NCBI GenBank assembly: GCA_019347675.1 | Contig: JAHWKW010000003.1 | Location: 124,001-188,000 of the forward strand | Direction of reading: 5' to 3' | DNA from: Actinomycetota bacterium | Lineage (GTDB): Bacteria; Actinomycetota; Nitriliruptoria; Nitriliruptorales; JAHWKO01 | Length of the DNA stretch: 64,000 nt | Part shown: positions 1 through 64,000 of the stretch, in pieces | How the letters are laid out: every line of letters begins with the position of its first letter | Position numbering within the stretch: position 1 is the stretch's first letter | The notes under the pieces: model-generated | What the model was told of the DNA's origin: nothing | What the model saw: the letters and a program-made list of their open reading frames with translations, nothing else | Databases searched by the model: none | Program-made: the position numbers and the translations under genes

Positions 1-957
1 GGAGCAGTCGTAGGCGTCAGGGCCTTCGGCTCCCCAGCGGTAGGGCTTGCCGACCTGCGACCGCGCCGCGTCGACGGCGGTCTGCGCCCCGTCGCCCGCC
101 GAAGGTGGCGGCTGCGGAGGCTCGGAGGCGGCGGGCGGAGCGGAGGGGGTGGTGGCGCGCCTTGTCGTATCGGCGGCCCGGCGAGCCGCCTCACGAGTCT
201 CCGCCTGGGCCCGCTGGCGTGCCTCGTGCGCAATCCGCTCGCGCTCCGCGCGTTCGCGGGCTTCACGCTCCGCCCGTTGCCGTGCGAGCCGTTCCTCCTC
301 GGCGCGGACAGCCTCGACGTGGGCGCCCTCGGCCTCCGCGACCGCCTCGCGCAGCTGGTCCACCTCGGCCCGTTGCGTCGCGAGCAGGCTCTCCACGCGG
401 TGGCGCTCCCCCGCCAGCGACCGTTCCGCCGCGGCGGCTTCGGCCCGGACCGTTTCCAGCCGCCCCAAGTGCCCCGCCCGGACGCGACGGTCGCCGCGGA
501 GCGCGTCGACCACCGACAGCTGCGCCTGAGCGGCCGACCGCAGCAGCGTCAACCGGGCCTGGGCCTCCGCCGCGTCACCGGCGTCCAAGACGACCGCGAT
601 CTGGTGGGTGACGCCCTGCTGGTACAGACGCCGAGCGAACCCGTCCGCCAGATCCTGGCGCTGTTGCATACTGGTCTCGAGGTGCTGGATCTCGGCCACG
701 ACCTCCGCCATCTGGCGGCGCACCACGGTGAGCCGCTCGTTGGCTTCGTTGTAGGACTCGACCGCCAGCTCCGCCGCGCGGGCCAGCTCGTCGAGCCGGT
801 GCTCCGCCCGACTGGCCGTGCGGCGGGTCTCCTCCAACCGCCCCTCGGTGTCCTGCACCCTCTGCGGGTCAGCGCCAGCCGGGGCGACCGAGCCGGACAT
901 CACCACCGCGGCGAGCGCGACCGCCACCACCGCGCATCGGTTGCCGCCCCGCGCCAT
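1..957 (-). CDS. NlpC/P60-family peptidoglycan endopeptidase with coiled-coil N-terminus (C-terminus cut by window edge)
   Basis: The reverse strand reads from ATG at 957 through the window edge without a stop. A signal peptide (about residues 1-30, ending APAGADP) is followed by a long Glu/Arg/Ala-rich coiled coil and a Pro/Ser linker. The last residues visible are GKPYRWGAEGPDAYDCS, the start of an NlpC/P60 domain ending at its catalytic Cys. Such secreted enzymes cut peptide stems of peptidoglycan (gamma-D-Glu-mDAP bonds in the RipA/CwlS type), and the coiled coil usually autoinhibits or docks the enzyme. A purine-rich SD (GGTGGGGGA) directly precedes the ATG. The catalytic His and third polar residue lie outside the window, so activity cannot be confirmed here. 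Confidence 0.85.
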   Translation of the reverse strand, partial: MARGGNRCAVVAVALAAVVMSGSVAPAGADPQRVQDTEGRLEETRRTASRAEHRLDELARAAELAVESYNEANERLTVVRRQMAEVVAEIQHLETSMQQRQDLADGFARRLYQQGVTHQIAVVLDAGDAAEAQARLTLLRSAAQAQLSVVDALRGDRRVRAGHLGRLETVRAEAAAAERSLAGERHRVESLLATQRAEVDQLREAVAEAEGAHVEAVRAEEERLARQRAEREARERAERERIAHEARQRAQAETREAARRAADTTRRATTPSAPPAASEPPQPPPSAGDGAQTAVDAARSQVGKPYRWGAEGPDAYDCS

Positions 958-1048
958 TCCCCCACCATCCATCGGCGCCCCCGGGGAGACTAACGCGTCG
1001 GCGCTGGCACTCCGAAGCTTGGTGGACCGGTAGCCGAACAACGCGCGG

Positions 1049-1054
1049 TAGCCT
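1049..1054 (+). promoter_or_regulatory. candidate -10 box for the M50 protease gene
   Basis: TAGCCT lies 12 bases before the TTG start at 1067, giving a predicted leader of only a few bases. It matches the TAGNNT form seen before several other genes here. No convincing -35 was found. Confidence 0.3.
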
Positions 1055-1066
1055 CGGCCCCGCCAG

Positions 1067-1720
1067 TTGGGGTCCATCCAGTGGAGGTCGGTACTGACAC
1101 AGGTCGTCCTCATCCTCGTGGTCCTGGCCCCGTCGGTGATCCTCCACGAGGTCTCCCACGGCGCCGTCGCGCTGGCCTTCGGCGACGACACCGCCAAGCG
1201 GGCGGGGCGGCTCACGCTCAACCCGGTCAAGCACATCGATCCGTTCGGGACGATCCTCCTTCCCCTCCTGCTGGCGGTCACCACCGGGGCCGCGTTCGGT
1301 TACGCGAAACCCGTGCCCGTCAACCCCGCGCGGATGCGACGCCCTCGCGACCACGGGCTCCTGGTCAGCCTGGCGGGACCGGCCGTGAACATCGTCCTGG
1401 CAGTGGGCGCGGCGCTGGGACTGCGTGCACTGGTCACCAACCCGGCACTGGCCGGGATACGTCAAGGTGATGCGCTGCTGCAGGCGCTGTTCGCGTTCGG
1501 CTGGATCAACGTGATCCTCGCCGCGTTCAACCTCATCCCCCTCCCGCCCCTGGACGGCTCAGCTGTGATCGAACGGATCCTGCCGAGACGCTGGTTGCCG
1601 GCGTGGACCCAGCTCCGGTCGTACTCGATGGGGTTGCTGCTGATCGTGGTGCTGCTGCTGCCGGGTGCGCTCAGTCGCGTCTTCGGCGTGGCGTTGGGCC
1701 TGTGGCAGCTGCTGCTGTAA
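1067..1720 (+). CDS. site-2-protease-like M50 membrane metalloprotease
   Basis: 217 residues, nearly all hydrophobic helices. HEVSH near residue 27 is the HExxH zinc motif inside the first membrane segment. NPVKHIDPFG follows it, and NLIPLPPLDGS near residue 150 carries the third zinc-ligand region (the NPxPPxDG-like motif of M50B). The family cuts transmembrane substrates within the membrane, often anti-sigma factors or signal-peptide remnants. This is a minimal form without a PDZ domain. The start is TTG at 1067; no in-frame ATG or GTG gives a full first helix. A partner anti-sigma factor is not visible nearby, so the substrate is unknown. Confidence 0.85.
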   Translation: MGSIQWRSVLTQVVLILVVLAPSVILHEVSHGAVALAFGDDTAKRAGRLTLNPVKHIDPFGTILLPLLLAVTTGAAFGYAKPVPVNPARMRRPRDHGLLVSLAGPAVNIVLAVGAALGLRALVTNPALAGIRQGDALLQALFAFGWINVILAAFNLIPLPPLDGSAVIERILPRRWLPAWTQLRSYSMGLLLIVVLLLPGALSRVFGVALGLWQLLL

Positions 1721-1742
1721 CACGCTCCCGGCGCACCGGCGG

Positions 1743-1748
1743 TAGCGT
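1743..1748 (+). promoter_or_regulatory. candidate -10 box for a leaderless M15 peptidase mRNA
   Basis: TAGCGT ends 6 bases before the ATG at 1755, the spacing expected when transcription starts at the start codon itself. No SD sequence lies between them. Confidence 0.45.
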
Positions 1749-1754
1749 CCCCGC

Positions 1755-2711
1755 ATGCCATCCCCGCGCCCCCGTCGCCGGCGCGCCGCCGTCGCCGTGT
1801 TGATCGCCGCCGCCGTGGTCACGGGCTGCCTGCCGGGGAGATCTTCTGACGGTGCGCCTGCCGGGACGTCGCAGCCGTCGCCGTCCGACACGACCTCCGC
1901 CACCAACGGGGAGCCGGCCGTGTCGCCGTCGGCGACGGCTGCGGCCGGGCACACGCCGGGCGGACCGCCACCGACCGCGGAGGAGGCGATCGCAGCCGAT
2001 CCGCCGATCAGCACGCGACCATCCTGGCTCGGCACGCGGGTGCTGCCGCTCCGCGCGGATGGCTTCGGCCAGGTCCAACCGACGCCGCCTGAGCTCCGCG
2101 ACCGCCGGTTGCCGCCACCGGTGGGAGTCCCGCGGGCCGGCACCGACCGCTTCGTGGCCACGGTCAGCGACGTGCCCGAGGAGGTCGTCGCGCGCTCCAC
2201 GTGGTCGCGGCGATGTCCGGTCGCCGTGTCGGACCTGCGCTACGTCACGCTGTCGTTCTGGGGGTTCGACGGGCGGGCGTACCGCGGGGAGCTCCTGCTG
2301 CACGCGTCCGCAGCGGATCCCGTGGTCACCGTCTTCGAGCGGCTGTTCGAGGCCGGCTTCCCGATCGAAGAGATGCGCGTGGTGTCCCCAGAGGAGGTCG
2401 ACGCGCTCCCCACCGGCGACGGCAACAACACCACGGCGTTCGTGTGCCGCTCCGTGCGCGGGGCGACCTCGTGGTCGGAGCACGCCTACGGCCTGGCGGT
2501 CGACATCAATCCGTTCCACAACCCGTACGTCAAGGGCGACCTGGTCCTGCCGGAACTCGCGTCCGCCTACACCGACCGAGGCTGGGAGCGGCCGGGGATG
2601 ATCCTGGCCGGCGACGTTGTGACCGAGGCGTTCGCCGAGATCGGCTGGGGATGGGGCGGCGACTGGCGCGGAAGCGTGGACTGGATGCACTCCTCGCGCA
2701 GCGGTCGCTGA
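1755..2711 (+). CDS. M15-family D,D-carboxypeptidase/endopeptidase-like lipoprotein
   Basis: 318 residues. An Arg-rich N-region and hydrophobic stretch end at VVTGC, a lipobox, so the mature protein is probably tethered to the membrane. A Pro/Ser/Thr-rich linker (about 25-115) precedes a C-terminal M15C-like domain. Visible motifs are EHAYGLAVDIN (SxHxxGxAxD-like, with zinc His and Asp) and DWMHSS at the C-terminus (third zinc ligand). The family cleaves D-Ala or L-Ala-D-Glu bonds in peptidoglycan stems. The gene sits 34 bases after the M50 gene and has its own candidate leaderless promoter. Confidence 0.8.
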   Translation: MPSPRPRRRRAAVAVLIAAAVVTGCLPGRSSDGAPAGTSQPSPSDTTSATNGEPAVSPSATAAAGHTPGGPPPTAEEAIAADPPISTRPSWLGTRVLPLRADGFGQVQPTPPELRDRRLPPPVGVPRAGTDRFVATVSDVPEEVVARSTWSRRCPVAVSDLRYVTLSFWGFDGRAYRGELLLHASAADPVVTVFERLFEAGFPIEEMRVVSPEEVDALPTGDGNNTTAFVCRSVRGATSWSEHAYGLAVDINPFHNPYVKGDLVLPELASAYTDRGWERPGMILAGDVVTEAFAEIGWGWGGDWRGSVDWMHSSRSGR

Positions 2712-2728
2712 AGCGGCGGCAGGAGCGG

Positions 2729-3901
2729 TCAGATCTGCTGGTCGATCAGGGCGCTCAGCTGCTCCAGTGTCCGCTGGGTCAGGCTGCGGTCGTCCCAGCG
2801 TCCTGGCTGCATCTCCTCGCTCCAGGTGAGGTCCTCGTCGAAGTGGGCGTCGAGCACCTCCACCACGTCGCGGTCGAAGATCACGGCATCCACCTCGTCG
2901 TCTTCGGAGAACGACCGGCTGTTGAAGTTCGACGACCCCACGTTCGCTACGGCGCCGTCGATGGTCATCACCTTGGGGTGCAGCATGGTGCGCTGGTAGT
3001 TGTAGATCCCGACCCCGCAGTCCATCAGCTGCTGGTAGCCCTGCTCGCCGGCGATCTGCGCGACCCGCTTGTCGGCGTGGACACCCGGCAGGAGGATGTC
3101 GATCTCGATGCCCCGCTGGGCGGCCGAGCACAGCAGGTCGAGCATCACATCGTCCGGCGAGAGGTACGCCGTGGTGATGCGGATCCGTTCCTGCGCCAGC
3201 TGGATCAGGCTCCGTTTGAGCGTGGTGATGTTGCTCCAGCCGGCTTCGGCTTCCCCGCGGATCACCTGCACCACCGACTCGCCGGCCTGGGGCTGTTCGG
3301 GGAACCGGTCGCGTTCGTCGAAGATCGGGCCGTGGGTCTCGGCCCAGTTGTCCACGAACGCGGCGCGCAGACCGTCGACCGCCGGTCCACGGAACCGGAA
3401 GTGGGTGTCGCGCCACTCGCGGTGGTTGCGGGCGTCACCTTCCCACTCCTCGGCGATGCCGACACCGCCGGTGAAGGCGACCTCCTCGTCACAGATCAGC
3501 ACCTTGCGGTGGGTGCGGTGGGTTGCCTCGGTGATCCGCTCCCAGCTGGTGGGTGGACGGAAGAAGCGGACGTCGGCGCCGGCGTCCTGCAGCATGTCGA
3601 CCAGATGGTCGTCCATCAGGCGCGCCCCGAACGCGTCGAGCAGCGCCCGCACGCGGCAACCGGTCCTGGCGCGGTCCGCGAGCGTGTCCGCCATCTTCTG
3701 GGCTATGTTGCCCGTCCAGTAGACGAACGTGAGGATGTCCACGGTGTTGGTGGCGGCGCCGATCGCCTCAAGCATGGCGGGGAAGATCTCGTCGCCGTTG
3801 CGCAGCACCGCGACGTCGTTGCCCTCGGTGGCGGGCACGCCGAGGAGGCCCTCGAGGTGGCGCCGGCACCGGTGGGTGAACGTGGCCCGTTCATCGGCCA
3901 T
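2729..3901 (-). CDS. phospholipase D / cardiolipin synthase-like protein
   Basis: 390 residues with two HKD motifs: HRKVLICDE near residue 129 and HPKVMTIDGA near residue 305, each followed by a G-S/N stretch (GSSNFNSRS after the second). This pair is diagnostic of the PLD superfamily, which forms a covalent phospho-His intermediate. Without N-terminal membrane helices it most resembles the soluble ClsB/YbhO type that makes cardiolipin or phosphatidylglycerol. ATG at 3901 is preferred because upstream in-frame sequence is low-complexity and overlaps the divergent transglycosylase gene. Substrate is inferred from the family only. Confidence 0.85.
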   Translation of the reverse strand: MADERATFTHRCRRHLEGLLGVPATEGNDVAVLRNGDEIFPAMLEAIGAATNTVDILTFVYWTGNIAQKMADTLADRARTGCRVRALLDAFGARLMDDHLVDMLQDAGADVRFFRPPTSWERITEATHRTHRKVLICDEEVAFTGGVGIAEEWEGDARNHREWRDTHFRFRGPAVDGLRAAFVDNWAETHGPIFDERDRFPEQPQAGESVVQVIRGEAEAGWSNITTLKRSLIQLAQERIRITTAYLSPDDVMLDLLCSAAQRGIEIDILLPGVHADKRVAQIAGEQGYQQLMDCGVGIYNYQRTMLHPKVMTIDGAVANVGSSNFNSRSFSEDDEVDAVIFDRDVVEVLDAHFDEDLTWSEEMQPGRWDDRSLTQRTLEQLSALIDQQI

Positions 3902-4031
3902 GCGTGCGAACTCCGGGCGCGTACCCGGCTGACCGTAGCCGGGTGCGTCGAGGGGCCGGTGGCGTCGGCCCGACCGGACGCCGCAGCGACGATGCGACAT
4001 CCGAAGCGCCGCCGGGGAAAGTGGGGCAGCG

Positions 4032-5294
4032 TTGAGCGGTCGCAGGTGGGTGGCCCTCGCCGCCAGCGTGGCGCTGGCGGGGGCGGCCGTCCCGGCACAT
4101 GGCGCGGAGCCGGCAGACGCGGTCCGCCGACGGCTGGAGGAGACACGTCGCGGGCTGGCGGATGCCGGCGGGCAGCTGTCCGACGCCGACCGCAACGTGC
4201 AGCAGGCGCGGGCCGCGCTCGCGCAGATCGACGAGGTCCTGGCGGTGGAGTCGGCCGAGCTCGGCCGCCTGGACACCGAACGGGCCGCCGCTGAGGCCGC
4301 CTACCGCCAAGCGTGGGAGCTCACCCAGCTCGCAACGGCGCAGCTGGCCGAGCGCGACCGCGAGCTGTCCGCGCTGGTCGATCACAGCGCGCTCGCCCGC
4401 CATCGGCTCGACGCACGTGCAGCCACCACCTTCAAACACGGGGCCCGGGCCTGGCCGAGCGCTCTGTACGGGTCGTTGCTCGGCGCGATCGACGGGCACG
4501 GCCTGGCGGTCGGGGTGCGCATCGTGGAACGCTCGTTGGCTGCTGACGGCGAGCTGCTGCGCTCGGCGCGGGGGGTGACGATCGAAGCGGCGCGTGCCCG
4601 GCGTGAGGTCGCGGCCCTGCGGGCCGCACGCCAGCGCGAGGAGGTCCGGGCCACCGAGGCGCGCGCCCGCGCCGACGCGCTCGCCAAGCGCCAAGCCCAG
4701 GTCACCGCGAAGGTCGGCCACGAGCGCGAACGCCGAGCGGAGATCGTGGCCTCGACCGAAGCGGACCGCGAGGCCAGCGCGGCCCTGGTCCGCCAGCTCG
4801 AGGCTGCCGCGGCACAGCTGTCCAAGGAGCTGCGCAGCGCCATCGACGTGCGCTGGCAGGACCTCGTGATCGACGGCCCCATGCCCGAGTGGGCGGACCG
4901 CCTTCCCACCCACGCCCGCAGGTGGGCCCCCGCGGTCGCACAGGCGGCGACGCAGGCGGGACTGGACCCGCGGCTGTTCGCGGCCGTGGTCTGGGCCGAA
5001 TCCGCCTACCACCCTGGCGCCGTGTCACACGCTGGCGCGTTGGGTCTGGCGCAGTTGATGCCGACGACCGCCGCCCGGCTGGGTGTCGATCCTGGGCACC
5101 CGCTGCAGAACCTCGCCGGCGGGGCGCGGTACCTCGCCCAGCAGCACGCGTCGTTCGGATCCGTGGAGCTGGCCCTGGCGGCGTACAACGCCGGACCAGG
5201 TGCCGTGGTGTCCCACGGGGGCATCCCGCCATACGCCGAGACGCAGTACTACGTCCTGGCGGTGTTGCGCTACTACGAGCGCCTCATCGCCTGA
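4032..5294 (+). CDS. secreted lytic transglycosylase (SLT domain) with coiled-coil region
   Basis: 420 residues. The signal peptide ([16 protein letters not shown], cleaved near AHGAEP) is followed by about 230 residues of Ala/Arg/Glu-rich coiled coil. An SLT domain begins near residue 295. It has the catalytic Glu in VVWAESAY, the [10 protein letters not shown] motif, and [10 protein letters not shown] near the end, as in Slt70/MltC-like enzymes that cleave MurNAc-GlcNAc with 1,6-anhydro ends. The start is TTG at 4032; nothing better keeps the signal peptide. The coiled-coil plus hydrolase layout parallels the NlpC/P60 gene at the window start. The 130 bases to the divergent PLD gene hold both promoters. 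Confidence 0.88.
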
Positions 5295-5355
5295 CCGCTC
5301 TCTGCAATCCCCACGGGCGCCCGCGGCGCGCGCGGCCGAAAGCGGCGACCTCCGT

Positions 5356-5361
5356 TACGGT
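5356..5361 (+). promoter_or_regulatory. candidate -10 box for the sigma factor gene
   Basis: TACGGT in the 147-base gap before the sigma gene would give a leader of about 75 bases. No clear -35 was found. Confidence 0.25.
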
Positions 5362-5441
5362 AAGGGGCGGGTCGCGCGCCGCGGGGGGCCGCGACCCGCA
5401 CTTCGGCTGTGGGCACCAGCGATAACGAGGAGCGTGAACGC

Positions 5442-6611
5442 GTGGATGACGTCGACATCCCCCAAGCTCGAGCCGAGATCGCGGAGCTGTTCGAGCGTGG
5501 CGCTCAGCGTGGCTACCTCCTCGCCTCGGAGCTGACCGAGCTGCACGACCCGCTGGTCGACGAAGGTGACCTCGTTGAGGAGCTGGCTCAGCAGGCCCGT
5601 GAGCTCGGGATGGTGGTCGTCGACGACCTCACCCAGGACGGTGACCATCCCACCCCCCGACCGTTGAGCGCCTCGACCGACTCGGTCCGCCAGTACCTCG
5701 ACGGCATCGGGCGGACCGCCCTGCTCACAGCCGAGGAGGAGATCGACCTCTCCAAGCGCGACCACGCCGGTCGGGCAGCGCGGCACATGATGGAAGACGA
5801 GACGCTCACGCTCAGCGCACAGCGCAGGGCGACGCTGTGGAAGCTGGTGCGCGACGGCCAGCGGGCGCACGAACACATGATCCGTGCGAACCTGCGCCTG
5901 GTGGTCTCGGTGGCGCGCCGCTACCGGGGCCGGGGACTGAGCCTGCTGGGCCTGATCCAAGAGGGAAACCTCGGTCTGATCCGGGCCGTCGAGAAGTTCG
6001 ACTACAAGAAGGGCTACAAGTTCTCGACGTACGCCACGTGGTGGATCCGTCAGGCCCTGACCCGCGGGACCGCCAACAAGGCCCGGGTCGTGCGCCTCCC
6101 CGTCCACGTGCACGAGATGGTCGGCAAGATCCGCCGCGTCGAGATGGACCTACTGCAGATCCACGGCCGTGAGCCCACCGACGAGGAGGTCGCCGACGAG
6201 CTCGGCCTCGAGCTCGAGCGACTGCGCGATATCCGCCAGGCGTCCAGCTCGATCGCGTCGCTGGACAAGCCGGTCGGGGAGGAGGGCGACACCACGATGG
6301 GTGAGCTCGTCCCCGACGAGGACGCCATCGACCCGGAAGCGGTCGCCGCCTTCAAGCTGGCCCGCGACGACGTCGCCGCGGCGCTGTCGTCGCTCGACGA
6401 GCGCGAGCGGGGCGTGCTGATGATGCGCTTCGGGCTGCTCGACGGGCGCACACGGACCTTGGAAGAGATCGGCGAGTTCTACGGCGTCACGCGCGAGCGG
6501 ATCCGCCAGATCGAGAAGAAGACGCTGACGAAGCTCCGCCACCCTGCCCGCGCCGACAAGCTGCGGGGACTGGTGGAGGCTGCAGCGCGGACGCAGGGCC
6601 TGCCGTTCTAG
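5442..6611 (+). CDS. principal-type RNA polymerase sigma-70 factor (RpoD/HrdB-like)
   Basis: 389 residues. A region-1.1-like segment (ARAEIAELFERGAQRGYL) precedes region 1.2 (DSVRQYLDGIGRTALLTAEE). Regions 2.1-2.4 follow with NLRLVVSVARRYRGRGL, LIQEGNLGLIRAVEKFDYKK and FSTYATWWIRQAL, then region 3, and region 4 with MMRFGLLDGRTRTLEEIG and VTRERIRQIE. This matches primary or close group-2 sigma factors. The start is set at GTG 5442 because GAGGAG lies 9 bases upstream; an in-frame GTG at 5409 lacks an SD. Whether it is the essential housekeeping factor cannot be told from one window. It is followed by tandem palindromic repeats that probably end transcription. Confidence 0.92.
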   Translation: MDDVDIPQARAEIAELFERGAQRGYLLASELTELHDPLVDEGDLVEELAQQARELGMVVVDDLTQDGDHPTPRPLSASTDSVRQYLDGIGRTALLTAEEEIDLSKRDHAGRAARHMMEDETLTLSAQRRATLWKLVRDGQRAHEHMIRANLRLVVSVARRYRGRGLSLLGLIQEGNLGLIRAVEKFDYKKGYKFSTYATWWIRQALTRGTANKARVVRLPVHVHEMVGKIRRVEMDLLQIHGREPTDEEVADELGLELERLRDIRQASSSIASLDKPVGEEGDTTMGELVPDEDAIDPEAVAAFKLARDDVAAALSSLDERERGVLMMRFGLLDGRTRTLEEIGEFYGVTRERIRQIEKKTLTKLRHPARADKLRGLVEAAARTQGLPF

Positions 6612-6621
6612 GACCCCACCT

Positions 6622-6807
6622 GGTGGTGTGACGATCTGTTCCCGCAGCCGGGAACGACCCGGCACGTCGACGGGTCGCAGTGCGGTGGTGTGACGATCTG
6701 TTCCCGCAGCCGGGAACGACCCGGCACGTCGACGGGTCGCAGTGCGGTGGTGTGACGATCTGTTCCCGCAGCCGGGAACAACCCGGCATGTCGACGGGTC
6801 GCAGTTC
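6622..6807. repeat. three tandem 62-bp repeats with two dyads each, between convergent genes
   Basis: Units start at 6622, 6684 and 6746. The first two are essentially identical and the third has a few substitutions. Each contains a 7-bp inverted repeat GTTCCCG-CAGC-CGGGAAC and a second dyad with arms CGACCCG and CGGGTCG around the centre CACGTCGA. Lying between the 3' ends of the sigma factor and the SDR, the hairpins could work as bidirectional terminators or mRNA 3' protectors. There is no T-tract, so a classical intrinsic terminator is not shown. Confidence 0.85.
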
Positions 6808-7585
6808 AGTGGCGGATCCCACGCGCACGGTCCAGGCGTGAGGCGACCGCCCGGTACAGCGGCGCCGCAACGTGGCGCACCACCACGATCCCGCGGTACC
6901 AGCGCGGAACCGTGCGCTCGACCTTGCCGCGCACGAGCGCGTCGAACACCGCTTCGGCGACGTCGTCGGGCTCCCCGATCAGCGGACCCAGGCCTCGGCG
7001 CCTGAGCCCGGTCTGCGGGAAGCCCTCGGTCTCGATGAAACCGGGGTTGAGTTGACAGACGGTCACGCCCCGGGCAGCCCACGAGAACGCCAACGCTTCG
7101 GAGACGCCGACGACCCCGAACTTGCTGGCCGCGTACGCGGCCGGCCCGATGCCCAGCTTCCCGGCGACCGACGCGACGTTGATGACGCGGCTCGGGGCGG
7201 ATGCGGCCAGCAGGTCGGCGAACGCCGCGAGACACCGGAAGGTGCCCAGCAGGTTCACGTCGAGGGTCTGCAACGCGTCGTCGAGGTCGTCGCGGTCCCA
7301 GAACTGCCCGCCCGCAACCCCGGCGTTGTTGATCAGTGCGTGGCAGGCACCGAACTCGTCGCGGACCCGCTCGGACAGCGCATCGACCGCGGCCACGTCG
7401 GTGATGTCGGCCGCGTGCGCCACCACGTTGGGTTCCTCGCCGGTGAGCTCGCGCAGCCGTTGCTCGCGTCGAGCGACGCCGACCACCGTCATGCCCGCCG
7501 ACGCCAGCCGACGCGCGGTGGCGCGACCGATCCCGCTGGAGGCGCCGGTGACCACCGCAACCTTGCCGTGCGGATCCCAGGTCAC
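6806..7585 (-). CDS. short-chain dehydrogenase/reductase (SDR)
   Basis: 259 residues, typical classical SDR length. It has the NAD(P)-binding TGASSGIG near residue 16, an Arg-containing stretch after beta-2 (VARREQR) that favours NADP, the INNAGVAG motif, the catalytic Ser region (VINVASVAG) and YAASK for the Tyr-Lys pair. It reduces or oxidises an unidentified alcohol or ketone in the cytoplasm. The GTG start at 7585 has GAGGAG five bases upstream. It stands alone, convergent with the sigma factor. Confidence 0.9.
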   Translation of the reverse strand: MTWDPHGKVAVVTGASSGIGRATARRLASAGMTVVGVARREQRLRELTGEEPNVVAHAADITDVAAVDALSERVRDEFGACHALINNAGVAGGQFWDRDDLDDALQTLDVNLLGTFRCLAAFADLLAASAPSRVINVASVAGKLGIGPAAYAASKFGVVGVSEALAFSWAARGVTVCQLNPGFIETEGFPQTGLRRRGLGPLIGEPDDVAEAVFDALVRGKVERTVPRWYRGIVVVRHVAAPLYRAVASRLDRARGIRH

Positions 7586-7716
7586 GCCGTGCTCCTCAAC
7601 CGATGCTGCGCTGTTGCTGCCACGCCATGTTCGGGCGTCGCCCGGCGGACGTCACCTTCCGTGTCGTCGACCCTGACATGGCAACCTCGACGGCCTGGAC
7701 ACAACCGACGTCGACG

Positions 7717-9123
7717 CTAGCGCAGCCCGATCTTGCGGGAACACGACGGCCAGGCACCCCAGCCCTGCCGGGACTGCAGCAGCTCACCGCGGTAGATCTG
7801 CTCCCACTTCGATTGCTGGTGCGGGTAGCCGGTCCCCCCGACGGCGCGCCACGACGACAGCGCGAACTGCAGACCCCCGTAGTAGCCGTTGCCGGTGTTG
7901 ATCGCCCAGTTCCCGCCGGATTCGCAGCGTGCCAACGACTCCCAGGTCGAAATGGGATGGTGGTAGGTGTAACGGCAGTCCGGCGACGAGTTCGGCGCGC
8001 AACTGGGTTCGGGGGCCGGCGGTGGCGGTGGCGGCGGCGTGGGCCGCGGAGCCCCGGCCAGTGCCGCCTCGAGCTCCTGGTGGACGAACCCGCTGACCGC
8101 CACCGGTCCCCCGACCAGGACGCCGCCTTCGAAGTCCGTCCCGTCGCTGCGCAGGAACGCATCGACGCCGTCCGCCAGCTGCCCGCCGGGCACCAGGACG
8201 AGCGGAGCGGACCGGCGAGCCGCCAGCGCCCCGGCGCCCAGCGCGTCCGGGAAGTTCTCCCCGGAGGCGAACACGACCTGTTGGCCGTCGAGCGTGCCGG
8301 CACCGCCGCCTCCGTCGAGGGCGGCTTGGGCGACCCGTACGGAGGTCGCGAACCGGTCGCTGCCGGCGGCCCGTTCGACCGGGATGTCCATCCCGGCGAT
8401 CTGCTGGACGACCGCGTCGCTGACCGCCCCCGGCCCGCCGAGGACCATCACGCGGTCGGGTGCCAGCTGCTGCAGCGCGTCGCGGGTGGCGTCGGGCAGG
8501 TGATCGTCGGCAGCCAACAGGGTCGGCGCCGGGGAGTTGAGCCCCGCCAGCGACGCTGCTGACAGCGCGTCCGGCCAGGCGTCACGGCCGTCGGCGCGGC
8601 TGCCCACCGCGACCGCCACGAGCGGGACGTCCCCACCGGCGTTGACCTGCCCGGCCACGACCGCGGCGGTGTGGTACCGGGTCGGCCCCGAGGCGCGTTG
8701 CACCGCGTACCCGGCGGCCCGCAGGTGCTGCTCGACCGCGGGCGTCACTGCCTTGCCGCCCCCGAGGATGGTGACGTCGGTGGTGCCCAGTGACCGCAGC
8801 GCCTCCCACACGGGCACGGGCACGTGGTCGGGTGGCGTGAGCAGGACCGGCCCCTGGCGTCGGGCCGCCAGCGCTGCTCCCGCGATCGCGTCGGGGTAGT
8901 CGGAGGCTGTGGCCAGCAGCACGTGTGGGGCGTGGCCCCACGCCTGCGTGGCGACCGCGACCGCCGTCGACACGCGGTCGCGGTCGTGGACGCGCTGGAC
9001 GCCGGACGCGGCGTGCGCAGGCTCCGCCCCCACGAGTTGCGTGACGGCGAGCGAGACCGCGACGAACACGGCCGGGAGCGCGCGGAGAAGCCGCAGTCGT
9101 CGAGGAGACACAGAAGACGGCAT
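7717..9123 (-). CDS. secreted CWB2 cell-wall-binding protein with C-terminal Rpf-like transglycosylase domain
   Basis: 468 residues. The signal peptide (RLRLLRALPAVFVAVSLAV, cleaved near EPAHAASG) is followed by three cell-wall-binding repeat 2 modules, recognisable from FPDAL-type and LGGxxAV-type motifs such as SDYPDAIAGAALAA and VLGGPGAVSDAVV. A proline-rich hinge then leads to a C-terminal domain of about 75 residues: WESLARCESGGNW, GYYGGLQF and SSWRAVGG. That is the resuscitation-promoting-factor/transglycosylase-like fold with its catalytic Glu in CESGG. The protein probably binds and trims peptidoglycan. ATG 9123 is chosen to start at the signal peptide; GTG 9198 is in frame and would add a polar extension. 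Confidence 0.87.
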   Translation of the reverse strand: MPSSVSPRRLRLLRALPAVFVAVSLAVTQLVGAEPAHAASGVQRVHDRDRVSTAVAVATQAWGHAPHVLLATASDYPDAIAGAALAARRQGPVLLTPPDHVPVPVWEALRSLGTTDVTILGGGKAVTPAVEQHLRAAGYAVQRASGPTRYHTAAVVAGQVNAGGDVPLVAVAVGSRADGRDAWPDALSAASLAGLNSPAPTLLAADDHLPDATRDALQQLAPDRVMVLGGPGAVSDAVVQQIAGMDIPVERAAGSDRFATSVRVAQAALDGGGGAGTLDGQQVVFASGENFPDALGAGALAARRSAPLVLVPGGQLADGVDAFLRSDGTDFEGGVLVGGPVAVSGFVHQELEAALAGAPRPTPPPPPPPAPEPSCAPNSSPDCRYTYHHPISTWESLARCESGGNWAINTGNGYYGGLQFALSSWRAVGGTGYPHQQSKWEQIYRGELLQSRQGWGAWPSCSRKIGLR

Positions 9124-9198
9124 GGAGGATCTCTCGTTCGGGGAGGGGGAAGAGGGCGACGGCCGCGTCGAACGCGAGCGCTTCACATCGCGGCTCAC

Positions 9199-9522
9199 GT
9201 GTCGGCAGCGCCGTGCCGATGGTGGAGCCCCAACCCCAGATGCGCTAACAAGAGTGCGCAGAGCGCATGCTGCAGTTAGCTCACCGGACGCTCACGTGCC
9301 CAACCGACCACGCGTTGGCGCCACGAGGTCACGGCGCCGTGATGCAGCACGTCGCCCTCCGCGCCAAAGACCTGGCCGGGCAGGACAGCCCGCGAGCCCG
9401 GCCGGACGACGCGGCACGTACCACACACCCGGTTCGCACCGTTGCCACGGGCGCAGCTACCGAACCCGACCAGGTTGGCCGATGCTGGTGGTGACGAGGC
9501 GACCGACCACGTAGGGCGTGAC
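9199..9522 (-). promoter_or_regulatory. long leader of the Rpf-like gene; possible c-di-AMP (ydaO-type) riboswitch remnant
   Basis: This 324-base gap holds no convincing gene. On the minus strand 9284-9271 reads GTGAGCTAACTGCA, followed by GCATGCG, close to the conserved CAGCTAACC-GTAGGCG 3' block of ydaO/yuaA riboswitches, which commonly precede rpf and NlpC/P60 genes in actinobacteria. A TGCGC/GCGCA stem follows. The 5' half of the motif could not be matched convincingly, so this is a lead rather than an identification. Confidence 0.25.
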
Positions 9523-9654
9523 ATGGCAGCGACGCAGTCCCATGAGCACCAGGCTCTGCTCGCCGTCAAGCTCGCGCTCGGGGTCGCCACCCCGCGCGAC
9601 ATCGAGCAGCTCCGCGAGCTGCACGCCGGCGACCACGACCAGCGGGCCGCCTGA
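9523..9654 (+). CDS. small hypothetical protein, 43 aa
   Basis: ATG at 9523 is preceded at a 6-base spacing by TAGGG, an acceptable SD. The 43-residue product contains ALLAVKLALGVATPRDIEQL and is hydrophilic apart from that amphipathic stretch; there is no signal peptide, Cys motif or recognisable family. It lies alone, with its 3' end facing the Nfu gene. It may be a genuine small protein or a chance ORF in GC-rich DNA. Confidence 0.35.
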   Translation: MAATQSHEHQALLAVKLALGVATPRDIEQLRELHAGDHDQRAA

Positions 9655-9747
9655 CCGCGTCGGGGGGGACCGGAGCGAAGACGGTCCTACGGGGTCGCAG
9701 GGCGGCCGGCTCACGCCGGCGGGCCGACGATCGACTGCTGCTTGCCG

Positions 9748-10389
9748 TTACTTCTTGGACGACTCGAAGTACGGGCTGTCCCCGGCGGCGTGGTCGGTGA
9801 CGTCCACGATGTTGCGGATCTCGGGGACGGCATCGCGGATCGCCACCTCGATCCCCTGGGTCAGCGTCACCTTGGCCATCCCGCAACCTTGGCACCCGCC
9901 CGACAGGCGTAGGTAGGCGGTGTCGTCCTCGACGCCGACAAGTTCGGCATGGCCGCCGTGCGCGGCGATGCTCGGGTTGACCACCCCTTCGAGGATCTGC
10001 GCCACGCGCTCCGCGAGCGGGCCGCTGAGGTCGCCGACCTGGCCACGCATCTGCGGGCTCTCGGGCTTGTTGGGGTTGGTGACGACCACGGCGCCGTAGA
10101 CGGGGTCACCTTCCACGGCGACCGTTGCGCCGCGGAGCTTGTCGACGTCGTCCTCGGGGATGACGATCGACAGGTCATCGTGGTGCTGCACGACGTCGCT
10201 GGGCTCGGCCAGCTCCAGCCGATCGATCCGGATCTCGTGGTCGTAGCCGCGTGGACCGAACCCGCTGACGGACACCCAGAGCGCCATCGCCTCGGGCTGG
10301 GGTTCCTGCGCCCGCACCCGCAGGATCTTCTCCTTGGCGTTGGGCGTGATCTGCACGATCGGTTCGGTTGTCATGGGACTGTCGGTCAT
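9748..10389 (-). CDS. nfuA: NfuA-type iron-sulfur cluster carrier (A-type-like plus NifU C-terminal domain)
   Basis: 213 residues. The N-terminal half (QITPNAKEKILRVRAQE) resembles a degenerate A-type/HesB domain without its cysteines. The C-terminal half is a NifU-like domain with VNPSIAAHGGHAELVGVE and the cluster-binding CxxC in GGCQGCGMAKVTL. NfuA-like proteins receive [4Fe-4S] clusters and pass them to targets. ATG 10389 is chosen over upstream codons because GGAGGG lies about 6 bases before it. It is divergent from the ATP-grasp gene, and the two share a 64-base promoter region. Confidence 0.88.
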   Translation of the reverse strand: MTDSPMTTEPIVQITPNAKEKILRVRAQEPQPEAMALWVSVSGFGPRGYDHEIRIDRLELAEPSDVVQHHDDLSIVIPEDDVDKLRGATVAVEGDPVYGAVVVTNPNKPESPQMRGQVGDLSGPLAERVAQILEGVVNPSIAAHGGHAELVGVEDDTAYLRLSGGCQGCGMAKVTLTQGIEVAIRDAVPEIRNIVDVTDHAAGDSPYFESSKK

Positions 10390-10441
10390 GGATGCCCTCC
10401 GCGCGGGCCGACATCGCCTGGGCGGGACCGCGCACGTCACG

Positions 10442-10447
10442 TACGGT
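10442..10447 (+). promoter_or_regulatory. candidate -10 box for a leaderless ATP-grasp mRNA
   Basis: TACGGT ends 6 bases before the GTG at 10454. The site sits in the near-palindrome GTACGGTACC, whose reverse strand offers TACCGT toward the divergent nfuA gene, so the two promoters may overlap. Confidence 0.45.
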
Positions 10448-10453
10448 ACCGCC

Positions 10454-11695
10454 GTGCGCCGCATCCTTCTGCTCCTGCCCTCGTCCACGTACCGCGCCGG
10501 GGATTTCCTCGATGCCGCCACGCGCCTGGGGGTCGAGGTGGTGATCGCATCGGAGGAGCGTCAGGCCATGGCCGATCGGATGGGCGATCGGGCGCTGAGG
10601 GTCGATCTGGGCGACCCTGACCGGGCGGCACGCGCGATCGTCACGCACGCACGCAGCAACCGGATCGACGCTGTCATCGCGGTCGACGACCAGGGGGTTG
10701 TGGCCGGAGCGCAGGCCGCCGCCGCGCTCGGGATCCCCCACAACCCGCCGGATGCGGTCGCCCGCACCCGGGACAAGGTCGCGCTGCGTCGCGCGCTGGC
10801 TGGGCGGGTGCGCCAGCCCGACTTCCGCGTCGCCGCATCAGGCGACGACGTCGCCGCGCTCGCCCGCACGGTGGGCCTTCCGTGCGTGGTCAAACCGGTG
10901 TCGTTGTCAGCCAGCCGCGGGGTGATCCGCGCCGACACCCCGGAGGATGCCGCGATCGCTGCGGCACGGATCCGGCGGCTGCTGGGATGCGCTGACGCCG
11001 ATGCAGAGGGTCCGTTGCTGGTCGAACGCTTCGTTCCCGGCCAGGAGGTGGCCGTCGAAGGGCTGCTGCGCGGCGGCCACCTCGAGGTGCTGGCGGTCTT
11101 CGACAAGCCTGACCCGCTCGACGGGCCCTACTTCGAGGAGACCCTGTACGTCACGCCGTCGAGCAAGCCAGCGGACGTCGTGGCCGAGATCGAGCGTGTC
11201 ACCGCCGACGCAATGACCGCGGTCGGCTTGCGCGAAGGCCCCGTCCACGCGGAGCTACGGGTCGGGCCGGACGGGGTCGCGACGTTCCTGGAGGTGGCCG
11301 CGCGTTCCATCGGTGGGCTGTGCGCCCGTGCGTTGCGGTTCGGGTTGGGCGTTCAGCTCGAGGAGCTGATCCTGCGTCACGCGCTCGATCTGCCGCTGGA
11401 CACGCTGCGACGTGAGCCGGACGCGTCCGGGGTGATGATGCTGCCCATCCCCCACGCGGGCGTGCTCCGGGCCGTCCAAGGCCAGGACGCTGCCCGTTCG
11501 GTCCCTGGCATCGTCGGCCTCGAGATCACCGTCCCGACCGGGCGTGCGGTGGCGCCGCTGCCGGAAGGCGACCGCTACCTGGGCTTCCTGTTCGCCCGTG
11601 GCCAGACTCCCGCGGACGTCGAGCGCTCGTTGCGCGAGGCGCACCGCCAGCTCGACGTGGTCATCGCCGCGCCGGCCGATCAACGCACCGCTTGA
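10454..11695 (+). CDS. ATP-grasp domain ligase
   Basis: 413 residues with a preATP-grasp Rossmann-like start (RRILLLLPSSTYRAGDFLDAA), then an ATP-grasp fold. Visible are CVVKPVSLSASRGVIR (ATP-binding Lys), LLVERFVPGQEVAVEG, HAELRVGPDGVATFLEVAARSIGG (the Mg-binding Glu/Asn-type region) and a C-terminal beta lobe. The layout resembles carboxylate-amine ligases of the BacD/L-amino-acid ligase or PurD/CarB group, which form an acyl-phosphate and couple it to an amine. The substrate cannot be read from sequence. GTG 10454 fits the leaderless promoter; an upstream in-frame start at 10334 would overlap nfuA. It may be co-transcribed with the EamA gene 15 bases downstream. Confidence 0.82.
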   Translation: MRRILLLLPSSTYRAGDFLDAATRLGVEVVIASEERQAMADRMGDRALRVDLGDPDRAARAIVTHARSNRIDAVIAVDDQGVVAGAQAAAALGIPHNPPDAVARTRDKVALRRALAGRVRQPDFRVAASGDDVAALARTVGLPCVVKPVSLSASRGVIRADTPEDAAIAAARIRRLLGCADADAEGPLLVERFVPGQEVAVEGLLRGGHLEVLAVFDKPDPLDGPYFEETLYVTPSSKPADVVAEIERVTADAMTAVGLREGPVHAELRVGPDGVATFLEVAARSIGGLCARALRFGLGVQLEELILRHALDLPLDTLRREPDASGVMMLPIPHAGVLRAVQGQDAARSVPGIVGLEITVPTGRAVAPLPEGDRYLGFLFARGQTPADVERSLREAHRQLDVVIAAPADQRTA

Positions 11696-11710
11696 CGGCG
11701 CCGCCGCGAC

Positions 11711-12739
11711 GTGAGCCTGACCCCGGATCCCGCCAGGGATCACCCGCCACCGGGGCGGCCGGGCCCGGCCCGGCGCCGGGTGCTGCAGACCGCGCACGGC
11801 ACCCGAGTCGAACCTTTCGGTGTGGTCGAGTGGGGGTTGCTCGCCGGGATCGCCGCGATCTGGGGCTCGTCGTTCCTGTTCATCGCCATCGGGCTCGAAG
11901 CGTTCGCCCCCGGGGTCGTGGCACTGGCTCGCCTCACCCTGGGGGTGGTCGCACTCGCGCTGGTCCCCCGTGCCAGGAGCAGCGTCCACCGCGACGACTG
12001 GCCGCGGGTCGCGGTGCTGGGGCTGGTGTGGATGGCCGCCCCGCTGCTGCTGTTCCCCATCGCCCAGCAGTGGGTCGACTCGTCGGTGGCCGGGATGATC
12101 AACGGGGCGGTGCCGCTGTGGAGCGCGCTGATCGCGACGCTGCTGCTGCGGTCCCTGCCCCGACCGACCCAGGTCGTCGGCCTCGCGCTGGGGTTCATCG
12201 GCGTGGTGGCGATCATGTGGCCCAACGCGTCGGGGGCGGACGCGTCACTGCTGGGCGTGGCGCTGCTGCTGGTCGCGGTGGCGCTGTACGGCCTGGCCAC
12301 CAACCTCGCCGTCCCGCTGCAGCAACGCTACGGCAGCGCTCCCGTGCTGCTCCGCGCCCAGCTCGTGGCGCTGGTGGTGATCGCCCCGGTGGGTGCCGCG
12401 TCGGTGCCGACCTCGACCTGGGAGTGGACCAGCGCCGTGGCCATGCTTCCCCTGGGGGTGCTGGGCACGGGTCTGGCGTTCGTGGGGATGACCACCCTGG
12501 TGGGGCGGGTGGGTGCAGCACGCGGGTCGGTGGCGATCTACTTCATCCCCGTCGTCGCGATCGTGCTGGGCGTGACGGTGCGCGGCGAGGCGGTCCACCC
12601 GCTGGCGCTGGTCGGGACGGCGCTGGTCCTGGTCGGGGCGGGGCTGACCAGCCGTCGCGAACGCGAACGTCGTCGAACCGACGTCGGGTCGACGGTTGCG
12701 GTGGGCGCCGACGTCCCGACCGACGTCAACCACCCGTGA
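11711..12739 (+). CDS. EamA-family (DMT superfamily) transporter
   Basis: 342 residues with about ten membrane helices in two EamA repeats. WGSSFLFIAIGLEAFAPGVV opens the first repeat, and GTGLAFVGMTTLVGRVGAARG lies in the second, followed by a cytoplasmic Arg-rich tail. The family exports small metabolites such as amino acids or takes up related compounds. Its position 15 bases after an ATP-grasp ligase suggests export of the ligase product, which is inference. Its last 14 bases overlap the convergent glgA gene. Confidence 0.88.
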   Translation: MSLTPDPARDHPPPGRPGPARRRVLQTAHGTRVEPFGVVEWGLLAGIAAIWGSSFLFIAIGLEAFAPGVVALARLTLGVVALALVPRARSSVHRDDWPRVAVLGLVWMAAPLLLFPIAQQWVDSSVAGMINGAVPLWSALIATLLLRSLPRPTQVVGLALGFIGVVAIMWPNASGADASLLGVALLLVAVALYGLATNLAVPLQQRYGSAPVLLRAQLVALVVIAPVGAASVPTSTWEWTSAVAMLPLGVLGTGLAFVGMTTLVGRVGAARGSVAIYFIPVVAIVLGVTVRGEAVHPLALVGTALVLVGAGLTSRRERERRRTDVGSTVAVGADVPTDVNHP

Positions 12740-13922
12740 GGCGCTGGTAGAGGTCGGCCGTCCGCTCGGCGACCACGTCCCACGTGAAGCGGTCCAGCAC
12801 CCGTCGGCGGCCTGCTCGACCCATGCGGGCGGCGCGGGAGGGGTCGGCCAGGAGCTCGTCGATGCGGGTGGCCAGGTCCCGGGCGAACCGCTCGGCGTCG
12901 GCTGGCTCCGACGTGGGGTCACCGGGCTCGAACGGGACCAGCAGGCCGGTGTCGCCCTCGACCACGATCTCGGGGATCCCGCCGGTTGCGGTCGCCACGA
13001 CCGGGGCTCCACACGCCATCGCCTCGAGGTTGACCAGCCCGAACGGTTCGTACACCGATGGGCAGACGAACACCGTGGCGTGGGACAGCACCGCGACGAC
13101 GTCGGCGCGGGGCAGCATCGCCTCCTCCCACACGACCCCGCCCCGCCCCGCACGGAGCCGTTCGACCCGAGCGCGGACCTCGGCCGCGATCTCAGGCGTG
13201 TCGGGCTCGCCGGCCAACAGCACCAGCTGCGCGGGGTGCACGAGGAGCTCGACAGCGCGGAGCAGGTGCGGCAGGCCCTTCTGGCGGGTGATGCGGCCGA
13301 CGAACACCACCGACGGCTGGTCGGGGTCAATGCCCAGACGGCGTAGCACGTGGCGGTCGGGTGCGGGCCGGTACACGTCCGGGTCGACGCCGTTGTGGAT
13401 CACCTGGACCCGGTCGGGAGCGATCTGCGGGTAACAGGCGACCACGTCGGCGCGCATGCCCTCGGACACCGCGATCACCGCGTCGGCATCCTCCAGCCCG
13501 GTGCGTTCGCAGAAGCTGGACAGCGCGTAGCCGCCGCCGAGCTGCTCGGCCTTCCACGGGCGCAACGGCTCGAGGCTGTGGACGGTCGCCACGTGCGGGA
13601 CCTCGTAGAGCAGCTTGGCCAGGTGCCCGGCGAAGTTCGCGTACCAGGTGTGGGTGTGGACCAGGTCGGCGCCGGCCACGCCGGCGGCCATCACCAGATC
13701 CACCGACATGGTGCGCAGGGCGGCCAGGTGGCGTGCGTCGCCCTCCAACTCCTCCCACGGCTGGTACGCCGCGGCCACCAGCGGGTCGCTTCGGGGGGGC
13801 CCGAAGCAGTGCACCGCGACGTCGACGTGCTGGGCAAGTGCGGTGGCGAGGTGCTCGACGTGCACGCCGGCGCCGCCGTACACCTCCGGCGGGTACTCGC
13901 GGGTGACGATCGCGGCCTTCAC
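12726..13922 (-). CDS. glgA: glycogen synthase, actinobacterial GT4 type
   Basis: 398 residues. [20 protein letters not shown] is the N-terminal sugar-acceptor/ADP-glucose motif of the corynebacterial-type Glg[20 protein letters not shown] and [20 protein letters not shown] (the E-x7-E region) identify a GT-B retaining GT4 enzyme. It extends alpha-1,4-glucan, or makes maltose-1-phosphate as GlgM, from ADP-glucose. The GTG start overlaps the glgC stop by four bases, so the two are translationally coupled and consecutive in glycogen synthesis. Confidence 0.92.
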
Positions 13923-15172
13923 GGGCAGACGGCGCCCGCCGCTGCAGGCACGCGCTGCCCCTTGCCGATCACCACGACGCCGCCGTCGGAGACGGTGAAG
14001 CGCTCGCGGTCGAGGTCCGGGTCCACCCCGATGCGGGCACCTTCTGCGATGACCACGTTCTTGTCGACGATGGCGTTGCGGACGACGGCGTTGCGGCCGA
14101 CCACGACGTCCTGCATCAGCACGGACCCTTCCACCTGGGCGTGCGACTCCACCAACACCCCCGGGGACAGCACCGACCGCCGCACCGTCCCGCCCGAGAC
14201 GATCACACCGCCGCTGACCATCGAGTTGAGCGCCTGTCCCCGGCGCCCGTCGTCGTCGAAGATGAACTTGGTGGGCGGGAGCGACCCCGGCCAGGTGTGG
14301 ATCGGCCAGTCGCGGTTGTACAGGTTGAAGATCGGGTGCACCGAGACGAGGTCCATGTGTGCCGCGTAGTAGGCGTCGAGGGTCCCCACGTCCCGCCAGT
14401 AGCCGCGGTCACGCTCGGTGGCTCCCGGCACGTCGTTGCTGGCGAAGTCGTACACGTGCGCCTGATCTGCTGCGGTCAGCATGGTGATGACGTCGCGGCC
14501 CACATCGTGGTCGCTGTCCTCACGCTGGGCATCGCGGGTCACCGCATCGACCAGCACCTCGGTGGCGAACACGTAGTTGCCCATCGAGGCGAACACCTGG
14601 TCGGGTGCGTCCGGCAGGCCCTGCGCGGTGGACGGCTTCTCGTGGAAGGCCGCCAGCCTGGTGCCCTCCCCCGGCTGCACCACCCCGAACCGGGACGCCT
14701 CCTCGCGCGGGGCGCGGATCGCAGCGACCGTCACCCCCGCCCCGGTGGCGACGTGCTGCTCGACCATCTGGCGCGGGTCCATCCGGTAGACGTGGTCGGC
14801 GCTGAACACGATCACGTGATCGGGACGCTCGTCGCGAACGATGTTGAGGTTCTGGTAGATCGCGTCCGCCGACCCGGCGAACCACCGCGCACCGTGGCGC
14901 ATCTGCGCGGGCACCGGCGTGACGTAGTTGCCCAGCAGCGGTGACAGCCGCCAGGTGGTGGAGATGTGCCGATCGAGGCTGTGGCTCTTGTACTGGGTCA
15001 ACACGACCAGGCGCAGGTAGCCGCCGTTGACGAGGTTCGACAGGGCGAAGTCGACCAACCGGTAGGTCCCGGCGAAGGGCACGGCCGGCTTGGCCCGGTC
15101 GGCCGTGAGCGGCATCAGCCGCTTGCCCGCCCCGCCGGCGAGCACGATCCCGATCACGTGGCGGTCGGCCAC
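13919..15172 (-). CDS. glgC: glucose-1-phosphate adenylyltransferase
   Basis: 417 residues, normal for Glg[21 protein letters not shown] is the nucleotidyltransferase loop, followed by [19 protein letters not shown]. Other markers are [18 protein letters not shown] (catalytic Asp region), FHEKPS and a C-terminal left-handed beta-helix with hexapeptide repeats. It makes ADP-glucose from glucose-1-phosphate and ATP, the committed step of glycogen synthesis, and is usually allosterically controlled. GTG 15172 is chosen because a GGAGGAG SD lies just upstream and homologues begin at this motif. It forms an operon with DUF2203 and glgA. Confidence 0.94.
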
Positions 15173-15182
15173 GAGCTCCTCC

Positions 15183-15557
15183 TCACAATAGGCGCAGTTC
15201 CGCGATCGGCGCGCGGCCCAGGAAGCCGGTCTCAGCCGTGTGGTACCAGGCGAGGTCGTCCTCACCCTCCAACCAGCACAGCAGCACCATGCCCTGGACC
15301 GCCCGGGCCGGGAAGTCCAGGAGCGCCGGGGCGATGCCTTTGACCTGCACGCCGTGCTCGGCGAACCACGCCAGCTCCTCGTGGACACGGGCGTCCAAGG
15401 CCTTCAGCTCCGGCACCCCGCCAGCAGCCGGACGGTCGTCGCGCAGCGCCCGCTCGAGCTGGCGAGCCTCGGCCGTGAGAGCCGCCACCGTCCTGATCCG
15501 CGCCCGCGCCTCGGGCAGGACAGCCCGGGCTTCTTCGAGGGTGAAGGTCCGCTCCAT
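15183..15557 (-). CDS. DUF2203 family protein
   Basis: 124 residues, the usual size for DUF2203. It starts [20 protein letters not shown], continues as an alpha-helical region, and ends with [27 protein letters not shown] and TGFLGRAPI, all typical of the family. No biochemical role is established. It is the first gene of the DUF2203-glgC-glgA operon (10 bases before glgC). The ATG at 15557 matches the family start. Confidence 0.85.
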
Positions 15558-15752
15558 GCGGGCCAGTATGGCCGGTCCGTGTTGCGGCGGCAGCGGCCGC
15601 GAGGAGACGGCAAGGCCGCCCCCTCGCGGTCCCCCCGTTGGCTGCGACGTCGCAGATAGCGCCCCGCGGAGCGTGCGGTAGACCGTACAACCGGCCAGTC
15701 CAGCGAACCATGTCTCGACGGCCGGCCGTTCGTCGGCGTCACCGGGGATGGT

Positions 15753-15758
15753 TAGCCT
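15753..15758 (+). promoter_or_regulatory. candidate -10 box for a leaderless radical SAM mRNA
   Basis: TAGCCT ends 7 bases before GTG 15766. This supports GTG 15766 over the in-frame ATG at 15748, which lies upstream of the -10 box. Confidence 0.45.
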
Positions 15759-15765
15759 CGGTGGC

Positions 15766-17184
15766 GTGCGTGTCCTGATCGTGTCCACCTACGAGCTCGG
15801 TCACCAGCCGCTGCACGCGGCGGTCCCTGCCGCGGTCCTCCGCGACGCTGGCCACGAGGTCCGCTGCCTCGATCTGTCCGTCCAGCGGTGGGACCCGGCC
15901 CTGATCGATTGGGCCGGTGCGGTCTGCTTCTCGACCCCGATGCACACCGCGATGCGTCTGGCCGTGACCGCGGCCACCGTCATTCGTCGCGAGCGCCCCA
16001 CCCTCCCGATCTGCTTCTACGGTCTGTACGCCCCGGTGAGCCGTGACCACACCGTCGGTCGCGTCACCGACCGGGTGATCGCCGGCGACTACGTCGGGGC
16101 GCTAGTCGCGTGGGTCGCAGACCTCGCTGGCGACGTCGACGTGGCAGACCCTGTGACCATCCAGCTCGGCCGCGGCCGGGTGAAGCCACCGCTGCCTGCC
16201 CGCGACCTCCTTCCGCCGCTCGACTCCTACGCCCATCTCGCGTTCGGCGGCCACGAACGCCGGGTCGGGGCGGTCCAGGCGACCGTGGGTTGCAAGCACC
16301 GGTGCCGGCACTGTCCCGTCCCGACCGTCTACGGCGGACGCTTCCGGGCGGTGGACACCGCCGCCGTCCTGGACGACATCGCCCAGCTGGTCGAACTCGG
16401 CGCCGGGCACATCACGTTCGCCGACCCCGACTTCCTCAACGGCCCCACCCACGCGCTCCGCGTGGTGCGCGCCATGCACGAGCGTTGGCCGCAGCTCACC
16501 TTCGACTGCACCACCAAGGTCGACCACATCGTCGAGCACCCGCAAGCGTGGCCGGTGCTGGCGCAGTCGGGCTGCCTGTTCGTCGTGTCGGCCCTGGAGA
16601 CGACCAACGACACGATCCTCGCCCGGCTCGACAAGGGCCACACCACCGCCCAGGCGCGTCAGGCGATCGCGTTGCTGCGCTCGTACGGGATCGAACTGCG
16701 GCCCTCCTGGCTGCCGTTCACGCCGTGGACGACGCTGGGAGACGTCCACGACGTCGTGACGTTCGTCGCCGACCACGACCTGGTCGGCAACGTCGACCCG
16801 GTCATGTACACGATCCGGCTCCTGCTCCCGCAAGGGTCGCTGCTCGTCGACCATCCCGACCTCGCCCCGCACCTGGGCGACTACGACGCCGAGAGGCTGA
16901 CGTACCGGTGGACCGCCGCGGATCCGCAGGTCGATGCGCTGCAGGCCGAACTCGCACAGCTGGTGGCCGAGCGCACCGCCCACGGGGCGAGCGCCGAGCG
17001 GATCTTCCTCGACGTCGACGCGGCCGTGTCGGCAGCCGCGGGGGTCACCGCCGGGCGCCCGCAGATCCTCACCGGCTCGGTGCAGGGGCGCCCCAGGTTG
17101 ACCGAGCCGTGGTTCTGCTGAGCGGAGCCCACCGAGCAGATGGCCGGTCCGGTCATCGCCGATGCGACACCCGATCGGAGCTGA
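15766..17184 (+). CDS. B12-binding-type radical SAM selenoprotein with C-U-A-E-P tail (TGA 17119-17121 read as Sec)
   Basis: About 472 residues if the TGA at 17119 encodes selenocysteine, 451 if it is a stop. The N-terminus (RVLIVSTYELGHQPLHAAVP) is a cobalamin-binding-like Rossmann domain. The radical SAM cluster motif CKHRCRHC lies near residue 181, followed by a TIM-barrel core. The end reads LTEPWFC, then TGA, then GCG GAG CCC (A-E-P), and continues 20 sense codons to TGA at 17182. This fits the radical SAM family recognised by a C-terminal CUAEP or CCAEP tail. A hairpin at 17131-17148 (arms ACCG-GC and GC-CGGT, a bulged A, loop AGATG) sits where a bacterial SECIS should be. Its reaction is unknown. 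selA, selB and selC are not in the window. Confidence 0.82.
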
Positions 17185-17209
17185 ACGCCACGTCGTCGTT
17201 GGCCGTGGC

Positions 17210-18070
17210 CTACACGCGGTCCAGGACCGCGACGACGTCGTCGGGGAGATCCACGGAGGCTGCGGCGACGTTCTCCTCGAGATGCTCCAGCGACGAGGTC
17301 CCCGGGATCGGCAGCATCACGGGAGAACGGGCCAGCAGCCACGCCAACGCCACCTGCGCGGGCGTGATGGCGTCGCGGGCAGCCAACCCCGCCAGGGGGC
17401 CGTCGTCGCTGGCCAGCTGGGCTGAACCCAGCGGGAAGTACGGGATGAAAGCCAGACCCTGTTCTGTGCAGGCCTCGAGCACGTCCTCGTGCTGGCGGGC
17501 AGCGAGGTTGTAGCGGTTCTGCACCGACACCACGTCGACGATCCTCCGGGCGGCTGCCAGCTGGTCGGCAGCCACGTTGGACAGCCCGACGTGGCGGACC
17601 TTCCCGGCGTCCTGGAGGTTCTTCAGCGCCCCGACGGACTCTTCGTACGGCACGGCGGGGTCGGGCGCGTGCAGCTGGTAGACGTCGATCGCCTCGACGC
17701 GTAGCCGTTGCAGGCTCCCGTCGCAGGCGGCCTTGAGGTGGTCGGGGCGGGCGTTGCGCGGCCACTGTCCGGGCCCGGGGCGCTCCAGCCCACCCTTGGT
17801 GGCGATGATGAGGTCGTCGGGGTAGGGGTGCAGCGCCTGGGCGATCAACGTCTCGTTGACGTGGGGGCCGTACGAGTCGGCCGTGTCGATGAAGTTGACA
17901 CCGAGCTCGACCGCTCGGCGCAGCACCGCCCGGGCGGCGTCGACGTCGTCGGGCTCTCCCCACACCCCCGGGCCGGTGAGGCGCATCGCCCCGAACCCCA
18001 GTCGGCGCACCTCGAGGTCGCCGAGGACCACCGTGCCGGCGGTCGTGTCGTCCAGGGTGGCCACGCTCAT
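17210..18070 (-). CDS. aldo/keto reductase
   Basis: 286 residues. It has GFGAMRLTG, NFIDTADSYG (catalytic Asp and Tyr), IIATKGG (catalytic Lys), YQLHAPDP (His), GLSNVAA, and VALAWLLARSPVMLPIPGTS at the cofactor-binding end. This is an NADPH-dependent AKR of the YajO/AKR11-13 type acting on aldehydes or ketones, substrate unknown. ATG 18070 is chosen because a TAGCGT -10 box at 18099-18104 overlaps the alternative GTG at 18100. It is convergent with the selenoprotein gene 25 bases away. Confidence 0.9.
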   Translation of the reverse strand: MSVATLDDTTAGTVVLGDLEVRRLGFGAMRLTGPGVWGEPDDVDAARAVLRRAVELGVNFIDTADSYGPHVNETLIAQALHPYPDDLIIATKGGLERPGPGQWPRNARPDHLKAACDGSLQRLRVEAIDVYQLHAPDPAVPYEESVGALKNLQDAGKVRHVGLSNVAADQLAAARRIVDVVSVQNRYNLAARQHEDVLEACTEQGLAFIPYFPLGSAQLASDDGPLAGLAARDAITPAQVALAWLLARSPVMLPIPGTSSLEHLEENVAAASVDLPDDVVAVLDRV

Positions 18071-18098
18071 CGGCGATCCCGTTCGTCGATCCCGGGTC

Positions 18099-18104
18099 AC
18101 GCTA
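18099..18104 (-). promoter_or_regulatory. candidate -10 box for the aldo/keto reductase gene
   Basis: TAGCGT on the minus strand predicts a start near 18092 and a leader of about 22 bases before ATG 18070. Confidence 0.35.
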
Positions 18105-18292
18105 CGGTCGCGGCCGCCCGTCCCGCAGGACGCACTCGTCCACCCGTCCGCCCCGTCCGACCGGCACGCCCGCGCCTGCGGCCGGCGACGGCCACCCGCG
18201 GCTCGTCCCAGCTTCGGTGTCCGGATGCGCCGGCCAGGCGCGCAGGCGTGGTTTCATGGCTTGCTCCTCGCAGGCCACCCACGGAGGGGCGC

Positions 18293-19189
18293 ATGCGGGT
18301 CAGGCACCTGCGGCTGTCCTACCCGCTGGATCTGGCGGGCACGCTCGCGCCGCTGCGCACGGGAGCGGCGGACCCCACCGTCCGGCTCGCCCGCCGGGAG
18401 GCGTGGCGGGCGGTGCGGACTCCCGACGGTGCAGGGACCCTTCACCTGGCGTCCATGCCTCCCACGGTGGTCGCCACGGCCTGGGGTCCCGGCGCCGCGT
18501 GGCTCCTCGACACCGCCCCGGACGTGCTCGGCGCGGGCGACCACCCGGAGGGCTTCCGCCCCACCCACCCGCTGCTGGAGCGCCTGCACCGCCGCCACCG
18601 CGGTTTGCGGCTGTGCCGCTCCCGCTGCGTGGTCGATGCGCTGCAGCGTGCGGTGGTCGAGCAGAAGGTCACGTCGGTCGAGGCCAAGCGGGCGTGGGGA
18701 CGGATCGTGGTCGGGTTCGGGGAGCCGGCACCGGGACCCGGTGGTCTGCTGCTCCCGCCGGCCCCGGACGTGCTGGCCCAACAGCCCTACTTCCGCTTCC
18801 ACCCGCTGGGGTTGGAGCGCCGCCGGGCCGAGACGCTGCGTCGCGTCTGCGTTCACGCCGCCCGGCTCGAAGACGTTTCGACGCTGGACCCCGGCGAGGC
18901 GACCCGCCGGCTGTTGGCCGTGAACGGGGTCGGCCCCTGGACCGCGGCGCTGGTCGTTCGGACCGCGCTCGGCGACGCCGATGCCGTGGAGGTCGGTGAC
19001 TACCACATCCCCAACCTGGTGGCGTGGAACCTGGCCGGCGAGCCACGTGCCGACGACGCACGGATGCTCGAGCTGCTCGAGCCCTACCGCGGCCACCGCG
19101 GCCGGGCCGTGCGCCTGCTGTGCCTCAGCGGGCGGTGGGCACCCCGGTTCGGGCCCCGCCAGCCCCTGCGCCGGCTCGAGGCGATCTGA
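18293..19189 (+). CDS. HhH-GPD DNA glycosylase (AlkA-like)
   Basis: 298 residues. The N-terminal AlkA-like domain is followed by the HhH-GPD fold with AVVEQKVTSVEAKRAWGR, the hairpin LLAVNGVGPWTAALVV and the catalytic Asp region VEVGDYHIPN. There is no C-terminal Cys cluster. It excises alkylated or damaged bases such as 3-methyladenine from DNA. The ATG at 18293 follows GGAGGGG at good spacing. The open frame extends far upstream, but that part overlaps the divergent reductase and lacks domain sense. Confidence 0.87.
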   Translation: MRVRHLRLSYPLDLAGTLAPLRTGAADPTVRLARREAWRAVRTPDGAGTLHLASMPPTVVATAWGPGAAWLLDTAPDVLGAGDHPEGFRPTHPLLERLHRRHRGLRLCRSRCVVDALQRAVVEQKVTSVEAKRAWGRIVVGFGEPAPGPGGLLLPPAPDVLAQQPYFRFHPLGLERRRAETLRRVCVHAARLEDVSTLDPGEATRRLLAVNGVGPWTAALVVRTALGDADAVEVGDYHIPNLVAWNLAGEPRADDARMLELLEPYRGHRGRAVRLLCLSGRWAPRFGPRQPLRRLEAI

Positions 19190-19192
19190 GCC

Positions 19193-19301
19193 GCGTCGCC
19201 GGCATCGGGGGCGGCGAGCCCCGGCACGCTGCCTGCGCCAGCGTCGCCGGCAACGGGGGCGGCGAGCCCCGGCACGCTGCCTGCGCCAGCGTCGCCGGCC
19301 A
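19193..19301. repeat. tandem 48-bp repeats (two full, one partial) with GGGGC/GCCCC hairpins
   Basis: Units begin at 19193, 19241 and 19289 (partial, about 13 bases). Each full copy contains GGGGC-GGCGA-GCCCC, a five-pair GC hairpin. They fill the gap between the DNA glycosylase stop and the cobS stop, so they may act as a bidirectional terminator for the long cobalamin operon. No T-tract is present. Confidence 0.8.
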
Positions 19302-19322
19302 GGAGTCTCCGCTGACGAGTGG

Positions 19323-20051
19323 TCACAGTGCTGCCACCAGCACGGCGAGGGCGACGAGCTCGGCGACGATCCCGGCGAGACCCACGGCATCGCCACAGGC
19401 GAAACCGTACCTGTGCCGCCACCACGCGGCGAGCGCCACCGCGGTGGTCACCGCGGTCGCCGCGGCCACGCCGCCCACGATCACCGCACGGGTCAGCGGG
19501 ACGCCCGCTGCGCGCGCCGCCGCCGCGGCGATCACCGTGGCCGACCCGACCGCGACCCACCGCACCGTCGCGGTCGCGGTCGGTGCCAGGTCGCTGCTCA
19601 GCGATCCGGCTGCGGCGGGCAGCCGCCCCAGCGTCCACACCATCGCGAGCCGCCCGGCGGTGGGGACCGCGACCAGCGCGACCGGCACGGTCGTTGCCAG
19701 GAGCGCGAACCGGGCCAGCAGCACGGTGCCGACGCCGGCGGCGCCGACCGCCCCCACCCGCGGATCGCGGATCACGTCGCGGGCGGCGTCGCCGCGCCGA
19801 CCCGATGCCCACGCGTCGGTGACGTCCCCGACGGCATCCAGGTGCAGCCCCCCGGTCACGATCAGGTCGGCCACCAGCACCGCCGCGGCGCCCACTGCCG
19901 CCCCGCCCAGCCCCCGTCCCGCCACGGCCGCCGCCCACCAGGCCAGGCCGACCACGGCTCCCGCGGCGGGGAACGCCGCCAGCGTCCGGCGGCCGGGACC
20001 GACCGCGCCCCGCACCGGCAGGACGGTCAGGAACGCCAGCGCGGCCCTCAC
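19323..20051 (-). CDS. cobS: adenosylcobinamide-GDP ribazoletransferase (cobalamin synthase)
   Basis: 242 residues, a polytopic membrane protein. Family motifs are LTVLPVRG near the start, GGLHLDAVGDVTDAW (the Asp-rich active site) and RDPRVGAVG. It joins alpha-ribazole to adenosylcobinamide-GDP at the membrane, the last step of adenosylcobalamin assembly. It is the final gene of the operon. Its GTG start overlaps the stop of a 16-codon mini-ORF rather than cobT directly (see 20048-20099). Confidence 0.93.
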   Translation of the reverse strand: MRAALAFLTVLPVRGAVGPGRRTLAAFPAAGAVVGLAWWAAAVAGRGLGGAAVGAAAVLVADLIVTGGLHLDAVGDVTDAWASGRRGDAARDVIRDPRVGAVGAAGVGTVLLARFALLATTVPVALVAVPTAGRLAMVWTLGRLPAAAGSLSSDLAPTATATVRWVAVGSATVIAAAAARAAGVPLTRAVIVGGVAAATAVTTAVALAAWWRHRYGFACGDAVGLAGIVAELVALAVLVAAL

Positions 20052-20099
20052 AGGGCCACGTCCTGTGGTTGGCTGAGGAGCGCCAGCGCGGCCCTCACG
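20048..20099 (-). CDS. 16-codon linking mini-ORF, a duplicated cobS initiation region
   Basis: GTG at 20099 overlaps the cobT stop, and its TGA at 20048-20050 overlaps the cobS GTG. Its first 18 bases repeat the first 18 bases of cobS exactly, 48 bases apart. It encodes RAALALLSQPQDVAL after the start. It probably arose by tandem duplication of the cobS start and preserves coupling as a GTGA-mini-ORF-GTGA relay. A function for the peptide is not expected. Confidence 0.5.
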
Positions 20100-21156
20100 C
20101 GAGCTGGTCCTGCAGCTCGGCGAGGGTCGCGACGTCGTGCAGCAGCCGGGCGGCGGACTGCACCAGCGGGACCGCCAGCAGCGCCCCCGTCCCCTCCCCC
20201 AGCCGCATCCCCAGGTCCAGGAGCGGGACCAGATCCAGGTGCGCCAGCCCGATCGCGGCGCCGGGCTCGACCGAGCGGTGACCGGCGACGACGTAGTCGG
20301 CCACCGCCGGGTTGAGCGCGACCGCCACCAGCGCGGCGCCGACGGTGGAGATCCCGTCCAGGATCACGGGGACGGCCTCGGCCGCCGCGGTGAGCACCAC
20401 CCCGACGAGGGCGGCGTGCTCGAGACCGCCCAGCGACGCCAGGACAGCCAGCGGGTCGCGGTCGTCGCCGTGGCGCTCCAGAGCGCCGCGGACAACCGCC
20501 TGCTTGCGCGCCAGCGTCGCCGCGTCGATGCCCGATCCGCGGCCGGTGACCTGCTCGGGGTCGGAGCCGGTGAGCGCGGCGACCAGACACGCCGCCGGGG
20601 TGGTGTTGGCGATGCCCATGTCGCCGGTGAGCAGCAGGTCCGCCCCGGCGGCGAGCAGCTCCTCGGCCACCCCTGCCCCGGCCAGGACCGCCCGGGCCGC
20701 GTCGTCGCAGCTCATGGCCGGGCCGTCGAGCAGGTCGGCGGTGCCGTCACGGACGCGGGCGGCGCGGAGCAGAGGATGGGAGGCGACCGGCCCCGCCACG
20801 CCCACGTCCAGGACGGTGACGCGTGCCCCGATCGTCGCCGCCAGGGCGTTCGCGGCGGCTCTGCCCTGGCAGAACGCCGCGACCATCTGGCGGGTCACGT
20901 CCCGCGGCCAGGGCGTCACACCCTGGGCGTGCACGCCGTGGTCGCCGACGGCGATGACCAGGGCGGGGTCGGTGGGTACCGGCGGGGGGCAGGCCCCGGC
21001 GATCGCAGCGAGCTGGCCGCCGAGGCGCTCGAGGTCGCCCAGGCTCCCGGGGGGTTTGGCCAGCGCGGCGTGGCGCGCGCCGGCGGCCTGCCCCGCGGCC
21101 GGGTCGCCGGCGCGGGCCTCGGCGGCGAGCTCGCGGACCCGGTCGGTCACCGTCAC
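20095..21156 (-). CDS. cobT: nicotinate-nucleotide:dimethylbenzimidazole phosphoribosyltransferase
   Basis: 353 residues, standard CobT length. Markers are LAKPPGSLGDLERLGGQLA at the N-terminus, AVGDHGVHAQGVTPWP, LLLTGDMGIANTTPA, VTGRGSGID, and EGTGALLAVPLVQSA near the end (catalytic Glu region). It makes alpha-ribazole-phosphate from DMB and nicotinate mononucleotide. The GTG at 21156 overlaps the upstream stop as GTGA. No bluB or DMB synthesis gene is visible, so the lower base source is outside this window. Confidence 0.94.
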   Translation of the reverse strand: MTVTDRVRELAAEARAGDPAAGQAAGARHAALAKPPGSLGDLERLGGQLAAIAGACPPPVPTDPALVIAVGDHGVHAQGVTPWPRDVTRQMVAAFCQGRAAANALAATIGARVTVLDVGVAGPVASHPLLRAARVRDGTADLLDGPAMSCDDAARAVLAGAGVAEELLAAGADLLLTGDMGIANTTPAACLVAALTGSDPEQVTGRGSGIDAATLARKQAVVRGALERHGDDRDPLAVLASLGGLEHAALVGVVLTAAAEAVPVILDGISTVGAALVAVALNPAVADYVVAGHRSVEPGAAIGLAHLDLVPLLDLGMRLGEGTGALLAVPLVQSAARLLHDVATLAELQDQLA

Positions 21157-22859
21157 GAGCGGCTGGCTGACGGGCGGGCGGCCACCGCGTCGCTCAGCGC
21201 GGTGACCAGCCGATCGGTCGTGGCGCGGTCCCGCACGGCGATGCGGACATGGTCGGGGCCCAGACCCGGGAAGGTGTCGCCGCGGCGGACCGCCAGGCCC
21301 CGGTCGAGGAGGCGCCGGCGCAGGTCGGGGTGGCCGGGGGCGTGCACCAGGACGAAGTTGGCGGCCGAGGGCCACACGGTCAGGCCGGGCACCGACCGCA
21401 GGGCAGCGAGCAGGTGGTCGCGTTCTGCGGCCACGGCGCGGGCGCGTCCGCGGCGGTGCTCGTCCGCCTCGACGCAGGCCACGACCGCCTCCAGCGCGAG
21501 GGCGTTCACCGGCCAGGGCTGGCGGTGGGCGGCCAGCTGCGCCACCAACTCCGCATCGGCGACCAGGTACCCGACGCGGAGCCCGGCCAGGCCCCACAGC
21601 TTGGTCAGGCTGCGCACCGCCACGACGCCGGGCAGGTCACGACGGTCGGCGACCCCGGCGGCGTCGTCGAGCAGCTCGGCGAAGGCCTCGTCGACCACCA
21701 GGATCCGCCCCGGCCGGGCCAGCGCCTCGACCGTCGCGACCGGATCCACCACGCCGGTGGGGTTGTCGGGGCGGCCCACCACCACCAGGTCGGCGTCGGC
21801 CGGGACGGTGGCCGGGTCCAGCGCCCAGCCCGCGGCCGGGTCGCGCTGGACCCGGACCACCGGGTGGCCGCAGGCGCGGAGTGCCGCCTCGGGTTCGGTG
21901 AACGACGGGTGGACGCAGGCGGCGAGCCGAGGGCGGAGAGCCGCCGCCAGGAGCCAGATCGCCTCGGCGGCGCCGTCCAGCACCAGGCACTCCTCGAGTG
22001 GGCGGTGGTGGCGTGCCGCGGCGGCGGCGCGGGCTTGCGTGTCGTCGGGATAGGCGTCGGCGCGGTCCAGGGCGGCTTCCAGGCGGTCGCGGAGCCAGCG
22101 GGGCGGGCCGGGCACCACGTTCACGGCCAGGTCGACCGTCCCGGCCGGGACCTGCCGGTCGCCGTGCTCGCGCAAGCGCCCCGCCATGTCGTCCGGTGGT
22201 GGGCGCCGCCCCGCCACCACCACGCCGCGATCAGCCTCCCGTTGCATCACGGCGCCCGGCGGGCCGCTGCGGGTCGGTGGGTCGAGCGCGGCGGGCAGGC
22301 GGTCGGCGACCTCCACGGCCCGCCCGGCGACGGCAAGGACTACACGGTCGGCGCCGGCCGACAGCCGCTGCCCCGCGTCGCCGTGCAGGTCGAGGTAGCG
22401 GCGGGTCGCGGCGTCGGTGGGTGTGGGGCCCCAGCCGGGCTGGCCGGCGACGACCAGGGTGGTGCCGGGGCGCGCGCCGGCCGTGTCCCAGAAGCCGGTG
22501 AGCTCGGCGAGGACCGTGTCGCGGGCCGCTCGTCCCGCGGCGCCCAGCGGGGCGACCGCCGCTTCCGTCCACAGCCCCGCCTCCCCCATCCGTCGCGTCA
22601 GCCAGGTGTCGAGCGCGTCGACCAGGACGGTGTCGTCGGGCGCGCTCGACATGACGGCGGCGGCCAGGTCGGCGGTCTCGAGCGTCGTCCACCCGGCGGG
22701 GCGCCGCCGGCGGTGCGCGGCGATCCGCTCGGCCATCTCGGCGTCGGTGACCAACCCTGGGGTGATCACCACGACCGGGTGGCCGGTGGCGGCCGCGAGC
22801 CGCTCGGCGACAGCGCTCTTGCCGGAGCGGGTCGGCCCGATGACCAGGATCCGGGTCAC
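21153..22859 (-). CDS. fusion of CobU (cobinamide kinase/guanylyltransferase) and CobC/CobD-type PLP decarboxylase
   Basis: 568 residues in two parts. Residues 1-190 are CobU-like: P-loop GPTRSGKSAVAERLA, then TDAEMAERIAAHRRRRPAGW and LVDALDTWLTRR. It phosphorylates and GMP-activates adenosylcobinamide. Residues about 195-568 are a class-I/II aminotransferase fold of the histidinol-phosphate aminotransferase/threonine-phosphate decarboxylase type: VVGRPDNPTGVV, VVDEAFAEL, and the PLP Lys in VRSLTKLWGLAGLRVGY. That half would make the aminopropanol-phosphate linker used by CbiB. The fusion pairs two late assembly steps. Start and stop overlap both neighbours by four bases. The pairing could also reflect CobC from another amine pathway, but the context argues against that. 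Confidence 0.88.
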   Translation of the reverse strand: MTRILVIGPTRSGKSAVAERLAAATGHPVVVITPGLVTDAEMAERIAAHRRRRPAGWTTLETADLAAAVMSSAPDDTVLVDALDTWLTRRMGEAGLWTEAAVAPLGAAGRAARDTVLAELTGFWDTAGARPGTTLVVAGQPGWGPTPTDAATRRYLDLHGDAGQRLSAGADRVVLAVAGRAVEVADRLPAALDPPTRSGPPGAVMQREADRGVVVAGRRPPPDDMAGRLREHGDRQVPAGTVDLAVNVVPGPPRWLRDRLEAALDRADAYPDDTQARAAAAARHHRPLEECLVLDGAAEAIWLLAAALRPRLAACVHPSFTEPEAALRACGHPVVRVQRDPAAGWALDPATVPADADLVVVGRPDNPTGVVDPVATVEALARPGRILVVDEAFAELLDDAAGVADRRDLPGVVAVRSLTKLWGLAGLRVGYLVADAELVAQLAAHRQPWPVNALALEAVVACVEADEHRRGRARAVAAERDHLLAALRSVPGLTVWPSAANFVLVHAPGHPDLRRRLLDRGLAVRRGDTFPGLGPDHVRIAVRDRATTDRLVTALSDAVAARPSASRS

Positions 22860-23740
22860 CGCGGTGGCCGGTGGACGTGGGTGGCGGGGTCGTGGGGGTG
22901 GACGTGCATGGTCTGTGGAGCGCCGACCGCGTGCTCGAAGCCGGGCAGGGCCACCCGGTGGATGCAGCGGTCGCAGGTGGCGTGCGCCTCCCCGGCGTGC
23001 GCCTCGTCATGGCGTTCCACGACGAGCCGGACGACACGCTGGTCGACCCCCAGATGGCCGGCGACGACCACGGTGACGTCAGGGTGTCGGGCGGCCCAGC
23101 GGCGGGCCTGGTCACCGATGCGTCGTATCAGCACCCCGGTGAACAGGAAGTAGGGCACCACCGCCACCCGGCGGGCACCCAGCCGGTGGCAGCGGTCGAG
23201 TCCGGCCTCGACCGTCGGCGCGGTGATCCCCGCGAACGCCGTCTCGACCAGCGGCCAGGGCCGTCCCTCCCACAGCAGCCTCCCCACCTTGGCGAGGTCG
23301 GAGTTGGCGTCCGGGTCGCTGGAGCCGCGCCCGACGACGAGCACGGCGGTGTCGGCGCGTTCGGCGGGCGCCACGGCGGCGGCGAGACGGTCGTCGACGA
23401 TCGTCAACAGGTCCGGGTGGACTCCCAGAGGGGTGGCGTACCGGAAGGCGACGTCGGGGTGCAACGAACGTTGGCGCGTGATCGCGGCGGGCACGTCGGT
23501 CTTGGCGTGCCCGGCGCCGAGCAGGACCAGCGGCACGACCGTGATGTGCGTGGCGCCGGCCGCGGCCAGGGCAGCCGCGGCGTCGTGGATCGGTGGTGGG
23601 GACAGCTCGATGAAACCCAGGGCCGTGGGCAGCCCGGGGCGGACCTCCTCGACGGCCGCGATCAGCTCCGCGCACTCGGCGACCCCGGCCGGGTCACGTG
23701 AACCGTGCCCGGCGATCAGCAGCGCGTCGCGGCGGGTCAC
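22856..23740 (-). CDS. cbiX: sirohydrochlorin cobaltochelatase (CbiX, long form)
   Basis: 294 residues, two tandem chelatase-like halves. LLIAGHGSRDPAGVAE carries the catalytic His, PTALGFIELSPPPIHDA is the family core, and VVPLVLLGAGHAKTDVP contains the second metal His. The second half has LVVGRGSSDPDANSDL. The C-terminus has a CDRC pair and a His-rich tail (HVHPHDPATHVH), probably for metal loading or a cluster as in some CbiX. It inserts cobalt into sirohydrochlorin early in the anaerobic route. GTG 23740 overlaps the cobH stop; longer N-terminal frames are out-of-frame noise. Confidence 0.9.
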   Translation of the reverse strand: MTRRDALLIAGHGSRDPAGVAECAELIAAVEEVRPGLPTALGFIELSPPPIHDAAAALAAAGATHITVVPLVLLGAGHAKTDVPAAITRQRSLHPDVAFRYATPLGVHPDLLTIVDDRLAAAVAPAERADTAVLVVGRGSSDPDANSDLAKVGRLLWEGRPWPLVETAFAGITAPTVEAGLDRCHRLGARRVAVVPYFLFTGVLIRRIGDQARRWAARHPDVTVVVAGHLGVDQRVVRLVVERHDEAHAGEAHATCDRCIHRVALPGFEHAVGAPQTMHVHPHDPATHVHRPPR

Positions 23741-24330
23741 GGCAGTGGCCTGGCGTGCATCAGCGCGTGGACCGCGGCGGCAGCGGCTGCGGACCCGCCC
23801 TTGACGCTGCGGTTGGTCACGGCCGCAAGGCCGCTGACCCGCAACGCGGCCTTCGCCTCGACCGCGCCGACGAACCCCACCGGCAGGCCCACCACGAAGG
23901 CCGGGTCGGCACCGACCTGGAGCAGCTGGGTGAGCGCGGTCGGGGCGCAGCCGATCACCCACACCGCCCCGGGGCCGACCCGCTCGGCAGCGACGCGGAT
24001 CGCCGCGGCGCTCCGGGTGGAACCGGTGCGCTCCGCGAGGTCGACGGTCTCGGGCGCCGCGATGAACGTCGACGCGCGCCGGGCGGTGATCCCCGCGGCG
24101 ACCATCGCGACGTCCGCGACGAGCGGGGCGCCGGCGTGCAGCGCCGCCGCGCCTGCGGCCAGCTGCGCCTCGTCGACGACGAGGTCGGTGGCGTAGCCCA
24201 CGTCGGCCGTGGCGTGCACCACGCGTTCCACGACCGCGCGGCTGAACCACGGCAGGTCTTCCAGGTCGAGCATCGTGCGCAGGATGCGGTAGCTCTCCTG
24301 CTCGATCGGGTGGACCTGCCGGCCGCTCAC
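23737..24330 (-). CDS. cobH: precorrin-8X / cobalt-precorrin-8 methylmutase
   Basis: 197 residues. HPIEQESYRILR contains the start of the family signature, followed by VVERVVHATADVGY (with the catalytic His region) and VGLPVGFVGAVEAKAAL near the end. It moves the C11 methyl to C12 to give hydrogenobyrinate or cobyrinate. GTG 24330 overlaps the ferredoxin stop; another GTG at 24336 is possible and would add two residues. Confidence 0.93.
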   Translation of the reverse strand: MSGRQVHPIEQESYRILRTMLDLEDLPWFSRAVVERVVHATADVGYATDLVVDEAQLAAGAAALHAGAPLVADVAMVAAGITARRASTFIAAPETVDLAERTGSTRSAAAIRVAAERVGPGAVWVIGCAPTALTQLLQVGADPAFVVGLPVGFVGAVEAKAALRVSGLAAVTNRSVKGGSAAAAAAVHALMHARPLP

Positions 24331-24557
24331 CGCCACGCCCCCCGAGCCGGTCCCGTGGATGCCGCCTCGGACAGCGGGATCGCCGCCTCGACCGGACACA
24401 CCTCGGTGCACTCCCCGCACCCGGTGCACCCCGCGCCGACGATCACGGGGACGGGGTGGGTGGGCGGCGCGGGTCGCAGGCACCGGGCCGGGCAGGTCCG
24501 CAGGCACGCGCCACAAGCGGTGCACGCCGCGGTGATCGTCCAGGCGGCAGCGATCAC
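24327..24557 (-). CDS. 2[4Fe-4S] ferredoxin inside the cobalamin operon
   Basis: 76 residues with two cluster motifs: CTACGACLRTCPARC and CTGCGECTEVCP, the CxxCxxCxxxCP pattern. Both junctions are GTGA overlaps, with cbiG/cobJ upstream and cobH downstream, so its expression is tied to them. Reduced ferredoxin could support ring-contraction or reductive steps of corrin synthesis. Some CbiH enzymes carry their own Fe-S domain, so this may be a free-standing equivalent. The electron acceptor is inferred from position only. Confidence 0.85.
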   Translation of the reverse strand: MIAAAWTITAACTACGACLRTCPARCLRPAPPTHPVPVIVGAGCTGCGECTEVCPVEAAIPLSEAASTGPARGAWR

Positions 24558-26266
24558 GTCGTCGCTCCCCGCGGGGTGAGCATCCACCGCCCCGCCATCC
24601 GGGTGCGGGTGCTTCCCACCAGCACCACCGTGCGCATGTCGACCGTGGCCGGGTCCAACGCGGCCAGCGTGGTGACCTGCACGCTCGACGCCGTGCGGTA
24701 GGCGTCGCGGACCACACCCACCGGGGTGTCGGGCGAGCGGTGGGCGAGCAGGATGCGGCGGGCTTCGTCCAGCTGCCAGTCGCGCGTGGCGCTCCTCGGG
24801 TTGTACAGGGCCACCACGAAGTCGCCGGCGGCGGCTGCGCGCAGGCGCCGGCGGATGTCGCGCCACGGCGTCAGCAGGTCCGACAGCGAGATCGCGCAGT
24901 GGTCGTGACCCAGCGGGGCGCCCAGCAGCGACGCGGCCGCCTGCGCAGCCGTGACGCCGGGCACGATCTCCACATCGACGGGCGCCTCCGCGCCGTCGCC
25001 CGCGGATGACTCGATGGTCGGGGCAGCCATCGCGTACACGCCGACGTCGCCGCTGCTGACCAGCGCCACGGATCGGCCCTGGCGCGCCAGGTCCAGCGCC
25101 CGGCGGGCACGGGCCACCTCGTCACCCAGGGGGGACGGTTCCGTCGCGGCGCCCCGTGGCAGCAGCGGGCGGGCCAGATCGAGGTAGGCGGTGTAGCCCA
25201 CCACCACCTCGGCGCGCGCCAGCGCCCGGCGGGCCCGGGCCGGCACGAGCTCCGGGTCACCGGGTCCGAGGCTGACCAGGGCCAGGTGACCGCGCGGGGC
25301 GCGGCGAGCCACCGCGACCGTCGCCCGGGTGCTCTTGCGCTTGGCGACGAGCAGGTCGCCGCCGCGGTGCAACGCCGCGGCTTCGGCGACGCTGGGTGTG
25401 CCGACCGCGGCGGCCACCACCGCCGAGGGGTGGGGCACGGCGATGGTGGCGAGCACCCCGGCCGGGAGTGTCACCAGCGGCCACCCGCGGGTGACGGCGG
25501 CCTCGATGATGCCGGCCTCGTCGGCCTTGGCGTCCACAGTGGCGACACACGCCACCGACAGGCTCGACAGGCCGGCCGCGGCCAGGGTCGCGTCGATCAG
25601 GTCGCCGACCTCGTCGGCGGTGACGCCCCGGCTGGCGCCCACCCCCACCACCAGGCTGGGTGGCCGGTACACGACGCAGGGCCGGGGCGGGTCCACCACC
25701 CGGTCGGTCACCAGCAGCAGCGGGGCGGCCGGCGCGTCGACCTCGGTCACGCCGGGCAGGGGACCCAGCGGCCACGCCACCTCCCGCAGCAGGTTGACCG
25801 GCGCGCCGCTGACCAGTGCCCCGCCGACCGCGGCGAGGTCACCGTCGCGCTCGGTGCGGACCCCGAACGCCGCCCCGACGTCCACCAGCGTCGGCACGTC
25901 GAACGCGTCGGACGCGGTGGTCACGACCGCGGTGGCACGCAGGTAGGCGGCGATGTGCTCGGCGAGGGCGTTGGCCCCGCCCTCGTGGCCGCCGGTGAGC
26001 GCGACCGCGAACCGGGTGGCGTCGTCGACGCAGACCACGCCGGGATCGCGGCGCTTGTCGTCCAGGAGCGGGGCGATCAGCCGCACCGCCGCGCCCACCG
26101 CCATCACCATGACCACACGGTCGCAGCTGCTCCACGCGGCGCGGAGCGCGTCGCGGACGTTCCCGTCCTGCACGGTCGCGCCGAGCGCGGTGGCGAGGTC
26201 GGTTGCCAGGCGCCGTCCGGCTGTGGTGGCCGCCACCACGCCGATCCTGTGCCCGTCGCCGGTCAC
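24554..26266 (-). CDS. fusion of CbiG (cobalt-precorrin-5A hydrolase) and CobJ/CbiH (precorrin-3B C17-methyltransferase)
   Basis: 570 residues. Residues 1-330 are CbiG: RIGVVAATTAGRRLATDLA, a middle region with LTGGHEGGANALAEHI, and the C-terminal CobE-like module (VVGVGASRGVTADEV and IPHP-like VPHPSAVVAAAVGTPSVAEA). Residues about 335-570 are a SAM-dependent tetrapyrrole methylase: LVSLGPGDPELVPARAR, VVGYTAYLDLARPL, LVSSGDVGVYAMA and VPGVTAAQAAASLLGAPLGH. Together they open the lactone of cobalt-precorrin-5A and methylate C17 with ring contraction. GTG 26266 overlaps the cobL stop. Sequence upstream of it is a different-frame shadow of cobL. Confidence 0.92.
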   Translation of the reverse strand: MTGDGHRIGVVAATTAGRRLATDLATALGATVQDGNVRDALRAAWSSCDRVVMVMAVGAAVRLIAPLLDDKRRDPGVVCVDDATRFAVALTGGHEGGANALAEHIAAYLRATAVVTTASDAFDVPTLVDVGAAFGVRTERDGDLAAVGGALVSGAPVNLLREVAWPLGPLPGVTEVDAPAAPLLLVTDRVVDPPRPCVVYRPPSLVVGVGASRGVTADEVGDLIDATLAAAGLSSLSVACVATVDAKADEAGIIEAAVTRGWPLVTLPAGVLATIAVPHPSAVVAAAVGTPSVAEAAALHRGGDLLVAKRKSTRATVAVARRAPRGHLALVSLGPGDPELVPARARRALARAEVVVGYTAYLDLARPLLPRGAATEPSPLGDEVARARRALDLARQGRSVALVSSGDVGVYAMAAPTIESSAGDGAEAPVDVEIVPGVTAAQAAASLLGAPLGHDHCAISLSDLLTPWRDIRRRLRAAAAGDFVVALYNPRSATRDWQLDEARRILLAHRSPDTPVGVVRDAYRTASSVQVTTLAALDPATVDMRTVVLVGSTRTRMAGRWMLTPRGATT

Positions 26267-27477
26267 GGCCTGCGCCCCACGACCACGAACACGGGGTTGG
26301 TGGCGGCCAGGCGGTGGCCGGCGCCAAGGGGCACGACGTCCGCGGCCTGCAGCATGCGGGCCCGCGCCGACCAGCGACCGTCGTGGAACGCCGCCAAGGT
26401 CGGTCCGACCCGTTCGACGGTGGCCAGCGACACCACGACGGCGCGGCGTGTCCGGGCCAGGACAACGTCGAGGATGGCGCCGAGGTCCGTCCCACCTCCG
26501 CCGACGAACACCGCGTCGGGGTCGGGCAGGTCGGTGAGGGCGGCGGGGGCCGCGCCGGACACGACCCTGACGGCGACGTCGAACACGGCCGCGTTCTTGC
26601 GGACCAGTGCACAGGCGTGCGGGTCGCGGTCCACCGCGATGACCGCTGCGCCGAACCGGGCGCATTCGATCCCCACCGATCCGCTACCGGCGCCCACGTC
26701 CCACAGGAGGTCGCCGGTGGCGGGCGCCAGCTCCGCCAGCGCGGCAGCGCGGACCTCGGTCTTCGAGATCATGCCGTCGCGGTAGGCGAACGCGTCGGCG
26801 TCGAGCGCCCACCGGCTGGGTACGGCCCGTGGCGGGTGCAGCACCGGCCGGGGGCCGACCAGCGGTCGTCGCGGGTCGAGCACCACGACGACGTTGGGGT
26901 CGGTCCAGGTCGTGGCCGCGGCCGTGACCGTGTCGACCTCGACGAGGCGGGCGTCGGGCTCCCCCAACCGCTCGGCGACGACCAGGGTGCGTTCCACGCC
27001 CGTGTCCACGAGCGCGCTGGCCAGGTCGGCGGGTGAGAACCGGGGGCTGGTCAGCACCGCGACCTTGGGGTGAGCCAGGCAGGCGTGGACAGCAACGGTC
27101 GGGTCGCGACCGTGTGCGCTGGCGACGACCGCGTCGTCCCAGGGCAGGCCCGCAGCGGCGAACGCGGCAGCGACGCTCGACACCGCCGGGAGCACGCGGA
27201 GCCGTTCGCGGCCGAACCGGGTTGCCAGCGCCCGCACGATCCCGAAGAAGCCCGGATCGCCGGACGCGAGGACCACCACGGGGCCGGCTGCTGCCGCCAC
27301 CGCCGCAAGCCCCGGCTGCAGATCACCGGTCAGCTCCACCGTGGCGATCCCAGGCGGTGCCCAGCGCGCCAGGTGCCGGGCACCGCCCACCACCAGCGTG
27401 GCACCGGGCAGGGCCTCTTCCCCGCCGCCGGCCAGCCCACCGGGTCCGACGCCCACCACGGTCACCGGGGCGGTCAT
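26263..27477 (-). CDS. cobL: precorrin-6Y C5,15-methyltransferase (decarboxylating), CbiE-CbiT fusion
   Basis: 404 residues. The CbiE half has VTVVGVGPGGLAG, VVLASGDPGFFGIVRALA and LPAVSSVAAAFAAAGLPWDD. The CbiT half begins near residue 240: MISKTEVRAAALAELAP, then DVGAGSGSVGIECA, a class-I SAM-binding loop. It methylates C5 and C15 and decarboxylates the C12 acetate. ATG 27477 overlaps the cbiD stop as ATGA. Confidence 0.94.
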   Translation of the reverse strand: MTAPVTVVGVGPGGLAGGGEEALPGATLVVGGARHLARWAPPGIATVELTGDLQPGLAAVAAAAGPVVVLASGDPGFFGIVRALATRFGRERLRVLPAVSSVAAAFAAAGLPWDDAVVASAHGRDPTVAVHACLAHPKVAVLTSPRFSPADLASALVDTGVERTLVVAERLGEPDARLVEVDTVTAAATTWTDPNVVVVLDPRRPLVGPRPVLHPPRAVPSRWALDADAFAYRDGMISKTEVRAAALAELAPATGDLLWDVGAGSGSVGIECARFGAAVIAVDRDPHACALVRKNAAVFDVAVRVVSGAAPAALTDLPDPDAVFVGGGGTDLGAILDVVLARTRRAVVVSLATVERVGPTLAAFHDGRWSARARMLQAADVVPLGAGHRLAATNPVFVVVGRRP

Positions 27478-28655
27478 CGGCCACCCCCCCGCTCGCCGAG
27501 CGGCGCGTGGCGGCTGGCCCCGACCGGCTCGAGCGTGTCGAAGTCGACGAGTACGGCGTGGACGTTCAGCCGGTCCCGGGACCAGGCGCGCAGGTTGTCG
27601 GCGACCTGGGCGCACAGCAGGTCCGCGACGCCAGCGGCGATCCCCGCCTGCGCCCACAGCTCGTAGGCGTGACGGGCGGTGTTGGCCGCGCGGACGTCCG
27701 CGACGAGGCTGCGGTCACCGCCGGCCCGGGCGGTGACGGCGGCGAGGACGTCGGTGTCCACCCGCGAGCGCGTCCAGTGGGTCATCATGATCCCCGCGGC
27801 GAGCTTGGTCAGCTTCCCCGCCATCCCCACGAACACGACCTCGCCGACGCCGCGGTCGACGGCCCGGTCGACGGCGTTCCCGGAGAAGTCGCCGACCTCG
27901 ACGAAGCAGACCTCGTGCAGGTGGGGCAGCAGCCGCCGCGCCGCACGTTCGGTCCGCCCGCCGGTGGTGAGCACGCAGGTGCGCTCCCCTTGCGCGGCCA
28001 TCACGTCGACGGCCTGGAGCACCGACGCCCGCCACGACGCGGTGGAGAACGGGCGGACGATCCCGGTGGTGCCCAGGATCGAGATGCCACCGACGATCCC
28101 CAGCCGGGGGTTGGTGGTGCGCCGCGCCAGCTGGTCCCCGCCGGGGACGCTGACGGTGACGTCGACACCGCGCGTCTGCGGGTCGGTGACCTCCCCGATC
28201 GCCGCGCCGATCATCCGGCGCGGCACCGGGTTGATCGCCGGCCCGCCGACGTCGAGTCCCAGACCCGGTTTGGTGACGGTGCCCACGCCGGGTCCCGACC
28301 GCAGGTGCACGCCAGGTCCTGCGGCCCACCGCACGGTGACGGTCAGGTGGGCGCCGTCGGTGACGTCGGGGTCGTCGCCGGCGTCCTTGATCACGACCGT
28401 CTCCCAGCCATCGCCCGCCCGCGTGCAGCGCGCGAGGGGGAAGGTGACGCGCCGCCCCGACGGCAGCGCGACCTCCACCGACGCCTGCGTGAGGCCGGAG
28501 ACCAGCGCGGCGACCGCGGCCTTCGCCGCGGCGGAGGTGCACGTCCCGGTGGTCCACCCGGTGCGCAGCGCCCCGGTGCGGACCTTGGCGGTGCGGGGCA
28601 GGTCGGGTTCGCGGAGCGCCCCGCGGACGTCGACGTCGCGGCGGGCCGGCGTCAC
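27474..28655 (-). CDS. cbiD: cobalt-precorrin-5B (C1)-methyltransferase
   Basis: 393 residues. The signature TGWTTGTCTSAAAKAA appears near residue 30, VVIKDAGDDPDVTDGAH soon after, and GGISILGTTGIVRPFS and FVGMAGKLTKLAAGIMMTHW later. CbiD is specific to the anaerobic (cobalt-first) pathway, so it is strong evidence for that branch here. GTG 28655 overlaps the cobM stop. The open frame extends upstream across cobM in another register and is not coding there. Confidence 0.94.
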   Translation of the reverse strand: MTPARRDVDVRGALREPDLPRTAKVRTGALRTGWTTGTCTSAAAKAAVAALVSGLTQASVEVALPSGRRVTFPLARCTRAGDGWETVVIKDAGDDPDVTDGAHLTVTVRWAAGPGVHLRSGPGVGTVTKPGLGLDVGGPAINPVPRRMIGAAIGEVTDPQTRGVDVTVSVPGGDQLARRTTNPRLGIVGGISILGTTGIVRPFSTASWRASVLQAVDVMAAQGERTCVLTTGGRTERAARRLLPHLHEVCFVEVGDFSGNAVDRAVDRGVGEVVFVGMAGKLTKLAAGIMMTHWTRSRVDTDVLAAVTARAGGDRSLVADVRAANTARHAYELWAQAGIAAGVADLLCAQVADNLRAWSRDRLNVHAVLVDFDTLEPVGASRHAPLGERGGGR

Positions 28656-29434
28656 GGGGTGACCTGCCGGTGCGGGCGGAAGCTGTGGGTGAACCCGGGC
28701 GAGTACAGCTGGCTGCGGGTGCCGCCCCGCTCCAGGGCCGGACCGACCAGGACCAGCGTGTGGCGGTGCAGGCCGGCGGCGCGGACGGTGGCGGCGAGCT
28801 GGTCGAGATCGCAGCGGCGGATCAGCTGCTCCGGCCAGGTGGCGCGGTACACCACCGCGCACGGCGTGTGCGGCGGGTACCCACCCGACAGCAGCTCCTG
28901 CTGGAGGCGGTGCGGTCGGGCGGCGGAGAGGAACAACGCCATGGTGGTGCCGTGCCGGGCGAACGCGGCGACGTCCTCGCCGGGCGGCATCGGCGTGTGC
29001 GTCGCCAGCCGGGTGATCACCACCGACTGCGCCACCTCGGGGATGGTCAGCTCGCGCCCGACCGCCGCTGCGGCGGCGGCCAGCGACGACACGCCCGGGA
29101 CGATCTCCCACGCCAGGCCGAGATCGGCGCAACGATCGATCTGCTCCTGGATCGCCCCGTACAGGCTGGGGTCACCCGAGTGGATGCGGGCCACCACCTC
29201 GCCGCGCTGCGCCGCGACCGCGTAGCGGTCCAGGACCTGCTCGAGGGTCAGGGTCGACGAGTCGAGCACCTGCGCGTCGGGACGGACGTGGCCGAGCACG
29301 TCAGGGTGGACCAGGCTCGCCGCCCAGATCACCACGTCCGCTCCGGCGATGACCTGCGCGGCGCGGAGCGTGAGCAGGTCCGCGGCGCCCGGACCGGCAC
29401 CCACGAACCAGACCTTCCCCCGACCGGCCGTCAC
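28652..29434 (-). CDS. cobM: precorrin-4 / cobalt-precorrin-4 C11-methyltransferase
   Basis: 260 residues. KVWFVGAGPGAADLLTLRA, VIWAASLVHPDVL, VARIHSGDPSLYGAIQEQ and VPGVSSLAAAAAAVGRELT are the CbiF/CobM motifs of a SAM-dependent tetrapyrrole methylase. GTG 29434 overlaps the stop of the cobA-hemD fusion by four bases. Confidence 0.94.
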   Translation of the reverse strand: MTAGRGKVWFVGAGPGAADLLTLRAAQVIAGADVVIWAASLVHPDVLGHVRPDAQVLDSSTLTLEQVLDRYAVAAQRGEVVARIHSGDPSLYGAIQEQIDRCADLGLAWEIVPGVSSLAAAAAAVGRELTIPEVAQSVVITRLATHTPMPPGEDVAAFARHGTTMALFLSAARPHRLQQELLSGGYPPHTPCAVVYRATWPEQLIRRCDLDQLAATVRAAGLHRHTLVLVGPALERGGTRSQLYSPGFTHSFRPHRQVTP

Positions 29435-31029
29435 GGGCGGTCCTCCACCGGCAACAGCGGCCGGGGCCCGTCGCTGACGTTGTTCGCACCAGGCTGCGAT
29501 CGCGCCGCCTCGATCACCGCGGCGACGAGCGCGTCGAGATCGGGCTCGGCCGCCTCGGCCGCGACCGTCAACCCGGCCTCTCGGGCGGCACGCGTGGTGT
29601 GCGCCCCGATCGTGGCGGCGGCGACCCGGGTGGTGGCGTCGCCCAGCAGCCTCGCCAGGCCGGTGGCGGCGGTGGACGACGCCACGGCCGCCAGCAACGG
29701 CATGCCGTCCTGCACCTCCCGGCGGAGCCGGTCAGGGACATCGGTGACCGCGACGAGTGCGTAGGCGGTGACCACGACCGGGTGGAAGGTGGCCAGCGGC
29801 CCGGGATCGCCCGGGTCGGCTGCCAGCACGAGCGTGCCGCCGCGATCGTCGAGCTCGGCGAGGCGACGGGCGAGCTGGTCGAGGTCGGCGCCGGTGACGT
29901 CGGCGCGGATCGCCAGGCGATCACCCAGGGCGCGGACCGCGCCGCGCCCCACGGCAGCGACCCGGACGCCGGCCAGGGCCCGGGCGTCCAGCCCCGCTGC
30001 CGCGAGCGCGTCCGCCAGCGCGGTGACGGCGGGAGGTCCCGACGCCACCAGCGTGGCGTACGCCCCGGCGGCCAGGTCACGGGCCGCAGCGTGCAACCCG
30101 GCGGTGTCGCCGGGCCCGGGCCGGGCGACCTGGACCTCCAGGGGCTCTCCGCCGGCCGACCGGATCCGTGCGGCCAGCGCCGACGGACGGTGCAGGGTCC
30201 GGGGTACCAGCACCGTCCGGCCCATCAGCGGCAGATCCTCGCGGCCGCCGATGCCGCCACGCAGCCGGACCACGTCGCCGATGACCGCGACCGCGGGAGG
30301 TCGCAAGCCGCGCCGCTGCACCTCGGCGGCGATCGTGGCCAGCGTGCCCTCGACCGTCTCCTGCCGGGCGGTGGTCCCCCAGCGAACCAGCGCCACCGGG
30401 GTGTCGGCGGGCTTGCCGTGCGAGATCAGCGCGGCGGCGAAGGCCCGGACCTGCCCAACGCCCATCAGGACCACCACCGTGCCGGGGAAGTCGGCCAGGA
30501 GCGCGTGGTCGACGCTCCCCGACGACTCGGCGGGATCCTCGTGGCCGGTGACCACCGCGAATCCCGACGCGACCGTGCGGTGGGTGAGCGGGATGCCCGC
30601 CGCTGCCGGGACCGCCACCGCCGAGGTGACGCCGGACACGACCTCGACCGCGACGCCGTGCGCGCGGCAGGCCGCGGCCTCCTCCCCGCCCCGTCCGAAC
30701 ACGAACGGGTCGCCGCCCTTGAGGCGCACCACCGCATCACCGGCCCGGGCGCGTGACACCAGAAGGTCATCGACCGCGGCCCGGCTCAGGCCCTGCTCGC
30801 CCGACCGCTTCCCGACGCAGATCAGCTCCGCGTCGGGTGGCGCGAGCCGCAGCGCCTCGGCGGGGGCGAGCCGGTCGTACGCGACCAGGTCACAGGTGGA
30901 CAGCACGACCGCCGCCCGGAGCGTCAACAGGCCGGGGTCGCCGGGACCCCCACCGACCAGGTAGACGGTGCCGGGCCGGGCCGGCGGGCCCCCGAGGCCG
31001 TCGATCAGCGCCTGCAGAGCGACGGTCAC
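29431..31029 (-). CDS. fusion of uroporphyrinogen-III C-methyltransferase and uroporphyrinogen-III synthase
   Basis: 532 residues. The CobA/SUMT half (about 15-265) shows VYLVGGGPGDPGLLTLRA, LVAYDRLAP, VRLKGGDPFVFGRGGEE, VVSGVTSAVAVPAAAGIPLTHR and LMGVGQV. The HemD half (about 270-510) has GRTVLVPRTLHRPSALAARI and ATLVASGPPAVTALADAL. The protein would cyclise hydroxymethylbilane and make precorrin-2, drawing flux from heme to cobalamin. Actinobacteria often have this fusion. GTG 31029 overlaps the cobI stop. Confidence 0.93.
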   Translation of the reverse strand: MTVALQALIDGLGGPPARPGTVYLVGGGPGDPGLLTLRAAVVLSTCDLVAYDRLAPAEALRLAPPDAELICVGKRSGEQGLSRAAVDDLLVSRARAGDAVVRLKGGDPFVFGRGGEEAAACRAHGVAVEVVSGVTSAVAVPAAAGIPLTHRTVASGFAVVTGHEDPAESSGSVDHALLADFPGTVVVLMGVGQVRAFAAALISHGKPADTPVALVRWGTTARQETVEGTLATIAAEVQRRGLRPPAVAVIGDVVRLRGGIGGREDLPLMGRTVLVPRTLHRPSALAARIRSAGGEPLEVQVARPGPGDTAGLHAAARDLAAGAYATLVASGPPAVTALADALAAAGLDARALAGVRVAAVGRGAVRALGDRLAIRADVTGADLDQLARRLAELDDRGGTLVLAADPGDPGPLATFHPVVVTAYALVAVTDVPDRLRREVQDGMPLLAAVASSTAATGLARLLGDATTRVAAATIGAHTTRAAREAGLTVAAEAAEPDLDALVAAVIEAARSQPGANNVSDGPRPLLPVEDRP

Positions 31030-31742
31030 CGGTCGGCCTGCCGGGGGCGGGTGACGATGACGGTGGCCAGGTACGGGGCGGAGCCCGTCGGGAGATCACC
31101 GCGACCGCGGACGTCCTGACCCTCGAGGCCCAGCCGCGCCCCGTACACCGCGTGAGCCTCCCGGCCGGTCGCGGCGAGGATCGAGCGGACCGCCGGCAGG
31201 CGACGCCCGCCCTTGTAGCACACGACCGTGTCGAAGCTGTCCAGCGCGTGGCGCAGGGGCGCCTCCCCGGCCGTGAACGGCAGGAGGGCCAACTGCTCGT
31301 CGCCTTCGACCAGCACGGTCCCCGACCGGGCCGCCAGGTCCTGCATCGCGGTGATCCCCGGGACGGTGACGATCTCGGCGTCCGGGACGCGCTGGCGGAC
31401 GGCCCGGGCCAGCCGCGTGAACGTCGAGTAGACGTTGGGGTCGCCGATCGTCGCGAACGCCGCGTCTGCCCCCGTCGCCAGCGTGGCGGCGACCGCGGCG
31501 GCGGCCGCGGCCCACGACTCGGCCCGCGCCTGCGGGTCGGGGTCGAGGGCGAACACCAGCCGGCGCAGCGGCGTGCCGTGGGTGACGTGGGCACGGACCA
31601 CACGTTCGGCGTACCCGATCTCGTCGGCGGCGGCGACCGGGACGAAGACCGCATCGGCGCTGCGCAGCGCCGCCCGACCCTTGAACGTCAGCAGCTCCGG
31701 ATCGCCCGGCCCGACGCCGACGCCGACCAGTCGCCCGCTCAC
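31026..31742 (-). CDS. cobI: precorrin-2 / cobalt-factor-II C20-methyltransferase
   Basis: 238 residues. GRLVGVGVGPGDPELLTFKG, AAFATIGDPNVYSTFTRLA, VPGITAMQDLAARSG and VVCYKGGRRLP identify CbiL/CobI. It adds the C20 methyl group. The GTG start follows GGAGGTG at ideal spacing; this SD lies inside the last copy of the 75-bp repeat upstream. A GTGA overlap joins it to the repeat-encoded ORF. Confidence 0.93.
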   Translation of the reverse strand: MSGRLVGVGVGPGDPELLTFKGRAALRSADAVFVPVAAADEIGYAERVVRAHVTHGTPLRRLVFALDPDPQARAESWAAAAAAVAATLATGADAAFATIGDPNVYSTFTRLARAVRQRVPDAEIVTVPGITAMQDLAARSGTVLVEGDEQLALLPFTAGEAPLRHALDSFDTVVCYKGGRRLPAVRSILAATGREAHAVYGARLGLEGQDVRGRGDLPTGSAPYLATVIVTRPRQADR

Positions 31743-32014
31743 GGGTACACCTCCGTCGCGGTCTTAGGAGACCTAAGACCGCTCCTCTCGCGCCGCTCCT
31801 GTGGAGCGTCGCTCACGGGGTACACCTCCGTCGCGGTCTTAGGAGACCTAAGACCGCTCCTCTCGCGCCGCTCCTGTGGAGCGTCGCTCACGGGGTACAC
31901 CTCCGTCGCGGTCTCAGGAGACCGAAGACCGCTCCTCTCGCGCCGCTCCTGGATCCGTACCGGCTCGGTCTTAGGCGACCTAAGACCCTCTCCGGTTGGT
32001 GGAGCCCCGCTCAC
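31739..32014 (-). repeat. tandem 75-bp repeats forming a 91-codon linking ORF between cobB and cobI
   Basis: On the plus strand copies begin at 31746, 31821 and 31896 (the last variant), with a diverged fourth at about 31950-32014. Each carries a palindrome; at 31758-31782 and 31833-31857 the arms are 11 bp (GCGGTCTTAGG and CCTAAGACCGC) around AGA, and at 31967-31987 they are 9 bp around CGA. On the minus strand each unit also has GGAGGTG and then GTGAGC. The units stay in one frame (GTG 32014 to TGA 31739), repeating SDAPQERRERSGLRSPKTA. One C fewer at the last junction creates the TGA that overlaps the cobI start. The peptide is probably only a coupling device. Confidence 0.8.
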
Positions 32015-32024
32015 GTGGAAACGC

Positions 32025-33416
32025 TCACGTGGCGACCTTCCGGCGCGACACGGCCCCGGCGGCTGCGACCAGCGCAGTGGGCAGCTCCGGGTTGGCGGTC
32101 CAGTGCGGGTGCAGGTAGCTGGCGTGCAGCGTCGGGCCGGCGAACCCCTCGCTGTCGCCGTCGCCCAGCCGCCAGGCGGGGGAACCCCCGGCGCGGGGCG
32201 TGACCACGGTGCGGTGGAACGCGTGTGCCCGGACCGGGGTCCCAGCTGGCCCCAGCGGCGAATCCGAACCGGTGGTGGCCTCGTGGTAGCCGAGCGTGAG
32301 GCGCTCGCCCCAGGAGGCGTCGGCGTCGACCACGCCGCACATGACGCGGCCCTCCAGGCGGCCGCACAGGTACAGCAGCCCGCCGCATTCGGCCACGATC
32401 GGGCGGCGCGAGACCGCCAGCCCCGCGACCGACGCCCGCAGCCGACCGTTGCCGGCCAGCTCCTCGACGTGTTCCTCGGGGAAGCCCCCGCCGAGGTACA
32501 GGGCGGCGGTCCCGTCGGGGAGCGACTCGTCGTGGGTCGGGTCGAAGGTGGCGACGTCGCCTCCCGCGGCGCGGAGCAGCTCGCGGTGCTCCTCGTAGAC
32601 GAACGTGAACGCCGGTCCGTCGGCGACCGCGACGACCGGTCGTCCGCGCACCGTCCGCCCGGCGACGGCCGCGTCCGCGGACCACGCCCGCTTCCTCAGA
32701 GCCCGGGCGGTGCGGGCGGTGCGGACAACCGCGTCGAGGTCGACCCCCTCGGTGACCGCCGCACCCAGCGCTGCCACCGTGGCGGCGGCCGCCTGGCCAC
32801 GTTCCCGGGCGGGGATCAACCCCAGGTGGCGGGCGGGGGTGACCAACCGGTCGTCGCGGCGCAACACCCCGAGCACCGGGACCCCCAGCGGTTGGAGGGC
32901 CTCACGCAGCAGCTGCTCGTGGCTTTGCGATCCGACCCGGTTGAGGATCACCCCGGCGAGGTCGATCTCGGAGTCGAAGGTCGCGAAGCCGTGCACCTCG
33001 GCGGCCACCGACCGTGACGCCGCGGAGGCGTCCACGACCAGCACCACCGGGGTGGCGGTGAGGCGGGCGACGTGTGCCGTGGAGGCCTCGTCGCCACTGC
33101 CGCGGCCGTCGAACAGGCCCATCACGCCTTCGATCACGGCCAGGTCGGCGCCGGCGGCGCCGTGGGACAGCAGCCGCGGGATCAGGTCGGCCCCGCTCAG
33201 GAACGCGTCGAGGTTGCGGGGCGGGCGGCCGGTGGCCAGCGCGTGGTAGCTGGGATCGATGAAGTCGGGGCCGACCTTGTGGCCCGACACGCGCAAGCCC
33301 CGTGCGGCCAGCGCTGCCATCAGACCGACCGCGACGCTGGTCTTGCCCACGCCCGATCGGGTCCCGGCGACCACGACGCGAGGCAGCTTCACGAGCGTCC
33401 CACCGTGCGCGCGCAT
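32025..33416 (-). CDS. cobB: cobyrinate / hydrogenobyrinate a,c-diamide synthase
   Basis: 463 residues. The N-terminal ATPase domain has VVVAGTRSGVGKTSVAVGL (P-loop) and GHKVGPDFIDPSYH. The C-terminal glutamine amidotransferase domain has LYLGGGFPEEHVEEL and IVAECGGLLYLCGRL with the catalytic Cys. It amidates the a and c side chains using glutamine and ATP. ATG 33416 is used; GTG 33392, nearer the P-loop, is possible. Its stop overlaps a five-codon relay ORF at 32011-32028 that leads into the repeat region. Confidence 0.94.
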   Translation of the reverse strand: MRAHGGTLVKLPRVVVAGTRSGVGKTSVAVGLMAALAARGLRVSGHKVGPDFIDPSYHALATGRPPRNLDAFLSGADLIPRLLSHGAAGADLAVIEGVMGLFDGRGSGDEASTAHVARLTATPVVLVVDASAASRSVAAEVHGFATFDSEIDLAGVILNRVGSQSHEQLLREALQPLGVPVLGVLRRDDRLVTPARHLGLIPARERGQAAAATVAALGAAVTEGVDLDAVVRTARTARALRKRAWSADAAVAGRTVRGRPVVAVADGPAFTFVYEEHRELLRAAGGDVATFDPTHDESLPDGTAALYLGGGFPEEHVEELAGNGRLRASVAGLAVSRRPIVAECGGLLYLCGRLEGRVMCGVVDADASWGERLTLGYHEATTGSDSPLGPAGTPVRAHAFHRTVVTPRAGGSPAWRLGDGDSEGFAGPTLHASYLHPHWTANPELPTALVAAAGAVSRRKVAT

Positions 33417-33429
33417 GGGCTGGGCAGCC

Positions 33430-33999
33430 TCACCATTCGATCCCCTTCTGGCCGCGGAAGCCGGCGTCGAACGGGTGCTTGAGTTTGCGCATCTCGGTGG
33501 CGAGGTCGGCGACGTCGAGCAGCGGCGGTGGCGCGTCGCGGCCGGTGACCACCACGTGCTGGAAGCCCGGGCGTGAGGTCAGCACGTCGACCACCTCGCC
33601 GGTGTCCACCCAGCCGAACGTCATCGGGTAGGTGAACTCGTCGAGGAGCAGGAACGTGTAGCGCTCGTCGGCGAGGCAGCGTTTGGCCTCCTCCCAGCCC
33701 TCACGGGCCAGCGCGGCCGAGCCCTCCAGGTCGCGCGACGTCCACGTCCAGCCGTCGCCCATCTTGAACCAGTCGATCCCCTCCAGCTTCCGGGCGGCGG
33801 CCTCCTCGCCCACGCGCCACTTCCCCGACTTCACGAACTGGAACACCCCGCACGGCCAGCCCTGATGCCAGGCCCGCAGCAGCAGCCCGAACGCGGCGGT
33901 GGACTTGCCCTTGCCGTGACCGGTGTGGACGATCAGCAGCGGTCGTTCGCGCTTGCGGCGTCGTGGCCGTTCCTCGGCGGTGGTGGCCGGCTGGGTCAT
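33430..33999 (-). CDS. cobO: cob(I)yrinic acid a,c-diamide adenosyltransferase
   Basis: 189 residues. P-loop TGHGKGKSTAAFGLLLRAW, then FVKSGKWRVGEE, LLLDEFTYPMTFGWV and VVVTGRDAPPPLLDVADL match CobO/BtuR. It adds the 5'-deoxyadenosyl group from ATP to cob(I)yrinate diamide. ATG 33999 has AAGGAGA seven bases upstream. It is separated from chlID by 35 bases, one of the few non-overlapping junctions. Confidence 0.95.
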   Translation of the reverse strand: MTQPATTAEERPRRRKRERPLLIVHTGHGKGKSTAAFGLLLRAWHQGWPCGVFQFVKSGKWRVGEEAAARKLEGIDWFKMGDGWTWTSRDLEGSAALAREGWEEAKRCLADERYTFLLLDEFTYPMTFGWVDTGEVVDVLTSRPGFQHVVVTGRDAPPPLLDVADLATEMRKLKHPFDAGFRGQKGIEW

Positions 34000-34002
34000 C
34001 GA

Positions 34003-34028
34003 CGTCTCCTTGGGGCGTCTCCTTGGGG
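34003..34028. repeat. 13-bp tandem duplication carrying two SD sequences before cobO
   Basis: CGTCTCCTTGGGG occurs twice in a row. On the cobO strand this gives AAGGAGA at both the proper distance and 13 bases further upstream, so only the nearer one can serve ATG 33999. Confidence 0.7.
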
Positions 34029-34034
34029 CGGCCA

Positions 34035-36151
34035 CTAGGCGGCCGGGCGGAGCCGGCGAACCATGGCGACCAGTGGCGCGGCGGCCAGCTCCTCCAGCGT
34101 CAGGCAGGCCATCCCCAGCGCGGCCGCCAGCTGTGCCGCCAGCCCCAGGCGGACCACGCCATCCTCGGTGTCGACCACCACGCCGGCCACGCCACGGGCG
34201 GTCATCGTGCGGCCGGCGACCTGCGCTTCCGCGACCGGGTCCAAGCCACCGACGGCTGCGTTGGCACGGCCGTCGGTCATCGCCACCAGCAGCGGCCGGT
34301 GACGGGGGTTGCGGAGGCGCTCGCCCGCGATCACCTGACCGGCGCGGGCCAGGCCCGCCGCCAGGGGCGTGCGCCCGCCGGTGGGCAGGTCCGACAGGCC
34401 ACGGTCGGCCAGCTCCACCGACGACGTCGGCGCGACGACGAGCGTCGCGTCGCCGCCGCGGAAGCTGATCAGCGCGACCTTGTCGCGGCGCTGGTAGGCG
34501 TCGAGGAGGAGCGAGCGCACCGCGCCTTTCACCTCGACCATCCGTCGACGGGCCGCCATCGAGCCCGAGGCGTCGATGACCACGACGATCAGGTTGCCTT
34601 CGCGGCCTTCACGCACGGGCGTGTGCACATCGTCGGGGCGGACGACCATGGGGTTGTGGCGGCCGCGGCCGCGGGCGTGCTGGTGGGGGGCGGCGGCGCG
34701 GATCGTGGCGGCGATGGCGAGGTCATGGTCGCCGGGGCCGGCGGGGCGGGCGCCCACGGCCGAGCCGCGCTGGCCGCGGGCGGGGCTGCGCCGTCCCAGC
34801 GCCCCGGCTCCGACGCCGGGTGCGGTGAGCAGCAGGGGTCGGAACGCCGCCCCCGGCGCGAACAGCTGGTCGTCGCCGTCGTCGCCGGGCGGACCGCCGC
34901 CTGTTGCCGCGCGAGCGACCCGACCGTCGCCGTCGTCGCCGGGCGGGCCGCCACCTGTTTCTGCGCGAGCGACCCGACCGCTGCCGTCGTCGCCGGGCAC
35001 ACCGCCGCCTCCCTCTCCGCGGTCGCCGGCGGCGCTGCCCCGATCCCCGTTGGACCCAGCCCCAGCCGGCGGCGGCGCCGGGGCCGGGGGCCGCGACCCG
35101 CCGTTGGATCCCCCCCCGGGCGGTTGTGGCTCGCTGCCACCGTCCAGCGCCCGGTCCAACGCGTCCTCGTCGAGGCCGGGTGCCTCGAACGGCTGCCGGC
35201 GCCGACGGTGGGGCAACGCCAGCAGGGCGGCGCGGCGGACGTCGTCGCGGCTGACCTCGCTGCGGCCTTCCCACGCGGCGATCGCCCGGGCTGCCTTGGC
35301 CACGACGATGTCGGCGCGGAGCCCGTCGACGTCGAACGCGGCGCAGACCCCCACGGCCCGGTCCAGTTCGCGTTCCGGGAGGCTGACCGCGCCCAGCAGC
35401 TGCCGGGCGGCGACGACCCGACGTGCCGTCGCGGCCTCCTGAAGGTCGTAGCGGCGCGCGAACCCGGCCGGGTCCGCCTCGTAGGACAGCCGGCGGCGGA
35501 CGACCTCCGACCGTGCCCCCGGGTCGCGGGGGGCGGTGACCTCGACGGCCAGGCCGAAGCGGTCCAGCAGCTGGGGGCGGAGCTCGCCCTCCTCGGGGTT
35601 CATCGTCCCCACCAGGAGGAACCGGGCGGCGTGACGCACCGAGATCCCCTCGCGTTCGACGTGCGCGACGCCCATGGCCGCGGCGTCCAGGAGGAGGTCG
35701 ACCAGGTGGTCGCTCAGGAGGTTGACCTCATCGACGTAGAGGATGCCCCGGTTGGCTGCGGCCAGGAGGCCGGGCTCGAATGCGCGGGCGCCGGCGGCCA
35801 GGGCCCGCTCGAGGTCGATCGAGCCGGCGACGCGGTCCTCGGTCGCGCCGACCGGGAGCTCCACCAGCCGGGCGGGGACCACCGTGACGTCGACTCCGGC
35901 GGCGTGCGGACCCGCGGGGCAGGTCGGGAACGGCGCGGCGGGGTCGCAGGCGTACCGACAGCCGTCGACCTGCTCGACGGGTGGGAGCAGCGCCGCCAGT
36001 GCCCGGACCGCGGTGGATTTGGCGGTGCCCTTGTGGCCGCGGACCAGGACCCCGCCGATCGCGGGGTCCACGGCGTTCAGCAGCAGGGCGAGCTTGAGGT
36101 CGTCCTGGCCGACGAGCGCGGAGAACGGGAACGGGGCGTGCACGGCGGTGG

Positions 36152-36155
<4 letters not shown>
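34035..36155 (-). CDS. ChlI-ChlD type fused AAA+/VWA cobaltochelatase subunit
   Basis: 706 residues. Residues 1-300 are a magnesium-chelatase-like AAA+ domain: VRGHKGTAKSTAVRALAAL (Walker A), GILYVDEVNLLSDHLVD (Walker B) and VGTMNPEEGELRPQLLDRFG. A low-complexity linker (about 330-470) contains three near-copies of an 18-residue unit with GPPGDDGDGRVARA. The C-terminal VWA domain has VVVIDASGSMAARRR (MIDAS). Paired with CobN it would power ATP-dependent cobalt insertion, replacing CobS/CobT of the aerobic pathway. The GTG at 36155 overlaps the cobN stop. Mg-chelatase for chlorophyll is ruled out by context. Confidence 0.92.
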
Positions 36156-39981
<3,826 letters not shown>

Positions 39982-39985
<4 letters not shown>

Positions 39986-41529
39986 GCGGGGCTCCCCGTG
40001 TGGGCCACCCCGGCGGGGGGGACGACCGGGAGACCGGGTGGTGCGCCGTGGGTGATCAGCTCGGCGACGGCGGTGGTGTCCAGGTGGTCGCCGATCAGGT
40101 CGCCGAGGCGGTCGAGACGCTCCTCGCGGACCGCGGCGAACGGGCGGGGCCCCGGCCGCCACGTCCGTCCGGTTGCGGCGGCGACCCAGGCCAGCAGCGC
40201 GCGGCGGAACGCGTCGCACTCCAGCGCCCCGTGCCAGGACGTCCCGGCGACGGCCCCGGCCACGCAGCCCTCGTCGCGGCCGTCGGTGTGGCGCAGGAAC
40301 GGCTCGCCGCCGTGGACGGCGACGCGGCCGTGGCGGATCTCGTAACCGTCCACCGCCACGCCGCCGAGGAACGGGGCCGTCCCGGCGGGGCGGCCGACGA
40401 CCTTGTCGGGTGCAAACGCCGTGTCGACCGGGAGGAGACCAAGGCCGGCCACCTCGCCCCGCCGGGACTCGACGTGGTCGACGATGCGGTCGCCGAGCAG
40501 CTGGTACCCGCCGCAGACACCCAGGATCGGGCGGCCGGCGCGCGCCCGCTGTCGCAACACCCGGTCGAGGCCGGTGCGCCGCACCCAGGCGAGGTCGTCG
40601 ACCGTGGCTTTGGTCCCCGGTACCACGACCAGGTCCGCGCGGGCCACCACCGCGGCGCTGGCGGTGAAGCGGACGGCGACACCCGGCTCGGCCGCGAGCG
40701 GGTCGGCGTCGGTGAAGTTGCTGATGCGTGGCAGGCGCACCACCGCCACGTCGAGCTGGCCGTCGGGGTCGTCCGGCGCTTCGCCGGTGCGGTCCCACCC
40801 GGCGGCGTCGAGCGCGAGCGAGTCCTCGACGTCGAGCCACAGGCCGTCGCGGTGAGGCAGCACCCCGAGAACCGGGCGCCCCGTCAGGCCGCGCAGCTGC
40901 TCGAGCCCGGCCGCCAGCACCCGGGGGTCGCCCCGGAACCGGTTGATCACGAACCCGGCGACGTGCGCCTGGTCGGCAGCGTCGAGCAGCGCGACCGTCC
41001 CGTGCAGCGCCGCGAAGACCCCGCCACGGTCCACGTCGCCGACGACCACGACCGGCAGGTCCCCCGTCCGGGCCAGGCCCAGGTTGGCCAGGTCCCCGGC
41101 GCGGAGGTTGATCTCGGCGGCGCTGCCGGCGCCCTCGCAGACGACCACGTCGAACCGGGCGCGCAGGTCCGCCAACGCATCCGCCACGACCGGGAGGAGC
41201 TCGCCGCAGCGGCGGCGGTAGGAGCGTGCGTCGACGTCGAACGCGGGCCGGCCGAGCACCACGACCTGGCTGTGGCGTTCCCCGGTCGGTTTGATCAGGA
41301 TCGGGTTCATCGCGGCTTCGGGCGGCACCCGCGCCGCGGCGGCCTGCGCGGCCTGTGCGCGGCCGATCTCGGCCCCGTCGGCGGTGACCGCCGCGTTGAG
41401 GGCCATGTTCTGGGCCTTGAACGGGGCGACGGACACGCCCCGGCGGTGCAGCCAGCGGCACAGGCCCGCCACCACGACGCTCTTGCCGACATCCGAGCCG
41501 GTCCCACATACCAGCAGCGCGCCTCTCAC
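39982..41529 (-). CDS. cobQ: cobyric acid synthase
   Basis: 515 residues. LLVCGTGSDVGKSVVVAGLC (P-loop), VAPFKAQNMALNAAVT, EINLRAGDLANLGLA, VVGDVDRGGVFAAL and RPILGVCGGYQLLGDRI (amidotransferase Cys) identify CobQ/CbiP. It amidates the b, d, e and g side chains of adenosylcobyrinate diamide. GTG 41529 is preferred because it overlaps the cbiB stop as GTGA, as at other junctions; GTG 41544 is also in frame. Confidence 0.95.
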
Positions 41530-42467
41530 CGCTGGTCCGTCCACGCCAGCGCCGCGGCGGCGATGCCGGCAGCGACCGCCCCGACCGCGCGCGACAGGCG
41601 GATCGCGCGGTGGACGTCGTCGACACCCGGGGTGGTGCCGTCTCCGATCCGAGGCCGGGCCACCATCTGGCCGTGGTAGGCCACCACGTCACCTCCGAGC
41701 ACGATCTCGAGGGCGCCGGCGAACGCGGCCTCGACCGGACCGGCATTGGGGCTGGCGTGGACGCGCCCGTCGCGACGCAGCACCCGCCAGGCACGGCACG
41801 GATGGCCGCCGACCGCGGGGGCGAGCCCCACCGCCAGGACGGCCGTGAGCCGGGCGGGGACCGCGTTGAGCAGGTCGTCGAGGCGGGCGGCGGCCCACCC
41901 GAACCGGGCGTAGCGACCGTCGCGGTACCCGACCATCGCGTCGAGGGTGTTGGCCGCCCGGTGCGCGACGACCCCGGCCGGACCGGCGACCGCTGCCCAC
42001 GCCAGCACCCCCACGACCGCGTCGGAGGTGTTCTCCGCGACCGACTCGACGGTGGCGCGGACCAGCCCGTCCGCGTCCAGCACGTCGGCGTCACGGCTGA
42101 CCAGAGCGCGGACGCGGGTGCGCGCCGTGGGAAGGTCGCCGGCGTCGACCGCGGCGGCCACGGCGCGGGCCTCGCGGGCCAGCGACCGTCCGCCCAGGGC
42201 CGCCCAGGTCGCAGCGGCGGCGAACGCGGTCCCGGCCAGCGGCCGGGCGCGAAGCGCCCGGTGAGTGAGCGCCGCCGCGGCGGTGACCGCACCGACCAGC
42301 CCCCCGGTGTGCACCGCACCGGCCAGCCGCCGCGGCCGGTAGGTCCGCCGCTCCAACGCCAGGGCCGCCCGCCCGAAGCCGGCCACGGGGTGGTAGCGGG
42401 CCGGGTCTCCCACCAGCAGGTCGGCGGTGTACCCGGCGACGACGCCGGCGGCGGCCGGGGCGCTCAC
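41526..42467 (-). CDS. cbiB: adenosylcobinamide-phosphate synthase
   Basis: 313 residues with several membrane helices. LLVGDPARYHPVAGFGRA, ATVESVAENTSDAVVGVLAW, AANTLDAMVGYRDGRYARFG and ASPNAGPVEAAFAGAL are the CbiB/CobD motifs. It attaches aminopropanol-phosphate to adenosylcobyric acid at the membrane. Upstream open frame is a shadow of cobC and cbtA. Overlaps at both ends are GTGA. Confidence 0.94.
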   Translation of the reverse strand: MSAPAAAGVVAGYTADLLVGDPARYHPVAGFGRAALALERRTYRPRRLAGAVHTGGLVGAVTAAAALTHRALRARPLAGTAFAAAATWAALGGRSLAREARAVAAAVDAGDLPTARTRVRALVSRDADVLDADGLVRATVESVAENTSDAVVGVLAWAAVAGPAGVVAHRAANTLDAMVGYRDGRYARFGWAAARLDDLLNAVPARLTAVLAVGLAPAVGGHPCRAWRVLRRDGRVHASPNAGPVEAAFAGALEIVLGGDVVAYHGQMVARPRIGDGTTPGVDDVHRAIRLSRAVGAVAAGIAAAALAWTDQR

Positions 42468-43087
42468 GGGGCGGTCCTGACCACGGCCGCGGTGCTCGTC
42501 GGGCGGTGCTGACCGCCGGGGCGCCCCGGACGGTTGACCCCGGCCACCGTCCAGCCACCGTCGCTCCGCGGGCGCAGTTCGGTCACCGAGCACGGAGCGA
42601 CGTCCACGCGCCACACGGCCGCCAGCGGGGCGCCGAGCGCGTGCACCACCGCGGCCTTGATCGGCCCGCCGTGCGTGAAGCAGACCGCTTGACGGTCGCG
42701 CAGGCGCGCCAGCAGCCGCGCCACACGTCTCATGAGGTCCGCGATCGACTCGCCGCCCGGCGGGGCGGCGTCCGGCTCGGTGAGCCACCGGCGCAGCGCG
42801 GCCGGGTCCTCGCGGCCCACGTCGTCCAGGCGTCGCCCCGCCCACGCCCCGAAGTCGGCCTCGCCCAGGTCGGGGTCCCGGGTCGCGTCGGCGTACCCCG
42901 CGAGGACTGCGGTCTCGACGGCGCGCGCGGCGGGGCTGACCAGCGCCTCGATCGCCGGGAGCATCCCGGCCAGCGCGGCCGCCTGCTGGCGTCCCCGCGG
43001 GTCCAGTGGCTCGTCCGCGGCGAACACGCCGCGGCGGGTCGCTGCGGTCGGGGCGTGGCGCACCAGCAGGACGCGGGCGCCGATCAT
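42464..43087 (-). CDS. cobC: histidine phosphatase family protein, probable alpha-ribazole-phosphatase
   Basis: 207 residues. LLVRHAPTAATRRGVFAADE gives the RHG-type motif as RHA with the phospho-His. SPAARAVETA, DLGEADFGAWAGRRLDD (proton donor Glu) and FTHGGPIKAAV complete the fold. In a cobalamin operon the likely substrate is alpha-ribazole-5'-phosphate or cobalamin-5'-phosphate. The C-terminal tail is Pro/Arg-rich. ATG 43087 overlaps the cbtA stop. Confidence 0.88.
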   Translation of the reverse strand: MIGARVLLVRHAPTAATRRGVFAADEPLDPRGRQQAAALAGMLPAIEALVSPAARAVETAVLAGYADATRDPDLGEADFGAWAGRRLDDVGREDPAALRRWLTEPDAAPPGGESIADLMRRVARLLARLRDRQAVCFTHGGPIKAAVVHALGAPLAAVWRVDVAPCSVTELRPRSDGGWTVAGVNRPGRPGGQHRPTSTAAVVRTAP

Positions 43088-43800
43088 GACGGCGCCTCGG
43101 ACGCATGCTCGCTGAGCAGCCCGAAGACCACCGCGGTGCCCGCCCACAGGACCAGCTGCGTGGCGAGCGCCGCCAGCCGGAAGTCCCACAGCAGGGCCGC
43201 GGGGACCCCGGTGGGCTCCGCTCCGGCGGGCAGCGCCCACACCCCGGCGAAGCCGACGCCGGCGGCGCTCGCCGTCAGCAGCTGGCGGGACACGTGAGGC
43301 ACCCCGCGCACGCGCAGTCGGCGGGCCAGCTGCCACGCCGCGACAACCACCGCCAGTGACACCCCGACCGCGAGGAGGTACCAGCCGGTGCGGCCGGAGA
43401 CGGTGGCCGGGTCGCCGACCGCGGGGGGGTTCGGCGGGTACTTCAGCGACGGCATCAACGCCACCCCGACGTACGCGGCCGCCCCGACCTGCAGCGACGC
43501 CGTCCAGCCGCTCGAGGTGGTGAGCTTCGGGCGGACCGCCCAGAACACCAGACCGAACAGGCCACCCGCCGTCACCCCGACCAGTCCGGTCGCGACGATC
43601 AGGCCGGCCTCCTGCACGCTGCGGCCGACCGCGACGACGTCGCCGCCGGGGGGCTGCTCGGCGTTGGCCTGCTCGAGGTGGACGGCGTCACGCAACGGTG
43701 GCTCGCCGACCACGAACGCGACCACGGCGGCGACGAGCCCGGCCAGGAGCCCAGCTGCCAGCCCCCGGCGCAGGTTCGCGGTCAACGCCGCCGGTGTCAC
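43084..43800 (-). CDS. cbtA: CbtA family cobalt transporter subunit
   Basis: 238 residues with about six hydrophobic helices. It has RGLAAGLLAGLVAAVVAFVV, GLFGLVFWAVRP, ALMPSLKYPPNPPAVGD and SRQLLTASAAGVGFAGVWAL, the CbtA layout. CbtA/CbtB are predicted B12-regulated cobalt uptake proteins. The GTG at 43800 follows cbtB by 23 bases. Confidence 0.9.
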   Translation of the reverse strand: MTPAALTANLRRGLAAGLLAGLVAAVVAFVVGEPPLRDAVHLEQANAEQPPGGDVVAVGRSVQEAGLIVATGLVGVTAGGLFGLVFWAVRPKLTTSSGWTASLQVGAAAYVGVALMPSLKYPPNPPAVGDPATVSGRTGWYLLAVGVSLAVVVAAWQLARRLRVRGVPHVSRQLLTASAAGVGFAGVWALPAGAEPTGVPAALLWDFRLAALATQLVLWAGTAVVFGLLSEHASEAPS

Positions 43801-43823
43801 CTCGGATCCGCTGCGGCGAGCGG

Positions 43824-44009
43824 TCAGTGGCAGGGGACGCCGAGCAGGTGGCGCGCGTCGTGGAAGACCTCGTGCAGAAGTGGGCTCCCGCCGGTCAGCG
43901 CCCCCTGCTCGAACAGCACCGCGTACACCGCGAACAGGGCGGCCGCCGCCACGAGCGCGATCCGCCACGACATGCCGGCGAGCGCGCCGGAAAGGAGGTG
44001 GGTGTGCAT
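43824..44009 (-). CDS. cbtB: CbtB family cobalt transporter subunit
   Basis: 61 residues with one membrane helix (IALVAAAALFAVYAVLF) and a His-rich C-terminus (LLHEVFHDARHLLGVPCH), the metal-binding tail typical of CbtB. It is the first gene of the cobalamin operon, directly below the riboswitch. Confidence 0.92.
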   Translation of the reverse strand: MHTHLLSGALAGMSWRIALVAAAALFAVYAVLFEQGALTGGSPLLHEVFHDARHLLGVPCH

Positions 44010-44044
44010 CCGTCGTCCTTCGTGGGATCCTCGTCCCGTCGGTC

Positions 44045-44215
44045 TGGCGACGCGCAGTCTCCTGGCTCCCGGATCGACGCTGGCCTCCGGCCTTCCCGGA
44101 TCTCTCCAGTGGCCGTTCGTCGGGCGCCTGTCGGCGCCCCGGAGGGTCGCTCCCCGGTCACAGTGGCGGGACCGCCGCGGGCTCACACCGCGTTCCTGCC
44201 GCTGTCGCCGTGCGC
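44045..44215 (-). promoter_or_regulatory. cobalamin (adenosylcobalamin) riboswitch
   Basis: On the minus strand, in order: AACGCGGTGTGAGCCCGCGG, CCCGCCACTGTGACCGGGG (44172-44154), a second GGCCACTGG (44114-44106), CGGGAAGGC (44098-44090) and AGCCAGGAGACTGCG (44067-44053). These are the conserved core blocks of the B12 riboswitch in the correct order. It lies 36 bases before cbtB, so B12 should shut down the whole operon by termination or by hiding the ribosome-binding site. Confidence 0.95.
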
Positions 44216-44219
44216 GCGC

Positions 44220-44249
44220 ACCCTAGTCGAGGCCGCCGGGCGCTGTCGC
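44220..44249 (-). promoter_or_regulatory. candidate promoter of the cobalamin operon
   Basis: TAGGGT (-10, 44225-44220) with GCGACA (-35, 44249-44244) at 18-base spacing would start transcription near 44213, just at the 5' edge of the riboswitch fold. Confidence 0.5.
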
Positions 44250-44358
44250 GACCTGATCCCGGGGGGGCGCGCCACGGTCGCCGTCACCGACATGGCCGCT
44301 CCTGGTCGCGCTCCCCGAACGGTCGTGGACGGCTCGCCTCACGCGTGCGCGACGCCCG

Positions 44359-44364
44359 TAGCGT
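44359..44364 (+). promoter_or_regulatory. candidate -10 box for the aldo/keto reductase at 44395
   Basis: TAGCGT predicts a leader of about 24 bases before ATG 44395. Confidence 0.3.
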
Positions 44365-44394
44365 CGTCCTCCGGCGACGAAAAGGCATCCAGCG

Positions 44395-45210
44395 ATGGAG
44401 CACGTCGAGGTGCAGGGGGTAGCGGTCCCCGCCCTCGGGTTCGGCACCTGGCAGTTGAAGGGCCGCGCCTGCTACGAGGGTGTCCGCCACGCGTTGGAGC
44501 TCGGCTACCGCCACATCGACACGGCCCAGATGTACGACAACGAGCATGAGGTCGGCCGGGCACTGCGCGACGCCGACGTGGACCGCGACGAGATCTTCGT
44601 GGTCACCAAGATCCCGCCGCGCAACCTGTGGCCCCGCGACGTTCACCGCAGCCACGACGCCAGCCTGCAGGCGCTGGGCACCGACGACGTCGACCTGCTG
44701 TTGATCCACTGGCCCACCCGGTCGGTCCCGCTGGGAGCGACGCTCGAGGCGATGCGCGAGCTGCGCGACCAGGGCAAGGCACGCCACCTGGGGGTCAGCA
44801 ACTTCACCCCCACCCTGGTCGACGAGGCGCTGGAGCACGCCGCGATCGTCTGCAACCAGGTCGAGTACCACCCGTACCTGGACCAGGGGTCGCTCGTGGA
44901 GCAGGCCGTCGAGCGCGACCTGGTGCTCACGGCCTACTCACCGCTGGCCAAGGGCCGCGTCCTCGATGACCCGACGCTGGAGGAGATCGCCCAGGTCCAC
45001 GGCAAGACGCCGGCGCAGGTCACGCTGCGCTGGCTGATCCAGCAGCCCAACGTCGCCGTGATCCCCCGCTCGTCGGACCGCGCACACCGTGCCGAGAACG
45101 TCGATGTGTGGGACTTCGGGCTCAGCGACGACGAGATGCAGCGGATCGACGCGCTGCAACGCGGACAGCGCCTGATCGATCCGGGGTTCGCACCCGAGTG
45201 GGAGACCTGA
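44395..45210 (+). CDS. aldo/keto reductase (AKR5, 2,5-diketo-D-gluconate reductase-like)
   Basis: 271 residues. GFGTWQLKG, YRHIDTAQMYDNEHEVGRAL (catalytic Asp and Tyr), FVVTKIPP (Lys), LLLIHWPT (His), LGVSNFTPTLVDEAL, VEYHPYLDQ and VAVIPRSSDRAHRAENV match bacterial AKR5 enzymes, which reduce keto sugars and methylglyoxal with NADPH. It is divergent from the cobalamin operon and apparently unrelated to it. Confidence 0.93.
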   Translation: MEHVEVQGVAVPALGFGTWQLKGRACYEGVRHALELGYRHIDTAQMYDNEHEVGRALRDADVDRDEIFVVTKIPPRNLWPRDVHRSHDASLQALGTDDVDLLLIHWPTRSVPLGATLEAMRELRDQGKARHLGVSNFTPTLVDEALEHAAIVCNQVEYHPYLDQGSLVEQAVERDLVLTAYSPLAKGRVLDDPTLEEIAQVHGKTPAQVTLRWLIQQPNVAVIPRSSDRAHRAENVDVWDFGLSDDEMQRIDALQRGQRLIDPGFAPEWET

Positions 45211-45257
45211 ACCTGCACGGCGGCGCGGCGGCCGACGGCCCGGCGAGGGCGGCCGGG

Positions 45258-47186
45258 TCACGCCGTCCGTCGTGACACGTAGTCGCGGACGATGAAGCCG
45301 CCCAGTTGGTCGCCGCTGCTCTGGAAGATCTGCCCACCGGTCAGCTGCGCCAAGCGATCAGCGAAGGCCACCAGCCGTGGGTCGTCCTCGAGCAGGAAGA
45401 CGTGCAGCGCGATGCCCGACCGCGCCAGTCGCAGCGCCTCCCGCAAGGTCCGTTCGAGGGTCTCGCGTACCGGCGGCCAGTTGAACACCGCGGTGTCGCC
45501 GTCCAGGTGCGCGGTGGGTTCACCGTCCGTCACCATGATGACCTGCTTGACCGGCCGTGGATCGTCGTTGAGCAGGCGGCGTGCGAGCAGGAACGCGTGG
45601 TGCATGTTTGTCCCGTACACCCGGTCGGAGGCGGCCGCTCCGAGGTCCGCGGGCTGCATCCGCCGGGCGTAGTCGGAGAAACCGACCAGGTACAGCGAGT
45701 CCTGGCGGTAGGTGCCCTCGATCAGGGCGTGCAGGGCCAGCGCCATCCGTTTGGCGGGGACGAAGTGGCCTCGCAGCGGCATCGAGAACGACAGGTCCAG
45801 CAGCAGCGCGGTGGCGGTGCGGGGTCGGACCTCAAGCTCGGCCACCTCGAAGTCGTCGGGTGACAGCGACACCCGCGCACCGGGTGGACGATCCGCTGTC
45901 GAGCGCAGCACAGCGTTGGCGATCGTGGGCTGCACCGCGATCGGCTCGCGGTCACCGAACCTCCACCGGCGGGTCTGGCCGGTGGTCTCCGCCTCGGCGC
46001 CGACGGCGCGGATCGCGGTGTGGCGACGGATCCGGTGCATCAGGTGGGTCAGGGCACGCTGTCCCAGGATCCGCGCGCCCCGCGGCGTGAGCTCCAGGCG
46101 CCCCGCCCGCCGCTGGAGCACGCCGGCCTCCTCCAGCGCACGCTCCACCCGGCGCAGCCGGCGCAGGTCGTCTCCGGCGTCGTCGCCAAGGTGACGGCGC
46201 AGGGCGTCCTCGTCGACGTCTTCGAGGCTCGCGCCGGCGTACTCACCGGCGAGTTGGCGGTCGAGGTCCTCCAGCTCGCCCAGCCGCTCGAAGGCGTCCA
46301 CCGCGCCCGACAGCGGCACCGGGTCGCCGGGTCCGCCGGGCGACGCCTGGTCCCACGGCAGGTTCGGCAGCAAGCTGCGCAGCTGCTGCTGGAGCTGGCT
46401 GAACTGGAACGCCAGGTCGAGGTCCTCGAGGACCGCGCGTGACAGCTCCTCGAGCTCGCGGCGCTGCTGGGGCGTCATGCTGGCCAACAGCCGGCTCATC
46501 GCCGCCATCCGCCGCGCGAGCATCTCCAGCAGCGCGTCGAGGTCGGCGGGGCGCTCGGGGAAGAACCGCCCGTGGCGCTCCAGGAACTGGTCGAGGTCGG
46601 GGTCCTCCCCGCGGGTCCGCGCAGCGAGGAGCGCGTTGAGGTCGGCCAGCATCGCGGCGAAGGCGGCGACGTCCTCGGGTGTGAGGTCACGCAACGCGCC
46701 GGAGAGCTGCCGGAAGTAGCTGTCGAGCACCTGCCGGCGCAGGTCGTCGACCAGCTGCGCGAACCGCGCGGCCGCGACCTCAGACCGGAACCGGTGGTCG
46801 GCCAGCTCGGCGATCGCTTCCCCCAGGGCGTGCGGGAGCTCGCCCAGGCGGAGCTCGGCGAACCGGGCGTCCGGGGAGTCGTCGGCTGCGAGCGCGTCGC
46901 GCTCCAGCGCGACGATCCCGTCGAGGCGGTCGCGCAGCTCCGCCAGGGCCCCCCCCGGATCGATGCTCCCCTCCAGCCGCTGACGGGCGTCGCCCAACCG
47001 CCGGCGCAGCTCGTCCAGGCCACGCAGCTCCCCGTCGACGCCGCGGCGCAGCAACCGGCGCAGCGCGACTTGTCCCCCGCGGCCCACCAGCAGGTCGTCA
47101 GCGAGTGCGTCGAGGACCTCACCGGCGTCGACGTCCTCGCCCAACGGGTCCTGGCTGCCGTCCCAGCGGCGGTAACGGGCGCGCAT
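45258..47186 (-). CDS. VWA domain protein, probable partner of a MoxR-like ATPase
   Basis: 642 residues. The first 430 are alpha-helical and charged, with long Leu/Arg/Glu stretches and no membrane segment. The C-terminal VWA domain has TALLLDLSFSMPLRGHFVPA (DxSxS-like MIDAS), YGTNMHHAFLLARRLL and VIMVTDGEPTAH. Such proteins usually work with an AAA+ ATPase of the MoxR/chelatase class, here most likely the gene at 49394-50797. ATG 47186 fits a leaderless -10 box; the longer frame upstream runs through the 14-bp repeats. Confidence 0.85.
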   Translation of the reverse strand: MRARYRRWDGSQDPLGEDVDAGEVLDALADDLLVGRGGQVALRRLLRRGVDGELRGLDELRRRLGDARQRLEGSIDPGGALAELRDRLDGIVALERDALAADDSPDARFAELRLGELPHALGEAIAELADHRFRSEVAAARFAQLVDDLRRQVLDSYFRQLSGALRDLTPEDVAAFAAMLADLNALLAARTRGEDPDLDQFLERHGRFFPERPADLDALLEMLARRMAAMSRLLASMTPQQRRELEELSRAVLEDLDLAFQFSQLQQQLRSLLPNLPWDQASPGGPGDPVPLSGAVDAFERLGELEDLDRQLAGEYAGASLEDVDEDALRRHLGDDAGDDLRRLRRVERALEEAGVLQRRAGRLELTPRGARILGQRALTHLMHRIRRHTAIRAVGAEAETTGQTRRWRFGDREPIAVQPTIANAVLRSTADRPPGARVSLSPDDFEVAELEVRPRTATALLLDLSFSMPLRGHFVPAKRMALALHALIEGTYRQDSLYLVGFSDYARRMQPADLGAAASDRVYGTNMHHAFLLARRLLNDDPRPVKQVIMVTDGEPTAHLDGDTAVFNWPPVRETLERTLREALRLARSGIALHVFLLEDDPRLVAFADRLAQLTGGQIFQSSGDQLGGFIVRDYVSRRTA

Positions 47187-47193
47187 GCGTTCC

Positions 47194-47199
47194 AGCGTA
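47194..47199 (-). promoter_or_regulatory. candidate -10 box for a leaderless VWA mRNA
   Basis: TACGCT on the minus strand ends 7 bases before ATG 47186, with no SD between. The 14-bp repeat array lies 45 bases upstream. Confidence 0.45.
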
Positions 47200-47243
47200 G
47201 TGGCCGCCGGCGGGAGAGCCGGGGCGGTGGCCTGGAGACGTTG

Positions 47244-47411
47244 TGTGCCGCGCTGGGTGTGCCGCGCCGGGTGTGCCGCGCCGGGTGTGCCGCGCCGGGT
47301 GTGCCGCGCCGGGTGTGCCGCGCCGGGTGTGCCGCGCCGGGTGTGCCGCGCCGGGTGTGCCGCGCCGGGTGTGCCGCGCCGGGTGCGCCGCGCCGGGTGA
47401 GCCGCGCTGGC
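47244..47411. repeat. minisatellite: twelve tandem copies of a 14-bp unit
   Basis: The unit TGTGCCGCGCCGGG repeats at a strict 14-base period from 47244, with single changes in the first, eleventh and twelfth copies. It lies between the ftsH stop and the VWA promoter. 14 is not a multiple of three, so the array is not coding. Copy number is likely to vary between strains, and the spacing to the promoter with it. Confidence 0.95.
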
Positions 47412-47431
47412 CGTTGCCGGGTTCGGCCGCC

Positions 47432-49342
47432 TCACATCGGGGGTGCGTCGATCCCGACCAGCTCGTAGACGACCTCGCCGTCGACCGTCTCGGCATCCAG
47501 AAGCCGCTCGATCAGCGCCTCCAACGCGTCGCGGTGGTTCTCGAGCGACTCGATCGCGTGCTTCTCGGCCTCGCGCATCAGGCGGGCCACCTCCTCGTCG
47601 ATCATCCGTTGGGTGGCCTCGGCGAACGGACGCTGCCGGAACGGCTGGCGGTCGCCGTTGTCGTCGCCGAGCCCGATCCCGGCGTCCTTTGAGTACCCCA
47701 CGGGCCCGAGCTTGTCCGACAGGCCGAAGTCGCGGACCATGCGGGCCGCCACCTCCGTCGCGTTGCGCAGGTCGTTCGCCGAACCGGTCGACGCCTCGCC
47801 GAGGACCAGCAGCTCGGCGGCGCGTCCCCCGACCCGGACCGCCAACGTGTCCAACAGGTAGCTCTCGATGTGCAGGCGGCGTTCGTCGACAGGCAGCTGT
47901 TCGGTTGCGCCCAGCGCCCGGCCGGTCGGCAGGATCGTGACCTTGGCGACCGGATCGGCGCGTTCGCTCAACGCCGCCACGATCGCGTGGCCCGACTCGT
48001 GCACCGCGACGCGGCGCTTCTCGTCATCGGTCAGAGCGCTGGACTCCTCGCGGCGACCGAGCATCACGCGGGTGCGGGCCTGGTCGAAGTCGTCCTGGGT
48101 GATGGTCTCGCGTTCGTCGCGGACTGCCGTGATGGCTGCCTCGTTGACGAGGTTCTCGAGTTCCGCGCCGCTGAACCCGGGGGTTGCGCGCGCGACCCGG
48201 TCGAGGTCGAGGTCGTCGGCGACGGGTTTGCCGCGGGTGTGCACCTCGAGGATGGCTCGGCGGTCATGGCGACGCGGGAGCGGGACCTGCAGCTGCCGGT
48301 CGAACCGGCCCGGGCGGAGCAGCGCCTGGTCGAGGAGCTGCGGGCGGTTGGTCGCGGCCATGACCACGACCTGCTCGGTCGGCTCGAAGCCGTCCATCTC
48401 GGCCAGGAGCTGGTTGAGGGTCTGCTCCTGTTCGTTGTTGGCCCCGATCGTCGCCGCACCGCCGCGCTTGCGACCGACCGAGTCCAGCTCATCGATGAAG
48501 ATGATCGACGGGGACAGCTTCCGCGCCTTCTCGAACAGGTCACGCACCCGCGAGGCACCGACACCCACCAGCATCTGCACGAAGCTGGAGCCCTCCACCG
48601 AGATGAACGGCACGTCGGCCTCGCCGGCGACCGCCCGCGCCAGCAGCGTCTTGCCGGTCCCGGGGGGGCCCACCATCAGGATGCCGCCGGGCCCGCGCGC
48701 GCCGGCGCGGTGGAAGCGTTCGGGCTCCGTGAGGTAGTCGATGATCTCACGGACCTCCTCCTTGACGCCCTCGTACCCGGCGACATCGTCGAAGACCGTG
48801 TCGGGACGTTCGGTCGTGATGATGTCGGCCTGCGACTCGCCGATGCCGCGCAGCTGCGACAGCTGGCCCCGGGCGCGGCGTCCGATCCAGATGAACAGCA
48901 GGATCAGCAGCAGGAACGGGGCCATGGCGATGGCGATCTCCCAGAACCCTCGCGTCGGCGCTTCCGCGTCGATCGTGACCTCGTGCTCGCGCAGCGTCTG
49001 CTCGAGCTGCTCGTTGGGCAGGGCGGTCGGGATCACGGTGGTGAACTGCGAGCCGTCCTCGAGCTCGCCCCGGACCTCCCCCTCGGGCATGATCGTGACC
49101 TGTTCGACCTGGCCCTGCTGGACACGGTCCAGGAACGCGGAGTAGTCCAGCTCTTCGCTTCGGGGCTCCGTGGACGCGACGCTGAGCACACCGAACCCGA
49201 CGATCGCGGCGGCGATCAGCACCCACCGCAGCCAGGGGGGCATCGACGGCACCGAAGGGCCGGCACTGCGGCGGCTGCGGTCGACGCGTTGCCCGCCCGT
49301 GCGTTCTCCAGGCAGGTGCGGGGAGGATCGGTGGGGACTCAC
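47432..49342 (-). CDS. ftsH: ATP-dependent zinc metalloprotease FtsH
   Basis: 636 residues. Two membrane helices (WLRWVLIAAAIVGFGVLSV and MAPFLLLILLFIWIG) flank an extracytoplasmic domain. The AAA+ domain has GPPGTGKTLLARAVAGEA, IIFIDELDSVGRKRG and the arginine-finger region LLRPGRFDRQL. The protease has HESGHAIVA (HExxH). It degrades damaged or regulatory membrane proteins. GTG 49342 fits a leaderless promoter. It sits between the MoxR-like and VWA genes, an unusual placement. Confidence 0.96.
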   Translation of the reverse strand: MSPHRSSPHLPGERTGGQRVDRSRRSAGPSVPSMPPWLRWVLIAAAIVGFGVLSVASTEPRSEELDYSAFLDRVQQGQVEQVTIMPEGEVRGELEDGSQFTTVIPTALPNEQLEQTLREHEVTIDAEAPTRGFWEIAIAMAPFLLLILLFIWIGRRARGQLSQLRGIGESQADIITTERPDTVFDDVAGYEGVKEEVREIIDYLTEPERFHRAGARGPGGILMVGPPGTGKTLLARAVAGEADVPFISVEGSSFVQMLVGVGASRVRDLFEKARKLSPSIIFIDELDSVGRKRGGAATIGANNEQEQTLNQLLAEMDGFEPTEQVVVMAATNRPQLLDQALLRPGRFDRQLQVPLPRRHDRRAILEVHTRGKPVADDLDLDRVARATPGFSGAELENLVNEAAITAVRDERETITQDDFDQARTRVMLGRREESSALTDDEKRRVAVHESGHAIVAALSERADPVAKVTILPTGRALGATEQLPVDERRLHIESYLLDTLAVRVGGRAAELLVLGEASTGSANDLRNATEVAARMVRDFGLSDKLGPVGYSKDAGIGLGDDNGDRQPFRQRPFAEATQRMIDEEVARLMREAEKHAIESLENHRDALEALIERLLDAETVDGEVVYELVGIDAPPM

Positions 49343-49348
49343 GACCCA

Positions 49349-49354
49349 AGGGTA
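49349..49354 (-). promoter_or_regulatory. candidate -10 box for a leaderless ftsH mRNA
   Basis: TACCCT on the minus strand ends 6 bases before the GTG at 49342. Confidence 0.45.
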
Positions 49355-49393
49355 ACGACGGCCGACTCGGCCACTGGACCGTTCGACCGTGCG

Positions 49394-50797
49394 TCAGACG
49401 CCCCGGAAGCGGTCCACGCCGGGCGCGGCCTCGTCCTTGTTCAGCCGCTTGGACAGGTGCAGCCCCTCGAGCGCGAACTCGACCACGCTCGCCGCCGCCG
49501 CGGGGCTCTCGGCGGGGACGTCCAGCTCCTCCATCAGTCGCGCCAGCCCCGGTATCTCGTCGCCGAACTGACCGAGCAGGTCCGCCCCGGCCATCGCGTC
49601 GTGCGTCTCGACCGAAACGCCGCGGTCGAAATGGGCCAGCAGCGGGCGCAGGTCATGGCGGCCGAGGTAGCGGCGCCACACGGTCAGGACCGCCTGCCGC
49701 AGCAGCCGCGCCACGATCTGCTCCTCACGACCTTCCTCGAGGGTGTCGAACTCGATCCGGCCGAGCGCGGCGGGGACCACCGGCCACAGGTCCACGACCC
49801 GGGGCACGGCCTGCGGCTCGCCGGTGCGTAGCGCCCGGCGCACCGCCCCGGCCACCAGCGTCTCGCGCGCCCCGATCGTGTACCGCACCGAGACACCCGA
49901 CCGGTGGTTGACCTGGTTGCTGCCGCGCAGTTGCCGGGTCAGCTCCGCCAGGACCTCCTCCAGGAAGGACGGGACCCGCACGTCGGCGCCGGGCGGTGGC
50001 GGGGCGGCCTCCTGGCGAGCGATCGCGATCTCGTCGTCGACGGTCCGCGGGTAGTGGGTGCGCAGCTGTGTGCCGAAGCGATCCTTGAGCGGAGAGATGA
50101 TGCGGCCACGGTTGGTGTAGTCGTCGGGGTTGGCGGTGGCGACCAGGACGACGTCCAGCGGCAGGCGGATCTTGTATCCGCGGATCTGCACGTCGCGTTC
50201 CTCGAGGACGTTGAGGAGCCCGACCTGGATGCGCTCGGGCAGGTCCGGGAGCTCGTTGAGCGCGAAGATGCCGCGGTTGGTCCGCGGAAGCAGGCCGTAG
50301 TGGATGGTGCGTTCGTCGCCGAGGTAGCGGCCCTCGGCGACCCGGATCGGGTCGACGTCACCGATCAGGTCGCCGACCGACGTGTCGGGCGTGGCCAGCT
50401 TCTCGCTGAAGCGTCGGTCACGCGCGACCCACTCGACCGGGAGGTCGTCGCCGTGCTCGGCGGTCAGGTCACGGCAGCGGGCGCAGATCGGGTGGTAGGG
50501 GTGGCAGTTGACCTCACAGCCGGCGGCGACCGGGGCCGTCTCATCGAGCAGGTCCGCGAGCCGCCGCACGATGCGGGACTTGGCCTGTCCCCGCTCGCCG
50601 AGCAGGATCAGGTCGTGGCCGGCGAGGATCCCGCGTTCGAGGTCGGGAACCACCGTGGCGTCGAACCCCACCACGTCCGGCAAGAGAGGGTCACCCGACC
50701 GCAGCCGCGCGATGAGGTTGGCGCGGAGCTCCTGTTTGACCGTGCGGTCGGGGTAACCAGCGCCGCGGAGTCCGCCGAGGGTTCTGGGAGCGTCCAT
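49394..50797 (-). CDS. MoxR/magnesium-chelatase-like AAA+ ATPase
   Basis: 467 residues. LILLGERGQAKSRIVRRLADL is a variant Walker A loop. An insert with CEVNCHPYHPICARC contains four Cys and two His and may bind zinc. The Walker B-like FALNELPDLPERIQVGLLN, VVLVATANPDDYTNRGRI and RFGTQLRTHYP follow. The family acts as a chaperone-like motor together with a VWA protein. The natural partner is the VWA protein at 45258-47186, with ftsH between them. ATG 50797 fits a leaderless promoter. Confidence 0.88.
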   Translation of the reverse strand: MDAPRTLGGLRGAGYPDRTVKQELRANLIARLRSGDPLLPDVVGFDATVVPDLERGILAGHDLILLGERGQAKSRIVRRLADLLDETAPVAAGCEVNCHPYHPICARCRDLTAEHGDDLPVEWVARDRRFSEKLATPDTSVGDLIGDVDPIRVAEGRYLGDERTIHYGLLPRTNRGIFALNELPDLPERIQVGLLNVLEERDVQIRGYKIRLPLDVVLVATANPDDYTNRGRIISPLKDRFGTQLRTHYPRTVDDEIAIARQEAAPPPPGADVRVPSFLEEVLAELTRQLRGSNQVNHRSGVSVRYTIGARETLVAGAVRRALRTGEPQAVPRVVDLWPVVPAALGRIEFDTLEEGREEQIVARLLRQAVLTVWRRYLGRHDLRPLLAHFDRGVSVETHDAMAGADLLGQFGDEIPGLARLMEELDVPAESPAAAASVVEFALEGLHLSKRLNKDEAAPGVDRFRGV

Positions 50798-50803
50798 GCC
50801 CGC

Positions 50804-50809
50804 AATCTA
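50804..50809 (-). promoter_or_regulatory. candidate -10 box for a leaderless MoxR-like ATPase mRNA
   Basis: TAGATT on the minus strand ends 6 bases before ATG 50797. The first unit of the 33-bp repeats begins 8 bases further upstream, over the -35 region. Confidence 0.45.
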
Positions 50810-50816
50810 GACCGTG

Positions 50817-50916
50817 ACAACCGGTGGTCGTGGTCCTTGATCTGGCGTCACAACCGGTGGTCGTGGTCCTTAGATCTGGCGTCACAACCGGTGGTCGTGG
50901 TCCCTGCTGGGACGGC
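50817..50916. repeat. 33-34-bp tandem repeats with ACCGGT dyads upstream of the MoxR-like gene
   Basis: Units begin at 50817, 50850 and 50884, sharing ACAACCGGTGGTCGTGGTCC; the third is partial. Each contains the palindrome ACCGGT. They cover the region expected to hold the -35 box of the ATPase promoter and reach toward the stop of the upstream metalloprotease gene. They could be operators for a dimeric regulator or a neutral duplication. Confidence 0.8.
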
Positions 50917-50950
50917 TCGGCCCACGATGTGGCGACTGGCACCGGTGCGG

Positions 50951-52609
50951 TCACTCGGGGTGGACCGGGACGTCGGTCGCTCCGGGACCGCCCGTTGCGA
51001 TGTTGTCGCGTGCGCGGTCGCGTTCGAACGGCAGCGGCCACACGTTGCTGGTGCACGCCCCCGTGTCGATCGACTGCTGATCCATCACCGGGGCGCGGTC
51101 GCCGGGGTCCTGGTGCGCGGCGCACGCGAAGTGGTCGAGGTTCAGCCAGTGACCGACCTCGTGCAGGACGACGTAGTGGCGGTAGTCGTCGAGGCTGCGG
51201 TCGGCATAGGTCGCGGTGGCGCTGCGCCAGCGGTCGTCGTTGATGTAGACGTCGTCGCCGACCCGGCAGCTCCAGTCGGCGCTGCAACCGGGACTGGCCG
51301 CGGCGACGTCCTGTGGGGATGCCAGCCACAGGTGGAAGCTGGCGGGTTCACCCTGCGGGACGCGCGTGTAGCGGAAGTCGTTGTCGAGTGCCCAGCCGCG
51401 CTGGTCGACCAGGGTCCAGTCCGCGTGCTCGGCGAAGAACCCCGGATCGCCGTGAACGGGACCGTGCTGGTCCCTGACGCCGACCGTGTACCGCAACGTC
51501 TGGATCGGCGGGAAGGCGGCCTCCGCCACGCGGAACAGGACCCGGTCGGTGACGGCGGCCGGGCCGCCCAGGGCACGCACCTCCTGGATCGTGTCGGCCC
51601 GGTCCACGATCCACTGCAGCAGGTCGTAGCTCACGCTGTCGGGCCCGCGGGTCAGCAGGATCGGCGCGCCGAGGACGCCGCCGTGGGAGGCGGCGGCCAG
51701 CGCGTCCGGGAACGTGTCGCCACGGCTGAGCAGGATCCGCTCGGCGGTGAAGCCCAGGTGCTGCTCGAGGTAGGTCGCGATCAGCTGCGCGGTGTCGCTG
51801 CGATCGCGTCCACCGAGCCGGTTGGTGTCGATGCCCAGCTCGCGGATGCGCGCAGCGACCTGCTCGGACAGGACCGCCTCGCCGCCGACGAGGACGGCCA
51901 ACTCGGCGCCCACGTCCCGCAGCGCCGCAGCGGCCGCCGGGTGCAGGTCGTCGGTGGTCGACAGCAGGATCGGGTTGCGGTTGGCGTACGCGCCGGGACC
52001 GACCGTCAGGGCATCGGGGAAGTCAGCGCCGTAGGCGACGAACACCGTCCGCTGGTCGTGGATCGTCCCCACGCCGTGGCGGTCGGCGAGCTGGCGCGCG
52101 ATGTCGGCTGCGGTCTCGTAGCGCGTCTGGCCGGCGACGCGCTCTGTCCGGTAGCCGCCCTCGCGCAGCTGCGCCCCGACCGCAGCGCCGATCGCGTCAC
52201 TCCCACCGAGGATGGTGACCCGCTGTACCCCGAGGTCGCGGAGCACCTGCCCGGTGCGTTCAGGCAGATGGTCGCGCCAGCTGAGCACGACGGGCGCCCC
52301 GATCCCCCCCGCCAGCGACGACCCGGCCAACGCATCGGGGAAGTCGTTCGCGGAGGCCAGCACCGCACTGGTCGCGCCGCCGGTGAAGGTCCGCTGTGCG
52401 ATCGCGGCTGCGGTGTCGATGCGGTCGGCGCCGGCGATCCGGTCGGTGGACTCGCGGCCGTGAACGGCTGCTGCCGGGACCGCGAAGGCCAGCGTCGCGA
52501 CGGCGGCGAGCAGGACGATCAGGTGACGTCGGACGATGCAACCTCCCTCGGACGATGCAACCTCCCGGGTGTGGCCCCGACGGTGGCCGCAGCGCGACGT
52601 CGTGCCCAC
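50951..52609 (-). CDS. secreted CWB2 protein with C-terminal DUF3152-like metalloprotease domain
   Basis: About 552 residues from GTG 52609. A signal peptide (RRHLIVLLAAVATLAFAVPA) is followed by three CWB2 modules with ANDFPDALAGSSLAGG, TILGGSDAIGAAV and GDTFPDALAAASHGG. The C-terminal 180 residues resemble DUF3152, with the zinc motif HEVGHWLNLDH (HExxHxxxxxH) and VMDQQ (a Met-turn-like segment). The protein is probably a wall-bound protease. The start is unclear: the strong SD GGGAGG at 52547-52542 is followed only by an in-frame ATC (52537-52535), and the nearest conventional in-frame starts are GTG 52609 and TTG 52648. Confidence 0.82.
   Translation of the reverse strand: MGTTSRCGHRRGHTREVASSEGGCIVRRHLIVLLAAVATLAFAVPAAAVHGRESTDRIAGADRIDTAAAIAQRTFTGGATSAVLASANDFPDALAGSSLAGGIGAPVVLSWRDHLPERTGQVLRDLGVQRVTILGGSDAIGAAVGAQLREGGYRTERVAGQTRYETAADIARQLADRHGVGTIHDQRTVFVAYGADFPDALTVGPGAYANRNPILLSTTDDLHPAAAAALRDVGAELAVLVGGEAVLSEQVAARIRELGIDTNRLGGRDRSDTAQLIATYLEQHLGFTAERILLSRGDTFPDALAAASHGGVLGAPILLTRGPDSVSYDLLQWIVDRADTIQEVRALGGPAAVTDRVLFRVAEAAFPPIQTLRYTVGVRDQHGPVHGDPGFFAEHADWTLVDQRGWALDNDFRYTRVPQGEPASFHLWLASPQDVAAASPGCSADWSCRVGDDVYINDDRWRSATATYADRSLDDYRHYVVLHEVGHWLNLDHFACAAHQDPGDRAPVMDQQSIDTGACTSNVWPLPFERDRARDNIATGGPGATDVPVHPE
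52529..52566. repeat. 19-bp tandem duplication at the SD of the CWB2 metalloprotease gene
   Basis: TCGGACGATGCAACCTCCC is present twice in direct succession, giving two GGGAGG sites on the coding strand. Since 19 is not a multiple of three, the copies put the upstream sequence in different frames. Confidence 0.85.
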
Positions 52610-52651
52610 CGTCGGCCCCGTCCGGACGTCGACGGCGGAAAGCGCCAACTC

Positions 52652-53665
52652 CTAGCCGCCGGGTGGCCCGTGCACCGACCCTTGCCCGGCGTCGCGGAAG
52701 GTCCCGCCGGCGACAGGGGCGTACTCCCAGTCGTATCCGTCGCGCCGCAGCGTGAGAACGATCACCCCGTATGTGGCGTCGCTGGCCGCCTCCGACCCCG
52801 CCCGCCGCGGCTGGCGGAGTCGGTACAGGCTCCGCCCGCCGGTCCCGACCACGAACTGGCGGATCCCGTGGCTGGTGTCCAGGAGTCCGCGGGGGTCCAG
52901 CGGGGCGTAGCGCTCGTACAGGTGGTCGTGGCCCGCCAGGACGATCTCGGCGCCGTGCTCGTACAGGGCGGTCCAGAACGCAGCGGTCGCGTCGCTGTCG
53001 CCGTGCGGGCCCGAGCTGAAGCGCGCATGGTGCCAGTACGCCACGACGTGACGGTCGGCGTTGGCGGCGAGGTCTCCACGTAGCCAGCGTTCCTGCGCGG
53101 ATCCGGGTCCGCAACCACCCACCGCGCCGCAGTTGCTGTTGAGGACGATCGCGTGCCAGTGCGGGCCGAGGTCGTAGCTGTAGTACCCGGCGCCCCGCGG
53201 GCCGGCGGCGGTACCGAAGTAGTCGAAGTACGCGGTGGCGGAGTCGGTGCCGTAGTCGTGGTTGCCGGGGGCGGGGCGCGTGCGGTGACGGTGGCGACCC
53301 CAGGACGGGTCGTAGCAGCGGGCGAACTCGGTGGCGGTTCCCCGGTCGTAGACGTTGTCACCGAACGTGGCGACGGTGCCGTCGATCTCGTCGAGAAGCG
53401 CCGCGGTCGCCTCGTCGCCGGAGCTCTCACACGAGGCGATGTCCCCGGCGCCGACCAGGACCGCCGGGCGTTGTCGGGGCTCGCTGGCCGCGGTGGGCTC
53501 GGTGGTCACCGCCCCGCCTGGCTCTGAGGCGTCGATGCGACCACCGGCGGTGTCGGACGTGGCGGTCGGCGGATCGCTGACTGGCCCGCGGGTGCATCCG
53601 ACCATCCCGAGCACACCGGCCACCGTGATGGCGGCACCCAGCCGCATCCTGTGGTGGACACCCAT
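52652..53665 (-). CDS. lipoprotein calcineurin-like metallophosphoesterase
   Basis: 337 residues. ITVAGVLGMVGC is a lipobox. The phosphoesterase blocks are VLVGAGDIASC, TFGDNVYDRG, PAPGNHDYG, VVAYWHHARF and IVLAGHDHLYERY, which supply the two-metal site. It resembles purple-acid-phosphatase-like enzymes and probably hydrolyses a phosphate ester outside the membrane. ATG 53665 fits a leaderless -10 box, so it may be expressed apart from the cassette upstream. Confidence 0.88.
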   Translation of the reverse strand: MGVHHRMRLGAAITVAGVLGMVGCTRGPVSDPPTATSDTAGGRIDASEPGGAVTTEPTAASEPRQRPAVLVGAGDIASCESSGDEATAALLDEIDGTVATFGDNVYDRGTATEFARCYDPSWGRHRHRTRPAPGNHDYGTDSATAYFDYFGTAAGPRGAGYYSYDLGPHWHAIVLNSNCGAVGGCGPGSAQERWLRGDLAANADRHVVAYWHHARFSSGPHGDSDATAAFWTALYEHGAEIVLAGHDHLYERYAPLDPRGLLDTSHGIRQFVVGTGGRSLYRLRQPRRAGSEAASDATYGVIVLTLRRDGYDWEYAPVAGGTFRDAGQGSVHGPPGG

Positions 53666-53673
53666 CCCGAGCG

Positions 53674-53679
53674 ACGCTA
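53674..53679 (-). promoter_or_regulatory. candidate -10 box for a leaderless metallophosphoesterase mRNA
   Basis: TAGCGT on the minus strand ends 8 bases before ATG 53665. It lies across the stop of the upstream gene, whose TGA is at 53677-53679. Confidence 0.4.
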
Positions 53680-54603
53680 CCGGCCGCTGGAGCCGGTCAT
53701 CGGCACGTTCAGGTCGACCAGCTCGTACCGCAGCGGGCACATGCGGCCGGCCGCGCGGCAGGTCAGGCGCCACGCCTCCGGGTCGGGACGCGCCCGCACC
53801 GTGGCGGCCACGCGTCGCCCGTCGATCGTGGCGAAGGTGATCTCGTGCAGGTCTCCGTCGACGCGACCTCGGCCGATCGCGCGGAGCGCACCGACCGCGG
53901 TCAGCCCCAGCCTGTCCCGGATGAAGGTCTCGGCTGCCTGAACCGCGAACGGATAGCAGCTGCGGCCCCGGTAGTGGGCCAGATCGATCGTGCCGGCCTC
54001 GTACCGCTCGATCACCTCGGGGGCGTCCGTGGGGCTGACCCACCCGAAGTACAGGCCCTCGGGGAGGATCACGAGGTTGCCGGCGAAGCGGTCACCGCCG
54101 ATGTGTGAGCACTCCCAGGTCTCGGCCGGTCGCGCGACGCTGAGCGCCGCCGCGAGCGGCCGGCCGAACTCGGCGCAGCACGGGTCGTGGGCGCCGTTGG
54201 TGCACACAAGGTACGGACCGCGGCTGACCGCCCGGCCTCCGACCGACCGACCCGCCGCCAGCGGGGAGAGATCGTGGTCGAGCAGCCCCGCGGCATCGTC
54301 GAAGGTCAGCTGCTCCACCCAGCAGGCACGGGGCGTGGAGTGCGCGACGAAGCAGGTGACCGCGGCACCGTCGTCGGCGGCGCGACCGTGGCGACGGATC
54401 ACGATCAGGCGGGCGTCGACCTGCCGTGCACGGCGCCGCAGCTCTCCGCCGATCGCCGGCTGCAGCCGGCTGTCGATGACAGCGTCGTGTCCCCAGGCTC
54501 CCGGCTGCTCGAGCGCGATCCAGCGGCGGATGCGCGAGGCCGTGGCCAGCAGCGGTTCCGCACGGGTCCGTGCCGCCCGCGAGCAGGAGAACCGCTCACT
54601 CAC
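53677..54603 (-). CDS. sucrase/ferredoxin-like (thioredoxin-like [2Fe-2S]) family protein
   Basis: 308 residues. The C-terminal half has VCTNGAHDPCCAEFG, then ECSHIGGDRFAGNLVILPEG: the Cys-x-Cys-C and CSHxGGxRFAxN blocks of the sucrase/ferredoxin-like family, which adopts a thioredoxin-like [2Fe-2S] ferredoxin fold. It is a candidate electron donor. Its GTG overlaps the end of the cupin gene by eight bases, so the two proteins are made together. The likely partner is that Fe(II) oxygenase; this is inference from position. Confidence 0.83.
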   Translation of the reverse strand: MSERFSCSRAARTRAEPLLATASRIRRWIALEQPGAWGHDAVIDSRLQPAIGGELRRRARQVDARLIVIRRHGRAADDGAAVTCFVAHSTPRACWVEQLTFDDAAGLLDHDLSPLAAGRSVGGRAVSRGPYLVCTNGAHDPCCAEFGRPLAAALSVARPAETWECSHIGGDRFAGNLVILPEGLYFGWVSPTDAPEVIERYEAGTIDLAHYRGRSCYPFAVQAAETFIRDRLGLTAVGALRAIGRGRVDGDLHEITFATIDGRRVAATVRARPDPEAWRLTCRAAGRMCPLRYELVDLNVPMTGSSGR

Positions 54604-55798
54604 CGCCGGCCACGAGCAGACCCTCGCGGATCAGCCGCCGCACCAGCACAACGCGGCTGTCTTCGTCCAGCTCCGTCAGGTCGCCGACACGGAGTCCCTG
54701 GGCGCTCAGCAGTCGGCCGATCACCGGCTCGAGTTCCGCCGGGAGCGTGAGGCGCCGGTCGCCGAGTTGCAGGTGGGCTCGCCCGTCGCGGACGTCGAGG
54801 TGGGCCACGGCACCGTCGCGGCGGCTGACGCGGCTGTCCTGGTCGAGGGCGTCGAGGTCGAGCAGCTGGCGTAGCTGCCCATCGAGGACCGGTGGCCGCG
54901 ACGCCCAGAAGCGGTCCGCCAGCCGCGCGGCGAGCTTCCCGCCGTCGCGCTCCTCGATCCAGGTCGCGAGCTCCTTCAGCCGGGCGGAGACCGTCCCGGC
55001 GAACCCGGCCGGATCGGTGGCGTACCCGGCGGGGAGCGCCTGACGGAAGCGGACCTCGTCGGCCGCGTCGGTGACCACCTGGGTGAACAGGTCGTGCCAG
55101 GTGACGCTCCGGATGCCGAGCGTCAGGTGCAGCGACGCGGTGTCGACCGTCCGCGCCGCGTGCAGCATGCCCCGCGGGACGTACAGGCAGTCGCCAGGCG
55201 CGAGTTCGACGTCCAGGACCGGCTCGCCGGGATCACCGAGTGACGGATCCCAGCGCTGTGATGCCACGGGATCGTCGACGACGGGCGCGTAGGTCACCCA
55301 GTGTTTCCGGCCGAACGTCTGCATGGCGAAGACGTCGTGGATGTCGTGGTGGACGTTCAGGCCGGTGGCGACCGGCGGTGTGAGGTAGGCGTTGGCCTGC
55401 ACGGGCTGGGTGAGGAACGCCTCCAGCTCGCGGCAGAAGCGGGTGACCGGCTCCCAGTAGCGGTGCAGGCCCTGCAGCACGATCGTCGCGCCCTCGTCGA
55501 ACAGCTTCAGGACGCGTCCGATGTCGGGCAGGTCGGTCAGCCGCTGACCGCCCAGCGTGCCGCTCCGCGTGTAGCTGGCGCGTGGGAGCGTGTTGCCTGC
55601 CCGCACCAGGCGGAACGCCGGCGGCCGCGGCGACATCGTGGCGAGGATCCGGTCGACGTCGTCGAACGACAGCAGATCCGCGAAGTCGTCATCGCCGCGG
55701 CGCCGGTGCAGGTGCGCGGAGCACTGCCAGGCCTCCCGGAGGAAGCGGTCGGCGTCCCCGACGCAGCGACGCAGGCTGCGCGGGACCCCGGATGGCAC
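54596..55798 (-). CDS. JmjC-type cupin (ROXA/MINA-like) Fe(II)/2-oxoglutarate oxygenase
   Basis: 400 residues. The cupin core has GLNVHHDIHDVFAMQTFGRK (H-x-D iron site and nearby 2-oxoglutarate Lys) and LYVPRGMLHAARTVDTASLH (distal His). This is followed by a helical dimerisation/winged-helix-like region, as in bacterial RoxA ribosomal oxygenases. Such enzymes hydroxylate side chains of proteins or peptides. The gene begins five bases after a short Asp/Ala-rich peptide gene, which makes that peptide a candidate substrate. A ribosomal-protein substrate remains possible. Confidence 0.85.
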   Translation of the reverse strand: MPSGVPRSLRRCVGDADRFLREAWQCSAHLHRRRGDDDFADLLSFDDVDRILATMSPRPPAFRLVRAGNTLPRASYTRSGTLGGQRLTDLPDIGRVLKLFDEGATIVLQGLHRYWEPVTRFCRELEAFLTQPVQANAYLTPPVATGLNVHHDIHDVFAMQTFGRKHWVTYAPVVDDPVASQRWDPSLGDPGEPVLDVELAPGDCLYVPRGMLHAARTVDTASLHLTLGIRSVTWHDLFTQVVTDAADEVRFRQALPAGYATDPAGFAGTVSARLKELATWIEERDGGKLAARLADRFWASRPPVLDGQLRQLLDLDALDQDSRVSRRDGAVAHLDVRDGRAHLQLGDRRLTLPAELEPVIGRLLSAQGLRVGDLTELDEDSRVVLVRRLIREGLLVAGGE

Positions 55799-55803
55799 CG
55801 GGC

Positions 55804-56025
55804 TCAGGCGTCCTCTCCGTCGGCGTCGGCGGCGTCGGCCGCGTCGGCGGCGTCACTGTCGGCGGCGTCGGTGGCGTCACTGTCGTCGGCGTCGCTGTCG
55901 GCTGCGTCACCGTCGGTGGCGTCCGCCGCGTCACCGTCGGCAGCGTCGCCCTGAGCCCGCGGCGGCGATGCGGCGGTGAAGGCGGTGTCGATGTCCTCGT
56001 CGGTCACGCGCAGCTTGGTGGTCAT
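55804..56025 (-). CDS. Asp/Ala-rich 73-aa peptide, possible modified-peptide precursor
   Basis: ATG 56025 is preceded by AGAGGGG at six bases, a strong SD. The first 16 residues (TTKLRVTDEDIDTAF after Met) are leader-like and of mixed composition. From about residue 25 the sequence is almost only Asp, Ala, Ser, Thr and Gly in DAAD-type repeats, net charge strongly negative, no Cys or aromatic residues. It is directly upstream of the JmjC oxygenase. It could be the substrate of Asp hydroxylation, or an acidic tail-like protein. No known family was recognised. Confidence 0.72.
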   Translation of the reverse strand: MTTKLRVTDEDIDTAFTAASPPRAQGDAADGDAADATDGDAADSDADDSDATDAADSDAADAADAADADGEDA

Positions 56026-56054
56026 GCGATCCCCTCTCGTTGTCCGACGCCGGC

Positions 56055-56060
56055 ACCCTA
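56055..56060 (-). promoter_or_regulatory. candidate -10 box for the peptide-cupin operon
   Basis: TAGGGT on the minus strand predicts a start near 56048 and a leader of about 23 bases before ATG 56025. No clear -35. Confidence 0.4.
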
Positions 56061-56236
56061 CCGCTTGCCGGAAACGGGCTCCGAGCCCGCTCGCGACCGG
56101 GCCGCACGCAGGTCGCCACGGCCGCCGGTTGCCTGCGGCTGTCATCCTCCGGCCCCGACAGTCGGCGGGTGCGATGATGCAAACCGCGGGACACGACCCG
56201 GTTAGGTGGACGGGTGGCCCAGGAAAGTGACAGACC

Positions 56237-56497
56237 ATGCAGCAGCGACCCGATGCGCGACCGTTGGAGCCGATCGCCGGTGGCGCGGACGAGGAGCCTC
56301 CGCCCGAGATCGACGAACGCCGGCTGGGCGTGGGCACGGGGGACACGGCCGACAGCGACGCCACGGCCGAGGAGGCCCCTTCCGAAGCCGACCAGCCCGC
56401 CACCGGCGACCCGACCGGCACCGGTCGGCCGGTGCTCGACGATCACCACGTTGAACGTGACCAACACGACGTGGAACGTGACCAACCTGACCGATGA
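56237..56497 (+). CDS. small acidic hypothetical protein, 86 aa
   Basis: 86 residues from ATG 56237, rich in Asp, Glu, Pro and Thr, with no membrane segment or Cys. The end holds a near-duplication, HHVERDQHDVERDQPD. Codon choice follows the local GC3 bias. It lies 70 bases before the WhiG-type sigma gene and divergent from the peptide-cupin operon. No family recognised; the SD is weak. Confidence 0.45.
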   Translation: MQQRPDARPLEPIAGGADEEPPPEIDERRLGVGTGDTADSDATAEEAPSEADQPATGDPTGTGRPVLDDHHVERDQHDVERDQPDR

Positions 56498-56532
56498 CGG
56501 ATCGCACCCATGAAGGATCGCCGACCGATGCG

Positions 56533-56538
56533 TACGAT
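56533..56538 (+). promoter_or_regulatory. candidate -10 box for the WhiG-type sigma gene
   Basis: TACGAT predicts a start near 56545 and a leader of about 23 bases containing the AGGAG SD before GTG 56568. Confidence 0.4.
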
Positions 56539-56567
56539 GGGTAACGAGCCGATCACCAGGAGCAGCG

Positions 56568-57323
56568 GTGGATCCTGAGGCGCTGTGGGAGCGCTACCAC
56601 GAGACCCACGACGGTGCCGCCCGCGACGCCCTGATCCTGCATTACTCGCCGCTGGTCAAGTACGTCGCCGGCCGGGTCGGCGTGAGCCTGCCGGACACCA
56701 TCGAGCACACCGATCTGGTCTCCTATGGGATCTTCGGGCTGATCGACGCGATCGAGCGCTTCGACCCCGCCAAGGGGGTGAAGTTCGCGACCTATGCGGT
56801 GACGCGGATCCGCGGGGCGATCATCGACGAGCTGCGCAAGGTCGACTGGGTGCCGCGCTCGGTGCGCAACAAGTCCAAGGCGATCGCCGGCGCGATACGC
56901 CGGCTGGAGATCGAGCTCGGGCGGACACCCAGCGATCAGGAGATCGCCGTCGAGCTCGAGGTGACCGTCGAGGAGTTCCACCGCATGCTGGAGGAGACCG
57001 CCTACACCTCGATCGCGGAGCTGGACCGCACGCTCGGAGGTGACGGCGACGAGCAGATCACGCTGGTCGACACGCTCCAGGACACGGCGACGTTGGGCCC
57101 CCTGGACGCCATCGACGAGCAGGCGACCCGCGACATCCTCGTCCAGTCGATCGGGAAGCTGTCCGAACGCGAACAGAAGATCATCGCGTTGTACTACTTC
57201 GAAGGCATGACCCTGGCCCAGATCGGGGGTGTCCTCGGGGTGACGGAGTCGCGGGTCTGTCAGATCCACTCCAAGGCCGTGATCACTCTGCGCAACAAGA
57301 TGATCGACGCGATGGCGAGCTGA
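56568..57323 (+). CDS. whiG: WhiG/FliA-type (sigma-28) RNA polymerase sigma factor
   Basis: 251 residues, without region 1. Region 2: PLVKYVAGRVGVSLP, LVSYGIFGLIDAIERFDPAK and KFATYAVTRIRGAIIDELRK. Region 3 starts at DWVPRSVRNKSKAI. Region 4: LSEREQKIIALYYFEGMTLAQIG and VTESRVCQIHSKA. In actinobacteria WhiG controls sporulation or motility genes. The anti-sigma factor is not in view. GTG 56568 follows AGGAG. Confidence 0.9.
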   Translation: MDPEALWERYHETHDGAARDALILHYSPLVKYVAGRVGVSLPDTIEHTDLVSYGIFGLIDAIERFDPAKGVKFATYAVTRIRGAIIDELRKVDWVPRSVRNKSKAIAGAIRRLEIELGRTPSDQEIAVELEVTVEEFHRMLEETAYTSIAELDRTLGGDGDEQITLVDTLQDTATLGPLDAIDEQATRDILVQSIGKLSEREQKIIALYYFEGMTLAQIGGVLGVTESRVCQIHSKAVITLRNKMIDAMAS

Positions 57324-57470
57324 GCGCGCGCAACCGGGTCCGACAGCGTCACGGTCTGCCTGTCGCCGCCAGTGGTGCCCATCCGGCGCCAGGTGCGCCC
57401 ATCCGGCCGGACCTGTTCGCCGCGGTGGCGTTACCGTCGCGGGTGTCACGACTCGAGGAGACGGGTGGCG

Positions 57471-58769
57471 ATGAACGACGGTGCCAAGGAAACCTTGAGC
57501 ATCACGGACAACCGGACGGGGCGCCGCTACGAGGTCGAGCTGGTCGACGGTGCGGTCCGCGCGATGGATCTGCGTCAGATCAAGGTCTCCGACGACGACT
57601 TCGGCCTCCTCGTGTACGACCCGGCCTTCCGCAACACCGCCAACTCCCGCAGCGAGGTCACGTTCATCGACGGGGCCGCTGGGGTGTTGCGCTACCGCGG
57701 GTACGCGATCCAAGACCTCGCCGACCGCAGCAGCTTTCTCGAGGTGGCCTACCTGCTGGTTCACGGGGAGCTGCCCAGCAAGGACCACTACGACGAGTGG
57801 GTGTTCGACATCACCCACCACACGATGATCCACGAGAACATCAAGAAGTTCATCGACGGGTTCCATCACGACGCCCACCCGATGGGCATCCTGGTCGGCA
57901 CGGTCGGCGCGTTGTCGACCTTCTACCCCGAGGCCAAGCAGATCCACGATCCCGAGGTGCGCCACAAGCAGATCGTCCGGCTGATCGCGAAGTTCCCCAC
58001 CCTGGCGGCGTTCGCCTACCGCCACTCGATCGGGCTGCGCTACGCCTACCCCGACAACCACCTGTCCTTCCCCGGGAACTTCCTCAACATGATGTGGAAG
58101 AAAACCGAGCTGAAGTACGAGCCCGATCCGGTCCTGGAACGGGCGATGGACGTTCTGTTCATCCTCCACGCCGACCACGAGCAGAACTGCTCGACCACCA
58201 CGATGCGGACGGTGGGAAGCTCCGACGCCGACCCGTACTCGTCGGCCGCGGCAGCCGTCGCCGCGCTCTACGGCCCCAAGCACGGCGGAGCGAACGAGCA
58301 GGTGCTACGGATGCTCGAACAGATCGGCGATGTCCGGCAGGTCCCCGAGTACGTCGAGCGGGTCAAGCACGGTGACTTCCGCCTGATGGGCTTCGGCCAC
58401 CGCGTGTACAAGAACTACGACCCGCGCGCGCGGGTGGTGCGCGACCTCGCCCACGAGGTGTTCGGGGTGACGGGGAAGAACCCGCTGATCGACATCGCCG
58501 TCGAGCTCGAACGGATCGCGTTGGAAGACGACTACTTCCTCGAGCGCCGCCTGTACCCCAACGTGGACTTCTACACGGGGATCATCTACCAGGCGATGGG
58601 CTTCCCCACCGACATGTTCCCGGTGCTGTTCGCCATCGGTCGGATCGCGGGCTGGGTCGCCCAGTGGCAGGAGAACCTGCTCGACGAGGAGCAGGCCATC
58701 GCCCGTCCCCGCCAGCTGTACGTCGGTCCCGCCGAGCGCGACTACGTCCCGATCGACCAGCGCGGCTGA
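57471..58769 (+). CDS. gltA: type II citrate synthase
   Basis: 432 residues, normal for the hexameric type. The three catalytic residues are seen in ILHADHEQNCS (His), MGFGHRVYKNYDPRA (His) and YPNVDFYTGI (Asp). It condenses acetyl-CoA and oxaloacetate to open the TCA cycle. ATG 57471 begins the family-typical N-terminal beta domain. A TACCGT box at 57432-57437 may be its -10. Confidence 0.96.
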   Translation: MNDGAKETLSITDNRTGRRYEVELVDGAVRAMDLRQIKVSDDDFGLLVYDPAFRNTANSRSEVTFIDGAAGVLRYRGYAIQDLADRSSFLEVAYLLVHGELPSKDHYDEWVFDITHHTMIHENIKKFIDGFHHDAHPMGILVGTVGALSTFYPEAKQIHDPEVRHKQIVRLIAKFPTLAAFAYRHSIGLRYAYPDNHLSFPGNFLNMMWKKTELKYEPDPVLERAMDVLFILHADHEQNCSTTTMRTVGSSDADPYSSAAAAVAALYGPKHGGANEQVLRMLEQIGDVRQVPEYVERVKHGDFRLMGFGHRVYKNYDPRARVVRDLAHEVFGVTGKNPLIDIAVELERIALEDDYFLERRLYPNVDFYTGIIYQAMGFPTDMFPVLFAIGRIAGWVAQWQENLLDEEQAIARPRQLYVGPAERDYVPIDQRG

Positions 58770-58853
58770 CGCCGGGCTCGACATCGGACGTGGGGCCGTG
58801 CCCTGTGGCCAGCAGCAGCCGCTGTCTGGGATCCTGAGTCGCGAGGAGTGTCC

Positions 58854-59615
58854 ATGTCGGTCTTCGACGGTGTCGGCGTGGCGCTCGTCACGCTCTTCGA
58901 CGCCGACGGGAGGTTGGACACCGATGCCACGGCCGAGCACGCCGAGCGTCTGGTCGAGGCAGGTGTCGCCGCGGTGGTGGTGGCGGGCAGCACCGGTGAG
59001 GCACCGACGCTGGACACTGATGAGCGCCTCGCGCTGGTCGCGACCGTCCGCCGGCGGATCGCCGGACGGGTGCCGGTGGTGGTGGGGACCGGAGCGCCAT
59101 CGGCGCGCCAGGCCGTGGGTCTGACCCGGGCCGCGTGTGACCACGGCGCCGATGCGGTGCTGGCGCTCTCCGGCCTGCAAGCCGCCGATCCACGGCCCTA
59201 CTACGAAGCGGTGCGGGACGCCGCGGGCGACGTTCCCGTGTTGGCCTACCACTTCCCCACCATGGCGCCGCCGGGGATCCCGGTCGCTGCTCTGGCGTCG
59301 CTCCCGGTGGTCGGCGTCAAGGATTCGACCGGCGACCCCGACCGGCTGTTGCACACACTGGACGCGTATGACGGCGACGTCTACGTCGGCTCCTCAGCGC
59401 TGCTGACCATGGCGGGGGCCGTGGGATGCCGCGGTGCCATCCTGGCGCTGGCCAACCTCGAACCCCGAGGCTGCGTCGAGGCGTTCGGCGGCGACGGAGG
59501 CGCCCAGCGGGCCCTCGCACCGGTCCACCGGCGCGTGGCGTCACCGTTCCCGCGGGGACTGAAGGAGGCGCTGGCCGAGTCCTTCGGGACCTCGCCGGTG
59601 TGCCGGATGGGCTGA
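58854..59615 (+). CDS. DapA/N-acetylneuraminate lyase family aldolase
   Basis: 253 residues. GSTGEAPTLDTDERLALV (pyruvate carboxylate motif), VLAYHFPTM (catalytic Tyr region) and VVGVKDSTGD (Schiff-base Lys) identify the family. It is about 40 residues shorter than typical DapA, missing part of the C-terminal helices. It may be a true dihydrodipicolinate synthase or a related keto-acid aldolase. ATG 58854 has GAGGAG five bases upstream. Its end is seven bases from the convergent amidase stop. Confidence 0.83.
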   Translation: MSVFDGVGVALVTLFDADGRLDTDATAEHAERLVEAGVAAVVVAGSTGEAPTLDTDERLALVATVRRRIAGRVPVVVGTGAPSARQAVGLTRAACDHGADAVLALSGLQAADPRPYYEAVRDAAGDVPVLAYHFPTMAPPGIPVAALASLPVVGVKDSTGDPDRLLHTLDAYDGDVYVGSSALLTMAGAVGCRGAILALANLEPRGCVEAFGGDGGAQRALAPVHRRVASPFPRGLKEALAESFGTSPVCRMG

Positions 59616-59621
59616 ACCGCT

Positions 59622-62363
59622 TCAGCAGGGCCGACCGTCGACGGCGTCGAGCTCCCCACGACGATCGTCGGGGATGACCGACCGGTCCCCGACCAGCAGC
59701 AGGTCCACCTGGGGCGCTCCGCAGGTCGCCGCCAGGTCCCGGGTGATCGTCGGGACGAAGTCGGCGGCGACGAGGACAACAGGCGCACCGGCGTCGGCGG
59801 CGATGCCCGCCGCCGCCAGCCCGTAGCCCCAGCCGTCGCCGTGGTAGCCGTTGAGGATGACGAACCGGCGGGGGCCGCTCGCGGTCGCCCCCCACAGTCG
59901 GGTGGCGATCGCCCCGGCGGTCTCCGCACGACTGGGGCCCGCCACCCGGTCGGGGTGGGGCACCGCCCCGGCCACCGCGTCGGACAGCGCAGCCGTTCCG
60001 CCCACAACCACCGTGCGGACGGGGAGGTCGCGGGCAAGCCAGTCGCGGACGGCGTCATGCAGCGAAGCGGTCGGACTGAGCAGAACCGGGTGGCCGGCGC
60101 GGGCAGCGAACGCCCCGCCGGTCACCGAGTCCGCCCAGCCGGCGTTCGGATCGTGGGCCGGGCCGTGGCTCCGGGCGAGGATGACCTGGTTGCTTCCCGG
60201 ACGCAGTCGCCGGACCTCGTCGGCGACGGCGAGCGCGGTCTCCACCCGCGTGGCTCCGCTCAGACGGCGGGTGACGTAGCCGTCGGCCTGGACGGCGCTC
60301 TCGACCGCGACGCCGACCGCGTCGTGACCTCCCAGCAGGTACACGGTCGCGCCCGGCGGGAGGACCCGGCGCAGCTCAGTGCGTGTGACGGTGGACAGCG
60401 CACCGGTGGTCGTGAACAACAGCGGGGCGCGCCCGGCCAATGCCGATCCGGCGAGCGAGTCCGCGAAGACGTCGTCTCGGGACAGCACCGCGTACGGAGC
60501 TGCACCCGGCGCGAAACGGGCCTGGCTCAACCCAACGCCGGCGGCAGTGGGGGTGGCTTCGTCGACGCGCTCGGTCGTTGCGGGGTCGCCATCGAAGCGC
60601 ACAGCGGGGGTGACCGGTGTGGGTTGCGACGGTGGGCTGTCACCGACCGCGTTGGTGGCCACCACCGTGACCCGGTAGGCCACACCATTGGTGAGGCCGG
60701 TCAACCGCGCGGACGTTGTGGATCCGGCCACGGTCACCGTTGTGGAGCCCGGCGCGGCCGCGACGGTGTAGAGCTCCACCGCCGCGCCGCCGTCGTCGGT
60801 CGGAGGCAACCACGTCACGCTCGCCCCGCGGTCCGTCGGCGTCGCGCTCACCGTGTCGGGTGCGGTCGGTGGCCGACGTGGGTCGACGACCGCCAGCTCC
60901 GTCGGCCAGCCCCCGGCGGCCAGCGCAGCGGTGCGGACGCTGGCGACGTTCCCCGCCTCGTCGGCGACCGTGACCGCCTCGACCGTCCACGTCCCCGGCT
61001 CGGCGTACTGAGGCAGCACCGCGTTGGTGCGGAACCGGCCCTGCAGCGCGGTCCCGGACACCAGGTGGCGGGCCGCGTCGACCGTGGCGGTCAGCCGCTG
61101 TCGGCCGGACGGGCTGCGCAGCGCAACGCGGGTCAGAGGTTCCGCGCCCGCCGCCACGCCTGACTCGTCATCGCCCAGGTCGAGGGTGAACGTCAACGTG
61201 GCGTCGCCAGCGGCGGTGTCGACCCGCTGCGGAGACAGCGACAGGTGGTCCAGCACCGGCGGAGCGGTGTCGGTGGGGCCCGCCGCTTTGGCGGCCACCG
61301 ACCGCCGGATCTCGGGCAGGCGCTCGTAGAGCCGGTCACCGGGGCAGTCGGTCGACGAGAAGTCCTGGTGGCCGGAGATCGCGGGCACGGTCCGGGAGCT
61401 GCTGCTGTTGGAGTACGTGACGTGCGCCTGCGGGTCGAGGCCGTGGCGGGCGGCGAGTTCCGCCAGGGCGTCCTCGAGCGTGCCGACCGCGGCGGCGGTG
61501 GGTTCCTCGCCGGGCTGGCCGGGCGCACCGAAGTGGCCCAGCAGGGCCACACCGACGTTGCCGGTGTTGTAGCCGCCGACGTGTGCGCCGGTGACCAGCC
61601 GGTTGCGGTCGTCGTGGGCGAAGTCACGCCCGTTGCCTCCGGCATCGCAGCGGCGGCTGTCGCCCCCCGACCAGCGTCCCTCGTAGATGCGGCCATGCGG
61701 GTCGATCAGGTACTGGTAGCCGATGTCATCCCATCCGCGGACCTTGATGTGGTAGGCGTAGATGCCGCGCACGACGGCCGCGGGATCGTCGCCGGTGCGG
61801 TTGAGGCGAGCGGTGTGATGCACGGTCATCACCTGCGCCACGCCGAAGGATCGCGACCCCGTCCGGATCGACTCGTCGGCCTGCCACTCGGCGCGTGACA
61901 CGCAGCGCTGCAGCGCATCCGCCGCGGCCGCCGGTCGCTTCCCGATCCGCTCCACAGGACCGTCTGTGGTGTTGATCGCGGCGACGCGGACGTTGGCGGC
62001 CACAGGGGGGATGCCGCGGACCTGGTAGGCGTCGGCGTCGTCGCCGGCCACCAGGCCGCTCGCCCACTGCCCCTCGGCGTCGGCGCCGTCCTCGATCAGC
62101 GCGATCCACGGTCCCCACATCCGGCCGTGACGGAACCGCACGGCGCCGTTGTCACCCGCTTGGGCGCCGACCCCTTCCCCGTCCCACACCACCCCGAGGT
62201 GGTCGATCGGGAACCCCGGCTCCACCACGCCGGCTGCGGCGCGGCGGACGTCCAGCAGCGTCCGTGGCCGGCGGTGAGCGTCCGAGGCGGCCTGCGGCAC
62301 GGTCAGGCCAGCGACCAGCACGCACAAAGCCACGACGATCCGCAGCCCGACCCCACGCCCCAC
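59622..62363 (-). CDS. secreted N-acetylmuramoyl-L-alanine amidase with FN3 and CWB2 domains
   Basis: 913 residues. A signal peptide (LRIVVALCVLVAGLTVPQA) is followed by a PGRP/amidase-2 domain with MTVHHTARLNRTGD (zinc His), GWDDIGYQYLIDPHGRIYEG, VGVALLGHFG and ISGHQDFSSTDCPGDRLYE (zinc His and Cys). A beta-sandwich linker and an FN3 module (SVTWLPPTDDGGAAVELY) precede three CWB2 modules ending at the C-terminal Cys. It cleaves the amide between MurNAc and L-Ala. GTG 62363 has GAGGGG seven bases upstream; GTG 62408 would add polar residues before the signal. Confidence 0.92.
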   Translation of the reverse strand: MGRGVGLRIVVALCVLVAGLTVPQAASDAHRRPRTLLDVRRAAAGVVEPGFPIDHLGVVWDGEGVGAQAGDNGAVRFRHGRMWGPWIALIEDGADAEGQWASGLVAGDDADAYQVRGIPPVAANVRVAAINTTDGPVERIGKRPAAAADALQRCVSRAEWQADESIRTGSRSFGVAQVMTVHHTARLNRTGDDPAAVVRGIYAYHIKVRGWDDIGYQYLIDPHGRIYEGRWSGGDSRRCDAGGNGRDFAHDDRNRLVTGAHVGGYNTGNVGVALLGHFGAPGQPGEEPTAAAVGTLEDALAELAARHGLDPQAHVTYSNSSSSRTVPAISGHQDFSSTDCPGDRLYERLPEIRRSVAAKAAGPTDTAPPVLDHLSLSPQRVDTAAGDATLTFTLDLGDDESGVAAGAEPLTRVALRSPSGRQRLTATVDAARHLVSGTALQGRFRTNAVLPQYAEPGTWTVEAVTVADEAGNVASVRTAALAAGGWPTELAVVDPRRPPTAPDTVSATPTDRGASVTWLPPTDDGGAAVELYTVAAAPGSTTVTVAGSTTSARLTGLTNGVAYRVTVVATNAVGDSPPSQPTPVTPAVRFDGDPATTERVDEATPTAAGVGLSQARFAPGAAPYAVLSRDDVFADSLAGSALAGRAPLLFTTTGALSTVTRTELRRVLPPGATVYLLGGHDAVGVAVESAVQADGYVTRRLSGATRVETALAVADEVRRLRPGSNQVILARSHGPAHDPNAGWADSVTGGAFAARAGHPVLLSPTASLHDAVRDWLARDLPVRTVVVGGTAALSDAVAGAVPHPDRVAGPSRAETAGAIATRLWGATASGPRRFVILNGYHGDGWGYGLAAAGIAADAGAPVVLVAADFVPTITRDLAATCGAPQVDLLLVGDRSVIPDDRRGELDAVDGRPC

Positions 62364-62537
62364 GGCTGTTCCCCTCGTCCGCCCGGCGCTCGCGCACCGC
62401 CCCGGCACCGCCCGGCCGTCCCCCGTCGCAGCGGCACCTCACTGTCGTGTGGCGGCCGGCCGTCGTCAACCGCGTCCACGCTGGATCGTTCCGGCCGCTG
62501 CAGCTGCCAGACTGCGGACACCCGCGCGGAGGACGAC

Positions 62538-63806
62538 GTGACCGAGACCCACGACGAGGGCTGGGGCGCCACCGTCCGTGGGGGGCGGCGTCGGGGACGA
62601 CGCAGCGTGCGGGTCGTCCTGGTGATCGTCGTGCTGGTGGTGCTCGCCGCGGCGGCGACGGGCGTCGGGGCGGCCGTGTACGCCAGCGCGCAGATGCAGC
62701 ACGTCGAGGTCGGTGGCCTCGACGGCGCAAGCCGTCCTCTGCACGTGTTGGTCGTGGGTTCCGACAGCCGCGCCGGGCTGACACCTGAGCAGCAGCGTGA
62801 ACTCGCGACCGGCGACACCGCCGGCGAACGCGCCGACACGATCTTCCTGATGACCGTCTCCGGCCGGCGCGCGGCGGTGCTCGCCTTCCCCCGGGACCTG
62901 TACGTCGAGCGCTGCGACGGTTCGACGGGCCGCATCAACGGGGCGTTCGCGATCGGCGGGGCGGACTGCCTGGTGCGCACGGTGCGGGACCTGTCCGACA
63001 TCCCGATCGATCACTACCTCGCCGTGCACTTCCTGGGCTTCCGGCACATCGTCGACGCGGTCGGCGGCGTCGACCTCTGCCTCGACCAGCCCATCGCCGA
63101 CCCCTTCGCCGGGATCGACCTACCGGCAGGCTGTCAGCGGCTGGACGGCCGACAGGCGCTGGGCTACGTCCGGGTCCGCAAGATCGACAGTGACCTGCAG
63201 CGCATCGAGCGCCAGCAACAGTTCCTCAAGGCGCTGGCGCAGGAGGTCATCTCGCCGTCGGTGGCGCTGAACCCGCTGCGCCTGTACGAGACGGCCGGGC
63301 GGGTCGGGAACGCCCTCACCGGCGACCAGGGGCTGGGCACGGTCGCGCTGGTTCGGCTGGGGTTCGGCATGCTCGGCGTCGCATCCGGCAGATCGGTGAC
63401 CCACACCGTCCCCGCCACGCCCGCCAACGTCGGCGGTGGCGCTGTGCTGCGGGTGAACGAGGACGAGGCCGAGCAGCTCTTCGAGCGCTTCCGGGACGGT
63501 TCGGTCCTGGCCGAGGCCGCTGGCGGGGCGCAGGTCGACCCGGCCGACGTGGAGGTCAGGGTCCTGAACGGCGCCGGCATCACCGGGCTCGCGGCACGCA
63601 CCGCGGATCGGCTGCGCTCCGAAGGCTTCCGCGTCGTCAGCGTCGCTGACGCCTCGCAGCAGGTCGACCGCACGGTGGTGAACCACCCGCGAGGGCGGCG
63701 GACCCAGGCCGAGGCGGTCGCCCGTGCGCTGGACGGGCGAGGCGAGCTGCGCGAGGACCCGACGGTCGAGACGGTCACGATCGTGCTCGGCCCCGACGCA
63801 GCGTGA
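62538..63806 (+). CDS. LytR-CpsA-Psr (LCP) family cell-wall polymer ligase
   Basis: 422 residues. A short cytoplasmic Arg-rich tail and one membrane helix (VRVVLVIVVLVVLAAAATGV) precede the LCP domain: VLVVGSDSRAG, ERADTIFLMTV, VLAFPRDLYVE, GRINGAFAIGG and YVRVRKIDSDLQRIERQQQF (the Arg/Asp pyrophosphate-binding site). A LytR_C domain follows (VEVRVLNGAGITGLAARTAD). It transfers lipid-linked glycopolymers such as arabinogalactan or teichoic acid to peptidoglycan. GTG 62538 has GGAGG at six bases. Confidence 0.93.
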   Translation: MTETHDEGWGATVRGGRRRGRRSVRVVLVIVVLVVLAAAATGVGAAVYASAQMQHVEVGGLDGASRPLHVLVVGSDSRAGLTPEQQRELATGDTAGERADTIFLMTVSGRRAAVLAFPRDLYVERCDGSTGRINGAFAIGGADCLVRTVRDLSDIPIDHYLAVHFLGFRHIVDAVGGVDLCLDQPIADPFAGIDLPAGCQRLDGRQALGYVRVRKIDSDLQRIERQQQFLKALAQEVISPSVALNPLRLYETAGRVGNALTGDQGLGTVALVRLGFGMLGVASGRSVTHTVPATPANVGGGAVLRVNEDEAEQLFERFRDGSVLAEAAGGAQVDPADVEVRVLNGAGITGLAARTADRLRSEGFRVVSVADASQQVDRTVVNHPRGRRTQAEAVARALDGRGELREDPTVETVTIVLGPDAA

Positions 63807-63818
63807 CTGCGCCGCGCT

Positions 63819-64000
63819 CTAGGGCCGGGGGTCGGGGCGCACGTCCAGCAGCTGCGCGAGCTGCGCGGCGTTGCGTACCCCGTAGTCGCGGTAGCAGTTG
63901 TTCATGATCGCGTGTGTCTCGCGGGCTTGGACGCTGAGCTGCTGGACGCGGGCTGCCCACTGGGCCAGCTCCTCGGTGGAGTACAGGTAGGCGAACCGCT
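63819..64000 (-). CDS. DUF72 (YecE-like) family protein, C-terminal end only
   Basis: The minus strand enters the window in frame and ends at TAG 63819. The 59 or so residues read RFAYLYSTEELAQWAARV, then AIMNNCYRDYGVRNAAQLAQ, the conserved C-terminal helix and NNCYRDY block of DUF72 TIM-barrel proteins. Function of the family is unknown. The 12-base gap to the convergent LCP gene leaves no room for a separate terminator. Confidence 0.85.
   Translation of the reverse strand, partial: RFAYLYSTEELAQWAARVQQLSVQARETHAIMNNCYRDYGVRNAAQLAQLLDVRPDPRP

Follow-up and report, generated by a model that had tools for sequence, protein, structure and literature searches.

A radical SAM gene with a very probable selenocysteine codon and its coupling to L-amino-acid-ligase-type and Nfu-like genes

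We conclude with high confidence that the window (the whole 64,000-nt stretch of DNA analysed) carries a full-length radical SAM selenoprotein of the NCBIfam family NF040546, named "CUAEP/CCAEP-tail radical SAM (seleno)protein" (rSAM_CUAEP), and that this family is coupled to partner genes encoding an L-amino-acid-ligase-type ATP-grasp enzyme and an Nfu-like protein. Judged from sequence comparison, the in-frame UGA of the gene very probably specifies selenocysteine. The features discussed below are located in Table 1.

Table 1. Coordinates of the radical SAM selenoprotein gene, its elements and its partner genes in the window
Feature	Position	Strand	Remarks
Nfu-like protein	9748..10389	-	NifU C-terminal domain; weak A-type-carrier-like N-terminal match; conserved NF040546 partner
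ATP-grasp protein, L-amino-acid-ligase type	10454..11695	+	ATP-grasp_4 and LAL_C2; conserved NF040546 partner
Radical SAM selenoprotein gene, NF040546	15748..17184	+	Start ATG 15748, or GTG 15766 from comparison with relatives (MRVLL...)
In-frame UGA, selenocysteine reading	17119..17121	+	Residue 458 from ATG 15748, 452 from GTG 15766; Cys in Cys-form homologues
Read-through tail and true stop	17122..17184	+	Tail AEPTEQMAGPVIADATPDRS, then TGA 17182-17184; A-E-P conserved, remainder not
Hairpin of the sequence-only reading	17131..17148	+	Loop AGATG 17138-17142; one bulged A; weaker
Most likely SECIS hairpin	17139..17157	+	8-bp stem GAUGGCCG/CGGUCAUC; apical GUC 17147-17149

The in-frame UGA and the C-U-A-E-P tail

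A single TGA interrupts the otherwise open frame of the gene, which reads ...RPRLTEPWF-C(TGC)-TGA-GCG-GAG-CCC (i.e., C-U-A-E-P) around this codon and continues for exactly 20 codons before the true stop, as the sequence-only reading had described. That reading also regarded the CUAEP/CCAEP tail as the marker of a genuine radical SAM family, and the protein indeed scored 552 bits against NF040546 with read-through and 533 bits without it (curated cutoff, 500 bits), covering profile positions 1 to 465 of 468. Whole-protein score, C-[U/C]-A-E-P tail and CX3CX2C motif all assign it to the family. The radical SAM cluster motif GCxxxCxxC occurs as GCKHRCRHC (Cys176, Cys180 and Cys183, numbered from GTG 15766), Pfam Radical_SAM matched with 52.1 bits (cutoff, 29.5), and the AlphaFold2 model of the protein reached a pLDDT of 92.9 and a pTM of 0.92. 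Since read-through adds to the family score and the E-P dipeptide is invariant in the alignments, C-U-A-E-P is not a chance reading. The neighbours of the gene are glgA/glgC and a DUF2203 gene in one direction and an aldo/keto reductase gene in the other.

Selenocysteine in this tail is strongly supported by the family score, by alignment with cysteine and by the decoding machinery of the genome. In a 24-sequence alignment, the UGA falls on a Cys of the CCAEP forms, the residue for which the earlier reading had suggested looking; four motif residues (Cys, Cys/Sec, Glu and Pro) do not vary in this alignment or in one of 49 sequences. The two tail states occurred among the 78 readable tails of 80 related genome contigs, and UGA occupies exactly the same codon in 45 other members from many phyla, with conserved sense codons beyond it. 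In a tree of 103 rows, the nearest rows to the window protein are Sec forms, and parsimony requires at least 16 Sec/Cys switches, or at least 5 when only well-supported branches are counted.

Absence of sel genes, or homologues ending without A-E-P, had been named as grounds for rejecting selenocysteine; all four of selA, selB, selC and selD are present in the genome, and the homologues continue with A-E-P. selC was identified with 77 bits (ARAGORN tRNA-SeC, UCA anticodon), selA and selB are adjacent in an operon, and each of two selD genes has its own in-frame UGA in the motif GAG-U-ACKL. These selD genes are different (G000:C43:1054-1977, L066; G000:C37:15553-16485, L067) with near-identical hairpins, and are either paralogues or include one copy from a contaminant. 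Among 25 genomes with a scorable tail, selA was found in 16 of the 17 Sec-form genomes (2 of these matches being partial and below the model cutoff) versus 1 of the 8 Cys-form genomes (Fisher p = 1e-4); the lone Sec-form genome devoid of selA is 78% complete. SelB, together with Sec-tRNA(UCA), would decode the UGA with the aid of the hairpin at 17139-17157, and the resulting protein would end in a C-terminal tail with a vicinal Cys-Sec pair.

The expectation that automatic annotation truncates such proteins is supported by the homologue on the megaplasmid of Thermomicrobium roseum DSM 5159 (L152 from 9935; TRD_RS12835; WP_012643191.1). RefSeq cuts it at the same UGA, leaving an end at ...TESWFC, where the TGA is followed by GCGGAGCCG (A-E-P). 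WP_012643191.1 is therefore probably a truncated selenoprotein in a cultured thermophile.

The hairpin downstream of the UGA

The sequence-only reading had placed the SECIS element in the hairpin with the AGATG loop. This structure can be drawn but, as a SECIS candidate, is weaker than the hairpin at 17139-17157 (-6.0 versus -9.9 kcal/mol). The two are mutually exclusive, and the minimum-energy fold of 17119-17160 includes the latter, which is likely the SECIS element. It combines G-U in the apical loop, 8 bp and a GUC loop 25 nt past the UGA, and can equally be drawn with a 7-bp stem and the loop GGUCC, as in the closest homologue (L054). The loop starts 24 to 25 nt after the UGA versus approximately 19 nt in the other aligned Sec forms of NF040546, a spacing 5 nt longer that is due to an apparent insertion (CAGAT, 17137-17141) relative to L054 in this single draft assembly. 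Specifically, GAG (17134-17136) is followed by CAGAT and then GGCCGGTCCGG in the window, whereas GGCCGGTCCGG comes directly after GAG in L054. The insertion puts the tail after A-E-P-T-E in a different frame from that of L054. Beyond that point the two genes therefore have the hairpin in common but not the peptide, which points to the RNA as what counts in this stretch.

Stems of at least 7 pairs with a G-U-type loop followed the codon in 33 of 45 Sec forms and in none of 53 Cys forms. Only 0.26% of the shuffles of the window sequence passed this 7-bp G-U rule, and 0.04% reached 8 pairs. The 7-bp stem (columns 16-22/28-34) was paired in 91% of cells across 42 distinct Sec-form sequences, with two-sided changes at five of its seven pairs. 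Its covariation score of 0.523 was higher than those of all 500 shuffles (mean, 0.233) and of all slid registers. Similar hairpins occur in the two selD genes of this genome, where each UGA precedes an 8-bp stem (loop GUA in one, GUC in the other), and in T. roseum a 6-bp stem with a GUC loop comes after the UGA. The hairpin alone proves little because, of 130 other TGA-ended open frames in the window (200 or more codons each, not all of them genes), 8 are followed by equally strong ones that pass the 7-bp rule. An Rfam scan of 9000-24000 at the gathering score yielded no match.

Two other explanations of the UGA were weighed against selenocysteine. It could be an ordinary stop, with the protein ending at ...EPWFC and the downstream A-E-P being the relic of a read-through ancestor; the truncated protein still scores above the NF040546 cutoff, and the distance from the UGA to the SECIS hairpin is unusual within NF040546. 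However, the family-wide invariance of E-P, the Sec machinery of the genome, the Sec forms as nearest tree relatives and the recurrence of UGA in those 45 members, with conserved sense codons beyond it, make an ordinary stop very improbable. Even more remote is a sequencing or assembly artefact, in which a real Cys codon was misread or the 5 extra nt are spurious: the genome is a single draft assembly of 76 contigs (96.7% complete, 2.6% contaminated) and the insertion is unique to it, but UGA at this codon is normal in the nearest homologues (L054 and L059) and a spurious insertion would affect nothing but the poorly conserved residues past A-E-P-T-E.

Partner genes and Fe-S assembly regions

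The Nfu-like and ATP-grasp genes form a divergent pair approximately 4 to 6 kb upstream of the radical SAM gene, from which they are separated by unrelated genes. Both recur with NF040546, as PF01106 (SUF/Nfu) and PF18603 (L-amino-acid-ligase ATP-grasp) partners: a ligase homologue lies near the NF040546 gene in 47 of 79 loci, an Nfu-like gene in 49 and a DUF169 gene in 17, with an order of ligase, Nfu and radical SAM genes that varies between phyla. In a phylum-wide sample (about 394 genomes), the ligase was found in 25 of 26 NF040546-positive genomes and in 10 family-negative ones (p = 2e-30; the family and ligase samples, of 397 and 394 genomes, are nearly but not exactly identical). This coupling does not reflect proximity only, since it extends to genomes where the ligase and NF040546 genes lie at distant positions. 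We propose that the radical SAM enzyme acts in the same pathway as the L-amino-acid-ligase-like ATP-grasp enzyme and the Nfu-like protein, the latter as an Fe-S carrier.

Beside or near five Cys-form genes (L098, L112, L119, L122 and L125), we also found a cysteine-rich protein weakly similar to DUF3109 (CIFGNGCQG...GCCSYG; e.g., L112:11440-12231). A contig labelled as a Bifidobacterium breve MAG (L099; CAMDSG010000207.1) carries a member almost identical to that of an unrelated actinobacterial genome (G075) and is probably misbinned.

Outside Actinomycetota, the radical SAM gene lies within suf operons in three lineages, i.e., Ignavibacteriales (L130: sufB, SufC-like ABC protein, sufD, sufS, SufT-like gene, erpA, radical SAM, nfu), Bacteroidetes (L140: SufD-like, SufS-like, sufU, SufT-like, A-type carrier, radical SAM, nfu) and Planctomycetota (L132: sufB ... 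sufT, radical SAM with UGA, nfu, DUF169, ligase), of which L130 and L140 are sister tree rows and hence not independent. In Nitrospinae (L131), the gene adjoins genes for an A-type carrier and an Rrf2-type regulator, and in Poribacteria (L150) NifU_N-like and A-type-like genes. SUF and Fe-S families were the commonest Pfam matches among 80 neighbour frames of non-actinobacterial loci; in 114 neighbour frames of the remaining loci, the top families were simply ABC transporters and alpha/beta hydrolases, with no arsenic family among those listed.

In the open literature searched, we found no paper naming the NF040546 family, which may have been mentioned earlier in other selenoprotein papers, and no description of its link with ligase, Nfu and suf genes; a search for the accession in the main text of a prokaryotic selenoprotein inventory from 2026 gave no match. 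The family already has a name in NCBIfam, whereas its coupling to the ligase, the Nfu-like protein and suf genes is new as far as this literature goes.

Comparison with ArsL and candidate chemistry

The nearest characterised relative of the window protein is ArsL (NF040542), the RCCLKC-tail radical SAM enzyme of arsinothricin biosynthesis (PMC8552651), for which PMC12159101 cites in vitro work. Identity is approximately 32 to 33% over some 410 aa, and the window protein scored 265.7 bits against the ArsL model, where 450 are needed. The tails differ, being CUAEP in the window protein and RCCLKC in ArsL. Two annotated RCCLKC-tail (ArsL-family) proteins share 46 of the 69 near-invariant NF040546 columns, including the Cys-Cys/Sec pair, although the short aligned tail makes the match of the Cys pair weak evidence by itself. 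A role of the RCCLKC tail is unproven in ArsL itself, because only three conserved cysteines were counted among its orthologues (PMC8552651). The ATP-grasp proteins of ArsL plasmid clusters in Alicyclobacillus and Priestia (L153, 2442-3674; L154, 2659-3882) matched the profile of the NF040546-partner ligase with 140 and 105 bits, with LAL_C2 just below its cutoff. Both clusters also encode a GTP-binding protein (CobW-type in Alicyclobacillus) and possibly make an arsinothricin-containing peptide.

Like its sister ArsL, the enzyme may, by homology, cleave SAM to a 3-amino-3-carboxypropyl radical, which would be transferred to a soft atom (S, Se, As or metal-bound sulfide) held on the Cys-Sec tail. 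The product would be an unusual amino acid, to which the ligase partner would join a second amino acid. We put forward this ArsL-like group transfer tentatively, as an analogy that could well fail. Slightly more doubtful is the wider proposal that the radical SAM enzyme, the L-amino-acid-ligase ATP-grasp protein and the Nfu-like protein, often with DUF169, constitute an undescribed pathway of many phyla, in which the Cys-Sec or Cys-Cys tail would serve to make an unusual amino acid or dipeptide for Fe-S assembly or protection.

Alternatively, the Cys-Sec tail could be a redox or cluster-ligand device (a selenenylsulfide relay, or a ligand of an auxiliary Fe-S or metal site) of an enzyme that modifies an Fe-S assembly component and makes no amino acid. 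The Nfu-like genes in 49 of 79 loci and the location of the gene inside the suf operons of Ignavibacteriales, Bacteroidetes and a Planctomycetota contig are consistent with such a device, but the L-amino-acid-ligase-type partner indicates a small-molecule product and ArsL makes an amino acid; we regard this alternative as slightly less likely than the ArsL-like transfer.

The earlier reading had suggested an enzyme using both selenocysteine and B12, and its B12 part found no support. A cobalamin-dependent radical SAM methylase is suggested by the B12-binding-like N-terminal domain and by the fold neighbours MgmA, OxsB and TsrM, which bind B12. However, the B12-binding Pfam match (26.3 bits) is below its cutoff (32.1), and the best solved fold match is AprD4, ahead of MgmA, OxsB and TsrM (Foldseek E, 1e-18 to 1e-13; TM, about 0.5 to 0.7). 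All four resemble the window protein in overall fold and differ from it in their partners, with 12 to 18% identity; none of them is known to have a Cys-Sec tail. B12 synthesis genes (CobS-, CobT- and CobU/CobC-like) are located at 19323-22859, approximately 2 kb downstream of the radical SAM gene. We rejected this operon (about 19.3 to 22.9 kb) as part of the system, with cob genes recurring in 1 of about 79 loci; CobT/CobC-like genes occur near the NF040546 member of a Chloroflexi locus (L144). With its linkage to cob genes not conserved, a cobalamin methylase is improbable.

Equally improbable is an arsenic enzyme making an arsinothricin-like amino acid as ArsL does, a special case of the ArsL-like transfer. 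The sister relationship to ArsL, the alignment of the Cys-Cys pair with RCCLKC and the related ATP-grasp proteins in both settings would fit such an activity. ArsL loci, however, carry arsM, arsN1, arsR or ACR3 genes, whereas NF040546 loci show SUF/Nfu linkage instead, and arsenic gene families were absent from the commonest families among 194 neighbour frames of NF040546 loci.

The window gene is a clear example of a selenoprotein shortened by automatic annotation. It belongs to a named family without a described function in the open literature searched, and raises the question of why a selenocysteine-tailed radical SAM enzyme should be encoded in Fe-S assembly regions. The ligase, which tracks NF040546 almost one to one, together with the Nfu-like protein and the suf operons, provides a concrete and testable handle on that function.
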